DNA of 64,000 bases, from assembly GCF_004365705.1 (NCBI RefSeq), contig NZ_SOBN01000002.1:124001-188000 (forward strand). Reading direction: 5' to 3'. Under the pieces are notes generated by a model. The model was given only the letters and a program-made list of their open reading frames with translations. It was not told where the DNA came from and did no database searches. The number at the start of each line of letters is the position of its first letter. The stretch's first letter is position 1. Positions 1 through 64,000 of this stretch are shown piece by piece. Source of the stretch: Streptomyces sp. 846.5 (GTDB lineage Bacteria > Actinomycetota > Actinomycetes > Streptomycetales > Streptomycetaceae). A program made the position numbers and the translations under genes.

Positions 1-89
1 CCGGCCTCGTGCCAGGGGCAGCCGTCCCTGGTCACTTCGAGCGTGGTCCCGCCCCGACGGGTCCGCCATGGGCCGGACGGGCGCGAAGG

Positions 90-103
90 GGGCCGACCGG
101 CCC
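90..103. promoter_or_regulatory. DosR-type box
   Basis: GGGCCGACCGGCCC is a perfect 14-bp palindrome 74 bp before the ATG of the first small membrane protein. It matches the palindrome recurring before most units of this window. Confidence 0.55.
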
Positions 104-177
104 ACTCGCGACGAGAACCCTCCGCGCCACAGTGAAGGGGAAGGGAACTCGCTGCAGGAGCGGAGGAGGAGGCAGTC

Positions 178-432
178 ATGTGGTTGATCGGCGTCGTGAT
201 GGTCGTAGTGGGATTCGTGAGCATCGTCGGCTTCAACGCCGCCTACATCCCCTGGCTGTTGATCGGCCTGGGCGCCGTGATCATCGTCAAGGGCTCCAGC
301 CACTACCGGCCGACCACTACCGGGGCGAGACCGGTAGCTTTGTCGAGGAGCGCCACAACTTCGGCAAGGACTAGCTCGAACAGTTCCGGGAAGCTTCGAT
401 GCGCGCACTGGTGCTGGGCGGCGGCGGCCTGA
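178..432 (+). CDS. small one-helix membrane protein, probably frameshifted at its end
   Basis: This is a short hydrophobic protein of 84 residues with a strong purine-rich ribosome site (GGAGGAGG) before the ATG. Residues 1-40 form one or two membrane segments (MWLIGVVMVVVGFVSIVGF..., then IPWLLIGLGAVIIV). After residue 43 the reading becomes Ser/Arg/Thr-rich and overlaps the next gene by 34 bases. Another frame over the same bases ends at 374 with ETGSFVEERHNFGKD, which looks more like a natural tail, so a frameshift near 300-320 is likely. The family was not recognised. A DosR-type box lies upstream. Confidence 0.45.
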   Translation: MWLIGVVMVVVGFVSIVGFNAAYIPWLLIGLGAVIIVKGSSHYRPTTTGARPVALSRSATTSARTSSNSSGKLRCAHWCWAAAA

Positions 433-714
433 CCGGGATCGCCTGGGAACGGGGCACGGTCGCCGGGCTGGCGGCGGCCGGCACCGACCTGGCCGCCGCC
501 GATCTGGTGATCGGCACCTCCGCCGGAGCGATCGTGGGCGTCCACCTGGCCGCCGCATCCGGGTCTCCGCCGGGCGCTTCGGAGAACGCGGCGCCCGGCC
601 GGCCGGATCGTCGGCGGACTCGGGCCAGTCACCCTGTCGCGCTGGACCTGGGCGCTGCTGCAGTCGCACGACACGGCGGAGGCCGGGCGCCGGCTGGGCA
701 GACTCGGGCACCGC
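399..714 (+). pseudogene. patatin-like phospholipase remnant
   Basis: The first 55 codons read as the N-terminus of a bacterial patatin: oxyanion-hole glycines MRALVLGGGGLTGIAWERG, then the nucleophile elbow GTSAG. After about base 560 the homology leaves this frame. A second patatin-like stretch (LSRWTWALLQSHDTAEAGRRLGRL) appears in another frame at about 631-714. No catalytic Asp (DGG/DGA) motif is present. An intact family member has about 280-300 residues, so this is a frameshifted and truncated relic. It runs directly into pntA-like sequence. Confidence 0.6.
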
Positions 715-737
715 TGCTCCACCCCGGCCTGGTCCGG

Positions 738-990
738 GACTGGGCCGACCAGAGCGTCACCGCCGTCAGCCTGGACCTGCTGCCCCGCGCGCTCAGCCGC
801 GCCCAGTCGATGGACGCGCTGACCTCGCAGGCCAACATCGCCGGCTACAAGGCGGCCCTGGTCGCGGCAGACTCCTACGACCGCTACTTCCCGATGCTGA
901 CCACGGCGGCCGGCACCTCCAAGCCCGCCGCGGTCCTGGTCCTCGGGACCGGTGTGGCCGGACTGCAGGCGATCGCGACCGCGCGTCGAC
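738..990 (+). pseudogene. pntA: NAD(P) transhydrogenase alpha subunit fragment
   Basis: About 80 codons, in the same frame as the first patatin fragment, match the central part of PntA: SVTAVSLDLLPRALSRAQSM, a SQANIAGYKA motif, and the dinucleotide-binding glycines VLGTGVAGLQA. Both the N-terminal part and everything after TARRLGA are missing. At about 985 the homology jumps to PntB in a different frame. An internal segment of a membrane-linked NAD(H)/NADP(H) proton-pumping transhydrogenase is thus left without its function. Confidence 0.65.
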
Positions 991-2211
991 TGGGCGCTGC
1001 GATCGATCCTGGGCGGTGTCCTCGGATCCGCGCTCGGACTGTTCGCGGCCCGGCGGATCGAGATGACCGCGATGCCGCAACTGGTCAGCCTGTTCAACGC
1101 GGTCGGCGGCGGAGCGGCCGTGCTGATCGCCCTCGACGACCTGCTACAGAGCGCGCACCCCGGCGCCCTCGGGGCGCGGATCACCGTCCCGGGCGCTCTG
1201 GACATCGTCATCGGCGTGGTCACCTTCTCCGGCTCGCTGGTCGCGGCGGGCAAGCTGCAGGGCACACTGCCCGGGCGCCCCATCGTGTTCCCCGGAGCCC
1301 GGCTGCTGAACGCCGCGCTGCCGTTCGCCTTCGCCGCAGACGCCGTCTGGCTCGCACTGGACCCGGGCAACCTGGCCGCGGTCCTGGTGCTGCCGGCCCT
1401 GGCGCTGGTCTTCGGCGTGACCATGGTCCTGCCGATCGGCGGCGCGGACATGCCGGTGGTCATCTCACTGCTCAACGCCTTCACCGGCACGGCGGTCGCG
1501 ATGGCCGGCTTCGTCCTCGACGAGCCCGCCCTGATCATCGCCGGCGCCCTGGTCGGCGCCTCGGGCGGAATCCTCACCAAGCTGATGGCCGACGCCATGA
1601 ACCGCTCCATCCCGGCCATCATCATCGGTGGCTTCGGCACCGGCGACAACTCCCCGCAGACCGGTTCGGGCGACCCCGGCGCGCAGGTGCGCCCGGTCTC
1701 CGCCGACGACGTGGCCATCCAGCTGGCGTACGCGAGCAAGGTCATCATGGTGCCCGGCTACGGCCTGGCCGCCGCCTAGGCGCAGCACGAACTGGCCGAT
1801 CTGGCCGCACTGCTGGAGGAGCACGGCATCGACGTCAGCTACGCCGTCCGCCCAGTCGCCGGACGTATGCCCGGGCACATGAACGTGCTGCTCGCGGAGG
1901 CCAATGTGCCCTATCCGCAGCTGAAGGAGATGGAGGACGTCAATCCGGAGATCCCGCAGACGGACGTCACCTTGGTGATCGGCGCCAACGACGTGACCAA
2001 CCCGGCCGCCCGCCGTCCCGGCAACGAGATCTCGGGCATGCCGATCCTCGACGTCGACCGGGGCATCGTCGTGATCAAGCGCTCGATGGGCCACGGCTAC
2101 GTCGGCCTCGACAACGAGCTCTACACCAATCCCAGGACCGGTATGTTCTTCTCCGACGCGAAGAAGGTCCTGGCCGAGCTGAAGGCCGCGGTACGGACGT
2201 TCGTGGCCTGA
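985..2211 (+). pseudogene. pntB: NAD(P) transhydrogenase beta subunit, broken by an amber stop
   Basis: About 408 codons of PntB remain: membrane segments (ILGGVLGSALGLF, LLNAALPFAFAADAVWLAL), then the NADP-binding domain III (SKVIMVPGYGLA, AGRMPGHMNVLLAEA, TLVIGANDVTNPAA). The N-terminal 50 or so residues are lost at the junction with pntA sequence. An in-frame TAG at 1777-1779 sits where family members have the Gln of A-x-AQH, splitting the frame into a membrane part and a domain III part. A start at 1867 could express the latter alone, but a working enzyme is unlikely. Confidence 0.75.
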
Positions 2212-2268
2212 CGTACGGACCCCGGCCGTCGGACGGATTCGCTCCGTCCGGCGGCCGGGGCCCGTACG
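2212..2268. terminator. bidirectional stem-loop terminator
   Basis: A long GC-rich hairpin has outer arms beginning and ending in CGTACG and an inner stem CGGACGGA / TCCGTCCG around TTCGC. It lies between the pntB relic and the convergent DUF1876 gene. Confidence 0.7.
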
Positions 2269-2281
2269 CCGGCAGGCGGCG

Positions 2282-2548
2282 TCACCGCAGGGACGGCTCG
2301 GCCGGCCCGGTCAGGTAGGCGATGTCGTGGGAGGCGGCCTCGTGCAGCCGCAGGGCGAGGTCCTCCAGCGCACGACTGGCGGCCAGTTCGTCGCCGATCT
2401 CCGGGACGGTACGGTCGATGGGGTTGCGCCGGGACACTCCCCTGCCGCTGAGGTGCGAGGTGTCCCGCGTGGTCAGCACGGCACGGGCGTGGGTCTCGTC
2501 GCCCTCCTCGGTGATGTAGATCTGGACGGTCCACTGCTTGGCTTCCAT
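2282..2548 (-). CDS. DUF1876 domain protein (Rv1738/Rv2632c-like)
   Basis: This small soluble protein of 88 residues has the DUF1876 pattern: an N-terminal strand (KQWTVQIYITEEGDETHARA), then RNPIDRTVPEIGDELAASRAL and a C-terminal helix with LHEAASHDI. The mycobacterial relatives Rv1738 and Rv2632c are small alpha/beta proteins, and Rv1738 is strongly hypoxia-induced under DosR. The ATG at 2548 is preferred over the GTG at 2557 because GGAG lies at proper distance only from the ATG. It is probably a dormancy-associated protein; its molecular role is unknown. Confidence 0.85.
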   Translation of the reverse strand: MEAKQWTVQIYITEEGDETHARAVLTTRDTSHLSGRGVSRRNPIDRTVPEIGDELAASRALEDLALRLHEAASHDIAYLTGPAEPSLR

Positions 2549-2607
2549 GGTGATCACTCTCCTACCGGTTCACTTCCAGTCTCCGCCCGCGCCGCGCGGG
2601 CGGCTCG

Positions 2608-3864
2608 CTACTCCTCGGGGACCATCTCGATGGCGCCGCTGGGGCACTCGGCGGCGCAGAGCCCGCAGCCCTTGCAGTAGTCCAGGTCGATCGCGAAGCC
2701 CCTGCCGGGGCCGAGCTTGGTGATCGCGTTGTCCGGGCAGACGCCGTAGCAGTTGTCGCACTCGAAGCAGTTGCCGCAGGACATGCAGCGCCGGGCCTCG
2801 AACAGCGCGGTGGACTCGTCGAGCCCTCCGACCACCTCGTCGAAGGTGGAGGTGCGCCGGGCGAGCTGCAGCCGGGGCCGTACCGAGGCCGGGGCGTCCG
2901 CGTAGTACCAGGTGTTGAGCCTGTCGAAGGTGGCCGGCCGGTGCGGCTCCGGGGGCCGGTACTCGCCGCCGCGCAGGTAGGCGTTGATGTGCCGGGCGGC
3001 CTTCTTGCCGTGGCCGACCGCGACCGTGACGGTCCGCTCGGCGGGGACCATGTCGCCGCCGGCGAAGATGCCCGGGCAGCCGGTCATCAGGCCCTGCCCG
3101 ACCTCGACCGAGCCGTGTGCGACGGCCGGGTCCGGCACTCCCTCCAGCAGCGAGAGGTCGGAGTCCTGGCCCAGGGCCAGCACCACGGTGTCGGCGTCCA
3201 GTTCCTCGAACTCGCCGGTGGGCTGCGGGAATCCGCTGTCGTCGAGGCGCATCCGCTCGATGGTGATCCGGCTCTCGTCGGCATGGGCGATGGTGGAGAG
3301 CCACTTCATCCGCACGCCCTCCTCCAGTTCCCCTCGACCCGCGTGCCACTCCGCCAGGTCCTGACGGTGGATCAGCTCATCGGGGCTCCTGGCGCCGGCG
3401 AGCACGGTGAGCCAGCCGTAGCGGCCCGCTCCGGCGAGGGCGGTCCGGAGGACGGGGCGCAGCGGCGCCAGCCCCACTCCGCCGGCGATCACCAGCAGGT
3501 CCTCGCCGGGCGCGGTGCCCAGTGGCGTGGTGTCCGGGCCTGGTTCCCCCGCGCCGGCACCGAGCGCCCAGTCCTGGCCGTACGGACCGCGCAGGCCGAG
3601 CACGTCGCCGGTCCGGGCCGCGCACAGCGCCTCAGTGACCTTGCCGACGGCCCTGATCGTGTGGCTGAGGCGGCCCGGCTGCGGACCGATGCCGCTCACC
3701 GAGATCGGCACCTCGCCCACCCCGAAGGCATAGACCATGGAGAACTGGCCGGCTCGGTACGGCGGCAGCAGGCCGAGCACCGGTTCCAGATCGAGGGTGA
3801 CGGTGTCGGCGTTCTCACGGCGCCGATCGACCACTCGGTAGGGAAAAGGAGTCAAGGCGTTCAC
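2608..3864 (-). CDS. chimeric flavin/iron-sulfur oxidoreductase (hydrogenase gamma-like N-half fused to GltD-like C-half)
   Basis: The GTG at 3864 overlaps the upstream stop (GTGA) and follows GGAGG. Residues 1-175 match the FAD/NAD module of soluble hydrogenase gamma subunits (YRAGQFSMVY, GVGEVPISVS, RGPYGQDW, VIAGGVGLAPLRP). From about residue 176 (EEGVRMKWLSTI...) it reads as the second half of GltD-like NAD(P)-binding proteins (VVLALGQDSD, PGIFAGGDM, VAVGHGKKAARHI), ending in two ferredoxin-type clusters (CMSCGNCFECDNCYGVCP and CKGCGLCAAECP). The gamma 2Fe-2S tail and the GltD N-terminal cluster and FAD domain are absent, as if a deletion joined two genes in frame. Electron-transfer activity is uncertain. 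Confidence 0.75.
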   Translation of the reverse strand: MNALTPFPYRVVDRRRENADTVTLDLEPVLGLLPPYRAGQFSMVYAFGVGEVPISVSGIGPQPGRLSHTIRAVGKVTEALCAARTGDVLGLRGPYGQDWALGAGAGEPGPDTTPLGTAPGEDLLVIAGGVGLAPLRPVLRTALAGAGRYGWLTVLAGARSPDELIHRQDLAEWHAGRGELEEGVRMKWLSTIAHADESRITIERMRLDDSGFPQPTGEFEELDADTVVLALGQDSDLSLLEGVPDPAVAHGSVEVGQGLMTGCPGIFAGGDMVPAERTVTVAVGHGKKAARHINAYLRGGEYRPPEPHRPATFDRLNTWYYADAPASVRPRLQLARRTSTFDEVVGGLDESTALFEARRCMSCGNCFECDNCYGVCPDNAITKLGPGRGFAIDLDYCKGCGLCAAECPSGAIEMVPEE

Positions 3865-5066
3865 CGGGATCCCTCCCCCGCCGCCTCCGCCTGGAACGCG
3901 GCGACCTCCTGGGTGAGGTCGATGCCGACCGGGCACCAGGCGACGCAGCGGCCGCAGCCGACGCAGCCCGAGGTGCCGAACTGGTCCTGCCAGGTGCCGA
4001 GTTTGTGGGTGAGCCACTGCCGGTAGCGGCTCTTGGCCGAGGTGCGCACCGCACCTCCGTGGACATGGCTGAAGCCCAGGTCGAAGCACGAGTCCCAGCG
4101 CTGCCAGCGCTCGGCGTGGTCGCCGGTCAGGTCGGTGGTGTCCTCGGTGGTGGTGCAGAAGCAGGTGGGGCAGACCAGGGTGCAGTTGCCGCAGGTGAGG
4201 CAGCGGGACGCGAGATCGTCCCAGCGCGGGGACTCCAGCGAGGCCGCCAGCAGGGCCGGCAGACCGTCGGTCTCCATGGTCCGGCCCATCCGCCGTGCGG
4301 CGAGTTCCACGGCCCGCCTCGCCTCGGCCTCCAGGCCGGGGCCCGGTGCACGGGTGGGCAGGTCCGCGAGGACCTCCGCCCCGATCCGGCTTCCGGCACG
4401 GATCAGATAGCGCACACCGTCCCGGTCGGCGAGCTCGTTCAGGGCCAGGTCCCAGGCGGAGTCCGGGCTCAGCCCGGGGCCGGTCCCGACCGATGCGCAG
4501 AAGCAGAGCGCGCCGGGCTCGGTGCACTCCACCGCGATCACGAACGCTCCGTCGCGGCGCGTCCCGTACACCGGGTCCCGGTGGGCTCCGCCGATCAGCA
4601 CCCGGTCCTGGACCGCGATAGCCCGCAGGTCGCACGGGGGAACGCCCAGAAAGGCGTAGCGGGGCTGCTCCTGATCCTCCGTCAAGGTGAGTTCGCCGTC
4701 CGCGTTCCGGTCCGCCTGCCACAGCCGGGTGCGCTCGGGGTGCAGGAACGCCTTCCAGGACTGCGGCCCGGACGAGTGCGCGAACGCCGCCCGGTCCGAG
4801 CGCCGCCGCAGCCGGTACTCACCCGGCGCGGTGACGGCCCCGCAGCCGTAGGGGAGTTGCTCCGCGGAGTCGAGTTCGGCCAGCACCACCGCCCCGTCGC
4901 GCTCGGTGGGACCGACCACGGTCCAGCCGCGCGAGGTCAGCGCGTCGAAGAGGGATTGAAGGTCCTCCTGGGCGAGCTCCGACATCGGCGCGTCCACGGC
5001 CGCGGTGGCCGCGGCGCCAGGGGTGACGGGTGCTTCCGCAGACGGCTGCGGCCTGGTCATGGCCAT
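3861..5066 (-). CDS. 4Fe-4S dicluster protein, soluble [NiFe]-hydrogenase/sulfhydrogenase beta-subunit type
   Basis: The 401-residue protein resembles HydB/AsrA electron-transfer subunits. An N-terminal region contains the family motifs YAFLGVPPCDLRAI and ECTEPGALCFCASVGTGP. It is followed by two cysteine clusters, CLTCGNCTLVCPTCFC near residue 290 and CVGCGRCVAWCPVGID near residue 367, which should hold two [4Fe-4S] centres. In complete systems the partner gamma subunit passes electrons from NAD(P)H to these clusters and on to a NiFe pair. Here the gamma gene is chimeric and no NiFe subunits follow, so the electron acceptor is unknown. Two DosR-like palindromes lie upstream. Confidence 0.8.
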   Translation of the reverse strand: MAMTRPQPSAEAPVTPGAAATAAVDAPMSELAQEDLQSLFDALTSRGWTVVGPTERDGAVVLAELDSAEQLPYGCGAVTAPGEYRLRRRSDRAAFAHSSGPQSWKAFLHPERTRLWQADRNADGELTLTEDQEQPRYAFLGVPPCDLRAIAVQDRVLIGGAHRDPVYGTRRDGAFVIAVECTEPGALCFCASVGTGPGLSPDSAWDLALNELADRDGVRYLIRAGSRIGAEVLADLPTRAPGPGLEAEARRAVELAARRMGRTMETDGLPALLAASLESPRWDDLASRCLTCGNCTLVCPTCFCTTTEDTTDLTGDHAERWQRWDSCFDLGFSHVHGGAVRTSAKSRYRQWLTHKLGTWQDQFGTSGCVGCGRCVAWCPVGIDLTQEVAAFQAEAAGEGSR

Positions 5067-5153
5067 GATGGACGCTCCCTCGTGCCGGGGCTGTTCCTGC
5101 CTGTCCGTCGTGGGTTACGCCCTCACTGTGCGCTCCGCCGACAGCGGTGCACA

Positions 5154-5167
5154 GGGCCGTTCGGGCC
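5154..5167. promoter_or_regulatory. imperfect DosR-type box
   Basis: GGGCCGTTCGGGCC lies 87 bp before the beta-subunit gene on the minus strand. It is an imperfect copy of the recurrent palindrome. Confidence 0.35.
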
Positions 5168-5217
5168 CCGACTGCAGGGCCGGTCGCCCCGGCCGGAGCC
5201 GTCCAGCCGGAGCCCTG

Positions 5218-5231
5218 GGGCCGATCGGCCC
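5218..5231. promoter_or_regulatory. DosR-type box
   Basis: GGGCCGATCGGCCC is a perfect palindrome in the divergent promoter region, 98 bp before the plus-strand dehydrogenase at 5330. Confidence 0.6.
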
Positions 5232-5274
5232 TCGCCGGACCACCCGAACGGCGGGAGGCTGGAACAGGACACCC

Positions 5275-5309
5275 GACCCGTTCAGTCAGGAAGACCCGTT
5301 CAGTCAGAA
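5275..5309. repeat. tandem direct repeat in promoter region
   Basis: GACCCGTTCAGTCAG occurs twice in tandem with a 2-bp spacer, just before the ribosome site of the dehydrogenase gene at 5330. It may be a simple duplication or a second regulator site. Confidence 0.6.
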
Positions 5310-5329
5310 GAGGAAGAGGGCGATCGGGC

Positions 5330-6373
5330 ATGAAGGCACTCACCTACCACGGTCCCGGCAAGCGCGACTGGGGCGAGGTCCCCGACCCGGTAGTGCAGGA
5401 CCCGCAGGACGCGATCGTGCGCGTGGACGCGGTGACGATCTGCGGCACCGACCTGCACATCCTCAAGGGCGACGTCCCCGAGGTCACCGAGGGACGGGTC
5501 CTGGGCCACGAGGCCGTGGGCACCGTCTCGGCCGTCGGCGACGGCGTGCGCACGGTGGCGGTCGGCGACCGGGTGCTGGTCTCCTGCATCTCCGCCTGCG
5601 GCCGCTGCGGCTACTGCCGCACGGGGACCTACGGCCAGTGCACCGGCGGAGGCGGCTGGATCCTGGGCCACCTGATCGACGGCACCCAGGCCGAGTACGT
5701 CCGCACCCCCTTCGCCGACAACTCCCTGCACAAGCTGCCGGACGGCGTCAGCGACGAGTCCGCGCTGCTGCTCGCCGACATCCTGCCCACCTCCTTCGAG
5801 GTCGGCGTCCGCAACGGCCGCGTCGGCCCCGGCGACACCCTGGTGATCGTCGGCGCCGGACCCATCGGCCTGGCCGCGGTCACCACCGCCCACCTCTACA
5901 GCCCCGGAAAGATCATCGTCGTCGACCCGGCGCCCAGCCGCCTGGACGCCGCCAAGCGCGCCGGCGCCGACGTGACCCTCAGCGCCGCCGAGGCCACCCC
6001 CGAGGCCCTGCGCGCCCTCAGCCCGGACGGACTGGGAGTGGACGTGGCCATCGAGGCCGTCGGCATCCCCGAGACCTTCGAACTGTGCGCCAGCGCGGTG
6101 CGCCCCGGCGGACACGTCGCCAACGTCGGCGTCCACGGCAGGCCCGCCACCCTGCACCTGGAGGACCTGTGGATCCGCAACCTCACGATCACCACCGGCC
6201 TCGTCGACACCAGCAGCACCCCGCTGCTGCTCACCATGCTCGCCGCGCAGCGCCTTGACGTCTCCGGCCTGATCACCCACCGCTTCGGCCTGCAGGAGAT
6301 GCAGGAGGCCTACGACGTCTTCGGCCAGGCCGAGGAGAACGCCGCGCTGAAGGTCGCGCTCTTCCGCACCTGA
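5330..6373 (+). CDS. zinc-dependent alcohol dehydrogenase
   Basis: This medium-chain dehydrogenase of 347 residues keeps the catalytic zinc motifs CGTDLH and GHEAVG. It has the structural zinc cysteines CGRCGYCRTGTYGQC and the nucleotide-binding motif VGAGPIGLAA. The ATG at 5330 has AGAGG upstream and begins MKALTYHGPGK, a standard family start. The aromatic/secondary alcohol-type lobe (GWILGHLIDGTQAEYVR) suggests oxidation or reduction of short alcohols or aldehydes with NAD(P). With two other zinc dehydrogenases and AdhE in the window it could regenerate NAD+ when oxygen is scarce. The substrate cannot be told from sequence. Confidence 0.88.
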   Translation: MKALTYHGPGKRDWGEVPDPVVQDPQDAIVRVDAVTICGTDLHILKGDVPEVTEGRVLGHEAVGTVSAVGDGVRTVAVGDRVLVSCISACGRCGYCRTGTYGQCTGGGGWILGHLIDGTQAEYVRTPFADNSLHKLPDGVSDESALLLADILPTSFEVGVRNGRVGPGDTLVIVGAGPIGLAAVTTAHLYSPGKIIVVDPAPSRLDAAKRAGADVTLSAAEATPEALRALSPDGLGVDVAIEAVGIPETFELCASAVRPGGHVANVGVHGRPATLHLEDLWIRNLTITTGLVDTSSTPLLLTMLAAQRLDVSGLITHRFGLQEMQEAYDVFGQAEENAALKVALFRT

Positions 6374-6387
6374 GCCGGTGGTGACCG

Positions 6388-6401
6388 GAGCCGTTCGGCC
6401 C
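6388..6401. promoter_or_regulatory. DosR-type box
   Basis: GAGCCGTTCGGCCC, one mismatch from the palindrome, sits 35 bp before the DUF5808 gene. That is the closest such spacing seen in the window. Confidence 0.45.
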
Positions 6402-6436
6402 TGTTGCAGACGGCCGAGCCCCTCTAGCGTCCTGGT

Positions 6437-6724
6437 ATGACCTCACACCTCCAGAACAGGAATCTCAACCGCGTACTCGTCCTGGCCGGTTGCGCGATCG
6501 TCGGCGCCGCCGTGGCGAAGGAACTGCGCCGACCTGCGGCGCAGCGCACCTGGCACGGCCGCATCATCGGCCTGCCCTACGACTTCCGTCCGCCGACGCC
6601 CGAGCGGCTGCGCGCCGAGTTCTGGGACCCGCAGAACGACGCGCTGTTCACCCCGCACGCCTTCGGGATCGGCTACGGGGTGAACCTCGCCCGGATCGCG
6701 GGACGGCTCTGCCCCCCGGACTGA
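6437..6724 (+). CDS. DUF5808 small membrane-associated protein
   Basis: The 95-residue protein has an N-terminal hydrophobic segment (VLVLAGCAIVGAAVA, residues 13-27). A soluble part with the family's WHGRIIGLPYDFRPPTPERLRAEFWDP and HAFGIGYGVNLARI motifs follows. DUF5808 proteins are small actinobacterial proteins of unknown role, often found with stress genes. A DosR-type box immediately upstream suggests hypoxic control. Confidence 0.8.
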   Translation: MTSHLQNRNLNRVLVLAGCAIVGAAVAKELRRPAAQRTWHGRIIGLPYDFRPPTPERLRAEFWDPQNDALFTPHAFGIGYGVNLARIAGRLCPPD

Positions 6725-6792
6725 GCTCGGCAGTCGGCGCGGCCGGCCCGGGTCCGTATGCGCAATGCCGGCTTCGGGCAGAAGCTGGTGAT

Positions 6793-7029
6793 ATGAGCAT
6801 CCACGAAGCCCTCGAAGGAGGACACCCCGTCGAAGTCTCAGCCCTGGCACCCCAGGACCGGGACAGACATGTGCGTATCGAGCGTCCTGGAACGACCCCC
6901 GTCGTGGTCGCCTGCTCCAGCCAGCAGCAGTTCGAGGATGTCCTGCACCGGGAACGCCCCGAGATCGACCCCTCCGACCCGAAACGAGTCCACTGGGCCG
7001 ACCACCCCGGTGAATGGCCCGGCAGATGA
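6793..7029 (+). CDS. hypothetical small protein
   Basis: The 78-residue acidic protein (MSIHEALEGGHPVEVSALAP...) was not recognised. It has no membrane segment and ends in SDPKRVHWADHPGEWPGR. Only a weak ribosome site precedes the ATG. Codon bias in this frame and the following same-strand gene 51 bp away support it modestly. It could be the partner of the DUF5988 gene downstream. Confidence 0.5.
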   Translation: MSIHEALEGGHPVEVSALAPQDRDRHVRIERPGTTPVVVACSSQQQFEDVLHRERPEIDPSDPKRVHWADHPGEWPGR

Positions 7030-7080
7030 CGGCAGATCCGTTGATCGGGAGTCCGGAAAGCGAATGAGGAGGACAAGCCC

Positions 7081-7287
7081 GTGAGCAACGGTGTCAAAGC
7101 AGCTCTTCAGGGTGGGCCGGACGAACTGGCGGATCGGATCGTTGCCGTCGCTTCGCCGGGGATCGACGTGAAAGTTCCGTTCCGCAACGGATACGAGCAC
7201 TTCAGGGCCACCTCACGACACGAGGACACCCCGGAGGGCAGACTGCCGGTGTACGAGTGGTGGGAGCGGACCGAGATGCCCGGATAG
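7081..7287 (+). CDS. DUF5988 family small protein
   Basis: The GTG start follows a strong GGAGG. The 68-residue product has the family pattern ALQGGPDELADRIVAV, then NGYEHFRAT, then PVYEWWERTEMPG. DUF5988 proteins are short Streptomyces proteins of unknown function, often beside DUF5133 and stress genes. No catalytic motif is visible. Confidence 0.75.
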   Translation: MSNGVKAALQGGPDELADRIVAVASPGIDVKVPFRNGYEHFRATSRHEDTPEGRLPVYEWWERTEMPG

Positions 7288-7309
7288 CCCACAATCCTGG
7301 GCCTTCCGC

Positions 7310-7753
7310 TCAGGCCACGCTTCCCCGGACCACGACCACCGGGCAGGACGCGTGTTGAACGCAGTGCTGACTGACCGAGCCGAGCAGGGCACCGGCGAAG
7401 CCGCCGTGGCCCCGACTTCCGACGACCAGCAGTTCGGCCCCGCGGGAGCGCTCCAAGAGGACCTCGGCGGCATTGCCGAGCACCGCGCTCTCCCGGATCT
7501 CCACCGGCGGGCGGTCCCCGACCGCCTCCGCCACCACCTGGGCCAGCACCTTCCCGGCCGCCAGCCCCAGTTCACGGTCCACCGACATCGGGGCCCGCCC
7601 GTACACCGTGGGGTGCAGCCAGCAGATCACCGCGTCGACAACAGCCCCGGTCCGGTCGGCCTGCCGGACCGCCCACAGCAGTGCCTGCACCGACGACGGC
7701 GACCCGTCGACTCCCACCACGATCCGGCGTTCCGCCGGGATCTCCCTGCTCAT
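7310..7753 (-). CDS. universal stress protein, single domain
   Basis: The 147-residue UspA-fold protein starts with the beta-1 motif RRIVVGVDGSPSS. It carries the ATP-binding signature G-x2-G-x9-G-S ([15 protein letters not shown]) before CPVVVVRG. Such proteins bind ATP and act in dormancy and redox stress, as Rv2623 does in mycobacteria. It is the only single-domain USP of the five in the window. It faces the DUF5988 gene across 22 bp. Confidence 0.92.
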   Translation of the reverse strand: MSREIPAERRIVVGVDGSPSSVQALLWAVRQADRTGAVVDAVICWLHPTVYGRAPMSVDRELGLAAGKVLAQVVAEAVGDRPPVEIRESAVLGNAAEVLLERSRGAELLVVGSRGHGGFAGALLGSVSQHCVQHASCPVVVVRGSVA

Positions 7754-7806
7754 CTCGCACCTCTCCCACGCTTCGATCCTGCCTCCGGGCAGGTCCCGGG
7801 CAGCCG

Positions 7807-8013
7807 CTACCGCTTCTGCTCGTGCCGGCCCGCAGGCTCGATGTGGGCCTCCGGACCGGGGAAGAAGAGGCTCTCGTGGCCGTCGTCCAGCCAGTGCACC
7901 GTGTAGGGAGGCGCACCGTCCGACCGCTCAACGCTCATGATCCGGCCTCGACGGCGGTGATCCCCGATGTGCAGGCTCTCCACGACGATCCAGTCCCCGG
8001 TTTCTGCTCGCAT
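7807..8013 (-). CDS. DUF1918 domain protein
   Basis: The 68-residue protein has the DUF1918 SH3-like fold pattern: MRAETGDWIVVES, GDHRRRGRIMSVERSDGAPPYTVHW, DDGHESLFFPGPEAHIEP. Family member Rv2302 is a small mycobacterial protein of unknown function. The ATG at 8013 has AAGGGG upstream and matches the family start. An in-frame ATG at 8070 also has GGAGG at good distance and overlaps the stop of the upstream gene, so a 19-residue longer form is possible. Confidence 0.82.
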   Translation of the reverse strand: MRAETGDWIVVESLHIGDHRRRGRIMSVERSDGAPPYTVHWLDDGHESLFFPGPEAHIEPAGRHEQKR

Positions 8014-8066
8014 GAGTGCACCCCTTCTCGGTTCGGCAGCGCGCCGAAGCAGGACGTTCGACTCCT

Positions 8067-8264
8067 TCATTGATACCTCCGAACGAGGCTCCCGTTGCGC
8101 CGAGTCGCGGGCGAGTTGCTCCGGCGCGCGGAAGGGTCCGGCTCAGGGCCCGGCCGTGCAATGGCCGCAGCAGCCTGCAGGTACTCGAGCAGACGACTCT
8201 CCGACGACCCGGTCCTGCGCCGTTCGGCGCGGCGGCGCTGGGCCAAGCGGTACTTGACGTTCAT
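8067..8264 (-). CDS. small basic hypothetical protein
   Basis: The ATG follows AAGGAG at ideal spacing. The 65-residue product begins MNVKYRLAQRRRAERRR, is very rich in Arg, and contains a short helix SRLLEYLQAAAAIA. The family was not recognised. Its TGA overlaps an ATG (ATGA at 8067-8070) in frame with the DUF1918 gene, a layout typical of translational coupling. The basic N-terminus could bind nucleic acid, but this is speculation. Confidence 0.6.
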   Translation of the reverse strand: MNVKYRLAQRRRAERRRTGSSESRLLEYLQAAAAIARPGPEPDPSARRSNSPATRRNGSLVRRYQ

Positions 8265-8319
8265 CGCGGAACTCCTTCCTCCGGCTCGCCGGCTCCCTGT
8301 GAGGAGTCGTCCACACGCC

Positions 8320-8940
8320 TCAGGAGACCGGGTGCGTGACGCTCCGCTCCGCGGACACGTCCACCACACCGGGCACGCCGCGAGCGACCCGTTCCAGCAC
8401 AGCGGCCGTCTCCGGGTCCTCGGCCGCGCCGGACAGCGTGATCCGGCCCTCGTCCGCGGTCACCTCGACCGCCGCGGCCGCGTCGGCCCGGAGCACGGAG
8501 AGGATCTCGAGGCGGACCCGAGCGGCGAGGTCCTCGTCCGGCCGCAGGTAACTCTTGAGCAAGTCGCTACGGCTGATGACACCGGCCAGCATCCCCTCGT
8601 CGTCCACCACCGGCAGGCACTTGAGATGGGCGCGCGCCATGGTGCGAGCGGCCTCTGCGGCGGGAGCGTCCGGGTGCACCGTGATCGCGGGTGCGCTCAT
8701 CAGCTGACCGGCCGCGGGTTCCGGCTCACCGGACTCGCCGGCGCCCTCGCGGGTCCGTGCGGTCAGCAGGTCGGCCTCCGAGACGACGCCGATCACCCGG
8801 CCGTCGCCGGCCAGGACCGGCAGGGCGTTCACCCGCCAGGTCCGCAGTGCCTCGGCGGTCTCCCGGAAGGTCGCCTCCCGGCCCACCGCGACGGCGGCGT
8901 GCGTCATCAGATCGGCCACCGTTTCCCAGCTGCGTTCCAT
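8320..8940 (-). CDS. CBS-CBS-BON domain protein
   Basis: The 206-residue protein starts after GAGGAGG. Two CBS motifs occupy about residues 10-130 (VADLMTHAAVAVGREATF..., LPVLAGDGRVIGVVSEADLL; then LMSAPAITVHPDAP..., LPVVDDEGMLAGVISRSDLL). A BON-like domain follows (ITLSGAAEDPETAAVLERVARGVPGVVDVSAE). CBS pairs bind adenosine nucleotides; mycobacterial Hrp1 (Rv2626c) is a DosR-induced CBS protein. The linker between the two CBS repeats is shorter than in the paralogues at 13226, 15847, 21671 and 40180. Confidence 0.9.
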   Translation of the reverse strand: MERSWETVADLMTHAAVAVGREATFRETAEALRTWRVNALPVLAGDGRVIGVVSEADLLTARTREGAGESGEPEPAAGQLMSAPAITVHPDAPAAEAARTMARAHLKCLPVVDDEGMLAGVISRSDLLKSYLRPDEDLAARVRLEILSVLRADAAAAVEVTADEGRITLSGAAEDPETAAVLERVARGVPGVVDVSAERSVTHPVS

Positions 8941-9053
8941 GGTGTCCTCCTCGGTCCTCGAAGTAGGAGGCCAAAGCCGTCGCACGTTCCGCTCGGCCGC
9001 AGCCCTCTCCCACGCACTCTTCATCCTGGGTTCGTATCCGGTGGCCAGGTCAG

Positions 9054-9067
9054 GGGCCGAAGGTCCC
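9054..9067. promoter_or_regulatory. DosR-type box
   Basis: GGGCCGAAGGTCCC lies 113 bp before the minus-strand CBS gene starting at 8940, just beyond the end of the dehydrogenase gene at 9145. Confidence 0.55.
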
Positions 9068-9144
9068 TCCCCACCGGTCGATCGGCACCGGAGCTGCTCC
9101 GGCTGGTGCCGGGCCTGCACAGGCGGAACGCGGGGCCCGGGCCC

Positions 9145-10179
9145 TCACTCCTCGTTGACCAGCACAGCCACGCCGTCGACCCGGTCCGCGGCAAGGTCCG
9201 CCAGCGCCTGGTCCGCCCGGCTCAGCGGGTAGCGGGTCACCTGCACCCGCAGCGGGATCCCGGCCACCTCGGCGAGGTAGGCGTGACTGTCCGCGCGGGT
9301 GTTCGCGGTGACGCTGCGCAGCGTGCGTTCCTGGAACAGGTGCGCGGCGTAGTTCAGGGCGGGTATGTCGCTGAGGTGGATTCCGGCGGCAGCCAGTGTC
9401 CCGCCGCGGTCCAGGGCCGACAGGGCGACGGGTACCAGGTCGCCGACGGGGGCGAACAGGATTGCCGCGTCCAGTGGCTCCGGTGGCATGTCGTAGGCGC
9501 CGCCTGCGGAGGCGGCCCCCAGGTCGAGGGCCAGCCGCTGGGCCTGCGCGGAGCGGGTGAGCACGTGCACCGTGGCGCCGCGGGCCTGCGCCAGCTGCGC
9601 GGTCAGGTGCGCGGAGGCGCCGAAGCCGTAGATGCCCAGCCGCCCCCCGGCCGGCAACTCGGCGCGCTGCAGCGCGCGGTAGCCGATGATCCCCGCGCAG
9701 AGCAGCGGCGCCACCTCGGCGTCAGGACGGTCACCCGGCAGCGGATAGACGTACCGGGCGTCCACCAGAGCGTGTCCGGCATAGCCTCCGTTCAGGTCCC
9801 AGCCCAGGTAGCGCGACTCGGGGCAGAGGTTCTCCTGCCCGCTGCGGCAGTACCGGCACTGTCCGCAGGTACCCGACAGCCATGCCGCGCCCACCCGCTC
9901 GCCGATGGTGAACCCCTCGGCGTGTGTCCCCTGGCCGACGACCCGGCCGACCACCTCATGGCCCGGTGTACACCGCGGCACGCGCGGTGCCAGATCCCCC
10001 TCGGCCAGGTGCAGGTCGGTCCGGCACACCCCGCAGGCGAAGACCTCCAGCAGCAGCTGATGGGGCCCCGGCTCCGGAACGACCCGCCGGACCAGGCTCA
10101 GCGGAGCGGTGCCGATCGGCCCCGGCCGCTCCACCACCCACGCCCGGGTCTCGACGGCAGACCCCAGGACATCACCCAT
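9145..10179 (-). CDS. zinc-dependent alcohol dehydrogenase (AdhA-like)
   Basis: This 344-residue medium-chain dehydrogenase starts after GAGGAGG. It shows catalytic zinc motifs [15 protein letters not shown] and PGHEVVG, structural zinc cysteines [15 protein letters not shown], and [14 protein letters not shown] in place of the usual GxGxxG dinucleotide motif. The layout matches bacterial 'zinc-binding alcohol dehydrogenase family' proteins that include mycobacterial AdhA. It starts 11 bp after the USP gene upstream and is probably co-transcribed with it. The likely role is NAD(P)H recycling with short alcohols or aldehydes. Confidence 0.88.
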
Positions 10180-10190
10180 GCGCTTCCTCC

Positions 10191-11060
10191 TCAGTCGGGC
10201 GGAACGACGGCGACCGGGCACTTGGCATGGTGGACGACGGCCTGGCTCACCGAACCGAGCCTGCGGACCGGCCCCTCCGGGGTACGGCGACGGCCGACCA
10301 CCACCAGGTGCTCGGTGACGGAGAGACCCACCAGGTGCTTGGCCGGGCCGGAGCGCACGACGTCCACCTCCACCGGCACGTCCGGGTACTTCTGCCGCCA
10401 TCCGGCCAGCACTTCCGCGACCAACCTCACCTCCTCCGCGGCCACATGGCCCTTCTCGTAGACGGGTGGGACCGCGTGTCCGGGCCCCAGGAGCAGCGGA
10501 TAGCGCCACGCGTGCACGACCCGCAACGGCAGGCCCCGCCGCTGCGCGGTCCCGAAGGCGAAGGAGAGCAGCCCCTCGGAGGGCTCCCGGCCGTGCACCC
10601 CCACCGCAACGCCGTGCCGCGTTCCGGCATCGTGGTCCCCAGCGGCCGCGCCGGGGACCACGACCACCGGGCAGACCGCACTGGCGGTCAGTTGCAGGCT
10701 CGTGGAGCCGGCCAGCAGGCCGGGGAATCCACCGGAACCGCGGGCACCCAGGACCAGCAGCCCGGCCGTCGCGCCGACGGACGTCAGTGCGTCGAGCGGG
10801 CCGGCGTCCACGAGCTCGCTGCTGACCTCCAGCGACGGGTGCCGGTGCGAGGCACGCTCCGACAGCGCCCTGAGCAGCTCTTCTCCCGCGTGCCGGAAGA
10901 ACGCGTTGTCCCGCGCCTCGGGAGTGTCGTACGGCTGCTCCAACCACGCGTGGACGAGGTGCAGCCGCGCGTCCCTGAAACGGGCCTCGTCGGCCGCCCA
11001 GTCGACTGCAGCGACGCTCCCCGGTCCTTCATCGACTCCGACGATCACGGAATGTGCCAC
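10191..11060 (-). CDS. universal stress protein, tandem domains
   Basis: The 289-residue protein holds two UspA domains, as in mycobacterial Rv2623. Domain 1 ([12 protein letters not shown] to CPVVVVPG) has the intact ATP signature [15 protein letters not shown]. Domain 2 ([16 protein letters not shown] to CPVAVVPPD) has a changed loop, [15 protein letters not shown], lacking the second glycine of G-x2-G, and may not bind ATP. It forms an operon with the dehydrogenase 11 bp downstream. No clear DosR-type box was found in its 247-bp upstream region. Confidence 0.92.
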
Positions 11061-11307
11061 GACGAACTCCTTCTGCCCGGACTCTGCGGAACCGAACGTT
11101 CGACTCGCCGAGCCGGGCCGTCCTCACATCCACCGTGACCCGGCCGCGCGGTTACCGCACGCGGGCGCTGCCATCGGCGGTCGAGAGATCCTGGCGCCGG
11201 TCGGCGAGGCAGTGAAAAACCGTATCTCGTGACTGCTGGCCAAACCAGATGCAGGGCGACGACGAAGACTTCGGGGCGGTGGCCGGGGCCGCGGAGCCTC
11301 GGTGGGT

Positions 11308-11922
11308 TCACTTGCGTCGGGTCCAGGTGGGTTCGGTCTGTTCCCAGTCGCGGTCCCAGTTGTGCAGGTCGGTCCGGTTCAGGCGGGCGCGGGTGTAGGC
11401 GTTGCCGGCCAGGATCAGGGTGCCGCTGCCGGTCAGGGTGAGGCTGCCGAGCAGGACGGCGGTGGCGGCGGAGTCGGCCGCGCCGGTGGGTGGTGCGGTG
11501 ACCTGGCCGGTGTTGTCGAGCCAGACGGTGACCTGGTCGCCGGTCACGGTGGTGGAGTCGGCGGCGGCGGCGGCCTGGTGGGTGGCGCCGGAGGCGGTGG
11601 TCCAGCGGACCGGGACGGTGAAGCCGCCGCCGACAGCGCTGGACTTCTGGGTGGCGTTGGCGAGGGCCACAGCCTGTACCTGGTGATGGGTGGTCCGATA
11701 GCGGGCAACGGCGGCCCGGTCGCCGTGGTACAGCCCGAGGGCCAGCAGCGCGGACAGGGCTGCCGCCGCGGTCAGCGCGAGGACGAGCAGTACGCGCAGG
11801 CGGCTGCGCAGGGTGTCGGTGCGGCGCCACAACGGGCTGCGCCGCCTGGCCGCGACCGCGCCCAGGGGCGAACGGCGGGGAGTGGGGTGGGACGGAGTGG
11901 GAGCGGCTGCGGGCGTTGCCAT
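11308..11922 (-). CDS. Rv1733c-like two-helix membrane protein
   Basis: The 204-residue protein starts after AGGAGG. An Arg-rich N-terminus (RRSPLWRRTDTLRSRLRV) leads into a membrane helix (LLVLALTAAAALSALLALGLY). An extracytoplasmic stretch follows with the family motifs FTVPVRWTTASG and VTVWLDNTGQVT. A second helix (AATAVLLGSLTLTGSGTLILA) and the tail NWDRDWEQTEPTWTRR complete it. The pattern matches Rv1733c, a DosR-regulon membrane protein of unknown function. A DosR-type box lies 110 bp upstream. Confidence 0.85.
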   Translation of the reverse strand: MATPAAAPTPSHPTPRRSPLGAVAARRRSPLWRRTDTLRSRLRVLLVLALTAAAALSALLALGLYHGDRAAVARYRTTHHQVQAVALANATQKSSAVGGGFTVPVRWTTASGATHQAAAAADSTTVTGDQVTVWLDNTGQVTAPPTGAADSAATAVLLGSLTLTGSGTLILAGNAYTRARLNRTDLHNWDRDWEQTEPTWTRRK

Positions 11923-12032
11923 CGGTCTCGCCTCCTGGGCTGCGGCGGCGAGCGCCGCCGTCATCACTGTGTTGCCACCAGTCTGAGCCGCGCACCGCGC
12001 ACCGGCGCAGGGCCGAGCGGGGCCCACGAACA

Positions 12033-12046
12033 GGGCCGGTGGTCCC
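12033..12046. promoter_or_regulatory. DosR-type box
   Basis: GGGCCGGTGGTCCC lies 110 bp before the Rv1733c-like gene. A looser palindrome, GGGCCGAGCGGGGCCC, is at 12010-12025. Confidence 0.5.
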
Positions 12047-12063
12047 GGCCCGGGCTGGCAGTC

Positions 12064-13060
12064 CGGCCCGACCCGGTCGGAGCGGTGCTGTCCGTGACGG
12101 GGCTGGGACTCCTGCTCTGGGCGGTCATCGACGCACCGGTGCACGGCTGGGCCTCCCCGGTCGTCGTCGGAGCCGGAACGGGTGGCGTGGCCGTACTGGC
12201 GGTGTTCGGCGTCTGGGAGCGGGCGAGCCGTCATCCCATGCTCGACCTGGGCTTCTTCCGCAGCCGCAGGTTCTCTGTCGCCACCTCGTCGGTCGCCCTG
12301 GCCATGTTCTCGCTGTTCGGCGCGCTGTTCGTGCTGACCCAGTTCCTGCAGTTCGGGCTCGGCTACAGCGCCATCGCGACCGGTGTCCGGATTCTGCCGG
12401 TGGCAGGCGTACTTACCGCCGCGGCGCCGCTGTCCACCGTCCTGGTCCGGGCCGTCGGCAGCAAGGCCGTGGCCACGGCCGGCCTGCTGGTGATCGGGGG
12501 CGGCCTCTGGTCGTTGTCCGGGACCACGGCCTCCTCGACCTACCCGGACCTGTTGGGCGGGATGGTCCTGCTCGGTCTCGGTGCAGGACTGGTCGTCCCG
12601 ACCGCCCTGGACTCGCTGATGGGCTCCCTGCCACCCGGGCGCACCGGGGTGGGATCGGCCACCAACGGGGTGGCGGTCCAGGTCGGCGGGGCCCTCGGTG
12701 TCGCGGTCGTGGGCAGCCTGCTGGCCACGCGCTACCAGCACCGGGTCGCGCCGCCACTGGTCGGCTACCACCTGCCCCGCCCGGTGGCGGACGTGATCCT
12801 CGGCTCCCTGGGCGGCGCCCTGGAGGTTGCCCGGCGCGCGGGAGGCCAGGCCGGAGCGCTGCTCTCGGACCTCGCCCGCTCGGCATTCCTCAGCGGGATG
12901 AACCTGGGCCTGCTGGTCGCGGCAGGCGTCACCGTCGTGGGCGCCGTCCTGGCACTGGCGGCGTTGCCGTCGCGCCCTCCGGCCGTGCCTGGCTCACCAG
13001 CCGTACCCGCCGCTCCGGCCGCACCGGCTGTTCCCAAGTCCGGCGACGAGCGACAGGGGC
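12064..13060 (+). pseudogene. MFS (DHA2-type) transporter, C-terminal remnant
   Basis: About 330 codons read as the second half of a 14-helix drug/H+ antiporter: VGAVLSVTGLGLLLWAVIDAP, SLFGALFVLTQFLQ.GLGYSAIATGVRILPVA, ATAGLLVIGGGLW and GVAVQVGGALGVAVVGSLLA. The N-terminal six helices and motif A are missing, no ribosome site precedes it, and the frame has no stop until inside the next gene. It begins beside the promoter of the Rv1733c-like gene, which suggests that a deletion or rearrangement brought the two together. Confidence 0.7.
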
Positions 13061-13077
13061 TGTCGGCCCTCCCCCCG

Positions 13078-13091
13078 GGACCGGTCGGCCC
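13078..13091. promoter_or_regulatory. DosR-type box
   Basis: GGACCGGTCGGCCC lies 134 bp before the CBS gene at 13226, within the decayed MFS tail. Confidence 0.45.
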
Positions 13092-13225
13092 CTGCCCCCC
13101 CGACCGTGCCGGAGCCGATGCTGAGAAGCGTGGAGCCGAGAAGGCGGCCGGGTCACCGGGCCCGATCGCGCCGCCGCCCTGGGGCCGTGCGCTTCGGGCA
13201 CCGGCATCCAAAGGAGTGAGTGGCG

Positions 13226-13957
13226 ATGAAGCACCGCACCGTCCGCGACGTGATGACCCGCTCGGTGGTGACCGCGCACCGTCACACCTCGTTCAAGTCA
13301 CTGGTGATGCTGCTCGCGGACGCGGAGGTCACCGCCGTCCCCGTAGTGGACCCGAACAACCGGCCGATCGGCATCGTCTCCGAGGCCGACCTGCTGCGCA
13401 AGGAGGTGGCCCAGCCCGAGCCGGACGGCCGTCCGGCGGGAATCTGGGTGCGCCCGGCCGACCGGGAACGCGCGCGGGCCGAGACGGCCGAGGGGTTGAT
13501 GACCTCCGCGCTGTTCACCGCGCGCCCCGGCTGGAGCCTGGTGGAGGCCGCCCGACTGATGGACCACCACCACGTCAAGCGCCTGCCGGTGATCGACGAG
13601 GCGGGAGTGCTGGTCGGCATCGTCAGCCGTGGTGACCTGCTCCAGGTGTTCCTGCGGCCGGACAGTGCGATTCATGACGAGATCGTTCATGATGTGATCG
13701 AGGACAGCCTGCGCCTGGCCCCCGGCACCGTCCACGTCGAGGTGCGCGAGGGTGTGGTCACCCTGCGCGGCCAGGTGGAGCGTCGCAGCGTCGCCTCCGT
13801 CGTCGTGCGGCTCTGTCGGTCCCTGGACGGCGTCGTCGCGGTCCACGACCAGTTGCTCTTCGCCTTCGACGACCGCGACGGCGGTGACGGCGGTGACGGC
13901 GGTGACGAGAGCGCAGACGGGCACGAGGGCCGGGTCGAGTCTCCGAGGAGCCAATGA
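13226..13957 (+). CDS. CBS-CBS-BON domain protein
   Basis: The ATG at 13226 is preferred over the GTG at 13220 because AAGGAG lies 9 bp before it. CBS 1 (VRDVMTRSVVTAHRHTSFKS to [13 protein letters not shown]) and CBS 2 (LMTSALFTARPGWSLVEAAR to LVGIVSRGDLLQVFLR) are joined by a charged linker. A BON domain follows (VHVEVREGVVTLRGQVERRS to VVAVHDQL). The C-terminus contains a GDGGDGG tract encoded by three 9-bp repeats. Its stop overlaps the start of the USP gene (ATGA), so the two are translationally coupled. It is probably an adenine-nucleotide-sensing dormancy protein; the ligand is unknown. Confidence 0.9.
   Translation: MKHRTVRDVMTRSVVTAHRHTSFKSLVMLLADAEVTAVPVVDPNNRPIGIVSEADLLRKEVAQPEPDGRPAGIWVRPADRERARAETAEGLMTSALFTARPGWSLVEAARLMDHHHVKRLPVIDEAGVLVGIVSRGDLLQVFLRPDSAIHDEIVHDVIEDSLRLAPGTVHVEVREGVVTLRGQVERRSVASVVVRLCRSLDGVVAVHDQLLFAFDDRDGGDGGDGGDESADGHEGRVESPRSQ
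13877..13903 (+). repeat. three tandem 9-bp repeats in coding sequence
   Basis: GACGGCGGT is repeated three times, adding DGG units to the acidic tail of the CBS protein without breaking the frame. Confidence 0.8.
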
Positions 13958-14817
13958 TGATCAGCTGTGTTGTCGCCGCGGTGGACGGCTCGCCCTCCGC
14001 CCTGCACGCGCTGGACTGGGCGGCGGACGAGGCAGCCCGCAGAGGTGTGCGGCTGTTGGTGGTCCATGCCTCCCTGCAGGAGCGGTACGAGCAGAACGTC
14101 GAGGATGACGAGGATGATCCCGCCTCGGAGCGCTTCCTCGTCCGGAGACTGATGGCGGTCGCGGTGCAGCGGGCCCGGACCCGGCAGCCCCACGTCGCGC
14201 TGGAAGCCGAGGTGATTCCTGAGGAGACCGTGCCCGCTCTGCTCGGTCTCCGCCGTCTGGCGCCGCTGCTGGTACTCGGCACTCGTGGCCACGGCGGATT
14301 TCCCGGGCTGCTGCTCGGGTCGCTGAGTCTGCGTGTGGCCGGTCGTGCGACCTACCCGGTCGTGGTGGTGCGGGGCGCCGTCCAGGGCCGGGAGCACCGG
14401 CACGGCCGGATCGTGCTCGGCTGCGGGCCCGGCGACTACGGGACACAGGCTGTGGCCTTCGCCGCCGAGGAGGCCGAGTTGTGGCAGGCGGAGCTGGAAC
14501 TCGTCCGGGCGTGGCAGGCGGTGCCGGACAAACCCGGCTTCCCCGCCGTGGCGCGGGGCAGGGCCGACGCGGAGCGGGCACGGGAGCAGGTGGACGCGGT
14601 GGCGCTGCCGCCGGCGCAGGCCGCGACGGTGAAGGTGCTGCGTCACGCGATCCAGGGCGGTCCCGGCGCGGTCCTGCTGCACGCTGCGGGCCATGCCGAC
14701 CTCGTCGTGCTCGCGGCCCGTCGCCGGTTCCGTCCGTTCGGCCTGGAGCTGGGTGCTACGACCCTCGCGATGCTGCACCACGCACCCTGTCCGGTGGCGA
14801 TCCTCCCGAATCAGTGA
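13954..14817 (+). CDS. universal stress protein, tandem domains
   Basis: The 287-residue protein has domain 1 with AAVDGSPSALHALDWAADEA and an intact ATP signature [15 protein letters not shown]. Domain 2 has a degenerate site (AARRRFRPFGLELGA) and ends [10 protein letters not shown]. Domain 1 is very close to the USP at 34377 (both contain [16 protein letters not shown]), so the two are recent paralogues. An acidic insert EDDEDD follows the first helix. It is coupled to the CBS gene upstream by a 4-bp overlap. Confidence 0.92.
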   Translation: MMISCVVAAVDGSPSALHALDWAADEAARRGVRLLVVHASLQERYEQNVEDDEDDPASERFLVRRLMAVAVQRARTRQPHVALEAEVIPEETVPALLGLRRLAPLLVLGTRGHGGFPGLLLGSLSLRVAGRATYPVVVVRGAVQGREHRHGRIVLGCGPGDYGTQAVAFAAEEAELWQAELELVRAWQAVPDKPGFPAVARGRADAERAREQVDAVALPPAQAATVKVLRHAIQGGPGAVLLHAAGHADLVVLAARRRFRPFGLELGATTLAMLHHAPCPVAILPNQ

Positions 14818-14850
14818 CGCCCCGTCATATCTCGATAGCCGGAGGCGGTG

Positions 14851-15651
14851 TCATTCGGCCGGAGTGATCAGGCCGTAGCAGCCGTCGAAGCGGCGGTAGA
14901 GCACGTTGCCGCGCCGGCTCTCCCGGTCGGCGAAGAACACGAAGGGGAGGCCCAGGAGCTCCAACCGCTGTTCGGCCTCGGTCAGCGAGAGTCGCACCGC
15001 CGGAATCCTGGACGTGGTCAACGGGACGGCCCGGGACCCTGCCGGCTCCGTGGAGGGGCGCGCCTGTGCCAGCCGGTATCCCGTCGGGCCGGCCCGGTAG
15101 ACCACGCTGTCCGTGCCGGACCCGGCCTCGGTGAAGAGGTGGAAGCCGTAGTCCATCAGCTCCATCTCGAAGACCGCCTGCTCGGGCGTCTCCCGAGCCA
15201 GCGAGAAGGACTTGTGGCGCACCACCCGCGGTTCGTGACCGGACCGTCGGTGGGCTTCGGGGTGGTGCCTCCGCTCGCTCGCCTGCCGCCAGTCGGGCGG
15301 TTCCGCACCCTGCGCGCCGGTATGCCGGGCCGGCCCGGTTTCGCGGAGCCGGTTCAGGCGAAGGACGAGACGGTCCTCCAACAGGTCGATCGCCTCGTGC
15401 ATCGTCTCCGCCGCTACATGCGCCCGCACCGGGCGTCCGTTGACGCTCAGGTTGGCCTGGGCGATCGCCGAGCGCCGCACCGCGGGATCACGTCCCTGGG
15501 AGAGCCTGATCCGCGCGTGGAGCACCGGCTCCACCGTTCGCAGGGTCGCCTTGCCGATCACCTTCCGCGCGTGCTCGACGCAGTCCGGTGGCACCTCACC
15601 GTGGACCACGACCTGGACCTCGGGGCTCGTCTGGATCCTCGAACGCTCCAT
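14851..15651 (-). CDS. long ribosome hibernation factor, RafH/Rv0079-like
   Basis: The 266-residue protein has an N-terminal HPF/RaiA domain (VQVVVHGEVPPDCVEHARKVIGK, residues about 10-115) and a linker. Two copies of the C-terminal dimerisation-type domain follow (FSLARETPEQAVFEMELMDYGFHLF, and VRLSLTEAEQRLELLGLPFVFF). This three-part layout matches mycobacterial RafH, the DosR-dependent factor that binds 70S ribosomes under hypoxia, rather than ordinary HPF with one C-terminal domain. A DosR-like box lies 70 bp upstream in the shared divergent region. Confidence 0.88.
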   Translation of the reverse strand: MERSRIQTSPEVQVVVHGEVPPDCVEHARKVIGKATLRTVEPVLHARIRLSQGRDPAVRRSAIAQANLSVNGRPVRAHVAAETMHEAIDLLEDRLVLRLNRLRETGPARHTGAQGAEPPDWRQASERRHHPEAHRRSGHEPRVVRHKSFSLARETPEQAVFEMELMDYGFHLFTEAGSGTDSVVYRAGPTGYRLAQARPSTEPAGSRAVPLTTSRIPAVRLSLTEAEQRLELLGLPFVFFADRESRRGNVLYRRFDGCYGLITPAE

Positions 15652-15721
15652 GGCACTCTCCCGTCGTCCTGCGGGGTTCTCCTCGCGTTTCCATGGTCAT
15701 CGGCGGGCCCCGGCGCGCGAA

Positions 15722-15735
15722 GGGCCACAAGTCCC
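15722..15735. promoter_or_regulatory. DosR-type box
   Basis: GGGCCACAAGTCCC lies between the divergent RafH-like (minus) and CBS (plus) genes, 70 and 111 bp from their starts. Its centre resembles the A/T-rich centre of the mycobacterial box more than the other sites do. Confidence 0.55.
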
Positions 15736-15846
15736 GTGGACAGGGCCCGTCGGCACCTGTCGGCGCCCGGCCCGGGGCCGGACAGTGGACGCAGCCAGGC
15801 GTGCGTCCGCAGCGAGGCGGAGCGCGCAGCCGAAGGAGGAACAGCC

Positions 15847-16515
15847 GTGACCCACCGCACCGTTCGCGACGTGATGACCCGGAACGTGTTCACCGTGAAC
15901 CGCTACGCCTCCTACAAGGCCGTGGCCATGCTGCTGGCCGACGCCGACGTGACCGCCGTCCCGGTCGTGGACGCCTGGAACCGTCCGGTGGGGATCGTCT
16001 CGGAGGGCGATCTCCTGTGCAAGCAGCTGGCACAGCCGGAGCCCGAGGACCGCAGTGACGGTGTGTGGCTGCGCGCCAAGGAGAGCCAACGAGCCGAGGC
16101 CGAGACCGCCGACGCCCTGATGACGCCTCGGTTGTTCACCGCGGAACCGGACTGGAGCGTGGTGCGGGCCGCCCAGGTGATGGACCGTCATCACCTCAGG
16201 CGACTGCCGGTGGTGGACGAGGACGGCATCCTGGTGGGCATCGTCAGCCGTAGCGATCTGCTCAGGGTGTTCCTGCGTCCGGACCGCGAGATCCAGGAGG
16301 AGATCGTCCGCGACGTCCTCGCGGGCGCCCTGCAGTTGGCCCCCGGCGCGGTCCGGACCGCCGTGGTGGACGGTGTCGTCACCTTGCGCGGCGCGGTGGA
16401 ACGCCGCGACCAGGTGCCGCTCCTGCTGCGGCTGTGCGGGGCGGTGGACGGCGTCGTCGCCGTGCGCGACGAGCTCTCGTCCGCCCGGCAGGAGCCGGGC
16501 CCCTTGTCACCGTGA
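15847..16515 (+). CDS. CBS-CBS-BON domain protein
   Basis: The GTG start follows GAAGGAGG. The 222 residues comprise CBS 1 (VRDVMTRNVFTVNRYASYKA to VGIVSEGDLL), CBS 2 (LMTPRLFTAEPDWSVVRAAQ to [16 protein letters not shown]) and a BON domain (VRTAVVDGVVTLRGAVERRD). It is close in sequence to the CBS proteins at 13226, 21671 and 40180, all of which begin with an HR-V-ELM/DVMT motif. It is divergent from the RafH-like gene, with which it shares a promoter region. Confidence 0.9.
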   Translation: MTHRTVRDVMTRNVFTVNRYASYKAVAMLLADADVTAVPVVDAWNRPVGIVSEGDLLCKQLAQPEPEDRSDGVWLRAKESQRAEAETADALMTPRLFTAEPDWSVVRAAQVMDRHHLRRLPVVDEDGILVGIVSRSDLLRVFLRPDREIQEEIVRDVLAGALQLAPGAVRTAVVDGVVTLRGAVERRDQVPLLLRLCGAVDGVVAVRDELSSARQEPGPLSP

Positions 16516-16517
16516 CC

Positions 16518-16531
16518 GGGACCTGTGGCCC
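16518..16531. promoter_or_regulatory. DosR-type box
   Basis: GGGACCTGTGGCCC begins 3 bp after the CBS stop and lies 93 bp before the SHOCT gene. Confidence 0.5.
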
Positions 16532-16624
16532 CTGGGCCGGCGACCCCGGGGACGGGAACGTTGAAATGAAGGGACCGGCGCCAGGAACGCGGGATGCCGG
16601 ACACAGCGAGGTGAAGGAGCGACG

Positions 16625-16891
16625 ATGATGTACTGGAACGGCCACGGGGCCGGGGTCTGGGACTGGTTCGCGATGTCCCTGGGGAGTGTCTTCTTCCTGG
16701 CGCTGTTCGCCATCGCCCTGTTCTCGCTCCTCCGTTGGCTCGGCCGGGACCGCCGGTTCCCCACGGCCCCGCCGGCCCTGCCCGAGCAACTGCTCGCCGA
16801 GCGCTTCGCCCGCGGTGAGATCGACGTCGAGGAGTACCGGCAGCGGATGGACGTCCTGCGCGAGACCCGGTCCCGCGCCGACCGCGGTTGA
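16625..16891 (+). CDS. SHOCT domain membrane protein
   Basis: The 88-residue protein has one membrane helix (WFAMSLGSVFFLALFAIALFSLL). A C-terminal SHOCT motif follows (EQLLAERFARGEIDVEEYRQRMDVL), a short domain that mediates oligomerisation. The start is MM, with AAGGAG upstream. It is followed 42 bp downstream by another tiny membrane protein, probably in the same transcript. A DosR-type box precedes it. Confidence 0.88.
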   Translation: MMYWNGHGAGVWDWFAMSLGSVFFLALFAIALFSLLRWLGRDRRFPTAPPALPEQLLAERFARGEIDVEEYRQRMDVLRETRSRADRG

Positions 16892-16933
16892 ACGCGCGTG
16901 AACGCGCATACACGGCAAGGGAGGAGAGTCACC

Positions 16934-17113
16934 ATGCCATCGATCCTGGGACCGCACTTCTGGACGGTGTTCGTGCTGGTGAGCATCACCGGCCTGCTGG
17001 TCGCCGCTCTGCTGGCAGACCTCGCGGAGGGATTCCTGGACCGCCTGCGGAACAGACGCGAACATCCCACGCTCCGGGCCCATGACCACGTGGTCCCGGG
17101 TTCGGGCCGTTGA
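16934..17113 (+). CDS. small single-helix membrane protein
   Basis: The ATG at 16934 follows GGAG at correct spacing; an upstream ATG at 16898 lacks one. The 59-residue product has one hydrophobic helix (FWTVFVLVSITGLLVAALLADL) and then a basic soluble tail (RLRNRREHPTLR). The family was not recognised. It probably acts with, or is simply co-expressed with, the SHOCT protein. Confidence 0.65.
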   Translation: MPSILGPHFWTVFVLVSITGLLVAALLADLAEGFLDRLRNRREHPTLRAHDHVVPGSGR

Positions 17114-17117
17114 ACGA

Positions 17118-17156
17118 CCGTGTGCGCCGTCCGGGCGATCCGGACGGCGCACACGG
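17118..17156. terminator. bidirectional stem-loop terminator
   Basis: Perfect 17-bp arms (CCGTGTGCGCCGTCCGG and its complement) enclose the loop GCGAT, between convergent genes ending at 17113 and 17171. Confidence 0.85.
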
Positions 17157-17170
17157 TTCATGACGGGGCT

Positions 17171-17857
17171 TCAGTACAGGGCCTGGAAGTCCGGCGGCGG
17201 CCCGACCCGGTGCGGGTGCGGGTGCTCCAGGACCACCTCGACGTCCACGACGCCTTCGACGGCGCGGGCGATCCGGGCCAGTGCGGGGATCACACTGCCG
17301 TCGTCCAGCCGACCGCCGATGGTGACCGTCCCGTTCTTGACCGTGACCACGAGCCCGCTGGTATCGGCCTCCGGGAGCGCCTCGGTCAGCTCGGTCAGCA
17401 CGGCAGCGGTCAGCTGTTCGTCGGTGACCAGGAAGACCTTGAGCAGGTCGCTGCGGCTGACGATGCCGACCAGGCGTCCGCCGCCGTCCACGACGGGAAG
17501 ACGGCGGACGTGGCGGCGAGCCATCAGCCGGGCCGCCTCGCTGAGCGTGGCGTGCGGGCCGATCACCGCGACCGCGACGGTCATGATGTCGCCGGCGGTG
17601 GTGCCGCCCGCCTTCTCGATCTCCTCCAGGTGCAGCAGGACCTCGCGCCGGGTGGGCACGCGGTCGCGGTAGGCCTCCTTGGGCAGCAGATCGGCCTGGG
17701 ACACGATGCCGATGACAAGCCCCTGCCCGTCCACGACCGGGACGGCGCTGATACGGCGGCGGCCGAGCACCTCGGCCAGCTCCTTGAACGGGGTCCGGCG
17801 GGTCACCGTGACGGGGTCCGTCGACATCACGTCGCTGACCTTGCGGGGGGTGGGCAT
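17171..17857 (-). CDS. CBS-CBS-BON domain protein
   Basis: The 228-residue protein comprises CBS 1 (VSDVMSTDPVTVTRRTPFKE to VIGIVSQADLL), a longer helical linker (RREVLLHLEEIEKAGGTTAGD), CBS 2 (IMTVAVAVIGPHATLSEAAR to LVGIVSRSDLLKVFL) and BON (LVVTVKNGTVTIGGRLDDGS). The ATG at 17857 has AAGGAG upstream. An in-frame GTG at 17890 overlaps the stop of the preceding CBS gene (GTGA), giving 11 extra residues if used. It forms a two-gene operon with the CBS gene at 17887-18657. Confidence 0.9.
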   Translation of the reverse strand: MPTPRKVSDVMSTDPVTVTRRTPFKELAEVLGRRRISAVPVVDGQGLVIGIVSQADLLPKEAYRDRVPTRREVLLHLEEIEKAGGTTAGDIMTVAVAVIGPHATLSEAARLMARRHVRRLPVVDGGGRLVGIVSRSDLLKVFLVTDEQLTAAVLTELTEALPEADTSGLVVTVKNGTVTIGGRLDDGSVIPALARIARAVEGVVDVEVVLEHPHPHRVGPPPDFQALY

Positions 17858-17886
17858 GGCGTTCTTGCTCCTTCTGGGTCGGTGGT

Positions 17887-18657
17887 TCACAGCTGGTGCG
17901 GGCGGCTCGGCACGGCCAGGTCGTCGATGTCCCAGCGCAGCGTGTCAGCGACGTCGACGACGCCCTCGACCGCGCGGACGCGGTCGAGGAGGGTGCCGGC
18001 CTGACTGCGCCTGGTGGTGCGGGCGTCGAGCAGGACCCGGCCGTGGTCGCAATCCACCCGCAAGGTGGCGCGGTCGGTTCCGGCGTCCGCGGCGACGGCG
18101 AGGTAGAGGATTTCCGAGCGGATCTCCGCGTCGTCCCGGCGCACGGCGCCCAGCAGGTCGCACAGGCACACCATGCCGACCAGCCGGCGCCGGCCGTCGG
18201 TGACCGGCAGGTGGTGGACCCGGTGGCGGACGGCCAGCAGGGCGGCCTCGGCGGCGCTGGTGTCCGCGGTGACGGTCCAGGCGGGGGTGGTCATCAGCTC
18301 GCCGGCGGTGACCCCGGCGCCCCTGCGGCGCAGCGCGCGGAGCCAGCGGGGCTCGAAGCGCATGCCCCGCGGCGGCAGGGCGGTCAGGGCGAGCTTGGCG
18401 AGCAGATCGGAGGCGGCGACGACTCCCATCACCCGGCCCTCGGTATCGACCACGGGCAGCAGGTCGTGGTGGTGGTCGCCCACTGCGGCGACCAGCCCGG
18501 CGTAGTCGGTCCTGGGGTCGACCGTGACGACCCGATCGGTCATCAGGTCCCGGACCGGGGTGTGCCGGGGCAGTCCGTCCCAGGGGACGCGTCCGGTGAC
18601 GGGACGCGGCGCCCGTGCCGCCGTCCCGGTGCTGTCGTAGTGCCGTGTCTCTGCCAT
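17887..18657 (-). CDS. CBS-CBS-BON-like domain protein
   Basis: The 256-residue protein is more divergent than its paralogues. An N-terminal extension precedes CBS 1 (VRDLMTDRVVTVDPRTDYAG to VMGVVAASDLLAKL). CBS 2 (LMTTPAWTVTADTSAAEAAL to LVGMVCLCDLLGAV) and a weak BON-like tail (LRVDCDHGRVLLDARTTRRS to VVDVADTL) follow. It precedes another CBS gene with a 4-bp potential overlap. Two DosR-type boxes lie in the 268-bp divergent region shared with the acetyltransferase gene. Confidence 0.88.
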   Translation of the reverse strand: MAETRHYDSTGTAARAPRPVTGRVPWDGLPRHTPVRDLMTDRVVTVDPRTDYAGLVAAVGDHHHDLLPVVDTEGRVMGVVAASDLLAKLALTALPPRGMRFEPRWLRALRRRGAGVTAGELMTTPAWTVTADTSAAEAALLAVRHRVHHLPVTDGRRRLVGMVCLCDLLGAVRRDDAEIRSEILYLAVAADAGTDRATLRVDCDHGRVLLDARTTRRSQAGTLLDRVRAVEGVVDVADTLRWDIDDLAVPSRPHQL

Positions 18658-18732
18658 GGCCCTCTCCCGTTCTCCCTCGTCGTCGACTTCCCGATGGACT
18701 TCACGATGCGCTCGTCGACATGGCAGGGCATG

Positions 18733-18746
18733 GGGCCGGACGGCCC
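18733..18746. promoter_or_regulatory. DosR-type box
   Basis: GGGCCGGACGGCCC lies 75 bp before the minus-strand CBS operon at 18657. Confidence 0.5.
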
Positions 18747-18836
18747 CGATCGTGCGCCGGACGGCACCTCACCTCACCTCACCGGCGACGCGAGCGGGCG
18801 ACGGGTCGCGATCGGGGGCTACCGGCCGGGGTGCTA

Positions 18837-18850
18837 GGGCCGATCGGTCC
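18837..18850. promoter_or_regulatory. DosR-type box
   Basis: GGGCCGATCGGTCC lies 75 bp before the plus-strand acetyltransferase gene at 18926. The two boxes of this divergent region are equally spaced from their genes. Confidence 0.55.
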
Positions 18851-18925
18851 CTGTGCCGCGGCGGCGGCGCGGCGGAGAGTGAGAGTTGCCGGCACCCGCA
18901 ACCCACGTCACCGAGGAGTCCCACC

Positions 18926-21664
18926 ATGGCCAGGACGCTGTCCCCTCCCGCAGCCGCGGACGCGTTGCTCAGCAACGGGAGCACGGTCACCATCCGTGCC
19001 CTGCAGGCCGACGACCACGCGGCCGTGCTGGACCTGCACGCGATCCGGATGTCGCCGGACAACCAGCGGATGCGCTTCTTCGCGATGAGCAGGCGCGCCC
19101 CGGAACTGTGCGCCGACCGCCTGTGCGGGGCCGCCCGCACCGGCTTCCTCGCACTGGGCTGCTTCACCGCGGCCGGGCTGGGCGAGGAGGAACTGCTGGG
19201 CGTGGTCGAGTACGACGTGGACGACCAACGGCCGATGGTCGCGGAGATCGCTGTGGCGGTCGCCGACAACCGGCACCACCTCGGGGTGGGCACGCTGCTG
19301 ATCGAGCACCTGGTGCACGCGGCGCTCGACCGGGGCGTGCGGATCTTCGAGGCCGAGGCGCTGAGCGAGAACCGGGCGATGCTCCAGGTCTTCCACGACC
19401 TCGGTCTGCGCGTGGAACGCCACTCCGAAGGCCCCGAAGTACGCGTTGTCGTGCGCCTGGACGAGCGTGACGAGTCCTATCTGGCGACCCTGGACGAACG
19501 CGGTCGCGGAGCCGACGTCCTCAGCCTGGTCCCGCTGCTGCACCCGCGCTCGGTCGCGGTGGTCGGCGTCTCCGAACGCCCCGGCTCGGTGGGTCACACC
19601 GTGCTGGCGAAGATCCGCGCAGGGCACTTCGAGGGACCTGTGTGGGCGGTCAACCCGCACGGCGGAACCGTCGACGGCCTGCCCTGCCACCCCTCGGTGG
19701 CCGCGCTTCCGGGCGTCCCGGACCTCGCCGTCGTAGCCGTGCCCGCCGACCGAGTGCCCCAGGTGGCCGTGGAGTGCGGACGCCTGGGCGTACGCGCCCT
19801 GGTCGTGCTGACCTCCGGCCTGGACCGGCAGCAGTCCGCCAGGCTGCTCGAAACCTGCCGCCGGCACAGCATGCGCCTGGTCGGCCCCAACTGCCTGGGC
19901 ATCACCCAGACCGACCCCGCCGTGCGGCTGGACGCCCAGTTCGGCGCGGTCATGGCCGCGCCCGGCAGCGCCGGGGTCGCGGTGCAGTCCGGCGGGGTGG
20001 GCATCGCCCTGATGGAGCGGCTCAACGCCCTTGGCATCGGCGTCTCCAGCTTCGTCTCGCTCGGCGACAAGTACGACGTCAGCGGGAACGACCTGCTGCA
20101 GTGGTGGGAGCACGACCGGCGCACCGAGCTGGCGATCCTGCACCTGGAGTCCTTCGGCAGTCCGCGGGCCTTCGCCCGCACCGCCCGCCGGGTCACCCGC
20201 ACCATCCCGGTGCTCACCGTCGACGCCGGTCGCTCGGCCGCCGGACGCCGGGGCGCCGCCTCGCACACCGCGGCCGCGGCCACCCCGACCGTGACCCGGC
20301 AGGCCCTGTTCGCCCAGGCCGGCATCACCGCCACCGCCGGGATCGGCGAACTCGTCGAGACCGCGGCCCTGCTGCACGCCCAGCCGCTCCCCGGCACCGC
20401 CGGGAAGGTCGCGGTGGTCTCCAACGCCGGCGGCATCGGCGTCCTGACCGCGGACGCCTGCGCCGAGTCCGGACTCGTCCTGCCGGAGCTGCCCGCCGAG
20501 CTGGCACAGAAGCTGCTGGCCGTGCTGCCCCAGGGGTCCAGCGCCGCGAACCCGGTGGACACCACCGCGGCCGTCGGCCCCGAGGCCCTGGCCACCGCCG
20601 TCGGCCTGCTGGCCGACAGCGGCGCCGTGGACGCGGTACTGCTGTGCCTGGCCCCGACCGCCCTGGGCACCGACCCGATGCGGGAGCTGCTCACCGCCCC
20701 GGCCCGGCGGACCCGTCCGATCGCACTGGTCCGGCTGGACCAGCAGACCCCGGTCGACTACCTGGCCACCCAGGACGGCGGCAGGCTCCCCTGCTACGCC
20801 GACCCGCAGTCGGCGGCCCGCGCCCTGGCGCACGCGACCGACCGGGCCCGCTGGCTCGCCCAGCCCGACGCCGCCGTCCCCCGACCCGAGGGAGTCGACC
20901 GCGCGGGAGCCGAGGCGATCGTGGACGGCTTCCTGGCGGACCACCCCGACGGGGGCTGGCTCGAACCCGTGGCCACGGCCCAACTGCTGGACTGCTACGG
21001 CCTCCCCCTGGTCCGCACCGTCTGGGCGACCGGCGAGCACGACACGGTCGAGGCCGCCGGCACCCTGGCACCGCTCGGGCACGAGCACCGCGTGGTCCTC
21101 AAGGCGTACTGGCCCGGCCAGGTCCACAAGAGCGACGTCGGCGCGGTCCGCACCAACCTGCACGGGCGCGAAGCCGTCCGGGACGCCTACCGCGGCTTCG
21201 TCCGCGACTTCGGCGACCGGCTCGCCGGCGTGGTGGTCCAACCCCAGGCCGCCCCCGGCACGGAGCTGTTCGCCGGCATGGTCCAGGACCAGGTCTTCGG
21301 CCCGCTGGTGCTGTTCGGCATGGGCGGCACCGCGGTGGACCTGCTCAACGACCGCGCCGCCCGGCTGGCCCCGCTGACCACCACCGACATCCGCACCCTG
21401 CTCACCAGTCCGCACGGGGCCCCGCTGCTGTTCGGCTACCGCGGCGCGCCGCCGGCCGATCTGGACGCCCTGGAGGACCTGCTGGCCCGGCTCAGCGCAC
21501 TGGCATCGGACCTTCCGCAGCTCACCGACGTCGACCTCAACCCGGTGATCGCCACCCCGGACGGCATCACCTGCGTCGACGCCCGGCTGCGGCTGGAACC
21601 CCGCCCCGCCCCCGACCCCTACCTGCGCAGGCTCCGCCGCCTGCCCGACACCCGCAAGGAGTGA
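18926..21664 (+). CDS. GNAT/NDP-forming acyl-CoA synthetase fusion, Pat-type protein acetyltransferase
   Basis: The 912-residue protein has an N-terminal GNAT domain (VTIRALQADDHAAVLDLH; acetyl-CoA loop NRHHLGVGTLLIEHLV, residues about 17-180). It is followed by a CoA-binding domain (VAVVGVSERPGSVGHTVL), a succinyl-CoA-ligase-like part (QSGGVGIALMERL, SNAGGIGVLTADAC) and an ATP-grasp domain (VVLKAYWPGQVHKSDVGAV, GMGGTAVDLLND). This is the streptomycete PatA arrangement, which acetylates lysines of acyl-CoA synthetases. An SHT motif, the phospho-His position of active NDP-forming synthetases, is kept near residue 450. It precedes CBS and pyruvate phosphate dikinase genes. Confidence 0.88.
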   Translation: MARTLSPPAAADALLSNGSTVTIRALQADDHAAVLDLHAIRMSPDNQRMRFFAMSRRAPELCADRLCGAARTGFLALGCFTAAGLGEEELLGVVEYDVDDQRPMVAEIAVAVADNRHHLGVGTLLIEHLVHAALDRGVRIFEAEALSENRAMLQVFHDLGLRVERHSEGPEVRVVVRLDERDESYLATLDERGRGADVLSLVPLLHPRSVAVVGVSERPGSVGHTVLAKIRAGHFEGPVWAVNPHGGTVDGLPCHPSVAALPGVPDLAVVAVPADRVPQVAVECGRLGVRALVVLTSGLDRQQSARLLETCRRHSMRLVGPNCLGITQTDPAVRLDAQFGAVMAAPGSAGVAVQSGGVGIALMERLNALGIGVSSFVSLGDKYDVSGNDLLQWWEHDRRTELAILHLESFGSPRAFARTARRVTRTIPVLTVDAGRSAAGRRGAASHTAAAATPTVTRQALFAQAGITATAGIGELVETAALLHAQPLPGTAGKVAVVSNAGGIGVLTADACAESGLVLPELPAELAQKLLAVLPQGSSAANPVDTTAAVGPEALATAVGLLADSGAVDAVLLCLAPTALGTDPMRELLTAPARRTRPIALVRLDQQTPVDYLATQDGGRLPCYADPQSAARALAHATDRARWLAQPDAAVPRPEGVDRAGAEAIVDGFLADHPDGGWLEPVATAQLLDCYGLPLVRTVWATGEHDTVEAAGTLAPLGHEHRVVLKAYWPGQVHKSDVGAVRTNLHGREAVRDAYRGFVRDFGDRLAGVVVQPQAAPGTELFAGMVQDQVFGPLVLFGMGGTAVDLLNDRAARLAPLTTTDIRTLLTSPHGAPLLFGYRGAPPADLDALEDLLARLSALASDLPQLTDVDLNPVIATPDGITCVDARLRLEPRPAPDPYLRRLRRLPDTRKE

Positions 21665-21670
21665 ACCGCC

Positions 21671-22378
21671 ATGCGACACCGCACCGTTCAGGACGTGATG
21701 ACCCATCAGGTGGTCACCGCCCACCGTGACACCCCGTTCAAGGCCGTGGCGGCACTGCTGGCCCGCAACGACGTCAGCGCCGTCCCCGTGGTCGACCCGC
21801 GGCAGCACCCGATCGGGATCGTCTCCGAGGGCGACCTGCTGCGCAAGGAGTCGGCACTACCGGACCCGAGGGGCCACGCGGCGAGCGTGTGGATGCGGCC
21901 CCGGGACCGGAAGCGGGCCGAGGCCGAGACCGCCGAGACCCTGATGACCAGTACGGTCTTCGCCGCACGGCCCGAGTGGAGCCTGGTCGAGGCGGCCCGG
22001 ATGATGGACCGTCACCACGTCAAGCGTCTGCCCGTGATCGACGAGGCCGGGGTACTGGTCGGCATCGTCAGCCGCAGCGACCTCATCCGGGTCTTCCTGC
22101 GCCCCGACGGCGCCATCCGCCAGGAGATCGTCCACGACGTGCTGAACCAGACCCTGCTCATCCCGCTCACCGACGTCCAGGTCGAGGTCAGGGACGGCGT
22201 GGTCACCCTGCGCGGAACCGTCGAGCGGCAGACCCTGGTGCCCGTCGTGGTCCGGCTGTGCCGGAGTGTCGACGGCGTCGTCGCCGTCCACGACCAGCTC
22301 CGCTACACCTTCGACGACCGCAGGGTCGACCTCGGCCCGGACCAGGTCCACGGCGTCATCCGCACACCGCACCACTGA
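21671..22378 (+). CDS. CBS-CBS-BON domain protein
   Basis: The 235-residue protein has CBS 1 (VQDVMTHQVVTAHRDTPFKA to IGIVSEGDLLRKE), CBS 2 (LMTSTVFAARPEWSLVEAAR to LVGIVSRSDLIRVFLR) and BON (VQVEVRDGVVTLRGTVERQT to VVAVHDQL). It begins 6 bp after the acetyltransferase stop and ends 63 bp before the dikinase start, so all three are probably one operon. It is the nearest paralogue of the CBS protein at 13226. Confidence 0.9.
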   Translation: MRHRTVQDVMTHQVVTAHRDTPFKAVAALLARNDVSAVPVVDPRQHPIGIVSEGDLLRKESALPDPRGHAASVWMRPRDRKRAEAETAETLMTSTVFAARPEWSLVEAARMMDRHHVKRLPVIDEAGVLVGIVSRSDLIRVFLRPDGAIRQEIVHDVLNQTLLIPLTDVQVEVRDGVVTLRGTVERQTLVPVVVRLCRSVDGVVAVHDQLRYTFDDRRVDLGPDQVHGVIRTPHH

Positions 22379-22441
22379 GTGGCAGCGGCCGCGCAGTCCC
22401 AGCAGCAGTCCGAGAAGCAACTCCCAGCAGCAGGAGGAGTC

Positions 22442-25117
<2,676 letters not shown>

Positions 25118-25122
25118 GCATC

Positions 25123-25150
25123 GCCCGGATGGCCGGGCGCGGGAGCGCCC
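25123..25150. terminator. short stem-loops after ppdK
   Basis: GCCCGGATGGCCGGGC and GGGCGCGGGAGCGCCC form two alternative short hairpins between the convergent genes ending at 25117 and 25153. Confidence 0.5.
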
Positions 25151-25152
25151 GC

Positions 25153-27027
25153 TCACTTCCGGGAAGCGGACCGCAGTGGCAGGGCGAACCAGACCGCCTT
25201 GCCCTCCTCGGTGGGCAGCGTGCCCCAGGACGCGGCCAGGCAGTCGACCAGGGTCAGCCCGCGGCCGGACTCCTCCTCCGGGCTCGCCGACCTGGCGCGG
25301 GGCAGCACCGGGCTGCCGTCGCACACTTCGACGCTGAGTTCGTCCCCCGCCTGGCGCAGCCGCAGCCGCAGCGGGCCGCAGGCGTGCCGGACCGCGTTGG
25401 ACAGCAGCTCCGAGGCCAGCAGGCAGGCGGTGTCGCCGAGTTCCTCACAGCCCCATGCCTCCAGGGTGTCCCGCAGGAAACGTCGTCCCACACCGACGCT
25501 GACCGGCTCGGCCGTCAGGATGGCCGACACCGCGGTGACCGGCACCCGCGGGATCCGGGCGAGCAGCAGGGTCACGTCGTCGGCGTAGTCCTCCGGGTCG
25601 GGCAGCAGCGCCGCCAGCACCGAGTCCGCCGCGGCCTCCAGTCCGTCGGTGTCCGCGACCGCCTTCTCCAGGGCGATGCTCAATGCGTCGATCTGCAGTT
25701 CGATGTCGCTGACGGGGGTCTCCACCAGCCCGTCGGTGTAGAGGGCCAGGACCGCCCCCGGGAGCACCGGCAGCCGGGTCTCCTGGTGCGGCACCTCGCC
25801 CACCCCCAGGGGGACGCTGACCGGCACGGGCAGTCTGCGTACCCGGCCGTCCGGGTCGACCAGCAGGACCGGGAGGTGCCCGGCCGAGCACACCGTCAGT
25901 TCGCCCTCGTCGGGGTCCAGGACCAGGTAGCAGCAGGTGACCAGCTGGTCGGGGAGTTCGCTGACCACGGCGTCCAGAGCCAGCATCAGCTGCCAGGGCG
26001 GCATGCCGGTCTTGGCCAGCGCGTGCGCGGCCGAGCGCAACTGTCCCATCACGGCGGCAGCCTCCAGGCCGCGGCCCATCACGTCGCCGATCAGGATCCC
26101 GACCCGGCCGCCGCCCAGAGCGATCAGGTCGAACCAGTCCCCGCCCACCCCGGCCCCCTGACGGGCCGGGAAGTAGCGGCTGGAGGTGTCCATCCCGGGG
26201 AGCACGGCCGGGGAGCCCATCAGGCTCCGCTGCAGGGTCAGTGCGACGTGCCGCTGCTGCTCGTAGAGCTCGGCGAGCTGGGCCTCGGTCCGCTTGCGCG
26301 CGCTGACGTCCCGGATCGCGGCCGAGACCAGGGTGCCGTCGGGGGTCTCCAGCGGGCTGAGGCTGATCTCGACCGGGAACTCCGCCCCGTCCTTGCGCAG
26401 CCCGTACAGCTCCAGTCCCGCGCCCATCGGACGGACCCGGCGGTTGTCGACATAGCCGTGCCGGTGAGCGGGGTGCTGGCCGTGGAACCTGGCCGGCACC
26501 AGCACCTCCACCCGCCGCCCGAGCAGTTCCTCGCGGTCGTAGCCGAACAGCGTCTCGGTCTGGGCGTTGACGAGTTGGATGGTGCCGGCGTCGTCCACGA
26601 TCACCATGGCGTCCGGCGCGGCCTCCAGGAGTCCCCGGAAGCGCTCCTCGGCGGCCTTGCGCTCGCTGACGTCGCGGACCGCGGCCGAGATCAGCAGCCC
26701 GTCGGGGGTCTCCAGCGGGCTCAGACTGATCTCGACCGGGAACTCCGCCCCGTCCTTGCGCAGCCCGTACAGTTCCAGCCCCGCGCCCATCGGACGGACC
26801 TGCTGGTTGACCGAGTAGCCGAACCGGTGGGCGGGGTGCTGGGCGCGGAAGCGCTGCGGCACCAGGATCTCGATCGGCCGGCCGAGGAGCTCCTGCCGGA
26901 GGTAGCCGAACAGGGCCTCGGTCTGGGCGTTGACCAGGCGGATCACACCGTTGTCGTCCACGATCACCATGGCGTCGGGGGCCGCTTCCAGTAGGGCTCG
27001 GAAGGGTTCCTCGGTCGTGGTCGTCAT
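25153..27027 (-). CDS. PAS-PAS-PP2C phosphatase-ATPase regulator (RsbU/RsbW-type)
   Basis: The 624-residue protein has two PAS domains (about 8-125 and 130-250), a SpoIIE-type PP2C phosphatase (about 275-480; GGDWFDLIALGGGRVGILIGDVMGRG, LALYTDGLVE) and a C-terminal HATPase of anti-sigma kinase type (ELLSNAVRHACGPL, GRGLTLVDCLA). The two PAS copies are nearly identical (both contain GLRKDGAEFPVEISLSPLE), showing a recent internal duplication. It probably controls an anti-sigma/antagonist pair in response to a PAS-bound signal. The start is at MTTTTEEPF, after a weak ribosome site; a longer start at 27093 is possible. Confidence 0.88.
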   Translation of the reverse strand: MTTTTEEPFRALLEAAPDAMVIVDDNGVIRLVNAQTEALFGYLRQELLGRPIEILVPQRFRAQHPAHRFGYSVNQQVRPMGAGLELYGLRKDGAEFPVEISLSPLETPDGLLISAAVRDVSERKAAEERFRGLLEAAPDAMVIVDDAGTIQLVNAQTETLFGYDREELLGRRVEVLVPARFHGQHPAHRHGYVDNRRVRPMGAGLELYGLRKDGAEFPVEISLSPLETPDGTLVSAAIRDVSARKRTEAQLAELYEQQRHVALTLQRSLMGSPAVLPGMDTSSRYFPARQGAGVGGDWFDLIALGGGRVGILIGDVMGRGLEAAAVMGQLRSAAHALAKTGMPPWQLMLALDAVVSELPDQLVTCCYLVLDPDEGELTVCSAGHLPVLLVDPDGRVRRLPVPVSVPLGVGEVPHQETRLPVLPGAVLALYTDGLVETPVSDIELQIDALSIALEKAVADTDGLEAAADSVLAALLPDPEDYADDVTLLLARIPRVPVTAVSAILTAEPVSVGVGRRFLRDTLEAWGCEELGDTACLLASELLSNAVRHACGPLRLRLRQAGDELSVEVCDGSPVLPRARSASPEEESGRGLTLVDCLAASWGTLPTEEGKAVWFALPLRSASRK

Positions 27028-27135
27028 GTGCTGCCGCCTTGTGGTCGCCCAGCTCTGCGTGCAGGACATCGCAGCACGAACCGGACCACCCATCCGCGGT
27101 TTGTCGCCAACCTGTCCAGGACCGACCGCTTTCGA

Positions 27136-28146
27136 TCAGCGGGGCAGCCGGTCCCTTCCGGACTCGGCCAGGACTTCCGCCACCGGGCGGCGCGGTGTGA
27201 CGGGGCCCTCGGGCCCGTACCCGACGCGGAGCACCATCTGCGGGCTCCCCGCGCCGGAGCTCCCGGGGTCGCGCAGCAGCCAGCGCAGGTCCTGCCACTC
27301 CAGTGCCTGGTAGAGCAGCGACGCCCGCAGGCCGTGGGCCGTCAACAGCAGCAGGACGTGTTCGAGGGCCATCCCGGCCCGCAGCCAGTCGGCCGGACGG
27401 TCGGCGGCGGTGGAGAGCAGCAGCAGGCGGGGACGGGGCTCGAAGCGCTGCGGCGGCGGCACGTTCCGGCCGCGCTCCAGCCCGGTGAAGTCGCGCATCG
27501 GCACGCGTGCCTGCGCGTCACGGGGGCCCAGCACCTCGTAGGGGATGCCGTAGGGGCCCTCGTTCGAGTCCTTGAGCCAGGACCGGGTCTCCTCCAGCCG
27601 GTCCCGGGCCGCGGTGCGACGCAGTTCGGCGTCGGTCGTCAGCGCCAGCAGGCGTGCGGACTCCGTCGGCCCGGGGGCGGTCAGCACGGCCCCCTCGGCG
27701 CCGGCGGCCTCGAACAGCTCCGCCATGACGGCGCCGGGCACCTGCTCACCGGTGAAGGGCAGCCTGCTGCTGTGCCTGCGCGCGATCGACGGGTAGAGAT
27801 CGGGTCCGCCGGCCGCGCCCGTGCGCGGTGGTCCGGCCAGGCGCACCGAGGCCAGGTGGCCCGGGTCGCTGCTGGTGGGCAGCAGCCGCAGGACCGGCTC
27901 CCACCCCAGGTGGGCTGTGGCGACCCGGAGGTTGAACACCGTCGCGCCGACGGAGACGTGCAGGGCCCGGCCGTCGGGATCGGCGAGCGGCAGCGCCCGC
28001 TCCCAGGCCGCGTGCACCTCGACGGTGCGGCTGTCACGGTCCAGTCGGAATCGCCACGGCTGGGTGTTGTGGATCGAGGGCGCGGCGGTGGCGGCGGCGA
28101 CCAGGGTCTCCGCGGTCGCGGTGTCCAGCGTCAGGTCGGTCTGCAT
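27136..28146 (-). CDS. Acg-family nitroreductase (Rv2032-like)
   Basis: The 336-residue protein has the Acg pattern: AAATAAPSIHNTQPWRFRL near the N-terminus, [32 protein letters not shown], then a degenerate second nitroreductase half ending LRVGYGPEGPVTPRRPV. Mycobacterial Acg and Rv3131 are DosR-induced proteins that sequester flavin rather than reduce substrates efficiently. AGGAGG precedes the ATG at 28146. It is a paralogue of the protein at 33326. A DosR-type box lies 71 bp upstream. Confidence 0.9.
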   Translation of the reverse strand: MQTDLTLDTATAETLVAAATAAPSIHNTQPWRFRLDRDSRTVEVHAAWERALPLADPDGRALHVSVGATVFNLRVATAHLGWEPVLRLLPTSSDPGHLASVRLAGPPRTGAAGGPDLYPSIARRHSSRLPFTGEQVPGAVMAELFEAAGAEGAVLTAPGPTESARLLALTTDAELRRTAARDRLEETRSWLKDSNEGPYGIPYEVLGPRDAQARVPMRDFTGLERGRNVPPPQRFEPRPRLLLLSTAADRPADWLRAGMALEHVLLLLTAHGLRASLLYQALEWQDLRWLLRDPGSSGAGSPQMVLRVGYGPEGPVTPRRPVAEVLAESGRDRLPR

Positions 28147-28217
28147 GTGAACCCCCTCCTCACGGGGACACGGCTGGTGCTCACTCAAGTATCGGACTCG
28201 TGAGCCGGCCGCAGCAG

Positions 28218-28231
28218 CGGCCGAAGGTCCC
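28218..28231. promoter_or_regulatory. DosR-type box
   Basis: CGGCCGAAGGTCCC lies 71 bp before the nitroreductase gene on the minus strand. Confidence 0.55.
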
Positions 28232-28276
28232 GGTCCGGCGGCCGAACGGGCCGGTGGGCGCGGGCGGAGGCACGAA

Positions 28277-28302
28277 CGGCCCCGCCGGGGTCGGCGGGGC
28301 CG
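28277..28302 (-). terminator. stem-loop terminator of the cytochrome b operon
   Basis: CGGCCCCGCC and its complement surround GGGGTC, 17 bp after the stop of the last gene of the cytochrome b operon. Confidence 0.7.
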
Positions 28303-28318
28303 CTGTCCGCGTTGGGCG

Positions 28319-29263
28319 TCAGGACTGTTTGCGGTAGTAGTCGCGCCAGATCAGCCGGTGGACGCGGGTCCAGCGGGGGATCGAGCGCAGGCCGGGGATG
28401 AACGGGGTGAGCACCAGGGCGAGGCTGAGCAGCGCCATGAGGCCCCAGACGAGGGCGTCGGCGTTGGCGGAGCTCTTGAACGGGTCGATCTGGTACCAGA
28501 AGGTGTAGAGCCACAGCCAGGCCTGGCCGGGGTAGTTGCCGGTCTCGTTCATCATGCCCCACTGGTCGCCGCTCAGGTGCTGGGCGTCGGCCAGGCCGGC
28601 CAGGTAGGAGCCGTCGGCCAGGAAGAGCAGCGGGCGGGTGTAGTCGGACTGGTAGAAGCCGCCCTCGGCCAGCAGCTGCCCGTCCAGGGCCCCGCTCTGG
28701 GCCAGGACGGTGAGCTGGGCGTCGATGGCCGGGACGGGACCGTAGTCGCCGGCGGCGACCTTGGCGGGGTCCCCGTCGGGGGCCTTGCCCAGGGCGTCGG
28801 CGTAGTTGCCGGCCCAGGTCTGCTGCTGCGTGCTGCCGGCGCTGGTCCAGGCGGTGATCGCGGCGGTCACCGCGGCGGGTTCGGGGCTGCTGCGCAGCGG
28901 CCCCAGGACGAAGTCCTGAGCGGTGTCCACGGGGATCCGGACCCCGGCCGCGCGCTGGAGGCTGACCGGGCCCAGTTTCTGGCCGGTGTCGGGGGTGTTG
29001 TTGTAGGGGGCGCCGTAGGCGGCGCTGGTGCTGGTGCCGGCCAGTTCGGCCACGGCGGTGGCGGCGAAGTCGGCCGGGTCGGCGCGCGACCAGGAGGCGA
29101 CCGTGACCGGGTGCTCGTCGGGTGAGGAGAACAGGGCGGCCAGGCCGGCGGTGAGCAGGGCCACCACCACCAGCGCGATGGTGAACTCCTTGACCAGGTC
29201 GTAGGGCCGGGTCGGGAAGGATGCGGAGTCCGGTTCCGGACGGCGTTCGCTGCGGACCCTCAT
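28319..29263 (-). CDS. membrane-anchored subunit of a cytochrome b complex (hypothetical)
   Basis: The 314-residue protein has an N-terminal membrane helix (FTIALVVVALLTAGLAALF, residues about 27-45). About 200 extracytoplasmic residues follow, then a C-terminal helix (ALVWGLMALLSLALVLTPFI) and a basic tail RVHRLIWRDYYRK. It contains no cysteine, so it has no c-type haem or Rieske centre. Its ATG overlaps the cytochrome b stop by 4 bp (ATGA), so it must be made with that protein. The family was not recognised with certainty. It may replace the C-terminal half of cytochrome b in a short quinol-linked complex. Confidence 0.75.
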   Translation of the reverse strand: MRVRSERRPEPDSASFPTRPYDLVKEFTIALVVVALLTAGLAALFSSPDEHPVTVASWSRADPADFAATAVAELAGTSTSAAYGAPYNNTPDTGQKLGPVSLQRAAGVRIPVDTAQDFVLGPLRSSPEPAAVTAAITAWTSAGSTQQQTWAGNYADALGKAPDGDPAKVAAGDYGPVPAIDAQLTVLAQSGALDGQLLAEGGFYQSDYTRPLLFLADGSYLAGLADAQHLSGDQWGMMNETGNYPGQAWLWLYTFWYQIDPFKSSANADALVWGLMALLSLALVLTPFIPGLRSIPRWTRVHRLIWRDYYRKQS

Positions 29264-29937
29264 GACGGCTCCTGCTCGGTGGCGCTCGCGGCCGCGGCAG
29301 CGGTGCCCGGGGCGGTGGCGTCGATGGGCGGGACGATTCCCCTGCGGCGGACCATCAGCAGGTGCCAGACCGTCAGGGCGACCAGCGCCAGGGGCAGCAC
29401 GACGATGTGCCACATCAGCATCTGGCCGAAGTTCAGCACGTTGAAGTAGGCGCCGATGCCCACCGAGTTCAGGCCGTCCTTGGCCTGGGTGGAGATCCAC
29501 TGCGAGTCGAAGTTCGACTGCACCAGGTAGCCGGTGAAGGCGGTGCCGATCGAGGCCAGGAACGCGACCGAGCCGATGACCCAGGTCAGCGCACGGCGGC
29601 CGCGCCAGGCGGCCATGAAGAACTTGCCCCACAGGTGGACCACCATGAAGAACATGAACAGTTCCACGCTCCACAGGTGCAGGCCGTTGACGTACTTGCC
29701 CGTCGCCGAGACGTGCCACCAGCCGGGTCCCTCGAGGGCCAGCAGCCCGCCGGTGCCCAGCACCACGATCAGCGCGGCGGTGGTGAGCACCCCGAAGACG
29801 TAGATCCACGAGGCCATGTAGGCAGGCTGGGAGTCGGGAAGCAGCTTGTCCGGAGGCAGTGCGCGCACCGCTGCGCGTCTGACCGCTCCGGTCCAGCCAC
29901 CGGTCTGTTCGACCACGGGTTCAGCGGTGTCACTCAT
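29260..29937 (-). CDS. cytochrome b/b6 N-terminal-type dihaem protein
   Basis: The 225-residue protein has four membrane helices. His87 and His101 lie on helix B (LHLWS...VVHLW), and His177 and His192 lie on helix D (MWHIVV...TVWHLL). These are the two bis-His haem b sites of cytochrome b; the spacing X13 then X14 is that of the b6 type. Full bc1 cytochrome b has about eight helices, so this is only the haem-binding half. The flanking 63-aa and 314-aa membrane genes overlap it. No Rieske or cytochrome c1 gene is nearby. It probably oxidises or reduces menaquinol with an unknown partner. Confidence 0.88.
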   Translation of the reverse strand: MSDTAEPVVEQTGGWTGAVRRAAVRALPPDKLLPDSQPAYMASWIYVFGVLTTAALIVVLGTGGLLALEGPGWWHVSATGKYVNGLHLWSVELFMFFMVVHLWGKFFMAAWRGRRALTWVIGSVAFLASIGTAFTGYLVQSNFDSQWISTQAKDGLNSVGIGAYFNVLNFGQMLMWHIVVLPLALVALTVWHLLMVRRRGIVPPIDATAPGTAAAAASATEQEPS

Positions 29938-30121
29938 CGCGGTCGCGTCCCTTCGGGAAGGGCAGCAGCAGCGCCGCCAGGAACACCAGCACCATCAGAC
30001 CGATGACGACGAGGTTCGCCACCGAGAGCTGGATGACGCCCCAGTGAAGATAGGTGCCCGGATGGTTGAGGTCGATCGGGGCGGCCAGCAGCCGTCCCAC
30101 TGGTTCGGTTACAGCGGACAT
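29930..30121 (-). CDS. small one-helix membrane protein of the cytochrome b operon
   Basis: The 63-residue protein begins after GGAGG (ten bases before the ATG). It contains IDLNHPGTYLHWGVIQLSVANLVV, then a membrane helix (IGLMVLVFLAALLLPFP) and a charged end KGRDRDE. It overlaps the cytochrome b start by 8 bp. The pattern HPG-YLHWG-IQLSVAN is distinctive. It is likely an assembly or accessory subunit. Confidence 0.75.
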   Translation of the reverse strand: MSAVTEPVGRLLAAPIDLNHPGTYLHWGVIQLSVANLVVIGLMVLVFLAALLLPFPKGRDRDE

Positions 30122-30262
30122 GTCGTCAGTACCTCCGAGTGCAGGGTCCGACACGGTGCCAGCGGGTACCCGGTCGTGGGCTCCGGCATACGTGCCGAGC
30201 GGCCGGGTGACACGTACGGAGTCGTTGTGCATACTCTGACGGCCCGTCAATGGGAGAGCCCA

Positions 30263-30276
30263 GGGCCGAAGGTCCC
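30263..30276. promoter_or_regulatory. DosR-type box
   Basis: GGGCCGAAGGTCCC lies 141 bp before the first gene of the cytochrome b operon. Confidence 0.6.
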
Positions 30277-30355
30277 CAGTCCCGGTACGGCGGTCCCGGG
30301 CCTCCTCACCGGAACCCGGCCACGGTGGAGCAAGGGGGCGTCCAGCCCCAGGATC

Positions 30356-30369
30356 GGGACCTTGGGCCC
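30356..30369. promoter_or_regulatory. DosR-type box
   Basis: GGGACCTTGGGCCC lies 93 bp upstream of the box at 30263, giving a paired-site arrangement as in several mycobacterial DosR promoters. Confidence 0.5.
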
Positions 30370-30599
30370 TGGGAAGGGGTACTGCGCTCTGCCTAGCCTG
30401 GAGTGGAACGGTGGGGCGCGGAGTCCCGTCGGTGTGGCCGTCCCGGCGCCGGGACGGCCGCGAAAGTGAAGGGCCCAAGGGGAAGGGTCCACTCCGCACG
30501 GAGGCGCTCGGGCCCGAGATCCCTCCGAACGGCCCGGTGTCGGCTGGCTTGCTCCATCAGCCGGGCACCGGGTCGTACTCCGTCGAGTTCAGCCGGGAA

Positions 30600-30656
30600 C
30601 GCCCCGAGCACGCTGAGGCCCCGCCGTGTCGGCGGGGCCTCTGCGTGCTCGGGGCG
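30600..30656 (-). terminator. strong stem-loop terminator after phosphoketolase
   Basis: A two-part hairpin has outer arms CGCCCCGAGCACGC and inner arms GGCCCCGCCG around TGT. It sits 5 bp past the phosphoketolase stop. Confidence 0.88.
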
Positions 30657-30661
30657 GCGGG

Positions 30662-33025
30662 TCAGCCGTTCCAGGTCCAGTCGGCGACCTCGGGGAGGTC
30701 GGTGCCGTGGGCGCGGATCCAGTCGTGGTGGCGGGCCCGGACGTCGGCCATCTGCTGGCGGACGCCGGCGGCGCGCACGGCCAGGCCGGGGACCCGGTCG
30801 ATGACGTCCATGACCAGGCGGTAGCGGTCCAGGTCGTTGCGGACCACCATGTCGAAGGGGGTGGTGGTGGTCCCGGACTCCTTGTAGCCGCGCACGTGCA
30901 GGTGGGCGTGGTTGGTGTGGCGGTAGGCCAGCCGGTGGATCAGCCAGGGGTAGCCGTGGTAGGCGAAGATCACCGGCTTGTCGGGGGTGAACAGGGAGTC
31001 GTACTCCTTGTCGCTCATCCCGTGCGGGTGTTCCTTGGCGGGCATCAGCCGGGCCAGGTCGACCACGTTGACCACCCGCACGGCCAGCTGCGGCAGGTGC
31101 TCGCGCAGCAGCTGGGCGGCGGCCATCACCTCCAGGGTGGGCACGTCCCCGGCGCAGGCAAGCACCACGTCCGGGTCGCGGCTGCCGTCCTCGGTGCCGG
31201 CCCACTCCCAGATCCCGGCGCCGCGGGCGCAGTGCACCCGGGCCTGGTCCAGCGAGAGCCAGTCGAAGCAGGGCTGCTTGCCGGCCACCACCACGTTGAC
31301 GTAGTCGCGGCTGCGCAGGATGTGCTCGCCGACGCTGAGCAGGGTGTTGGCGTCCGGCGGGAGGTAGACCCGGACCACCTCGGGGCTCTTGTTCAGCACG
31401 TGGTCCACGAAGCCGGGGTCCTGGTGCGAGAAGCCGTTGTGGTCCTGGCGCCAGACATGCGAGGTGAGCAGGTAGTTGAGCGAGGCGATCGGGGCCCGCC
31501 AGGGGATCTGACGGGTCGTCCGCAGCCACTTGATGTGCTGGTTCACCATCGAGTCAATGATGTGCACGAATGCCTCGTAGCAGGAGAACAGGCCGTGACG
31601 GCCGGTCAGCAGGTAGCCCTCCAGCCAGCCCTGGCACAGGTGCTCGGACAGCACCTCCACCACCCGGCCGTCGCGGGCCAGGTTCTCGTCCACCGGCAGC
31701 ACCTCGCCCTGCCAGGCCTTGCCGGTGGCCCGGTAGACCGCCTGGAGCCGGTTGGAGGCGGTCTCGTCCGGACCCACCAGCCGGAAGTCGCGCCGGGCGG
31801 CGGTGTCGGCCATCACCTGCTCCAGCAGGTCGCCGAGGATCCGGGTGGGCTCGTGCATGGTCGCGCCGGGCTTGTCGACCGGGACGGCGAAGCGCTCCAG
31901 CTCGCGCAACGGCAGCTCACGCAGCAGCAGCCCGCCGTTGGCGTGCGGGTTGGCGCCGAGCCGGCGCTCGCCCTCGGGGACGTGCGACAGCACCTCGGCG
32001 CGGGGCCGGCCCTGCTCGTCGAACAACTCCTCCGGGCGGTACGAGCGCAGCCACTCCTCCAGCTGCCGCAGGTGCTCGGGGTTGGTGTGGATCCCGTCCA
32101 GCGGGACCTGGTGGGCCCGCCAGGTGCCCTCGACCTGGAGGCCGTCGACGACGGCGGGGCCGGTCCAGCCCTTGGGGGTGCGCAGCACGATCATCGGCCA
32201 GCGGGGGCGCTCGGTCGCGCCCTGCTCGCGAGCCGCGCGCTGGGCGGCGGTGATCCGGTCCACGGCCTCGTCCATGGCGGCGGCCATGGCCCGGTGCACG
32301 GTGGCCGGGTCGTCGCCGGTGACGTGGATCGGCTCGTGGCCGTAGCCGCGCAGCAGCTGGTCCAGCTCGGACTCGGGGATGCGGGACAGCACGGTCGGGT
32401 TGGCGATCTTGTAGCCGTTCAGGTGCAGGATCGGCAGCACCGCGCCGTCGTGCACCGGGTCCAGGAACTTGTTGGCGTGCCAGGAACCGGCCAGCGGGCC
32501 GGTCTCGGCCTCGCCGTCGCCGATCACGCAGGCCACCAGCAGGCCCGGGTTGTCGAAGGCCGCGCCGTAGGCGTGGGCCAGCGAATAGCCCAGCTCGCCG
32601 CCCTCGTGGATCGACCCCGGGGTCTCCGGTGCCACATGGCTGGGCACGCCGCCGGGGAAGGAGAACTGGCGGAACAGCTTGCGCATGCCCTCCTCGTCCC
32701 GGGTGATGTCCGGGTAGGCGCCGGTGTAGCTGCCCTCCAGCCAGGAGTTCGCCAGCACCGCAGGGCCGCCGTGGCCGGGCCCCCAGATGCAGATCGCGTC
32801 CAGGTCGCGGGCCCGGATCAGCCGGTTCAGGTGGGTGTGCACCAGGTTCAGGCCCGGCGAGGTGCCCCAGTGGCCCAGCAGCCGCGGCTTGACGTGCTCG
32901 GACCGCAGCGGCTCGCGCAGCAGCGGGTTGTCCAGCAGGTAGATCTGACCCACGGCCAGGTAGTTGGCCGCACGCCAGTGGGCGTCCAGGGTCCGGACCT
33001 CGGCATCGGTGATGGACTGGTTCAT
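30662..33025 (-). CDS. xfp: xylulose-5-phosphate/fructose-6-phosphate phosphoketolase
   Basis: The 787-residue ThDP enzyme cleaves sugar phosphates with Pi to acetyl phosphate plus triose or tetrose phosphate. It shows the family signature [19 protein letters not shown], the ThDP/Mg motif [34 protein letters not shown] and [21 protein letters not shown] precedes the ATG. With acetate kinase it yields ATP without oxygen; no ack gene is in the window. The GGGCCGGTCGGCCC palindrome 138 bp upstream suggests hypoxic control. Confidence 0.95.
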
Positions 33026-33163
33026 GGCAGGTCGCTCCTGTGGGAAGAGGGACGTGGCGGGATGCGCCGCAGCTCGGTGGCCGAAGCCGTCGCCACCCAG
33101 ACTGCCCCGGGGTCGCGGGCCCCGCACAGGGCCGAACGGGTCCAAGAGCACGGCCTTCGCCCG

Positions 33164-33177
33164 GGGCCGGTCGGCCC
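33164..33177. promoter_or_regulatory. DosR-type box
   Basis: GGGCCGGTCGGCCC lies 138 bp before phosphoketolase (minus). A weaker copy, GGGCCGAACGGGTC, is at 33129-33142. Confidence 0.55.
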
Positions 33178-33238
33178 TCTGCGGCCGACCGGCCGGGCCG
33201 CCGCCCGCGTCGTGACGCGCTGTTCGGCGCCGAACCGG

Positions 33239-33252
33239 GGACCGTTCGGCCC
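33239..33252. promoter_or_regulatory. DosR-type box
   Basis: GGACCGTTCGGCCC lies 73 bp before the nitroreductase gene at 33326 in the same divergent region. Confidence 0.55.
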
Positions 33253-33325
33253 ATCCCCCGGTCCCGGTCGGGAGCGCAGCCTTGCTACAGGCAACCCGAT
33301 AACACGTCTCCCGGAGGAGGCCGCG

Positions 33326-34312
33326 ATGAACGTCAGCACTGCACGCCGCCCGCTGGACGCCGGGGCACTGGAACAGCTGATCTCCGCAGCCGCGGCCGCG
33401 CCCTCCATCCTCAACACCCAGCCCTGGCGCTACCGGCTGCGCCCGGAGACCGTCACGCTGGAGGTGCGCGCGGCTCCCGAACGCGCGCTGCGGGCGATCG
33501 ACCCCTCCGGGCGCGCACTGCACATCTCGATCGGTGCCAGCCTGCTCAATCTGCGGGTGGCCGCGCGCCACCTCGGCTGGGAACCCGCCGTGCGGCTGCT
33601 CGCCGATCCCGCCGAGCCGCAACTGCTGGCCACCGTCAGACTCTCCGAGGGCCGCAGCAGGGCCACCGGGGGCGGCCCGGACCTCTTCGAGGCGATCTGG
33701 CGCCGCCACAGCAGTCGGCTGCCCTTCACCGCCCGCGCCGTACCGGCAGGCATCGTCGCCGAACTCACCGAAGCGGCCCACGTCGAGGGCGCGGTGTTCG
33801 AGGTCGCCGACGAAGCCGAGGTGCGACGGGTCCTGAACCTGACCGCCGAGGCCGAGCGCCGCACGCTGGCCGACCCGCGCCGCAGCCAGGAGAGCCGGCA
33901 ATGGCTCCTGCGCGCCGAGAACAGCCCCTACGGGATCCCGGCCGAGGCGCTGGGGCCCCAGGACGCCTTCGAGCGCATCCCGGTGCGCGACTTCACCGCC
34001 GAGCGGCACGCCCAACGACTGCCCGCGGCCCCCTTCGAGCTGCACCCGCTGATCGCGAGCCTGTCCACGGCCCACGACAGCCGCGTCGACTGGCTGCGCA
34101 CCGGCCAGGCCCTGCAGCACGTGCTGCTGCTGGCCACCGTCCACCAACTGCGCAGCTCGCTGCTGCACCAGGCGATGGAGTGGCCCGACCTGCGCACCGC
34201 GCTGCGCGACCCGCGGCGGGGGAACGGTCATGTGCAACTGCTCATCCGCCTGGGCTACGGACCCGAAGGGGCACCGAGTCCGCGCGGGGCGTGCGAGCTG
34301 AGCGTCGACTGA
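33326..34312 (+). CDS. Acg-family nitroreductase (Rv2032/Rv3131-like)
   Basis: The 328-residue paralogue of the protein at 27136 shares [54 protein letters not shown] and the C-terminal [23 protein letters not shown] precedes the ATG. As in Acg, the second half is a poorly conserved nitroreductase half, so flavin storage or quenching rather than catalysis is likely. It is followed by USP and permease genes on the same strand and is probably the first gene of their operon. Confidence 0.9.
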
Positions 34313-34376
34313 TCGCAGCAGCCGAGCTCTCCCCGACCTCCACCACGCTTTCCACACCTGTATCCCGGAGATGATG

Positions 34377-35210
34377 ATGTCGATCACCTGTGTCGTCGCG
34401 GCAGTCGACGGCTCCCCCGAAAGCCTGCACGCCGTCGACTGGGCCGCGGACGAGGCGGCACGCCGCGACGTACCGCTCCTCCTGGTCCATGCCTGCCTGT
34501 GGGAGCGCTACGAGCTCCCGGAGATGGACGAGGGCGATGCCACGTCGATCCGGGCTGTCGCCGACGACCTGGTGGCGGCCGCACTGCAGCGGGCCACCGC
34601 CCGGCACCCGGACCTCGACGTACGGGCCGAGATCGTCCCCGAGGAAACCGTCCCCGGCCTGCTGGGGCTGCGCCACCTCACGCCGCTGCTGGTGGTCGGC
34701 ACCCGCGGCCACGGCGGCTTCGCGGGGCTGCTGCTGGGGTCGGTGAGTCTGCGGGTGGCCGGACGGGCCACCTATCCAGTGGTCGTCGTACGCGGCACGG
34801 TGCGGGAGCCGGCCCACCGCAACGGCCGGATCGTGCTGGGCGTCGGGCCCGAGGGCCGGCCCGACCACGCGGCGGCCTTCGCCATGGAGGAGGCGCGACT
34901 GTGGGATGCCCGCCTGGACCTCGTCCAGGCCTGGCCGCACCAGGCCGGCAGCCCCGACTCACTGGCCGGCGCGCAGGAACGGCTGGACGCCATGAGCCTG
35001 CCGGGCGCGCAGACCACGGACGTCAAGATCCAGCGGCACGCCGTCGAGGGCAGCCCCGCCGGGGCCCTGCTGGTAGCCGGGGCGGACGCCGACCTCATCG
35101 TGGTCGGGGCCCGGCGGCGGCAGGGGCACCTGGGCCTGGAACTCGGCGCGGTCAACCATGCCGTCCTGCACCACGCCCCCTGTCCGGTGGCCGTGCTGCC
35201 AGCACCGTAG
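34377..35210 (+). CDS. universal stress protein, tandem domains
   Basis: Three ATGs in a row follow GGAG; the third (34377) has the best spacing. The 277-residue protein has domain 1 with an intact ATP signature ([15 protein letters not shown]) and domain 2 with a changed loop ([15 protein letters not shown]). Sequence near-identity with the USP at 13954 over [21 protein letters not shown] indicates recent duplication. The permease gene begins 13 bp after the stop. Confidence 0.92.
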
Positions 35211-35223
35211 CCGACGGCCCGCG

Positions 35224-37323
35224 ATGACCGTCGACGCCCCCACTCCGGACCACTCGCCCGCTGCCCAGGCCCCGGCCGCCCGCACCGCGCACGCCCTCAA
35301 GCGGCTGGTGATCGGCCAGGCCCTGCGCAGCGACAACCTGGGCCAGACCCTGCTGCCCAAACGGCTCGCCCTGCCGATCTTCGCCTCCGACCCGCTGTCC
35401 TCGGTGGCCTACGCGACCCAGGAGATCCTGCTGGTCCTGGCCGTGGGCGGCACCGCGTTCCTGTACCTGGCCCCCTGGGTCGCCGCGGCCGTGGTCCTGC
35501 TCATGGCGGTGGTGGTGCTGTCCTACCGGCAGGTCGTGCACGCCTACCCGAGCGGCGGCGGCTCCTACGAGGTGGTGCGCAGCAACCTGGGCCCCAACGC
35601 CGCGCTGGTCGTCGCCGCCTCACTGCTGGTGGACTACGTGATGACCGTCGCGGTCTCGGTCGCCTCCGGGGTGGACAACATCGTCTCCGCCCTGCCCTCC
35701 CTGGCTGGCCACCGGGTGTCGATGGCGGTGGGCTTCGTGGTCCTGCTGGCGGCGGTGAACCTGCGCGGGGTCCGCGAGTCGGGGCGGGCCTTCGCCGCAC
35801 CCACCTACCTGTTCATCGGCGGCATCCTGCTCATGGTCGGCACCGGTCTGTTCCGGGTCGCCCTGGGGCACGGCCCGGTCGCCTCCAGCGCCGCGTTCGG
35901 CATCGTCCCGGTGACCGGGAGGGACTCCCTGACCGGGCTGGGACTGCTGCTGCTGACCCTGCGCGCCTTCGCCTCCGGCTGCACCGCCCTGACCGGGGTC
36001 GAGGCCATCTCCAACGGCGTTCCCGCGTTCCGCAGGCCCAAGGCCAGGAACGCCGCCACCACCCTCGCGGTGATGGGCGCGACCGCCGTGGCGATGTTCG
36101 CCGGCATCACCGTGCTGGCCCTGACCGCGAAGGTCCACATCACCGACAACGCCTGCCGGCTCAGCGGCTTCCCGGGCGACTGCCACACCGCCGCCCAGCC
36201 CACCGTGATCGCCCAGCTCGCCGCCGCCGTCTTCGGCGGGAACCACAGCGTGCTGTTCTACGGCATCCAGACGGTCACCGCCCTGGTGCTGATCCTGGCC
36301 GCGAACACCGCCTTCAACGGCTTCCCGCTGCTGGCCTCGATCCTGGCCGAGCACCGCTACCTGCCGCACCAGCTGCACACCCGGGGCGACCGCCTGGCGT
36401 TCTCCAATGGCATCCTCGCCCTGGCGATCGTCGCCGCAGGACTGCTCTGGATCTACGATGCCAGCGTCACCAGCCTCATCCACCTCTACATCCTCGGCGT
36501 CTTCACCTCCTTCACGCTCTCGCAGGTCGGCATGGTCAAACACTGGAACCAGGTCCTGGCCACCCGGACCGACCCCCGTCCACGCCGCTCGACCATCACC
36601 TCACGGGCCATCAACACGGTGGGTGCCTGCGTCACCGCACTGGTCCTGCTGATCGTCCTGATCACCAAGTTCACCGAGGGCGCCTGGCTGGCCGTGGCCG
36701 CGGCGCTGCTGCTGTGGACCACGATGCGCGGCATCCACCGCCACTACGACCGGGTGGCCGATGAACTGGCCGTGGAGGACCCGCACGCCGACTCGGTCCG
36801 CCCGGCCCGGATCCACGGCATCATCCTGGTCGCCAAGGTCCACAAGCCCACCCTGCGGGCGCTGGCCTACGCCGAGGCCTTCCACACCAGCACGCTCACC
36901 GCTCTGACCGTCTCCGTGGAACCCAACGCCACGGCACGGCTGGAGCAGCAGTGGGCCGACTTCGACATCGACATCCCGCTGCACGTCCTAGACTCGCCCT
37001 TCCGCGAGGTCACCCGACCGGTCGTCGGCTACGTCCGCGAGTTCCGCCGCACCAGTCCCCGGGACGCGGTCGCCGTGTTCATCCCCGAGTACGTCGTGGG
37101 CCACTGGTGGGAGCAGCTGCTGCACAACCAGTCCGCACTCTGGCTCAAGAGCCGGCTGCTCTTCACCCCCGGGGTCATGGTCATCAGCGTCCCCTGGCAG
37201 CTCAGCTCCTCCCACCACGCCGACCATCCGGCCCGCCGGGCCCCGGGCACCGTCCGCCGCGGCGAACCGTACACCCATGACTCCCTGGCCACCGTGCGCG
37301 AGCGGCCCCCGTCCGCGCCCTGA
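35224..37323 (+). CDS. APC-family permease, KimA-like potassium transporter
   Basis: The 699-residue protein begins with the cytosolic motif LKRLVIGQALRSDNLGQTLLPKRLALPIF. About twelve membrane helices follow (residues about 60-490; ASDPLSSVAYATQEILLVLAV, SYRQVVHAYPSGGGSYEVV). A cytosolic C-terminal UspA-like domain (IHGIILVAKVHKPTLRALAYAEAF) completes it. This is the layout of KimA, a high-affinity K+/H+ symporter gated by c-di-AMP through its C-terminal domain. Ion specificity here is inferred. No ribosome site is visible, so translation may be coupled to the USP gene. Confidence 0.82.
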   Translation: MTVDAPTPDHSPAAQAPAARTAHALKRLVIGQALRSDNLGQTLLPKRLALPIFASDPLSSVAYATQEILLVLAVGGTAFLYLAPWVAAAVVLLMAVVVLSYRQVVHAYPSGGGSYEVVRSNLGPNAALVVAASLLVDYVMTVAVSVASGVDNIVSALPSLAGHRVSMAVGFVVLLAAVNLRGVRESGRAFAAPTYLFIGGILLMVGTGLFRVALGHGPVASSAAFGIVPVTGRDSLTGLGLLLLTLRAFASGCTALTGVEAISNGVPAFRRPKARNAATTLAVMGATAVAMFAGITVLALTAKVHITDNACRLSGFPGDCHTAAQPTVIAQLAAAVFGGNHSVLFYGIQTVTALVLILAANTAFNGFPLLASILAEHRYLPHQLHTRGDRLAFSNGILALAIVAAGLLWIYDASVTSLIHLYILGVFTSFTLSQVGMVKHWNQVLATRTDPRPRRSTITSRAINTVGACVTALVLLIVLITKFTEGAWLAVAAALLLWTTMRGIHRHYDRVADELAVEDPHADSVRPARIHGIILVAKVHKPTLRALAYAEAFHTSTLTALTVSVEPNATARLEQQWADFDIDIPLHVLDSPFREVTRPVVGYVREFRRTSPRDAVAVFIPEYVVGHWWEQLLHNQSALWLKSRLLFTPGVMVISVPWQLSSSHHADHPARRAPGTVRRGEPYTHDSLATVRERPPSAP

Positions 37324-37368
37324 GAACTCCTGCGTCCGACGGGACCCGGCGGCTGGGGCAGGCAAATG

Positions 37369-37382
37369 GGGCCGACCGGCCC
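37369..37382. promoter_or_regulatory. DosR-type box at devR
   Basis: GGGCCGACCGGCCC is a perfect palindrome 79 bp before the response regulator gene, consistent with autoregulation. Confidence 0.6.
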
Positions 37383-37461
37383 TGGTCCAAAGTCCCGCGG
37401 CAGGGAAGGATTCAAGGCAGCCCGCCCACAGCGGACCGAGCCAGGAACACGGAGTCGCACC

Positions 37462-38181
37462 ATGCCGGAGAGCACCGAAGAAGCCACATCCAAGAGGCCC
37501 GTCCGGGTCTTCCTCCTGGACGACCACGAAGTGGTGCGACGCGGTGTGCACGACCTCCTGGACGCCGAGCCCGACCTGGAGGTGGTCGGCGAGGCCGGTA
37601 CCGCCGCCCAGGCCCTGGCCCGGGTTCCCGCCCTGCGCCCGGACGTGGCGGTCCTGGACGTGCGGCTGCCGGACGGCGACGGGGTGAGCGTGTGCCGGGA
37701 ACTGCGCTCGCAGCTGCCGGGGCTCGCCTGCCTGATGCTGACCTCCTTCGACGACGAGGAGGCCCTGCTGGACGCGATCATGGCAGGCGCCTCCGGCTAC
37801 GTCCTCAAGCAGATCACCGGCACCGACCTGGTCGCCGCCGTGCGCACGGTCGCCTCCGGCCAGTCCATGCTCGACGCCGGCGCCACCACCCGGCTGATGG
37901 CCAGGATGCGCGGTGACGCTGTCAAGGGCCAGCAGCCGACCGACGCACTGTCGGCCCTGACCGAGCGTGAGCGCGAGATCCTGGCCCTGATCGGCGAGGG
38001 ACTCACCAACCGCCAGATCGGCCAGCAGCTGTTCCTGGCCGAGAAGACGGTCAAGAACCACATCTCCCGTCTGCTGGCCAAGCTCGGCGTGGAGCGCAGG
38101 GTCCAGGCCGCGGTCATCGCCACCCAGACCAGCGAGCAGGCCGCACACGACGCCTCGGTGGCCGGCCGCCCCCGCGCGTGA
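37462..38181 (+). CDS. devR: DevR/DosR-like NarL-family response regulator
   Basis: The 239-residue protein has a receiver domain (residues about 14-130) with acidic pocket Asp20-Asp21, phospho-acceptor Asp66 ([11 protein letters not shown]), Thr94 and Lys116. A LuxR-type helix-turn-helix follows ([40 protein letters not shown]). It closely follows mycobacterial DosR, including DDHEVVRRG and [12 protein letters not shown] precedes the ATG. It is convergent with the DevS-like kinase (30 bp between the ends), unlike mycobacteria, where the two are co-transcribed. It is probably the regulator of the palindromes in this window. Confidence 0.88.
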
Positions 38182-38211
38182 CCGTCACCGGCCCGCCACG
38201 GGGCGGCCCTC

Positions 38212-41950
<3,739 letters not shown>

Positions 41951-41954
<4 letters not shown>

Positions 41955-42775
41955 GAGGCCGCTTCCCGCTGCTCTGGCTGGCCCTGCACCGCCGCCGCCG
42001 GATGCTGGCCGCCCTCGCCGCCGCCCTGGTCGTCTTCGAGGCACTCATCGTCGTCGTCGCCCGCACCATCGCACCCACCCAGCTGTTCTCCGCAGGCGCG
42101 GGCAGACAGCCCCCAGGCGCGTTCAAGGCGTTCAGCGGCTCCAACGGCGACGTCTCCATCGCCTCCTACCCCGGCCTGCTGGGCGCCGGCCTGGTCCACC
42201 CCTTCTGGATCGCCATCCAACTCACCGCCATCGGCTCCCTCGCCGCCGCGGCCGTCGCCGCGGACGTCGAGTCCGGCACCATCGAACTCCTGATGGTGCG
42301 TCCGCTCTCCCGGATCCGGCTGCTCGCCGAGCGCACCGCCGCCCTGGCCGCCACCGTCGTGCTGCTCAACGCCGCGGCCACGCTCACCATCGCCGCCGGG
42401 GTCGCCCTCTCCCCGCAGTTGCACCGGGCGGTCCCGCTCAGCGGAGTGTTCATCGCCGGGCTGCTCGGCTGCGGCTTCTGCCTGTCCCTGACCGGCCCCG
42501 CCCTCGCGGTCTCGGCCGCCGGCAGCCGGCGCGCGCAGGTCGTCGGCACCACAGTCGCCCTCGGCGCGGTCGGATTCGCCGTCAACTTCATCGCGCAGGC
42601 CTGGTCGCCCGCTGCTCCGCTGCGCTTCGTCACACCCTTCCACTACTACACGCCCGGCGACGCCCTGGCCCACGGCACCGTGCCCTGGCTCTCCCTCACC
42701 GTCCTCGCCGCCGTCGGCGTCACCGGCCTGGCCGCGGCCACGGCCCTGCTGACCCGCCGCGACCTCGCCCGCTGA
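41951..42775 (+). CDS. ABC-2 type transporter permease
   Basis: The 274-residue protein has six predicted helices (AALAAALVVFEALIVVVA; IAIQLTAIGSLAAAAVAADV; AALAATVVLLNAAATLTIAA; VFIAGLLGCGFCLSLTGPAL; VGTTVALGAVGFAVNFIAQA; LSLTVLAAVGVTGLAAATAL). It carries the ABC-2 motif VESGTIELLMVRPLSRIRLL after helix 2. It shares an ATGA overlap with the ATPase gene. The pair should form a dimeric exporter; its cargo cannot be told. Confidence 0.88.
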
Positions 42776-42807
42776 AACCGGCGGTCACACCTGAGGCGGG
42801 CACAAGT

Positions 42808-42853
42808 CGAGCCCCGTGCGGGCGTCGCATCGGCGACGCCCGCACGGGGCTCG
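42808..42853. terminator. bidirectional stem-loop terminator
   Basis: Perfect 21-bp arms around ATCG lie between convergent genes ending at 42775 and 42864. Confidence 0.9.
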
Positions 42854-42863
42854 GGGGCCGGCT

Positions 42864-43487
42864 TCAGCGCAGCCAGCCGTTGCGGCTGACGAAGGGCAGC
42901 CGGGCCCACAGCTTGCCGAGGCTGAAGGCGGTGCCGGAGGCGCTGACCGCGAGGGCGATCATGATGGCGGCGAACATGACGTGGTAGTCGACGACCGGGT
43001 TGCTGGACATGGTCGCCGCACCGGTCGAGGTGTGCCGGGCGAGCGGCCATTCGGCCATCCACATGAAGGCCATCATCGCGGTCCCGGCGGCGGCGGTGAG
43101 CTTCAGCGCGACACCACTGACCAGGCCGATGCCGATGCCGAGCAGGCCGAGCATGAACAGCCAGTCGACCAGGCCGTTACCGGCCCAGGAGTGGAAGGTC
43201 GACTCCATCGGGCCGGCCGAGACGCCCTTGAGGAATCCCTTGGTCGGCGAGCCGCCGTTGACCCAGCTCTTGGCGGCAGGGGTGGCGTACCCCCAGCCGA
43301 AGGCCTTGTCGAAGAAGGCCCACAGGAAGACGAAGCCGAGCAGGGTCCGGGTGGCGGCCAAGACGTACGCGGCCGTGGTGCTCGTCACGACGGACTCGGA
43401 GGTCTCCGCGACCGCCGGACTGACGCTCCGGTGCCAGGTCGGGAAGTGGAAGCGGAGGTGCTGCTGCGGGTTCTGGTGGAGTGCCAT
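42864..43487 (-). CDS. DoxX-family membrane protein
   Basis: The 207-residue protein has four membrane helices (YVLAATRTLLGFVFLWAFFDK; LVDWLFMLGLLGIGIGLVSGV; AAAGTAMMAFMWMAEW; VMFAAIMIALAVSASGTAF). It has the DoxX signature LRLLLGFVFLWAFFDK-like stretch and WFMLGLLGIG. The name-giving member is a subunit of archaeal thiosulfate:quinone oxidoreductase, and actinobacterial relatives link to redox stress. AAGGA precedes the ATG. A 15-bp palindrome lies 97 bp upstream. Confidence 0.85.
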   Translation of the reverse strand: MALHQNPQQHLRFHFPTWHRSVSPAVAETSESVVTSTTAAYVLAATRTLLGFVFLWAFFDKAFGWGYATPAAKSWVNGGSPTKGFLKGVSAGPMESTFHSWAGNGLVDWLFMLGLLGIGIGLVSGVALKLTAAAGTAMMAFMWMAEWPLARHTSTGAATMSSNPVVDYHVMFAAIMIALAVSASGTAFSLGKLWARLPFVSRNGWLR

Positions 43488-43584
43488 GGTGCCCGTTCCT
43501 TCCGGTCATGGGGCAGGTTATCAATGCACCTTCAATGTCCCGCTGTGGCAAGGCAGTTCGCAGAGGGCGAGCGGCCCTGACGGA

Positions 43585-43599
43585 GGGCCCGAAGGTCCC
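43585..43599. promoter_or_regulatory. DosR-type box, 15-bp form
   Basis: GGGCCCGAAGGTCCC lies 97 bp before the DoxX gene. It has one base more in the centre than the 14-bp boxes. Confidence 0.5.
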
Positions 43600-43610
43600 G
43601 TTCCCGACGG

Positions 43611-43943
43611 TCAGCACGCCTCCGGTCGGGCCCCGGGGGTCTCGGCGAGCGCCTGCTCCGCGACCGCCGCCAGACGCTGCGACTGACGGCACAGGAAAGC
43701 TCCCTCGGCATGCCATCGGGTCAGTGCCCTGCGGTGCCGGCGGGACGGCAGCCTCCCGTGCCAGTCCTGCACGGCGAGGCGCAGACAGGTGTCCTCGACG
43801 ACGGCGGCCATGAGGGCGGGACTCTCCAGGACCGCGACGAGTCGCACCGTGGACCTGACGCAGTACAGGTAGATGCGGGCGTCCTGGATCGACCGGCCCC
43901 CGATTGAGAGGGGATCAGGTGTCCACCCGTCAAACTCCTTCAT
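43611..43943 (-). CDS. hypothetical protein
   Basis: The 110-residue protein begins after AAGGGGG. Its pattern is IYLYCVRSTVRLVAVLESPALMAAVVEDTCLRLAVQDWHGRLPSRR split by a short loop, then a helix with WHAEGAFLCRQSQRLAAVAEQAL. There is no membrane segment. The family was not recognised. Its position between DoxX and pflA, and a 15-bp DosR-like palindrome 74 bp upstream, place it in the hypoxic set. Confidence 0.6.
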   Translation of the reverse strand: MKEFDGWTPDPLSIGGRSIQDARIYLYCVRSTVRLVAVLESPALMAAVVEDTCLRLAVQDWHGRLPSRRHRRALTRWHAEGAFLCRQSQRLAAVAEQALAETPGARPEAC

Positions 43944-44017
43944 TGCGTGCCCCCTTGAGGTCTCACGTCGCCTTACTGCTCATCTCCACGATGTGCCGTG
44001 ACCGGTCTCGGCCACGA

Positions 44018-44032
44018 GGGCCCGCAGGTCCC
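44018..44032. promoter_or_regulatory. DosR-type box, 15-bp form
   Basis: GGGCCCGCAGGTCCC lies 74 bp before the hypothetical gene at 43943. Confidence 0.45.
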
Positions 44033-44082
44033 GCGGCAGGCCCGAACGGCCCCTGCCGGGGAGGGACCTCCGACAGGACGTG

Positions 44083-44856
44083 TCAGTACGCCTTCAGTCC
44101 GTGGTCGCGGAACTGCCCGCGCACGCGCTCGACCAGGTCGGTGTCCGGCAGCGGGGTGTCGGCCAGCGGGAAGGGGATGCCGAGGGCCTCGTACTTGGGG
44201 GCGCCCAGCTTGTGGAAGGGCAGCACGTCGACCTGTTCGACGTTGCCCAGACCGGCCACGAACCCGGCCAGGCCCTCGATCGCCTCCACGTCGTCGGTCC
44301 AGCCCGGGACCAGGACGTAGCGGATCCGGGTCGGGACGCCCAGACGGTTCAGGCGGGTGGCGAAGTTGAGCGTGGGTCCCAGTTGACGGCTGGTCAGTTT
44401 CCGGTAGGTGGCGAGGTCGAAGGACTTGATGTCGAGCAGGACCAGGTCGGTGTCGGCGAGCAGCCGGTCGTCGGCCGCGGCGCCGAGGAAGCCCGAGGTG
44501 TCCAGAGCGGTGTGCAGTCCCTGTTCCTTGCAGCGACGGAGGACCTCGGCGGTGAAGGCGTGCTGGAGCAGCGGCTCGCCCCCGGTCAGGGTCACCCCGC
44601 CGCCCGCGGCCCGGACGAACGCGGCGTGCCTGCCGATCAGCTCCATGACCTCGTCGACGCTCATCGGCGTGCCGTCCCGCATGTGCCAGCTGTCCGGATT
44701 GGCGCAGTACAGGCAGCGCAGCGGGCAACCGGACAGGAAGAGCACGAACCGGGTCCCGGGCCCGTCCACACCGGTGGACAGGTCCCAGGAGTGGATCCGG
44801 CCCGTCGGCACCACGCCCGTCGGCGCCTCGCCAGCCGTCACGACGCCTTCCATCAC
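44083..44856 (-). CDS. pflA: pyruvate formate-lyase activating enzyme
   Basis: The 257-residue radical-SAM enzyme has the cluster motif C44-x3-C48-x2-C51 ([10 protein letters not shown]). The SAM-binding glycines [13 protein letters not shown] and DTSGFLG follow, with VLLDIKSFD and the C-terminal [17 protein letters not shown]. It places the glycyl radical on PflB. Its GTG start overlaps the pflB stop (GTGA), and an ATG follows immediately. No FocA-type formate channel is present nearby. Confidence 0.94.
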
Positions 44857-47117
44857 AAAGCGCCGTGGAAGGTGCGACTGATCACGTCGAGCTGCTGCTC
44901 GCGGGTCAGCCGGACGAAGTTGACGGCGTATCCGGAGACCCGAATGGTCAGGTCCGGGTAGTTCTCCGGGTGCTCCATGGCGTCCTGGAGGGTGAACCGG
45001 TCCAGCACGTTGACATTGAGGTGGTAGCCGCCGGACGCGGTGTACGCGTCGAGGATGCCCACCAGGTTGCCGGCCCGCTCGGCCGGGTCGTGGCCGAGGC
45101 CCTCGGGAGTGACCGTGGAGGTCAGCGAGATGCCGTCACGTGCCTGGTCGTACGGGATCTTCGCCACCGAGAGGGCTGAGGCGGCCATGCCGTGGCGGTC
45201 CCGGCCGTTCATCGGGTTGGCGCCGGGCGCGAAGGGGGCTCCGGCGCGGCGGCCGTCGGGGGTGTTGCCGGTGTGATTGCCGTAGACCACGTTGGAGGTG
45301 ATGGTGAGCACCGACTGGGTGTGCACCGCGCCCCGGTAGGTCGGGTGGCGGCGTACCTTGGCCATGAAGGAGCGCACCAGTTCCACCGCGATCCCGTCGG
45401 CCCGGTCGTCGTTGTTGCCGTACGCGGGGTAGTCGCCCTCCACGGCGTAGTCGACGGCCATGCCGCTCTGGTCGCGGATCACCTTGACCCGGGCGTACTT
45501 CACGGCGGACAGGCTGTCGGCGGCCACCGACAGGCCGGCGATGCCGCAGGCCATCCAGCGGTGCACCGGGTAGTCGTGGAGTGCCATCTCCAGGCGCTCG
45601 TAGGCGTACTTGTCGTGCATGTAGTGGATCACGTTGAGGGCGTTGACGTAGAGCTCGGCGAGCCAGTCAAGGGTGCGGTCGTAGGCGGCGTACAGCGTCT
45701 CGTAGTCCAGGTACTCCCCCATCAGCGGGACCGAGGGCGGGGCGACCTGGACGCCGCTGACCTCGTCGCGCCCGCCGTTGACCGCATACAGCAGGGCCTT
45801 GGCCAGGTTCACCCGGGCGCCGAAGAACTGCATCTGCCGGCCCACCCTCATCGCCGACACGCAGCAGGCGATGGCGGTGTCGTCACCGGTGACCGGGCGC
45901 ATCAACTCGTCGGACTCGTACTGGATCGAGGAGGTGTCGATGGACACCTGGGCGCAGAACCGCTTGAAGGGCTCGGGCAGGCGCGGCGACCACAGCACGG
46001 TCAGGTTCGGCTCCGGGGCCGGACCCAGGTTGTAGAGGGTCTGCAGGAACCGGAACGAGGTACGGGTGACCAGCGGGCGGCCGTCCTCGCCGATGCCGCC
46101 GATGGACTCGGTGACCCAGGTCGGGTCACCGGAGAACAGGGCGTCGTACTCCGGGGTCCGCAGGAACCGCACGATCCGCAGCTTGACAACGAAGTCGTCG
46201 ACGAGCTCCTGCGCCTGACGCTCCGTCAGCAGACCGGCGTCCAGATCGCGCTGGAGGTAGACGTCGAGGAAGGTGGAGGTACGGCCCAGCGACATGGCCG
46301 CGCCGTTCTGCTCCTTCACCGCGGCGAGGTAGCCCAGGTAGAGCCACTGGATCGCCTCGCGGGCGGTGGCGGCGGGCCGGGAGACGTCGCAGCCGTAGCC
46401 GGCCGCCATCTGCTCCAGTTCGCCCAATGCCTTGATCTGCTCGGCGAGCTCCTCGCGGTCGCGGATGACCTCGGCGGTCGAGTCGTGGTGGTCCAGCCGG
46501 GCGCGTTCGGCTCGCTTGGCCAGGATCAGGGCGGTGGTGCCGTACAGGGCGACGCGCCGGTAGTCGCCGATGATCCGGCCGCGGCCGTAGGCGTCGGGCA
46601 GTCCGGTGACGATCCCGGCCTTGCGGGCACGGAGCATCTCCGGGGTGTAGGCGTCGAAGACACCGTCGTTGTGGGTCTTGCGGTACTGGGTGAAGACCCG
46701 CTCCAGCTCCGGCGGCACCGGGTAGCCGTAGGTGGCCAGAGCTCCCGCCACCATGCGCCAACCGCCGAAGGGCATGATCGCGCGCTTCAGCGGGGCGTCG
46801 GTCTGCAGGCCGACGATGAGTTCGCGGTCACGGTCGATGTATCCGGGCCGGTGCGCGGTGATCGTGGAAGGAGTGGTGGCGTCGATGTCCAGGACACCCT
46901 TGCGCCGCTCCTCCGGGAACAGCGCGGTGATCCTGCCCCACACCGCGGCGGTGCGCACGGTGGGCCCGGCCAGGAAGGTGCCGTCGCCCTCGTAGGGGGT
47001 GTAGTTGGCCTGGATGAAGCCGCGAACGTCGATCCGCTCGCGCCAGGCGGTGCCGGTGAAGCCGCGCCAGGCGTCCTGCGTGGATCCGGTGGTCGGACGG
47101 GTGGCCGTGGTCGTCAT
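44853..47117 (-). CDS. pflB: formate C-acetyltransferase (pyruvate formate-lyase)
   Basis: The 754-residue glycyl-radical enzyme converts pyruvate + CoA to acetyl-CoA + formate. The catalytic pair Cys418-Cys419 ([11 protein letters not shown]) matches E. coli numbering, and the radical site is Gly729 in [15 protein letters not shown] precedes the ATG. The enzyme is oxygen-sensitive, so expression only makes sense in oxygen-poor cells. It is translationally coupled to pflA. A DosR-type palindrome lies 112 bp upstream. Confidence 0.95.
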
Positions 47118-47229
47118 GACTGCTCCTGTGATGGGGATCTTCGATCGCTCGGCGCGGCTGGTTCTGGCCTCTGCGGTCCATCGTCGCCTCGCGCGGGACA
47201 TCAGCAGCAGTGCCCACCGGGCCCTTCCC

Positions 47230-47244
47230 GGGTCCGTTGGTCCC
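47230..47244. promoter_or_regulatory. DosR-type box, 15-bp form
   Basis: GGGTCCGTTGGTCCC lies 112 bp before pflB on the minus strand. Confidence 0.5.
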
Positions 47245-47282
47245 TACCGGCGGACGGCCGAACGGATCATCCGCCGCCCAGG

Positions 47283-49928
47283 TCAGGCGCGGTTGCCGTA
47301 GTACGCCTGACGCATCAGCTGCCGCATGTCCGCGAGCATCGGCATCCGCGGGTTGGCGGGAGCGCACTGGTCCTCGTAGGCGTTCATCACCTGCTGCGGC
47401 AGGGCCGCGATGAACGCGGTCTCCTCCACGCCCGCCTCCTTGAAGGAGGCCGGGATGCCGACCCGCTCGCGCAGTTCCTCCACGGCCACGGCCAGGGACT
47501 CGACGCCCTGCTCGGGCGTGGCGGCGGCCAGGCCGAGCATCCGGGCGATGTCCTGGTAGCGCTGCGGTGCGATGTAGTGCCGGTACTTGGGCCAGCCGGT
47601 GACCTTGGCCGGCTCGGTGCCGTTGTAGCGGATGACATGCGGCAGCAGCAGGGCGTTGGTGCGGCCGTGGGCAACGCCGAAGGTTCCGCCGAGGGTGTGC
47701 GCCATGGCGTGGACCACGCCGAGGAAGGCCGAGCCGAAGGCCATCCCGGCGATGGTGCCGGCGTTGTGCATCCTCTCCCTGGCCTCCAGGTCGTGCGTAC
47801 CGTCGGTGACGGCCCGCTCCAGGTTCTCGAAGATCAGGCGGATGCCGTGCAGGGCCAGCCCGTCGGTGAAGTCGTTGGCGTACACCGACACATAGGTCTC
47901 GATGCAGTGCGTCAGCGCGTCGAAACCGGTGTCGGCGGTGACGGCCCGCGGCAGGCCCGTGGTCAGCGCCGGGTCGCAGATCGCGACGCTCGGGGTGAGC
48001 GCGTAGTCGGCCAGCGGGAACTTCTGGCCCGTCCGGGTGTCGGTGATGACCGCGAAGGGGGTGACCTCGGACCCGGTGCCCGAGGTGGTCGGTATGCACA
48101 CCAGCTTGGCCTTCACACCCAGGTCGGGGAAGGTGAAGGCACGCTTGCGGATGTCGAAGAACTTCTCCTTCAGGTCCGCGAAGTCGACCTCCGGGTGCTC
48201 GTACATCAGCCACATGACCTTGGCCGCGTCCATCGGCGAGCCGCCTCCCAGCGCGATGATGGTGTCGGGCTGGAAGCCGTGCATCAGCTCGGCGCCCCTG
48301 GCGACGGTGTCGGTGCTGGGATTGGGCTCGACGTAGTCGATGACCCTCACCTCGCACGGTTCGCTGCGCCGGTCCAGGATGGTGCGGATCCGCTCCAGAT
48401 GGCCGATCTCGACCATGGTGCGGTCGGTGACGACAACCACCTTGTGGACCTCGCGCATGTCGGCCAGGTAGGTGGTGGAGTTGCGCTCGAAGAAGATCCT
48501 CGGCGGGACCTTGAACCACTGCAGGTTGGTGTTGCGGCGCCCGATCCGCTTGATGGTCAGCAGATGGGAGGCCGTGACATTGCCCGCCACCGCGTTGTGC
48601 CCGTAACTGCCGCAGCCCAGCGTGAGCGAGGGCGGGAAGGCGTTGTAGACGTCGCCGATGCCGCCCTGCGAGCTGGGCGCGTTCCAGACGATCCGGCACG
48701 CCTTGACGGCATGGCCGAACTCCTCGACCAGCGCGGCGTCCTCGGTGTGGATGGCGGCGCTGTGGCCGAGGCCGTGGAACTCGACCATCTGCGCCGCGAG
48801 CCGCAGGCCCTCGCCGCGGTCAGCGGCGCGCAGCACGGCCAGGACCGGGCAGAGCTTCTCCCGGGTCAGGGGCTCGTCCCGGCCCACCTCGGAGACCTCG
48901 GCCAGGATGATCGAGGTCTCCGGCGGGACGGTGAAACCGGCGGCCTGCGCGATCTCCGCCGCCGAGCGGCCGACCACGGCGGCGTTCAGCGCGGCTCCGG
49001 CGCAGTTCCGGTCCGGTCCCGTGCCGAAGAGGTGGCGCTCCAGGGCGGCCTTCTCGTCCGCGGTCGCCAGATGGGCCTTGAGGGTGCGGAACTCGGCCAG
49101 TGCCGCGTCGTAGATCTCCGCGTCCAGGATCACCGCCTGCTCGGAGGCGCAGATCATGCCGTTGTCGAAGGACTTGGACAGCACGATGTCGTTGGCCGCG
49201 CGCTTGAGGTCGGCGCTCTGCTCCACATAGGCGGGGACGTTGCCCGCGCCCACGCCCAGGGCGGGCTTGCCGCAGGAGTAGGCGGCCCGCACCATGGCGT
49301 TGCCGCCGGTGGCCAGGATGGTGGCGACCCCCGGGTGGTTCATCAGCGCCGAAGTGGCCTGCATCGACGGCCGCTCGATCCACTGCACGCAGTGCTCCGG
49401 GGCGCCTGCGTTGACCGCCGCGTCACGTACGATCCTGGCCGCCTCGGCAGAACAGCGCTGCGCGGCGGGGTGGAAGCCGAACACGATGGGATTGCGGGTC
49501 TTCAGCGCCATCAGCGCCTTGAAGATGGTGGTGGAGGTCGGGTTGGTCACCGGTGTCACCCCCGCGACGACACCGACCGGCTCGGCGATGTCCACGATCC
49601 CGTCGATCTCGTCACGGCGGACCACCCCGACCGTCTTCAGGCCGGCCATGGAGTGGGCGATGTTCTCGCAGGCGAAGACGTTCTTCACGGCCTTGTCCTC
49701 GAACACCCCCCGTCCGGTCTCCTCCACGGCCATCGCCGCCAGCCGGGTGTGCGCGGCGAGCGCCGCCAGCGACGCCTTCTTCACGATGCAGTCCACCAGC
49801 TCCTGGCTGAAGTCGGCGTACTCGTCCAGCGCCGCCAGGGCGTTGCGAACCAGGGAGTCCACCTCGTCCACGACATAGTCCGGGGTGTCGGCGGGCGCGT
49901 CGGCGAGAACCTGCGGGGACCGGGGCAT
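47283..49928 (-). CDS. adhE: bifunctional acetaldehyde-CoA/alcohol dehydrogenase
   Basis: The 881-residue AdhE reduces acetyl-CoA to ethanol with 2 NADH. The N-terminal aldehyde dehydrogenase half has nucleophile Cys260 (FDNGMICASEQAV) and GVGAGNVPAYV. The C-terminal iron-type alcohol dehydrogenase half has GGGSPMDAAKVMWL, TTSGTGSEVTPFAV, and metal ligands in DALTHCIE, GVVHAMAHTLGG and VAHGRTN. It matches the usual 870-890 residues. It stands 165 bp upstream of pflB, so the two probably have separate promoters. Confidence 0.95.
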   Translation of the reverse strand: MPRSPQVLADAPADTPDYVVDEVDSLVRNALAALDEYADFSQELVDCIVKKASLAALAAHTRLAAMAVEETGRGVFEDKAVKNVFACENIAHSMAGLKTVGVVRRDEIDGIVDIAEPVGVVAGVTPVTNPTSTTIFKALMALKTRNPIVFGFHPAAQRCSAEAARIVRDAAVNAGAPEHCVQWIERPSMQATSALMNHPGVATILATGGNAMVRAAYSCGKPALGVGAGNVPAYVEQSADLKRAANDIVLSKSFDNGMICASEQAVILDAEIYDAALAEFRTLKAHLATADEKAALERHLFGTGPDRNCAGAALNAAVVGRSAAEIAQAAGFTVPPETSIILAEVSEVGRDEPLTREKLCPVLAVLRAADRGEGLRLAAQMVEFHGLGHSAAIHTEDAALVEEFGHAVKACRIVWNAPSSQGGIGDVYNAFPPSLTLGCGSYGHNAVAGNVTASHLLTIKRIGRRNTNLQWFKVPPRIFFERNSTTYLADMREVHKVVVVTDRTMVEIGHLERIRTILDRRSEPCEVRVIDYVEPNPSTDTVARGAELMHGFQPDTIIALGGGSPMDAAKVMWLMYEHPEVDFADLKEKFFDIRKRAFTFPDLGVKAKLVCIPTTSGTGSEVTPFAVITDTRTGQKFPLADYALTPSVAICDPALTTGLPRAVTADTGFDALTHCIETYVSVYANDFTDGLALHGIRLIFENLERAVTDGTHDLEARERMHNAGTIAGMAFGSAFLGVVHAMAHTLGGTFGVAHGRTNALLLPHVIRYNGTEPAKVTGWPKYRHYIAPQRYQDIARMLGLAAATPEQGVESLAVAVEELRERVGIPASFKEAGVEETAFIAALPQQVMNAYEDQCAPANPRMPMLADMRQLMRQAYYGNRA

Positions 49929-50026
49929 GGGACGTCTCCAGGGGGCGTCGGGCAGGGAGGACCAGAGCGATCCGTCTGATCCTTTCGAACGGCTCCAGCC
50001 TCCCGCGGCGTGATCGTCCCCAGCGA

Positions 50027-50040
50027 CGGCCGAAGGTCCC
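50027..50040. promoter_or_regulatory. DosR-type box
   Basis: CGGCCGAAGGTCCC lies 98 bp before adhE. The same sequence precedes the nitroreductase at 28146. Confidence 0.55.
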
Positions 50041-50093
50041 TGCCCGTGGGGCTGAAGGGCACCTCCCGGTCCCCGCACGGCTTTCGCCGCAGC

Positions 50094-51068
50094 TCAGGTA
50101 CGTACTGGGGCCGAGGCCCCGACGGCCGCCGTCGCCTGTGGCGAGCGACTGCCCCGGTCCGGACGGATCAGGGTGCCGGTGGTCCCGAGCAGGATGCCGA
50201 GGGCGTCGTCGAGGGGGCCGATGCCCGCGATGCCGCCGGTGCGTTCGACGAAGGCCGCGGCGGCCTCGGCCTTGGGCCGCATGGAGCCCTCGGGCAGCTC
50301 CAGGGCGCGCAGCTCGGCGGGGGTCGCGGTGAGGACCGGGCGGGCGTGGTGGGTGCCGTAGTGGCTGAACACATGGGTGACGTCGGTGAGCACGAGCAGG
50401 ACGTCCGCGTCGAGCTGCTCGGCGAGCAGGGCCGCGGTCCGGTCCTTGTCGATCACGGCCTCGACGCCGCGCAGCAGACCGGTGTCGACGTCCCTGACCA
50501 CGGGCACTCCCCCGCCCCCGGCGCAGATGACCACGGTCCCCTCCGCCAACAGCGCGCGGACAGTCGGCGCCTCCAGGACGGAGCCGGGCCGGGGCGAGGG
50601 GACGACGCGGCGCCAGGAGTCGCCGTCGGCGGCCAGCGTCCAGCCGCGTTCGCGGGCGAGCCGGTCGGCCACGGGCTTGGTGCAGGTCTGGCCGATGAAC
50701 TTGGTGGGGTGCTGGAACGCGGGGTCGGCGGGGTCGACTTCGGTGTGGGTGACCAGGGCGACCACGGTCCGGTCCGGGAGCCTGTTGCGCAGTTCCCGGG
50801 CCAGCAGGGTGCCGATCATGCCCTGGGTCTGGGCGCCGAGGAGGTCCAGGGGGTAGGGGGCCGCCAGGGCGCGGTCGTCCTCGCTCTCCAGGGCGAGCAG
50901 GCCGATCTGCGGGCCGTTCCCATGGGTGACGATCAGCTCGTGGCCGGCCAGGGCGAGTTCGGCCAGCGTGGTGGCGGCCTGGTGCACGTGGACTGCCTGG
51001 ACGGTGGCGTCGGGGTGCTCGCCCCGTTGCAGGAGGGCGTTGCCGCCCAGTGCGGCGACGATGCGCAT
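50094..51068 (-). CDS. arcC: carbamate kinase
   Basis: The 324-residue enzyme turns carbamoyl phosphate + ADP into ATP + NH3 + CO2, the energy-yielding step of the arginine deiminase pathway. Motifs are AALGGNALL, ELIVTHGNGPQIGLLA, TKFIGQTC, AGGGGVPV and AVIDKDRTAALLA. Its ATG stands one base after the arcB stop. It is the last gene of the arcDABC operon. Confidence 0.94.
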   Translation of the reverse strand: MRIVAALGGNALLQRGEHPDATVQAVHVHQAATTLAELALAGHELIVTHGNGPQIGLLALESEDDRALAAPYPLDLLGAQTQGMIGTLLARELRNRLPDRTVVALVTHTEVDPADPAFQHPTKFIGQTCTKPVADRLARERGWTLAADGDSWRRVVPSPRPGSVLEAPTVRALLAEGTVVICAGGGGVPVVRDVDTGLLRGVEAVIDKDRTAALLAEQLDADVLLVLTDVTHVFSHYGTHHARPVLTATPAELRALELPEGSMRPKAEAAAAFVERTGGIAGIGPLDDALGILLGTTGTLIRPDRGSRSPQATAAVGASAPVRT

Positions 51069-51069
51069 C

Positions 51070-52071
51070 TCAGGCTCCCAGGGTGGCGACGAGCACGGCC
51101 TTGATGGTGTGCATGCGGTTCTCGGCCTGGTCGAAGACCAGGGAGGCGGGCGATGCGAAGACCTCGTCGGTGACCTCCAGGCCGTCCAGCCCGTATTGGG
51201 CGAACAGGTCCGCGCCCAGGGCGGTGCTGCGGTCGTGCAGGGCCGGCAGGCAGTGCAGGAACGCGGTGTCCGGGTTGCCGGTGGCGGCCAGGGTCTTGGC
51301 GTTGACCTGGTAGGGCAGGAGCTGGGCGATCCGCTCGGCCCAGGTGTCGGCGCTCTCGCCCATGGACACCCATACGTCGGTGTAGAGGTAGTCCGCGCCG
51401 TGCACGGCCTGCTCCACCTCCTCGGTGAGGGTGATCCGCGCGCCGCTGGTCGAGGCGAGGTCGCGGCAGCGGGCGACCAGGGTGTCGGCGGGCCACAGTG
51501 TCCTGGGGGCGGCGATGCGCACGTCCATGCCCAGCAGGCTGCCCATGGCCAGCAGCGAGTTGGCCGTGTTGTTCCTCGCGTCGCCCAGGTAGCAGTAGGA
51601 GATCTCGGTCAGCGGCTTCTCGCTGTGCTCGCGCATGGTGAAAACGTCGCACAGGCTCTGGGTGGGGTGGCACCGGTCGGTCAGCCCGTTGTAGACCGGG
51701 ACCCCGGCGTGGGCGGCGAGGGTGGTGACGGTCTCCTGGGCGAAGCCGCGGTACTCGATGCCGTCGTACATCCGCCCCAGCACGCGGGCGGTGTCGGCGA
51801 CGGACTCCTTGTGCCCCAGGTGGGAACCGTCCGGGCCGAGGTAGGTGGTGCTGGCGCCCTGGTCGGCGGCGGCGACCTCGAAGGCACAGCGGGTGCGGGT
51901 GGACGCCTTCTCGAAGATCAGGGCGAGGTGGCGGCCGGTCAGGCGCGGGGTCTCGGTGCCGTCGCGCTTGGCGGCCTTGAGTTCGGCGGCCAGGTCCAGG
52001 AGGTGGTGGATCTGCTCGGCGGTGAAGTCCAGCTCGTCCATGTAGTGACGGCCGGTCAGGTCTGTGGTCAT
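51070..52071 (-). CDS. arcB: ornithine carbamoyltransferase, catabolic
   Basis: The 333-residue enzyme has the carbamoyl phosphate motif [16 protein letters not shown], the HPTQ loop ([13 protein letters not shown]) and [10 protein letters not shown]. In this operon it would work in the catabolic direction, phosphorolysing citrulline to ornithine and carbamoyl phosphate. It lies between the deiminase (46 bp upstream) and carbamate kinase. Confidence 0.92.
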
Positions 52072-52117
52072 CGCAGGCTCCGGGAGATCGTGGTGGGCGG
52101 GTGCGGTCGGGCGGGCT

Positions 52118-53341
52118 TCAGTTGGCCGGGTCGCGCTGGATCGGGCAGCTCATGCAGCGCGGTCCGCCGCGCCCGCGCCCGAGTTCGGCGCCGGCGATGG
52201 TGACGATCTCGATGCCCTGCTTGCGCAGGTAGGTGTTGGTGGTGACATTGCGTTCGTAGCCGACGACCACGCCCGGCGACAGCGCCAGGAAGTTGCTGCC
52301 GTCGTCCCACTGCTCGCGTTCGGCGGCGCGCACGTCCTGGACCGCGGACAGGAACCTGACCTTGTCCAGGTCCAGCGCGGTGGCCAGCGACGACGCGAGG
52401 TCGGTGTCGGGGGTGACCTCGAAGCCGGTGGGCTGTCCCGTGCTGGGGGTGAGGGTCCAGGAGCGCAGCGAGTCGGCCAGCCCGGGGTAGACGGCGAACG
52501 CATCCCTGTCGATCATGGTCATCACCGTGTCGAGGTGCATGAACGCGCGGCTGCGCGGCAGCCGAACGGCGATCAGGCGGTGCGCGGCGCCGGTGGCGAA
52601 CAGCCGCTGGGCGAGTTCCTCGACGGCCTGCGGGGTGGTTCGCTCGCCCATGCCGACCATCGCGACGCCGGGAGCCAGCGAGTGGACGTCGCCGCCCTCC
52701 AGGGTGGTGCCCGGTACCGCGCCGGTGCCGTCGATCAACGGCGCCGGGGTACCGGCGAACAGCGGGTGGAAGCGGTAGATCGCGGCGCTGTGCAGGGTCT
52801 CGCGGCGCCGGGCGGGCTTGGCCATCGGGTTGACGGTGTACCGGTCGCCGATCCAGCAGGAGTTGTCGCGCGGGAACAGGTGGTTGGGCAGCGGCGGCAG
52901 CGCGAAGTCCTGCTCGCCGAGCTGGTTCCAGACCAGGCTGTGCGGGTTGGCGATCTGCAGGTCGTCCTTCAGGACACCGCCGATGAGGTACTCGGCCAGG
53001 GTCGACGCGTCCAGCTCCTGGCACAGGGCGCGAACCGGGTCGACCAGGGCGGGGCCGACCGTGCCGGGGGCGACGACCCGGTCGACGAGCCAGGTACGGG
53101 CCTCGGGCAGGTCCATGGTCCGGGCGAGGAGTTCGGCGTAGTAGTGGACGCGCACGCCGTGGTCGCGCAGCACCTGGGCGAAGGCGTCGTGCTCCTCGCG
53201 GGCGCGCTTGGCCCACAGGATGTCGTCGAAGAGCAGCTCGTCGACGTTGCGCGGGGTCAGCCGGGCCAGTTCCAGGCCGGGGCGGTGCAGGACGACCTGG
53301 CGCAGGCGGCCGGTCTCGGAGTCGACACGAAGGACGGACAT
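52118..53341 (-). CDS. arcA: arginine deiminase
   Basis: The 407-residue enzyme hydrolyses arginine to citrulline and ammonia. It has the guanidino-modifying fold motifs [28 protein letters not shown], the catalytic His in [12 protein letters not shown], and the C-terminal catalytic Cys in [12 protein letters not shown]. The length is typical. It follows the antiporter gene by 40 bp and starts the enzymatic part of the operon. Confidence 0.95.
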
Positions 53342-53381
53342 GGTGGCTCCCTGTCAGAAGTGGTGCAGGACGGTGGGGTGG

Positions 53382-54923
53382 TCAGGCCGAGTGGCGGGGA
53401 CGCAGCGCGCGCCACAGCAGCTCCGGCAGACCGACCGGCCGGGTGGTACGAGCCGCGAGCTGGGCCGAAACCGGGGCCGGCGCGGTGTCCTTCGGCTCCG
53501 CGGCAGCGGCGTTGTCGGTACGGGCGGGGGCGGGCAGGGCGGTCTCGCCGTACTCGCCGCGGCCGCGCTTGAGCCAGATGTAGACCGGCACGCCGAGCAG
53601 GATCACGAACAGCCCATAGTAGACGGTCTGGTAGCCGCTGCCCTGGATGGACCAGTAGGAGAAGGCCAGGGCCAGGACGGTGACCGTCACGTCCCGGGCG
53701 AAGCGGCGCGGCGACAGGTCCCCGCGTCCGCGGACCACCAGCCAGTAGAGCTGCGCCGCGGCGGAGACCAGGTAGGGGATGACCGCGGTCAGGACGCTGA
53801 GCAGGACGATCTCGGTGAAGACCTTGGTGAAGTGGGTGTAGCTGATGACGGTGATCAGCGAGGCCAGGGCGGTCGCGGAGACGATGCCGAAGGCGGGGAC
53901 CTGCTTGGGTCCCACCGTCCTGGAGAACGCGGTCGGGAACAGTCCGTCGCGGGCCGCGGCCAGGGGCATCTCGGCGCAGATCATGGTCCAGCCGTTCAGG
54001 GCGCCCAGTCCGGAGATGATGGCGGCGACGGCCACCGCGTTGCCGGCCCAGGTGCCGCCGACGATGTTGTTGGCGGCGTCGGTGAACGGGGCGGTGGAGC
54101 TGCCCAGCGAGGCGTGCGAGACGGTTCCGAACACCGCCAGGGTGCCGAGGATGTAGATGACGGCGCAGGCCAGGGTCCCGTAGACGGTCGCCCGGGGAAC
54201 GTTGCGCTCGGGGTTGCGCACCCGGCCCGCGGCCACCGAGGCGGTCTCCAGTCCGATGTAGCTGAACAGGGCGATCGCGGAGGCGGCCGAGACGGCGCCG
54301 ATCGCCGAGGTGCCGCTGGCGTTGAAGGTGCCGAAATTCCCGGACTTCATGAACAGCAAGCCGATGCTGGCCATGAACACCAGCGGGATGAACTTCAGCA
54401 CCGTGGTGACCACCTGGACCGCGCCGATGTTGCGGATCCCGGTGAGGTTGACCAGAGCCGGGATCCACAGGCCGGTCAGGGCGATCGCGATCGATCCGGC
54501 GGTGTGGTGGCCCTTGTCGACGAAGACCTCGACGTAGCCGACCCAGGCGACCGCGATGGCCGCGTTCCCGGCCCATGCGGTGATCCAGTAGGACCAGGCC
54601 GTCAGAAAGCCGGCGAACTCGCCGAACGCCTCCTTGGCGTAGACGTAGGGGCCGCCGCTGCCGGGCACCCGCTTGGACAGCGAGCCGAAGGTCACGGCCA
54701 GGGCCAGCGCGCCGAGGGTCACCACGCCGAAGGCCACCAGCGCGATCGGTCCGAAGGGAGCAAGGGCCGAGGGCAGGGCGAACACTCCGGTGCCGATGAC
54801 GCTGCCGATGACGAGGGCGGTGGCGGCGGGCAGTCCGAAGGTCGACCGCCGGTCGGCCCCGGTGTCCGTCGCTGCCCCGCGTCCAGGCCCGGGGTGCGGG
54901 GTGGGGCTGCTGGCTCCAGACAT
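53382..54923 (-). CDS. arcD: APC-family amino acid antiporter, probable arginine/ornithine exchanger
   Basis: The 513-residue protein has about twelve helices. The APC motif is at the start (LPAATALVIGSVIGTGVFALPSAL), with GSGGPYVYAKEAFGEFAGFL. The ATG at 54923 has AGGAG seven bases before it; an upstream ATG at 54941 is less well placed. Being first in the arc operon, it should import arginine in exchange for ornithine. It is of the APC superfamily type (AdiC/ArcD2-like), and specificity is inferred from position. Confidence 0.88.
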   Translation of the reverse strand: MSGASSPTPHPGPGRGAATDTGADRRSTFGLPAATALVIGSVIGTGVFALPSALAPFGPIALVAFGVVTLGALALAVTFGSLSKRVPGSGGPYVYAKEAFGEFAGFLTAWSYWITAWAGNAAIAVAWVGYVEVFVDKGHHTAGSIAIALTGLWIPALVNLTGIRNIGAVQVVTTVLKFIPLVFMASIGLLFMKSGNFGTFNASGTSAIGAVSAASAIALFSYIGLETASVAAGRVRNPERNVPRATVYGTLACAVIYILGTLAVFGTVSHASLGSSTAPFTDAANNIVGGTWAGNAVAVAAIISGLGALNGWTMICAEMPLAAARDGLFPTAFSRTVGPKQVPAFGIVSATALASLITVISYTHFTKVFTEIVLLSVLTAVIPYLVSAAAQLYWLVVRGRGDLSPRRFARDVTVTVLALAFSYWSIQGSGYQTVYYGLFVILLGVPVYIWLKRGRGEYGETALPAPARTDNAAAAEPKDTAPAPVSAQLAARTTRPVGLPELLWRALRPRHSA

Positions 54924-54999
54924 GGCTGGGCTCCTGTTCATCCAGAGGTGGGTGGGTCGGCTGTGACGCCGCCCTTCGTGAGAGATCCTCTGGTCCCGG

Positions 55000-55044
55000 A
55001 CACGGCGCCGGGCAGGGACCAGTGGTCCCTGCCCGGCGCCGTGT
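55000..55044. repeat. large inverted repeat in the arcD-USP divergent region
   Basis: Two perfect 22-bp arms (ACACGGCGCCGGGCAGGGACCA and complement, split by a single G) form a near-continuous 45-bp palindrome. At its centre is a DosR-type core. It lies within the 313-bp divergent promoter region, 76 bp before arcD. Confidence 0.85.
55015..55029. promoter_or_regulatory. DosR-type box, centre of the arc promoter palindrome
   Basis: GGGACCAGTGGTCCC is the copy closest to the mycobacterial GGGAC-GTCCC core. It lies 91 bp before arcD. A related palindrome with the GGTCCC/GGGACC halves reversed (AGGGTCCCTGTCAGGGACCT) is at 55065-55084. Confidence 0.65.
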
Positions 55045-55128
55045 GGTCCCGGTATCGGTGTCCGAGGGTCCCTGTCAGGGACCTACCGAACCCTTTCGGC
55101 GCGGGCCGGGACCACCGGCGCATGGCCG

Positions 55129-55142
55129 GGGCCGACCGGCCC
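55129..55142. promoter_or_regulatory. DosR-type box
   Basis: GGGCCGACCGGCCC lies 94 bp before the USP gene at 55237. It is identical to the boxes at 90 and at devR. Confidence 0.6.
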
Positions 55143-55236
55143 TGGCCGCTCGGCCCCGGCCGGAGAAGCCTGGAAGGGTGGGGCTCCCGGGTGTCACCCA
55201 CCTCGGCAGACTCGCCCCGTCAAGGAGGAGAACGCC

Positions 55237-56112
55237 ATGAAACGACCCGTGATCGTCGGCGTCGACGGCTCCGCGCAGAGCATCGCGGCCGCGCACTGGG
55301 CAGCGGACGAAGCGGTGCTCCGAGGCTCGCCGCTGCGCCTGGTCTACGCCGACCCCTGGCTTCGGGCGCTGCAGAACATCGACCGGCAGAACGGCGACGA
55401 GCGGGGTTCGGCCCTGCGCATGCTCGCCCAGGTGCAGGCCGAGCTCCAGGAGCGCTGTCCGACGCTCTCCATCGACCTGGCCCTGGTCCAGGGACAGGTC
55501 GTCGAAGCGCTGGTGAAGACGGCCCACGACGGCGAGATCACCGTTCTTGGATCGCGCGGACTGGGCGGCTTCGCCGAGCTGCTGCTCGGCTCCGTCAGCC
55601 TGGCCACCGCCGCCCGGGTCGACGTGCCGCTCATCGTGCTCCGTCCCGGGACGGGACCGGGAACCGAGCAGCAGCGCACTGCCACGTCCCAGATCCTGGT
55701 GGGCCTGGACGCCTACGACCCCTCCGAGGCGGTCCTGGACTTCGCCTTCGCCGAAGCCGCCCTGCGGGGCGCCCGGATCCGGGTCGTGCACGGCTGGGCC
55801 CTCCCGCCGAGCTGGTCCTCCCTCGGTTGGACGCCGCCGCTGGTACAGACCCCGGACCTGGAGGCTGCCGAGGCCGCCCAGCTCGCGAAGGCGATGCTCA
55901 GCTGGCGCGACAAGTTCCCCGACACCGAGGTCGCCGAGGCCGTACGCCTCGGCGGTGGGGCGGCGGCGCTGGTGGAGGCCTCCGACCGGGCCGACCTGGT
56001 CGTGGTCGGTCGCCGGGCCCGCCCGCACGGCGCCGGCCTGCGCCTCGGGGCGGTCGCCCACGCGGTGCTGCACCACGCCAAGGCTCCGGTCGCCGTCGTC
56101 CCGCACCCCTGA
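55237..56112 (+). CDS. universal stress protein, tandem domains
   Basis: The 291-residue protein has domain 1 with VDGSAQSIAAAHWAADEA and an intact ATP signature (GSRGLGGFAELLLGS). Domain 2 (ILVGLDAYDPSEAVLDFAFAEAA) has the changed loop GRRARPHGAGLRLGA and HHAKAPVAVVPHP. A GGAGG-type ribosome site precedes the ATG. It is monocistronic, closed by a strong terminator. Confidence 0.92.
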   Translation: MKRPVIVGVDGSAQSIAAAHWAADEAVLRGSPLRLVYADPWLRALQNIDRQNGDERGSALRMLAQVQAELQERCPTLSIDLALVQGQVVEALVKTAHDGEITVLGSRGLGGFAELLLGSVSLATAARVDVPLIVLRPGTGPGTEQQRTATSQILVGLDAYDPSEAVLDFAFAEAALRGARIRVVHGWALPPSWSSLGWTPPLVQTPDLEAAEAAQLAKAMLSWRDKFPDTEVAEAVRLGGGAAALVEASDRADLVVVGRRARPHGAGLRLGAVAHAVLHHAKAPVAVVPHP

Positions 56113-56128
56113 CCATCCCGCGCGCCTG

Positions 56129-56177
56129 AGACATGGTTCCGGGCACCGACCTGAGGTCGGTGCCCGGAACCATGTCT
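56129..56177. terminator. bidirectional stem-loop terminator
   Basis: Perfect 23-bp arms around TGA lie between convergent genes ending at 56112 and 56200. Confidence 0.9.
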
Positions 56178-56199
56178 CTCCTCGCCGTCACCGCAGCTG

Positions 56200-57213
56200 T
56201 TACCGCAGGTCGAAGACCAGGCGCGCGGTCACCTTGCCGGCGAGCACCTCCTCGAAGCACGCGTTCACGTCCTCCAGGCGGCGGCTCTCGCGGATCACCC
56301 GGGTCCGGCCGAGAGCGTGCAGTCGGAACACCTCGGCCAGATCCTGCCGGGTGCCGACGATGGAGCCGACCACCGAGGTGCCGTTGAGGACGGTGTCGAA
56401 GACCGGCAGCTCCAGCTTCCCGCCGGCCGGCAGCGCGACCAGGACCAGGACTCCGCCGCGGCGCAGCGAGGCGTACGCGGCCTGGAACGAGTCGTTGCTG
56501 ACGGCCAGGGAGACGGCGGCATGGGCTCCCCCGAGCCTGGCCGTCTCGGCGGCCACGTCCTGGACCCGGGCGTCGATCACATGGTCGGCGCCCAGCTCAC
56601 GGGCCAGAGCCAGCTTCTCGTCGGTGACGTCCACCGCGACGGTCTCCGCTCCGGCGATCCGCGCGTACTGCAGCGCGAGGTGGCCCAGGCCGCCGATGCC
56701 GGAGATCAGCACCCGGGTGCCCGGACGCGCTCCGGAGAGCTTCACCGCCTTGTAGGCGGTGACGCCCGCGCAGCTCAGCGGGGCGGCGTCGAGCGGGTCC
56801 AGTCCCTGCGGCACCTTGACCACGTAGTCGCCGTGGGCCAGCGCGTACTGCGCATAGCCGCCGTCGACGGAGTAGCCGCTGTTGCGCTGTGCCAGGCACA
56901 GGGTCTCGCAGCCCGACACGCACTGGTCGCAGTGGCCGCAGGCCTCCGCCAGCCACGGGATGGCGACGCGGTCGCCGACCTCGACGAACCTGACCCGGTC
57001 ACCGACCGCCTCGACGATGCCGACGCCCTCGTGGCCGGGTACGAACGGCAGCGCGGGCCGGACCGGCCAGTCGCCGCGGGCGGCGTGGATGTCGGTGTGG
57101 CACAGGCCGCACGTCTCGATCCGGACCCGCACCTGCTGCGCGGCGGGTTCGGGCAGCGGGCGGTCCTCGATGACGAGCGGGGCAGTGAAGTCCCTGACGA
57201 CTGCGGCTTTCAT
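56200..57213 (-). CDS. adhP: AdhP-type zinc alcohol dehydrogenase
   Basis: The 337-residue enzyme has catalytic zinc motifs CGLCHTDIHAARGDWPV and PGHEGVGIVE, structural cysteines CGHCDQCVSGCETLC, the signature NSGYSVDGGYAQYA, and the NAD motif ISGIGGLGHLA. This pattern is that of ethanol-active AdhP. GGGAG precedes the ATG at 57213; a longer in-frame start at 57231 exists. It likely acts with AdhE in ethanol/acetaldehyde balance. A perfect DosR-type box lies 97 bp upstream. Confidence 0.92.
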   Translation of the reverse strand: MKAAVVRDFTAPLVIEDRPLPEPAAQQVRVRIETCGLCHTDIHAARGDWPVRPALPFVPGHEGVGIVEAVGDRVRFVEVGDRVAIPWLAEACGHCDQCVSGCETLCLAQRNSGYSVDGGYAQYALAHGDYVVKVPQGLDPLDAAPLSCAGVTAYKAVKLSGARPGTRVLISGIGGLGHLALQYARIAGAETVAVDVTDEKLALARELGADHVIDARVQDVAAETARLGGAHAAVSLAVSNDSFQAAYASLRRGGVLVLVALPAGGKLELPVFDTVLNGTSVVGSIVGTRQDLAEVFRLHALGRTRVIRESRRLEDVNACFEEVLAGKVTARLVFDLR

Positions 57214-57310
57214 GGCGTCTCCCATCGACACGGGTCAAGGCCCGCACCGGGTGGAGCGGGACCCCCGATCCCCTCCCCTCATCCCACCAGCCGCCGGCGC
57301 GGTCGATGGA

Positions 57311-57324
57311 GGGCCGAACGGCCC
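57311..57324. promoter_or_regulatory. DosR-type box
   Basis: GGGCCGAACGGCCC lies 97 bp before adhP. Confidence 0.6.
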
Positions 57325-57371
57325 TCAACCGGAAGCCACCCGACCCTCCCACCGGCTGAGCCGCGCGTTTG

Positions 57372-57385
57372 GGGCCGAATGGCCC
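57372..57385. promoter_or_regulatory. DosR-type box
   Basis: GGGCCGAATGGCCC lies 70 bp before the flavin-fold gene at 57456. Confidence 0.55.
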
Positions 57386-57455
57386 TGGCGTCGCCGACAG
57401 TGCGCTGTGACGATCAGGCGAAGCGGTCGCAGGGCCGCCTGACAGGAGCACCCCC

Positions 57456-57956
57456 ATGACAGCTCACCGTGAAGCCGCACAGAACTCCGCAGCGGCGCAC
57501 CACGCACCGGTTCCGGCAACGGTCCGCGGAGGCCGGACGACGCGCGCGCTCGACTCGGCGGAGGCGCTGCGTCTGCTGGGCAGTGTGGGGTTGGGGCGGA
57601 TCGTCTTCACCCAGTCCGCACTGCCGGCGATCCGCCCGGTGAACCACATCATCGACAACGGCGACATCGTCATCCGCACCCATGAGGGCGCTGCCCTCAC
57701 GCTCGTGACCGAGCAGGCAGGGGAGACGGGGGTGGTGGTCGCGTACGAGGCCGACAAGATCGATCCTGACACCCACCTCGGGTGGAGCGTCGTGGTCACC
57801 GGCTATGCCCGCCGGGTGACCGACCCGCCGTCGCTCGCCCATTACCAGCGGCTTCTGGAACCCTGGGTGGACCAGGCCATGGACTACGCCGTCTGCATCC
57901 ACCCGGAGATCATCACCGGTTTTCGCCTTGCCGAGAGCACCAGTCCACTGGATTGA
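57456..57956 (+). CDS. pyridoxamine 5'-phosphate oxidase-fold protein (Rv0080-like)
   Basis: The 166-residue protein has the split-barrel flavin fold of the PNPOx family: EALRLLGSVGLGRIVFTQ, PAIRPVNHIIDNGDIVIRT, VVAYEADKIDPDTHLGWSVV and VTGYARRVTDP. The DosR-regulon protein Rv0080 belongs to the same group, and relatives bind FMN or F420. AGGAG precedes the ATG. Its stop codon lies inside the 18-bp palindrome proposed as the operator of the next operon. Confidence 0.88.
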   Translation: MTAHREAAQNSAAAHHAPVPATVRGGRTTRALDSAEALRLLGSVGLGRIVFTQSALPAIRPVNHIIDNGDIVIRTHEGAALTLVTEQAGETGVVVAYEADKIDPDTHLGWSVVVTGYARRVTDPPSLAHYQRLLEPWVDQAMDYAVCIHPEIITGFRLAESTSPLD

Positions 57957-57969
57957 AGAATTCTTCAAT
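57952..57969. promoter_or_regulatory. 18-bp palindromic operator, probably of ArsR
   Basis: ATTGAAGAATTCTTCAAT is a perfect AT-rich palindrome in a 72% GC region, 18 bp before the small gene that precedes arsR. It fits the TTGA-N8-TCAA shape of ArsR-family sites. A related 16-mer occurs at 60099. Confidence 0.7.
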
Positions 57970-57987
57970 TTGATACATCATGGAGAT

Positions 57988-58191
57988 GTGGACGAGTTGA
58001 CCGAGGCGTTGATCGCACGCGTGCGGGCGGCGCGAACGGGCCTGGAGGAAGCGGTGGCCGCGCACGATTCGTGCGCGGTCTCGCTGGCCGTGGACGAGTT
58101 GGAGGAGGCACTGCGTTCGGCCCGTGAGAATGGGGTCGAGGTGCCTTCCGCCGAGGCGGATCGGGCCGATACGGAGCGGGAGAGGGGCTGA
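57988..58191 (+). CDS. small helical hypothetical protein before arsR
   Basis: The predicted 67-residue product (GTG start; GGAG lies very close) is an acidic helical protein: DELTEALIARVRAARTGLEE, then HDSCAVSLAVDELEEALRSARENGVEV. In-frame codons extend back to 57928 through the operator, so the start is uncertain. Family unknown. The five-base gap to arsR and the operator just upstream suggest co-regulation with arsR. Confidence 0.6.
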   Translation: MDELTEALIARVRAARTGLEEAVAAHDSCAVSLAVDELEEALRSARENGVEVPSAEADRADTERERG

Positions 58192-58196
58192 TCGCG

Positions 58197-58550
58197 GTGC
58201 CGGTGCCGTTGTACCAGGCGAAGGCGGAGTTCTTCAGGATGCTGGGGCATCCGGTGCGGATCCGGGTGCTGGAGCTTCTCCAGGACGGGCCGATGCCGGT
58301 GCGGGACCTGCTGGCGCAGATCGAGGTGGAGCGCTCCAACCTCTCCCAGCAGCTCGCAGTGCTCCGCAGGTCCGGGATCGTGACCGCCACCCGGGACGGC
58401 GACACCGTGGTCTACGCCCTGGCCGGCGGTGACGTGGCGGACCTGATGCGGGCCGCGCGCAGGATCCTGACGGAGCTGCTGGCCGACCAGCAGGACCTTC
58501 TGACGGAGCTGCGCGAGGCGGACCGGGAAGCGGTGGCGAGGAGCACGTGA
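58197..58550 (+). CDS. ArsR-family transcriptional regulator
   Basis: The 117-residue winged-helix protein has the family pattern FRMLGHPVRIRVLELLQDGPMPV, recognition helix VERSNLSQQLAVLRRSGIVTA and wing RDGDTVVYALA. It has no cysteine and one histidine, so the classical metal sites are absent; it may sense redox or a ligand by another means. The GTG start is preceded by AGAGGGG. Likely targets are the palindromes at 57952 and 60099, the latter in front of the hydrogenase-like operon. Confidence 0.88.
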   Translation: MPVPLYQAKAEFFRMLGHPVRIRVLELLQDGPMPVRDLLAQIEVERSNLSQQLAVLRRSGIVTATRDGDTVVYALAGGDVADLMRAARRILTELLADQQDLLTELREADREAVARST

Positions 58551-58605
58551 GTACCGCGAACGCGACCGGCAGGGCGCTGCCCGACTTCGCCGACGGAGCC
58601 GAGCG

Positions 58606-59079
58606 GTGACCCACCCCAGGCGCTGGCATCAGCCCCGCCAACCCACCGCCGCGCGTACCGAACCGGAGCACCGGCAGGCCGTACAGCAGCACACGCTCAC
58701 GCTGCCCAATACGGCGGCGTCGGTGTCGCTGGCCCGGCGCACCGCCCAGATGGCCTTCACCACCTGGGGCCTGCCCGCCACCAGCACCGTGGACGCCGCC
58801 CTACTCATCACCACCGAACTGGTCGCCAACACCGTCCGCCACGCCGCCCGGTCCCCGCAACTGGACCTGACCATCGCCCTGGACGCACAGCAGCTCACGA
58901 TCGCCGTCCATGACGAGGACCCGGTCCTGCCGCCCTGGCCGCCGACCGCCACCACCCCGGGAGGCCTGCGAGTGCTGGCGAACCTGATCCACCAGTGCGG
59001 CGGCCAGTTGAACCTGCACCCCGACTTCGCCGGCCGCGGCAAGACCGTCCGCGCCGCCCTGCCCCGAACCCCCGGCTGA
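58606..59079 (+). CDS. ATP-binding regulatory protein, anti-sigma kinase (RsbW) type
   Basis: The 157-residue protein has a GHKL ATPase fold: N-box ALLITTELVANTVRHAARSP, G1-like VHDEDPVLPPW, GGLRVLANLIHQCGG, then GRGKTVRAALP. Such stand-alone proteins phosphorylate STAS-domain antagonists and bind sigma factors. A STAS protein is encoded 512 bp downstream, so a partner-switch pair is possible. GTG start. Confidence 0.82.
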   Translation: MTHPRRWHQPRQPTAARTEPEHRQAVQQHTLTLPNTAASVSLARRTAQMAFTTWGLPATSTVDAALLITTELVANTVRHAARSPQLDLTIALDAQQLTIAVHDEDPVLPPWPPTATTPGGLRVLANLIHQCGGQLNLHPDFAGRGKTVRAALPRTPG

Positions 59080-59113
59080 CCCGCCCGAACGAACGACGAA
59101 GGAGAGGACGCCG

Positions 59114-59311
59114 GTGCGTTTCGAGGTCACCCACCACTTGCCGGGCCACAACGCCCCCACCACCACCCTGACCGACACCGACGGGGTCAACGCCCTACTG
59201 GCCCAGGCCGAGACCACCGGCGGCGCCCTGCACATCCGCCGCCACACCCCCGACCCGCAGCCCGAACCGGCCACCGCCGGGCAGGCGCCCGAAGGAGACC
59301 CGCGGCCATGA
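59114..59311 (+). CDS. small hypothetical protein
   Basis: The GTG start follows GGAGAGG. The 65-residue product (MRFEVTHHLPGHNAPTTTLT, then VNALLAQAETTGGALHIRR and a Pro-rich end) is a small alpha/beta protein of unknown family. It overlaps the next gene's ATG by 4 bp (ATGA), which supports it being translated. Confidence 0.65.
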   Translation: MRFEVTHHLPGHNAPTTTLTDTDGVNALLAQAETTGGALHIRRHTPDPQPEPATAGQAPEGDPRP

Positions 59312-59550
59312 CCGAACCCACCGGCGGTGCCCGACGCGACCTCGCGTCAGCGGACGCCGCCGCAGTCCTGGCGATGATCGCCGCCGCCGACACCGCAGCC
59401 GCGGCCCAGCAGGACGACGACGGCAGCGAGGGCGGCGGACGCCGCGCCAACAAGGGCGTCTGGATCCGGGCGGCGATCTACGTCATCGGCTTCCACGTCT
59501 TCGCCGGCTTCGTGATGCTCCTGTTCTACTTCGGCGGACACCACCACTGA
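59308..59550 (+). CDS. DUF6126 small membrane protein
   Basis: The 80-residue protein has an Ala/Asp-rich cytosolic part, then RANKGVWIRAAIYVIGFHVF and one membrane helix (AFVMLLFYF-like) ending GGHHH. This is the pattern of DUF6126 proteins in Streptomyces, whose function is unknown. It is coupled to the preceding 65-residue gene. Confidence 0.75.
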   Translation: MTEPTGGARRDLASADAAAVLAMIAAADTAAAAQQDDDGSEGGGRRANKGVWIRAAIYVIGFHVFAGFVMLLFYFGGHHH

Positions 59551-59591
59551 CCCTCCCTCAGCCACCCCATCGCCAGGAAAGCCGGCCGCGT

Positions 59592-60020
59592 ATGACGATC
59601 CAATGGCACTACGAGAACCGGCCCGGTGCAGGCGTCCTGTCCCTGACTGGCTATCTCGGCGACGAGGCCACCGCTCGCTTCGCCGGAGCCGTCGGCTGGG
59701 CCATCGCCCGCGGCGAGGGAGCGGTGATCCTGGATCTGACCGGGCTGCAGGGCTGGTCGCCCTGGGGCCGCGACTCAGTGGTGGCCGCCGCCTGGCGCCT
59801 GGCCGAACGCGGACGCCCGCTGGAACTGGCCGGACTGCCCGCCGACAGGGAGCCGTTCACCCCGCGCGCAGGGGACCCCGTGATTCGCCAGCACCCGGAC
59901 CTGGAAGCAGCACTGGCCGCCCACCCCTCCCCCGCAGTCGAACCCGACAGGCCATCGGGCGTCCCCCAGCGGTGGCGCTCGGCGGACTGGCACGACGCCG
60001 CTCCACCCGCTTCGCCGTGA
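59592..60020 (+). CDS. STAS-domain anti-sigma factor antagonist
   Basis: The 142-residue protein has a STAS fold: GVLSLTGYLGDEATARFAGA, AVILDLTGLQGWSPWGRDSV (the Ser here is at the usual phosphorylation position) and AERGRPLELAGLP. About 40 disordered C-terminal residues follow. It may be the antagonist partner of the ATPase protein at 58606 or of the PP2C regulator at 25153. Confidence 0.82.
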   Translation: MTIQWHYENRPGAGVLSLTGYLGDEATARFAGAVGWAIARGEGAVILDLTGLQGWSPWGRDSVVAAAWRLAERGRPLELAGLPADREPFTPRAGDPVIRQHPDLEAALAAHPSPAVEPDRPSGVPQRWRSADWHDAAPPASP

Positions 60021-60098
60021 CCGCACATCCCTGACTCCCCTTCACCCCTCGAACAGGACTGACGTCCATCACTGTGGCAGCTGACGACTGTCCACCAG

Positions 60099-60114
60099 TT
60101 GATAATGTCTTCAA
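60099..60114. promoter_or_regulatory. probable ArsR operator before the hydrogenase-like operon
   Basis: TTGATAATGTCTTCAA matches the palindrome at 57953-57968 at 12 of 16 positions, including both TTGA and TCAA ends. It lies 56 bp before the first hydrogenase-like gene. Confidence 0.55.
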
Positions 60115-60170
60115 TTCATCGAAGCCTGAACAACAACGCCTTCCAGCATGAAATGCGAGTCGAGGTCGCC

Positions 60171-60653
60171 ATGAGCCTGTTGCGCAAGATCCGCGGGACC
60201 GGACGCGTCGCCGAGCCCGCGCCACCACGCCCGACGGCCGTACCGCCGCCCGCGGCACGAGAGTTGGGCGGCTCGGCGCAGGTGCGGTGCGTGGACGCGG
60301 GGTCGTGCAACGGCTGCGAGATCGAGATCGGCGGCGCGTTCGGCCCGGTCTACGACGCGGAGCGGTACGGGGCGCGGCTGGTGGCCTCTCCCCGGCATGC
60401 GGATGTGCTGCTGGTGACCGGCCCGGTGACGCGGAACATGGCGGTACCGCTCACGTCCACGCTGGCGGCGATGGCGCAGCCGCGGCTGGTGGTCGCGGTG
60501 GGTGACTGCGCGCTGGGCTGCGGGGAGTTCGCCGGCGGCTACGGGGTCCAGGGCACGGTTGCCGATGTGGTGGCGGTGGACCTTCAGGTGCCGGGCTGTC
60601 CGCCGTCCCCGGACGCGATCGTGGCGGCGCTGCGTACCGTGACCGGCCGGTGA
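60171..60653 (+). CDS. hyfI: HyfI/NuoB-like iron-sulfur small subunit
   Basis: The 160-residue protein is the small subunit that holds the proximal [4Fe-4S] cluster in group 4 membrane hydrogenases. Cys46 and Cys49 (GSCNGCEIEI), Cys113/117 (GDCALGCGEF) and Cys143 (VPGCPPSP) are kept; the C-x2-C form is of hydrogenase rather than NuoB (CC) type. The ATG at 60171 has GAGG upstream; a longer in-frame start at 60099 overlaps the operator. It overlaps the next gene by 4 bp. Confidence 0.85.
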   Translation: MSLLRKIRGTGRVAEPAPPRPTAVPPPAARELGGSAQVRCVDAGSCNGCEIEIGGAFGPVYDAERYGARLVASPRHADVLLVTGPVTRNMAVPLTSTLAAMAQPRLVVAVGDCALGCGEFAGGYGVQGTVADVVAVDLQVPGCPPSPDAIVAALRTVTGR

Positions 60654-62770
60654 GCGTGATCGGGCCCGCCCTGGGCGCTGTCGCCGGGCTCGCCGGTGCC
60701 GGTTCTGGTCTGGGTCTCGTCCTGCCGGCGCAGGTGCGGGCGGCGGCGGTCGGGGTGTGCACGGCCGGTGTCGGTGCGGCGGGTCTGGTAGCCGGGATCA
60801 CCGCCCTGGGCGGCGCCGGCTGGTCCGCCCGACTGCCGGACCTGCTGCCGTTGGCCGGGGTGTTCCTGCGGGTCGACCCGTTGTCCGGGTTGTTCATGGC
60901 TGTGGCGGGAGCAGTGGTCGTGGCGGTGGCGGTCTACGGGATCGGCTACGCGGCACCGTCCGGGCACGGCGTCTTGAGGCACGGCGTCTTGAGGCACGGC
61001 GTCTTGAGGCACGGCGTCTTGAGGCACGGCGTCTTGAGGCACGGCGTCTTGAGGCACGGCGTGTCCTCGCGCGGGGCGCAGGCGGTGCTGCCGGTGTTCG
61101 CGGCCACCCTGCTGCTGGTGCCGGCGGCGGCCTCGGTGTCCACCTTCCTGCTGCTGTGGGAGTTGATGGCGGTGGCCTCGCTGCTGCTGGTGCTGGCCGA
61201 GCACCGCGAGCGCCCGGCGGTGCGCACGGCCGGGGTCTGGTACGCGGTGATGACGCACCTGGGCCTGGTGCTGCTGCTGGCCGGCCTGTTGCTGTTCGCG
61301 GCGCGCGCCGGGGGCGAGACCTTCACCGCGCTGCGGACGGGTGCGGCCGCGATGTCGCCGCTCGCGCGCGGGACGGTGTTCGTACTGGTATTCGCCGCGT
61401 TCGCGTCCAAGGCGGGGATGGCGCCGCTGCACGCCTGGCTGCCGCGGGCCCACCCGGAGGCGCCCAGCCAGGTATCGGCGCTGATGAGCGCGGCGATGGT
61501 GAACCTGGGGGTGTACGGGATCGTGCGCTTCGGCCTGGACCTGCTCGGTAGCGGTTCGCGCTGGTGGTGGCTGCTGGTGCTGGTCACCGGCGCGCTGTCG
61601 GCCGTGTACGGGATCCTGCAGGCGTCGATGGCCACCGACCTGAAGCGGCTGCTGGCCTACTCCACGTCGGAGAACCTGGGCCTGGTCCTGGTCGGTGTCG
61701 GGGCAGCGGGGTTGTTCCGGGCCGGCGGCAATCTGCCGCTGGCGGCGCTCGCGCTGGCCGCAGCTCTGCTGCACCTGGTCAACCACGCGGCATTCAAGGC
61801 GCTGCTGTTCTGCGCGGCGGGCTCGGTGCTGCGGGCCACCGGCCTGCGGGACCTGGACGCGATGGGCGGGCTGCGGGCCCGGATGCCGGTCACCGCAGGG
61901 CTGTTCGCGCTGGCCGCGCTGGGCGCGGTGGCGCTGCCGCCGGGCAACGGCTTCGTCAGCGAGTGGCTGCTGCTGCAGGCACTGATCCACGGCCTGGTGG
62001 TCCCCGGCCTGACCACCGCAGTGGTACTGCCACTGGCCATCGCCGCCATCGCCCTGTCTGCGGGTCTGGCGGCAGCCGCCTTCGTCAAGGCGCTCGGGGT
62101 AGGCTTCTTCGCCCGCCCGCGCAGCCCCCAGGCCGCCGCAGCGAAGGAGGCCCCGCCCCTGATGCTGGTCGGCGCGGGCCTGCTCGCCACCGCCTGCGCA
62201 GCACTGGCGCTGGTCCCCGGACTGCTGGCGAACGGGCTGTCACGTGCCGTAGCCGCCTCGGGCCTGACGACGGCCCAGCCGCTGACCGGCGGCGAGTTGC
62301 AACTGCGGCTCGCCGACATCTCCACCTCCCTCGCCCCGTTGTGGTCGGTGGCCGCCCTGCTGCTGGCAGTCGTGGCCGTCGCGGCAGCGGTGCGTGCCGT
62401 GCGGCCCCGGGCCCGGCGCCGCCAGGCCCGGCTGTGGGACTGCGGCGGCGGCGCGCCCTCGGCACGGATGGCCTACACAGCGACCTCGTTCGCCGAACCC
62501 CTGCAGCGCGTCTTCGACGACGTCCTGGCCCCCGAGCAGGACCTGGACATCACCCCGGTGCGCGAGTCCGCCTACCTGGTGGAACGGGTGCGCTACCAGC
62601 ACAAGGTCCCCGACCGGATCGAGCACCGCCTGTACCGGCCGGTGCTGGCCGCCCTTGATTTCGTGGGCCGGCGCTCGCGGCCGCTGGCGAGCGGCAGTAT
62701 CCATCTCTACCTCGGCTACGGGCTGTTCGGCCTGGTCGCCCTCCTGGGAGTGCTGGCGGTGGCCCGATGA
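60650..62770 (+). CDS. hyfB: HyfB-like proton-conducting membrane subunit
   Basis: The 706-residue protein is related to NuoL/Mrp antiporter subunits. It has about 14-16 helices, the conserved segment HAWLPRAHPEAPSQVSALMS, LLAYSTSENLGLVLVGVGAA and FKALLFCAAGSVL, and a C-terminal soluble tail (RLWDCGGGAPSARMAYTATS). A tandem HGVLR repeat follows helix 3 (residues about 105-135), encoded by six 15-bp units. It couples electron transfer to ion pumping. Confidence 0.88.
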   Translation: MSVIGPALGAVAGLAGAGSGLGLVLPAQVRAAAVGVCTAGVGAAGLVAGITALGGAGWSARLPDLLPLAGVFLRVDPLSGLFMAVAGAVVVAVAVYGIGYAAPSGHGVLRHGVLRHGVLRHGVLRHGVLRHGVLRHGVSSRGAQAVLPVFAATLLLVPAAASVSTFLLLWELMAVASLLLVLAEHRERPAVRTAGVWYAVMTHLGLVLLLAGLLLFAARAGGETFTALRTGAAAMSPLARGTVFVLVFAAFASKAGMAPLHAWLPRAHPEAPSQVSALMSAAMVNLGVYGIVRFGLDLLGSGSRWWWLLVLVTGALSAVYGILQASMATDLKRLLAYSTSENLGLVLVGVGAAGLFRAGGNLPLAALALAAALLHLVNHAAFKALLFCAAGSVLRATGLRDLDAMGGLRARMPVTAGLFALAALGAVALPPGNGFVSEWLLLQALIHGLVVPGLTTAVVLPLAIAAIALSAGLAAAAFVKALGVGFFARPRSPQAAAAKEAPPLMLVGAGLLATACAALALVPGLLANGLSRAVAASGLTTAQPLTGGELQLRLADISTSLAPLWSVAALLLAVVAVAAAVRAVRPRARRRQARLWDCGGGAPSARMAYTATSFAEPLQRVFDDVLAPEQDLDITPVRESAYLVERVRYQHKVPDRIEHRLYRPVLAALDFVGRRSRPLASGSIHLYLGYGLFGLVALLGVLAVAR
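60963..61062 (+). repeat. six tandem 15-bp repeats inside hyfB
   Basis: GGCACGGCGTCTTGA occurs six times perfectly, plus ten bases of a seventh. Each unit keeps the frame and adds HGVLR to a loop. The identity of units indicates recent slippage expansion. Confidence 0.95.
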
Positions 62771-63735
62771 CCAGCCCGTCCAGCGGCCTCGTCCCCTACC
62801 TCGCGGTCACCGCGCAGGTCCTGGTCGTGGTCGGCGGCGCGCCGCTGCTGACCGGGCTGATGCGCCAGGTCCGCGCGCGGATGGAGGGCCGCGCCGGGGC
62901 CGGGGTCGCCCAACCCTGGCGGGACGCACGCAAGCTGCTGCGCAAGGAGGCGATCAGCCCGGTCGGCACCGGGCCCGCGTTCCGGCTCACTCCGCTGCTG
63001 CTGGTCGCCAGCACCGCGGTCATCGCCGCCCTGGTGCCGCTGGCCTCGACCGACACCCCGTTCAGCGCCCGCGCCGACCTGATCCTGGTGGTCGCCCTGC
63101 TGGCGCTGGGCACCGTGTCGCTGGCCCTGGCCGGCCTGGACACCGGCACCGCGTTCGGCGGCATGGGCGCCTCGCGGGAGATGACCATCGCCGCCCTGGT
63201 CGAGCCGACGATCCTGCTCTCGGTCCTGGCGTTGTCGATACCGGCCGGGTCCACCAGCCTGCCCGCCATCGTGGCAGGACGGATCCACGACCCGAACCGG
63301 CTGGCCTCGCCCTCCGGGCTGCTGGCGATCGTCGCACTGGCGGTGGTCACCCTGGCCGAGGCCGGACGCCTCCCGGTGGACAACCCCTCCACCCACCTGG
63401 AACTGACCATGGTCCACGAGGCCATGATCCTGGAGTACGCAGGCCCGGACCTGGCCCTGGTCGAACTCGGCTCGCAGATGCGGCTGGCCGTCCTGCTCGG
63501 ACTCCTGGCAACCCTGGCCGCCCCGTGGGGCATCGCCACCACCAGCTCCTGGGCGGCGCTCGCACTCGCGCTGCCGCTGCTGGCGGCCAAGGTCGCCCTG
63601 CTGGGGACGGGACTGGCGGCGGTCGAGGTGTTCTGGGCCAAGCTGCGGCTGTTCCGGGTTCCCGAACTGCTGGCCGGATCCTTCCTGCTGGCGGTCCTCG
63701 CAGTGACCGCCTCCTACTTCCTGACCGGAGCGTGA
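62767..63735 (+). CDS. hyfC: HyfC-like (NuoH-type) membrane subunit
   Basis: The 322-residue protein has about eight helices and the HyfC/NuoH motifs QPWRDARKLLRKEAISPVG (with A for Q at the start), GGMGASREMTIAALVEPT and RLPVDNPSTHLELTMVHEAM followed by LEYAGPDLAL. It anchors the hydrogenase arm to the membrane. It overlaps hyfB by 4 bp. Confidence 0.9.
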   Translation: MTSPSSGLVPYLAVTAQVLVVVGGAPLLTGLMRQVRARMEGRAGAGVAQPWRDARKLLRKEAISPVGTGPAFRLTPLLLVASTAVIAALVPLASTDTPFSARADLILVVALLALGTVSLALAGLDTGTAFGGMGASREMTIAALVEPTILLSVLALSIPAGSTSLPAIVAGRIHDPNRLASPSGLLAIVALAVVTLAEAGRLPVDNPSTHLELTMVHEAMILEYAGPDLALVELGSQMRLAVLLGLLATLAAPWGIATTSSWAALALALPLLAAKVALLGTGLAAVEVFWAKLRLFRVPELLAGSFLLAVLAVTASYFLTGA

Positions 63736-63742
63736 ACCAGCC

Positions 63743-64000
63743 GTGGGCACCGGCCTCTACACACAACTGCTGGACCTGGCCTGCGGTGTGTTCCTGATCG
63801 CCGCCGTCCTGGTGCTCTGGTACCGCGAACTGTCCGCCATCGTGCGGGTGTTCGCGATGCAAGGGGTGGCCCTGGGGGTGATCGGGCTGCTGCTGGGCCT
63901 GCACGAGCAGCGCTGGGGCCTGGTCGGCATCGCCGTGGGCGTCAGTGTGCTGCGGGCCGGGGTGCTGCCGTATCTGATGCGGCGTTCGCTGACCGCGGCC
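63743..64000 (+). CDS. hyfE: HyfE-like membrane subunit, cut by the window edge
   Basis: The GTG start lies 7 bp after the hyfC stop. The 86 visible residues form three helices (LLDLACGVFLIAAVLVLWYR; IVRVFAMQGVALGVIGLLLG; WGLVGIAVGVSVLRAGVLPYL). The pattern and position (B-C-E order) match HyfE. The large catalytic subunit and HyfF would lie beyond the window. Confidence 0.8.
   Translation, partial: MGTGLYTQLLDLACGVFLIAAVLVLWYRELSAIVRVFAMQGVALGVIGLLLGLHEQRWGLVGIAVGVSVLRAGVLPYLMRRSLTAA

Follow-up and report, generated by a model that had tools for sequence, protein, structure and literature searches.

Passages of PMC5069765 and PMC5489568 describe streptomycetes as obligate aerobes that nevertheless carry unexplained anaerobic genes, an 'anaerobic paradox'. 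The stretch of Streptomyces sp. 846.5 DNA analysed here (64,000 nucleotides; the window) places oxygen-sensitive fermentation enzymes and the arginine deiminase (ADI) pathway under an apparent streptomycete dormancy regulator, and raises the question of what such enzymes do in this organism. We consider it probable that they form a working fermentation and arginine-catabolism module within a streptomycete OsdR (DevR/DosR-type) dormancy island.

An ORF check of positions 44083-54923 found seven genes on the minus strand, arcD-arcA-arcB-arcC-adhE-pflB-pflA, with every frame open and intergene gaps of 40, 46, 1, 165, 165 and -4 nt in that order. Together with an NCBIfam profile search, this bore out the coordinates and identities that an earlier note on this DNA had given for arcDABC, adhE and pflB-pflA. 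Equivalog cut-offs were passed by PflA, the PFL-activating radical SAM enzyme (44083..44856; TIGR02493, 296 bits against a cut-off of 232; aligned to 3c8f), by the formate C-acetyltransferase PflB (44853..47117; TIGR01255, 1143 against 994; aligned to 1h16), by the bifunctional aldehyde/alcohol dehydrogenase AdhE (47283..49928; NF010378, 1343 against 951; aligned to 6tqh) and by the ornithine carbamoyltransferase ArcB (51070..52071; TIGR00658, 400 against 281; aligned to 9y83). The carbamate kinase ArcC (50094..51068; NF009008, 396 against 361) and the arginine deiminase ArcA (52118..53341; NF002381, 514 against 414; aligned to 1rxx) passed one subfamily model apiece. Scores fell under the cut-off for PflA on the narrower NF008356 (229 against 375 bits), ArcA on TIGR01078 (456 against 489), ArcC on TIGR00746 (326 against 358) and ArcB on three E. 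coli-like models (for example NF003286, 480 against 515). The pflB and adhE ORFs could open at 47201 and 50078, respectively. The operon has the four pathway genes and the arcD-A-B-C order of known arcDABC operons, and differs from them in its ArcD-like APC antiporter (53382..54923, alternative start 54941), which lies under the cut-off of all 25 models shown, including TIGR00905 (299 against 409 bits) and the arginine-ornithine antiporter model TIGR03810 (212 against 591). The name 'ArcD' thus rests on transporter family and position; the protein's role, suggested by its place in the run, and its substrate are putative.

The residues expected of working enzymes are in place. Numbered from the 754-aa start and aligned to E. 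coli PFL (1h16), PflB has Cys418, Cys419 and the glycyl-radical Gly729, as the earlier note had claimed; judged from its sequence it is a member of the pyruvate formate-lyase (PFL) family, with radical formation and pyruvate cleavage as predicted activities. PflA carries the CxxxCxxC motif at Cys 44/48/51 when aligned to 3c8f, and both the ALDH and Fe-ADH halves of AdhE are full-length, NF010378 covering residues 70-929 of the long ORF. ArcA has Cys396, and its alignment to 1rxx runs through the C-terminal cysteine region. Base composition is ordinary, and dN/dS against relatives is 0.17-0.58, which suggests purifying selection on the genes. The PflB-PflA and AdhE proteins resemble the mixed-acid enzymes of E. 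coli and firmicutes, with the same families over NCBIfam cut-offs and the PflB and PflA catalytic residues aligned. Unlike in those systems, ADI genes and OsdR-type boxes are linked to them here, the window has no Rex operator at up to two mismatches and the genome has no match to a FocA-type formate channel.

The surroundings point to a dormancy island. Divergent from the run lies a universal stress protein gene (double Usp, 55237..56112, plus strand; PF00582). The earlier note had placed adhP, phosphoketolase and ppdK nearby, and we find the Zn alcohol dehydrogenase gene adhP next but one (56200..57213, minus strand; NF006940, 355 bits against 344), phosphoketolase 11 kb off (30662..33025, minus strand; XFP domains) and pyruvate phosphate dikinase, ppdK, about 19 kb off (22442..25117, plus strand; PF02896, PF01326, PF00391). 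Also present are an OsdR/DevR-type response regulator (37462..38181, plus strand; DevR 3c3w, E 7.6e-80) and an OsdK/DevS/DosT-type GAF histidine kinase (38212..39906, minus strand; TTG start, ORF opening at 41046). The GAF domain of the kinase matches 2vzw, which we take to be DosT (E 2.9e-52), and DevS 2y8h (E 2.6e-47), while its ATPase domain matches DosT 3zxq (E 2.7e-13). Such a regulator and kinase are shared with the Streptomyces coelicolor OsdR/OsdK island (SCO0198-SCO0219) and the Mycobacterium tuberculosis DevR/DosR regulon, as sections of PMC5069765 present them, and so are Usp, Zn alcohol dehydrogenase, PPDK, a nitroreductase-type protein and boxes fitting the published sites. In contrast, Table 1 of PMC5069765 gives the nitrate reductase NarG2 and no PFL, AdhE or ADI, whereas this genome has no NarG match and carries arcDABC-adhE-pflBA. 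Neither 'formate' nor 'arginine' appears anywhere in the main text of PMC5069765.

OsdR-type boxes were scored with a PWM trained on 25 sites published in PMC5069765, many of them predicted by that paper's authors. At a threshold of 12 bits, fixed once the training scores (11.4-18.7) and the outcome of the window scan were known, the window holds 20 OsdR/DevR-type boxes, 19 of them intergenic in a window that is only 17.5% intergenic, against a chance expectation of about 1.5 per window (mean of six random order-2 Markov sequences). Strong boxes precede adhP (57310, 21.75 bits, at -105), the OsdR/DevR-type regulator gene (37368, 18.65 bits, at -86) and phosphoketolase (33163, 18.65 bits, at -146). 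Within or beside the run, a box of 18.65 bits at 55128..55143 stands at -213 from arcD and at -101 from usp, which diverge from it on either side; it is closer to usp than to arcD. Another of 12.8 bits lies 106 nt 5' of the adhE start (50026..50041), and a weak one of 11.2 bits, under the threshold used elsewhere, lies 121 nt 5' of the pflB start (47230..47245). Upstream of arcD there are also GGGACC palindromes at 55015 and 55067; among 12 relatives, one occurs in L155 only. Control by Rex or FNR was considered and set aside, the best FNR-type matches in the window carrying two mismatches and a Rex operator being absent as noted above.

The boxes recur in relatives. Counted over distinct upstream sequences of family loci, with a box of at least 12 bits within 350 nt, they precede osdR in 18/19, ppdK in 10/11 and arcD in 8/12. 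For pflB, the types A, B and C are identity bands (79 and 73.5%) set after the identities were seen: type A has boxes in 21/38, the window's own copy counting as a miss, type B in 2/21, and type C, outside Osd islands, in 3/8. One locus, L125, falls in band B in this count, though its surroundings and tree position are type A. Type B adhE has boxes in 13/36, the window's own copy counting as a hit. Controls gave 0/33 for intra-operon arcA, 0/51 for pflB from other phyla and 0-3.6% for shuffled sequences. Among 54 loci of at least 10 kb each, Osd-island genes accompanied pflB in 22 of 25 type A loci, 8 of 21 type B and 0 of 8 type C, a count in which any Usp-type match qualifies and a species may appear twice. 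The box frequencies by type indicate that boxes and islands are not strictly coupled. The DosR-like promoters reported by the earlier note therefore hold up against random sequence, by recurrence in relatives and by the OsdR/OsdK-type pair. Box count and DevR/DevS-like pair together strengthen the idea of hypoxic regulation, with binding and induction as its predicted consequences.

These data allow us to propose a mechanism, in which box binding, hypoxic induction, flux and purpose are read from the genes and boxes. Sections of PMC5069765 report that osdR is induced at low oxygen and by an NO donor. Low oxygen or NO would lead the DevS/DosT-like heme-GAF kinase to activate OsdR, which would bind the boxes 5' of arcD, adhE and pflB and switch on three adjoining units, arcDABC, adhE and pflBA. 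ArcD, ArcA, ArcB and ArcC would then convert arginine to ornithine, ammonia and CO2, yielding one ATP. PflA would install the glycyl radical on PflB, PflB would cleave pyruvate to acetyl-CoA and formate, and AdhE would reduce the acetyl-CoA to ethanol and regenerate NAD+. The likely purpose would be maintenance energy and redox balance for oxygen-starved mycelium or spores.

It is possible, if somewhat doubtful, that the seven genes instead form a single operon driven from the arcD-usp intergenic region alone, the adhE and pflB boxes being chance or inherited leftovers. The genes share one strand with tight gaps inside arcDABC and pflBA, and the box at 55128 is the strongest of the three. However, adhE is flanked by 165-nt gaps, its box and that of pflB lie within these gaps at the usual spacing, and relatives repeatedly have boxes 5' of adhE and of type A pflB.

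The three proposed units also differ in descent. Going by trees and DNA comparisons, pflBA belongs to a lineage mostly found in Osd islands and adhE to one usually arranged adhE-pflBA, while arcDABC is closest to the copies of genus mates; the window's ArcA is of another lineage than the form, approximately 55-59% identical to it, that accounts for most of the family match list. AU tests, on groups named after the trees were known, rejected both a vertical origin of the window's pflB shared with genus mates' copies (p 3.6e-5, 33 rows) and a place for its adhE within the Osd-cluster AdhE clade (p 2.1e-5, 27 rows); the trees were quick ones with SH-aLRT support only. DNA homology to relatives stops at the cassette gaps, although alignments of diverged genomes tend to end at gene edges anyway, so these breaks carry weight when combined with the trees and the missing neighbours, and not by themselves. 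The relatives' DNA collection comprised the best 80 of 584 confirmed stretches. An arcC followed by adhE within 1.5 kb was found in 0 of 165 other family loci, many of them about 4-6 kb long and too short for all seven genes. The run is a mosaic: its three cassettes have had separate histories and each brings an upstream region of its own, and this mosaic make-up of arcDABC-adhE-pflBA is what is new here. Such modular descent suggests that regulon membership moves with cassettes carrying their own boxes. Actinomycete PflBs in the tree nearly all fall in one clade, the exceptions being a long-branched Coriobacteriia MAG (L071) outside it and a pair of MAGs from other phyla (L038, L039) inside, which argues against recent acquisition from another phylum; the PflB tree lends no support to a recent firmicute or proteobacterial source.

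The distribution of the genes revises one further expectation. The earlier note had called PFL unexpected in such organisms, and this was overstated: PflB matches at E=0 occur in 134 of 394 family genomes (an even draw from the larger family), with another 9 weak or partial (143 in total), E=0 being no proof of an intact gene given at least three truncated matches (G018, G021, G140). Across the class, 49 of 394 sampled genomes match at E<=0.001, 19 of the 49 being family members, and PMC12243394 gives a pflB annotation for S. rimosus. The interpretation in the earlier note is partly supported: it stood on intact residues and DosR-like boxes and went too far on the rarity of PFL, and the donor that it had proposed to find by phylogeny shows no recent trace outside actinomycetes. 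In the sister species it had pointed to, PflB is matched in 6 of 14 genus genomes, five full-length and one in fragments. AdhE is found at E=0 in 96 of the 394 family genomes (in G083 in two pieces), 93 of them also with PflB at E=0. ArcA of the window type (at least 72% identity) occurs together with PflB in 26 genomes, and AdhE is present in 26/26.

An alternative use of the enzymes would be as a pH, nitrogen and redox valve in micro-oxic, still-respiring mycelium, ADI supplying ammonia and some ATP, AdhE draining excess NADH and PFL yielding formate or acetyl-CoA, with no stand-alone fermentation. We think this unlikely. In its favour, formate has no evident exit, since a FocA-type channel is absent and the neighbouring Hyf-like complex has its large-subunit gene cut by IS110, the aligned N-terminal fragment being without the NiFe RxCGxC cysteines; the split gene and the missing cysteines also disfavour an adjoining formate hydrogenlyase as a formate sink. 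The genus mates G001 and G012 have arcDABC without PFL, which also suits a valve. Against it, PFL requires near-absence of oxygen and AdhE at E=0 comes without PflB at E=0 in just 3 of 96 genomes, which together indicate anoxic use. Streptomycetes are unable to grow anaerobically according to a passage of PMC5069765, a point on the side of the valve and, like the lack of an evident formate exit, against the preferred module. Nothing in the genome exceeds the cut-off of the Fdh-alpha model TIGR01591. Judged by eye, the translation of L236 reads as a fusion of an assimilatory nitrate reductase with a flavoprotein, and L237, of the FdhF/YdeP family, leaves a formate oxidiser possible, though unproven.

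Copies do decay in some lineages, as the 9 weak or partial matches among 143 and the remnants that are all that is left in G003, of the same genus, indicate (G010 has a second remnant), but that the run is likewise an acquired, rarely expressed relic or passenger on its way out is very unlikely given its seven open frames, intact catalytic residues, dN/dS of 0.17-0.58 and recurring boxes.

With a working, OsdR-controlled module as the preferred reading, its intact enzymes, its likely low-oxygen switches and the presence of PflB in about a third of the sampled family genomes make survival without air testable. One genus offers strains with and without the module, and so a direct test of the mycelium's anoxic energy source. 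Nitrate respiration of the NarG type should not obscure the outcome, because the genome has no NarG match. A bolder and, in our estimate, improbable extension is that roughly one in three Streptomycetaceae is no strict aerobe in the usual sense: these would carry OsdR-switched PFL, mostly with AdhE and in a subset with ADI, drawn from exchangeable promoter-bearing cassettes, and full-set strains, this one among them, would conserve enough energy in the absence of both oxygen and nitrate to grow slowly under anaerobic conditions or to survive anoxia in an active state for months. If true, the 'anaerobic paradox' would be resolved for those strains. The lack of NarG is a feature of this genome, and the idea of PFL as a family-wide substitute for nitrate respiration was rejected: 42 of the 134 genomes that have PflB score over the NarG cut-off, as do 57 of the 260 that lack it, a slightly positive association if anything (Fisher p 0.05, kinship ignored, 394 family genomes).

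The seven genes of the run lie on the minus strand in the order arcD-like, arcA, arcB, arcC, adhE, pflB and pflA from 54923 down to 44083, exactly as the earlier note had placed them, with successive gaps of 40, 46, 1, 165, 165 and -4 nt. In profile comparisons PflB, PflA, AdhE and ArcB each exceeded the curated equivalog cut-off of one model, narrower models being missed by PflA and ArcB. ArcA and ArcC each exceeded one subfamily model and missed others, and ArcD scored as an APC antiporter and nothing narrower. Alignment to E. coli pyruvate formate-lyase (PFL; 1h16) confirmed the claim that the Cys418-Cys419 pair and the radical Gly729 of PflB are intact, and PflA carries the CxxxCxxC motif. 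AdhE was aligned over both halves, the alignment of ArcA to 1rxx extends through the region of the C-terminal cysteine, and solved carbamoyltransferases align to ArcB over its length. Values of dN/dS against relatives were 0.17-0.58, and the base composition of the run resembles that of the rest of the window.

The contig that bears the window is 1.95 Mb long and belongs to a 9.03-Mb Streptomycetaceae genome, whose genus was represented by 14 genomes. Around the run are genes for Usp and CBS-BON proteins, PPDK, a nitroreductase-type protein, phosphoketolase, an acyl-CoA-synthetase-type protein and AdhP, together with a LuxR-type regulator and a GAF histidine kinase. The top solved match of the regulator is DevR (3c3w, E 7.6e-80). 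The GAF domain of the kinase matches 2vzw (E 2.9e-52), which we take to be DosT, and DevS 2y8h (E 2.6e-47), including the HHPPM segment that presumably holds the heme ligand; its ATPase domain matches DosT 3zxq (E 2.7e-13). The published osdR island of S. coelicolor (PMC5069765) is of the same kind, and relative to it PFL, AdhE and the arginine deiminase (ADI) pathway are additions.

The component enzymes and the OsdR island are already known. In S. rimosus pflB is annotated and appears as a ChIP target of NsdA (PMC12243394), an 'anaerobic paradox' sets anaerobic genes against the lack of anaerobic growth (PMC5069765, PMC5489568), and Streptomyces are termed obligate aerobes, with pflBA named for S. 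aureus only (PMC5355995). Among the literature matches listed, PMC12916061 included, from a collection with few subscription papers, we found neither a streptomycete PFL-AdhE-ADI module nor its control by OsdR described.

We scanned the window for predicted binding sites of OsdR, a DevR/DosR-type dormancy regulator, using a weight matrix built from 25 sites in Table 1 of PMC5069765. Twenty sites exceeded 12 bits, against a chance expectation of 1.5 +/- 1.1 from six random order-2 Markov sequences; 19 are intergenic, in a window whose intergenic share is 17.5%, and 16 of the 20 are located 82-221 nt upstream of a called start. For the run, predicted boxes occur at 55128 in the gap that separates arcD from the divergent usp (18.65 bits), at 50026 upstream of adhE (12.8 bits) and, under the 12-bit line, at 47230 upstream of pflB (11.2 bits). 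Strong boxes also occur across much of the window far from the run, at 5217, 37368, 33163, 57310, 18836 and other positions. Judged from these predictions, the box-rich region looks like one regulon island.

In relatives, we counted distinct upstream sequences in which a box scoring 12 bits or more lies no further than 350 nt from the gene; adhE and pflB of the window are themselves counted, as a hit and a miss, respectively. Boxes were present upstream of osdR (18/19), ppdK (10/11), arcD (8/12), phosphoketolase (6/9) and adhP (3/9). For pflB the counts by Streptomycetaceae PflB group were 21/38 (type A), 2/21 (type B) and 3/8 (type C), and for adhE 6/11 (type A) and 13/36 (type B), so that at this threshold many pflB and adhE copies have no box. 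Two of 15 pflB genes of other actinomycetes carried one, and none was found upstream of pflB of other phyla (0/51), adhE outside the family (0/13), osdR-like genes outside the family (0/3) or operon-internal arcA (0/33); shuffled upstream sequences gave boxes in 0 to 3.6%. The predicted boxes thus tend to stand at the start of transcription units, as expected of a regulon.

Of 394 family genomes, 143 have a PflB match, which in 134 of them is at E=0; in a class-wide sample the figure was 49 of 394, 19 of the 49 being family members. Presence in sister species, which the earlier note had wished to see checked, was borne out by matches in 6 of the 14 genus genomes. AdhE was matched at E=0 in 96 of the 394 family genomes, 93 of which also have PflB at E=0. 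Window-type ArcA is present in 33/394, including 26 with PflB at E=0, all 26 of which have AdhE. Any ArcA match extends to 353/394, and among the matches listed those ranking below the 33 window-type rows are about 55-59% identical. NarG exceeded its cut-off in 99/394 family genomes and had no match in the window's genome; there was no negative association with PflB, NarG occurring in 42/134 genomes with PflB versus 57/260 without. Two genomes of the same genus hold pflBA remnants, L144 (G003:C46), with fragments that share 83-86% DNA identity with the window genes, and L145 (G010:C4:1067600-1087500). In two distant class members (G470:C2:258735-261119 and G733:C1:725467-727836) PflB was matched in two pieces, apparently within a single open frame. 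The match breaks off at query residue 721, ahead of the glycyl-radical domain, and resumes after 135 and 111 nt, respectively, an insert of ~40 residues.

In a tree of 76 PflB rows the actinomycete sequences group together, the sole exception being a long-branched Coriobacteriia MAG. Two MAGs of other phyla, L038 (Bacteroidales) and L039 (Pyrinomonadaceae), fall inside this clade, through either transfer or mis-binned contigs. The Streptomycetaceae sequences form three groups: most members of A lie in Osd islands, those of B generally come straight after adhE, and those of C are mostly pflBA pairs with neither of these neighbours. Across 54 family loci of at least 10 kb, Osd-island genes accompany type A pflB in 22/25 loci, type B in 8/21 and type C in 0/8, and pflB lies directly behind adhE in none of the type A loci, 14/21 of type B and 1/8 of type C. 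Both pflB and pflA of the window fall in group A, and the four full-length pflB copies of genus mates in group B; grouping the window pflB with the latter was rejected by an AU test (p 3.6e-5).

The window AdhE belongs to the lineage of the group B operons, with its nearest relatives in genomes G060 and G093, and joining it to the Osd-cluster AdhE was rejected in the same kind of test (p 2.1e-5). In G060 and G093 such an AdhE lies ~8 and ~6 kb, respectively, from a type A pflB, non-adjoining. The nearest relatives of arcDABC (~86% DNA identity) are in the genus mates G001 and G012, which carry it without PFL. DNA homology to relatives breaks at 50092-50169, 49833-49867, 47283 and 47069-47082, positions that coincide with the borders of the two 165-nt gaps or lie close to them. 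In G271 and G332, arcDABC is immediately upstream of pflBA without adhE. A same-strand adhE within 1.5 kb after arcC was found in 0/165 other family loci, many of them short, and an adhE start within 3 kb after arcA in 0/20 other genomes listing both genes on one contig, where the smallest distance was 4.4 kb (G065). The simplest account, from sequence comparison, is that the run may have been assembled from three promoter-bearing cassettes.

The reactions of the ADI, PFL and AdhE pathways are established. Low oxygen or NO would activate the kinase, leading to phosphorylation of OsdR, and phosphorylated OsdR would switch on arcDABC, adhE and pflBA. ADI would then yield one ATP per arginine, PFL would produce acetyl-CoA and formate, and AdhE would consume two NADH in forming ethanol. 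We derive this proposed mechanism from these pathways, the genes present and the behaviour of osdR published in PMC5069765. As to the fate of formate, the genome gave no match to a FocA-type channel and none over the cut-off to Fdh-alpha, and it encodes an FdhF/YdeP-family protein and, next to the run, a Hyf/Hyc-like membrane complex.

This region, at 58197-63735 of the window, begins with an ArsR regulator, and behind it lies the NuoB/HyfB/HycD/HyfE/HyfF/HycE-like membrane complex, which continues to ~68.9 kb in the sequence L230 (window position = L230 position + 58999). An IS110 transposase interrupts the large-subunit gene of the complex, and the aligned N-terminal fragment is without the NiFe RxCGxC cysteines. 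The layout resembles that of Rv0081-Rv0087 of M. tuberculosis. Upstream of arcD are two GGGACC/GGTCCC palindromes (55015-55029 and 55067-55083), differing in spacing from the OsdR box; of 12 relatives checked, just one, L155, has such a palindrome. Two stretches of the PAS-SpoIIE gene at 26293-27003 match one same stretch in relatives, as a duplicated PAS domain would lead one to expect.
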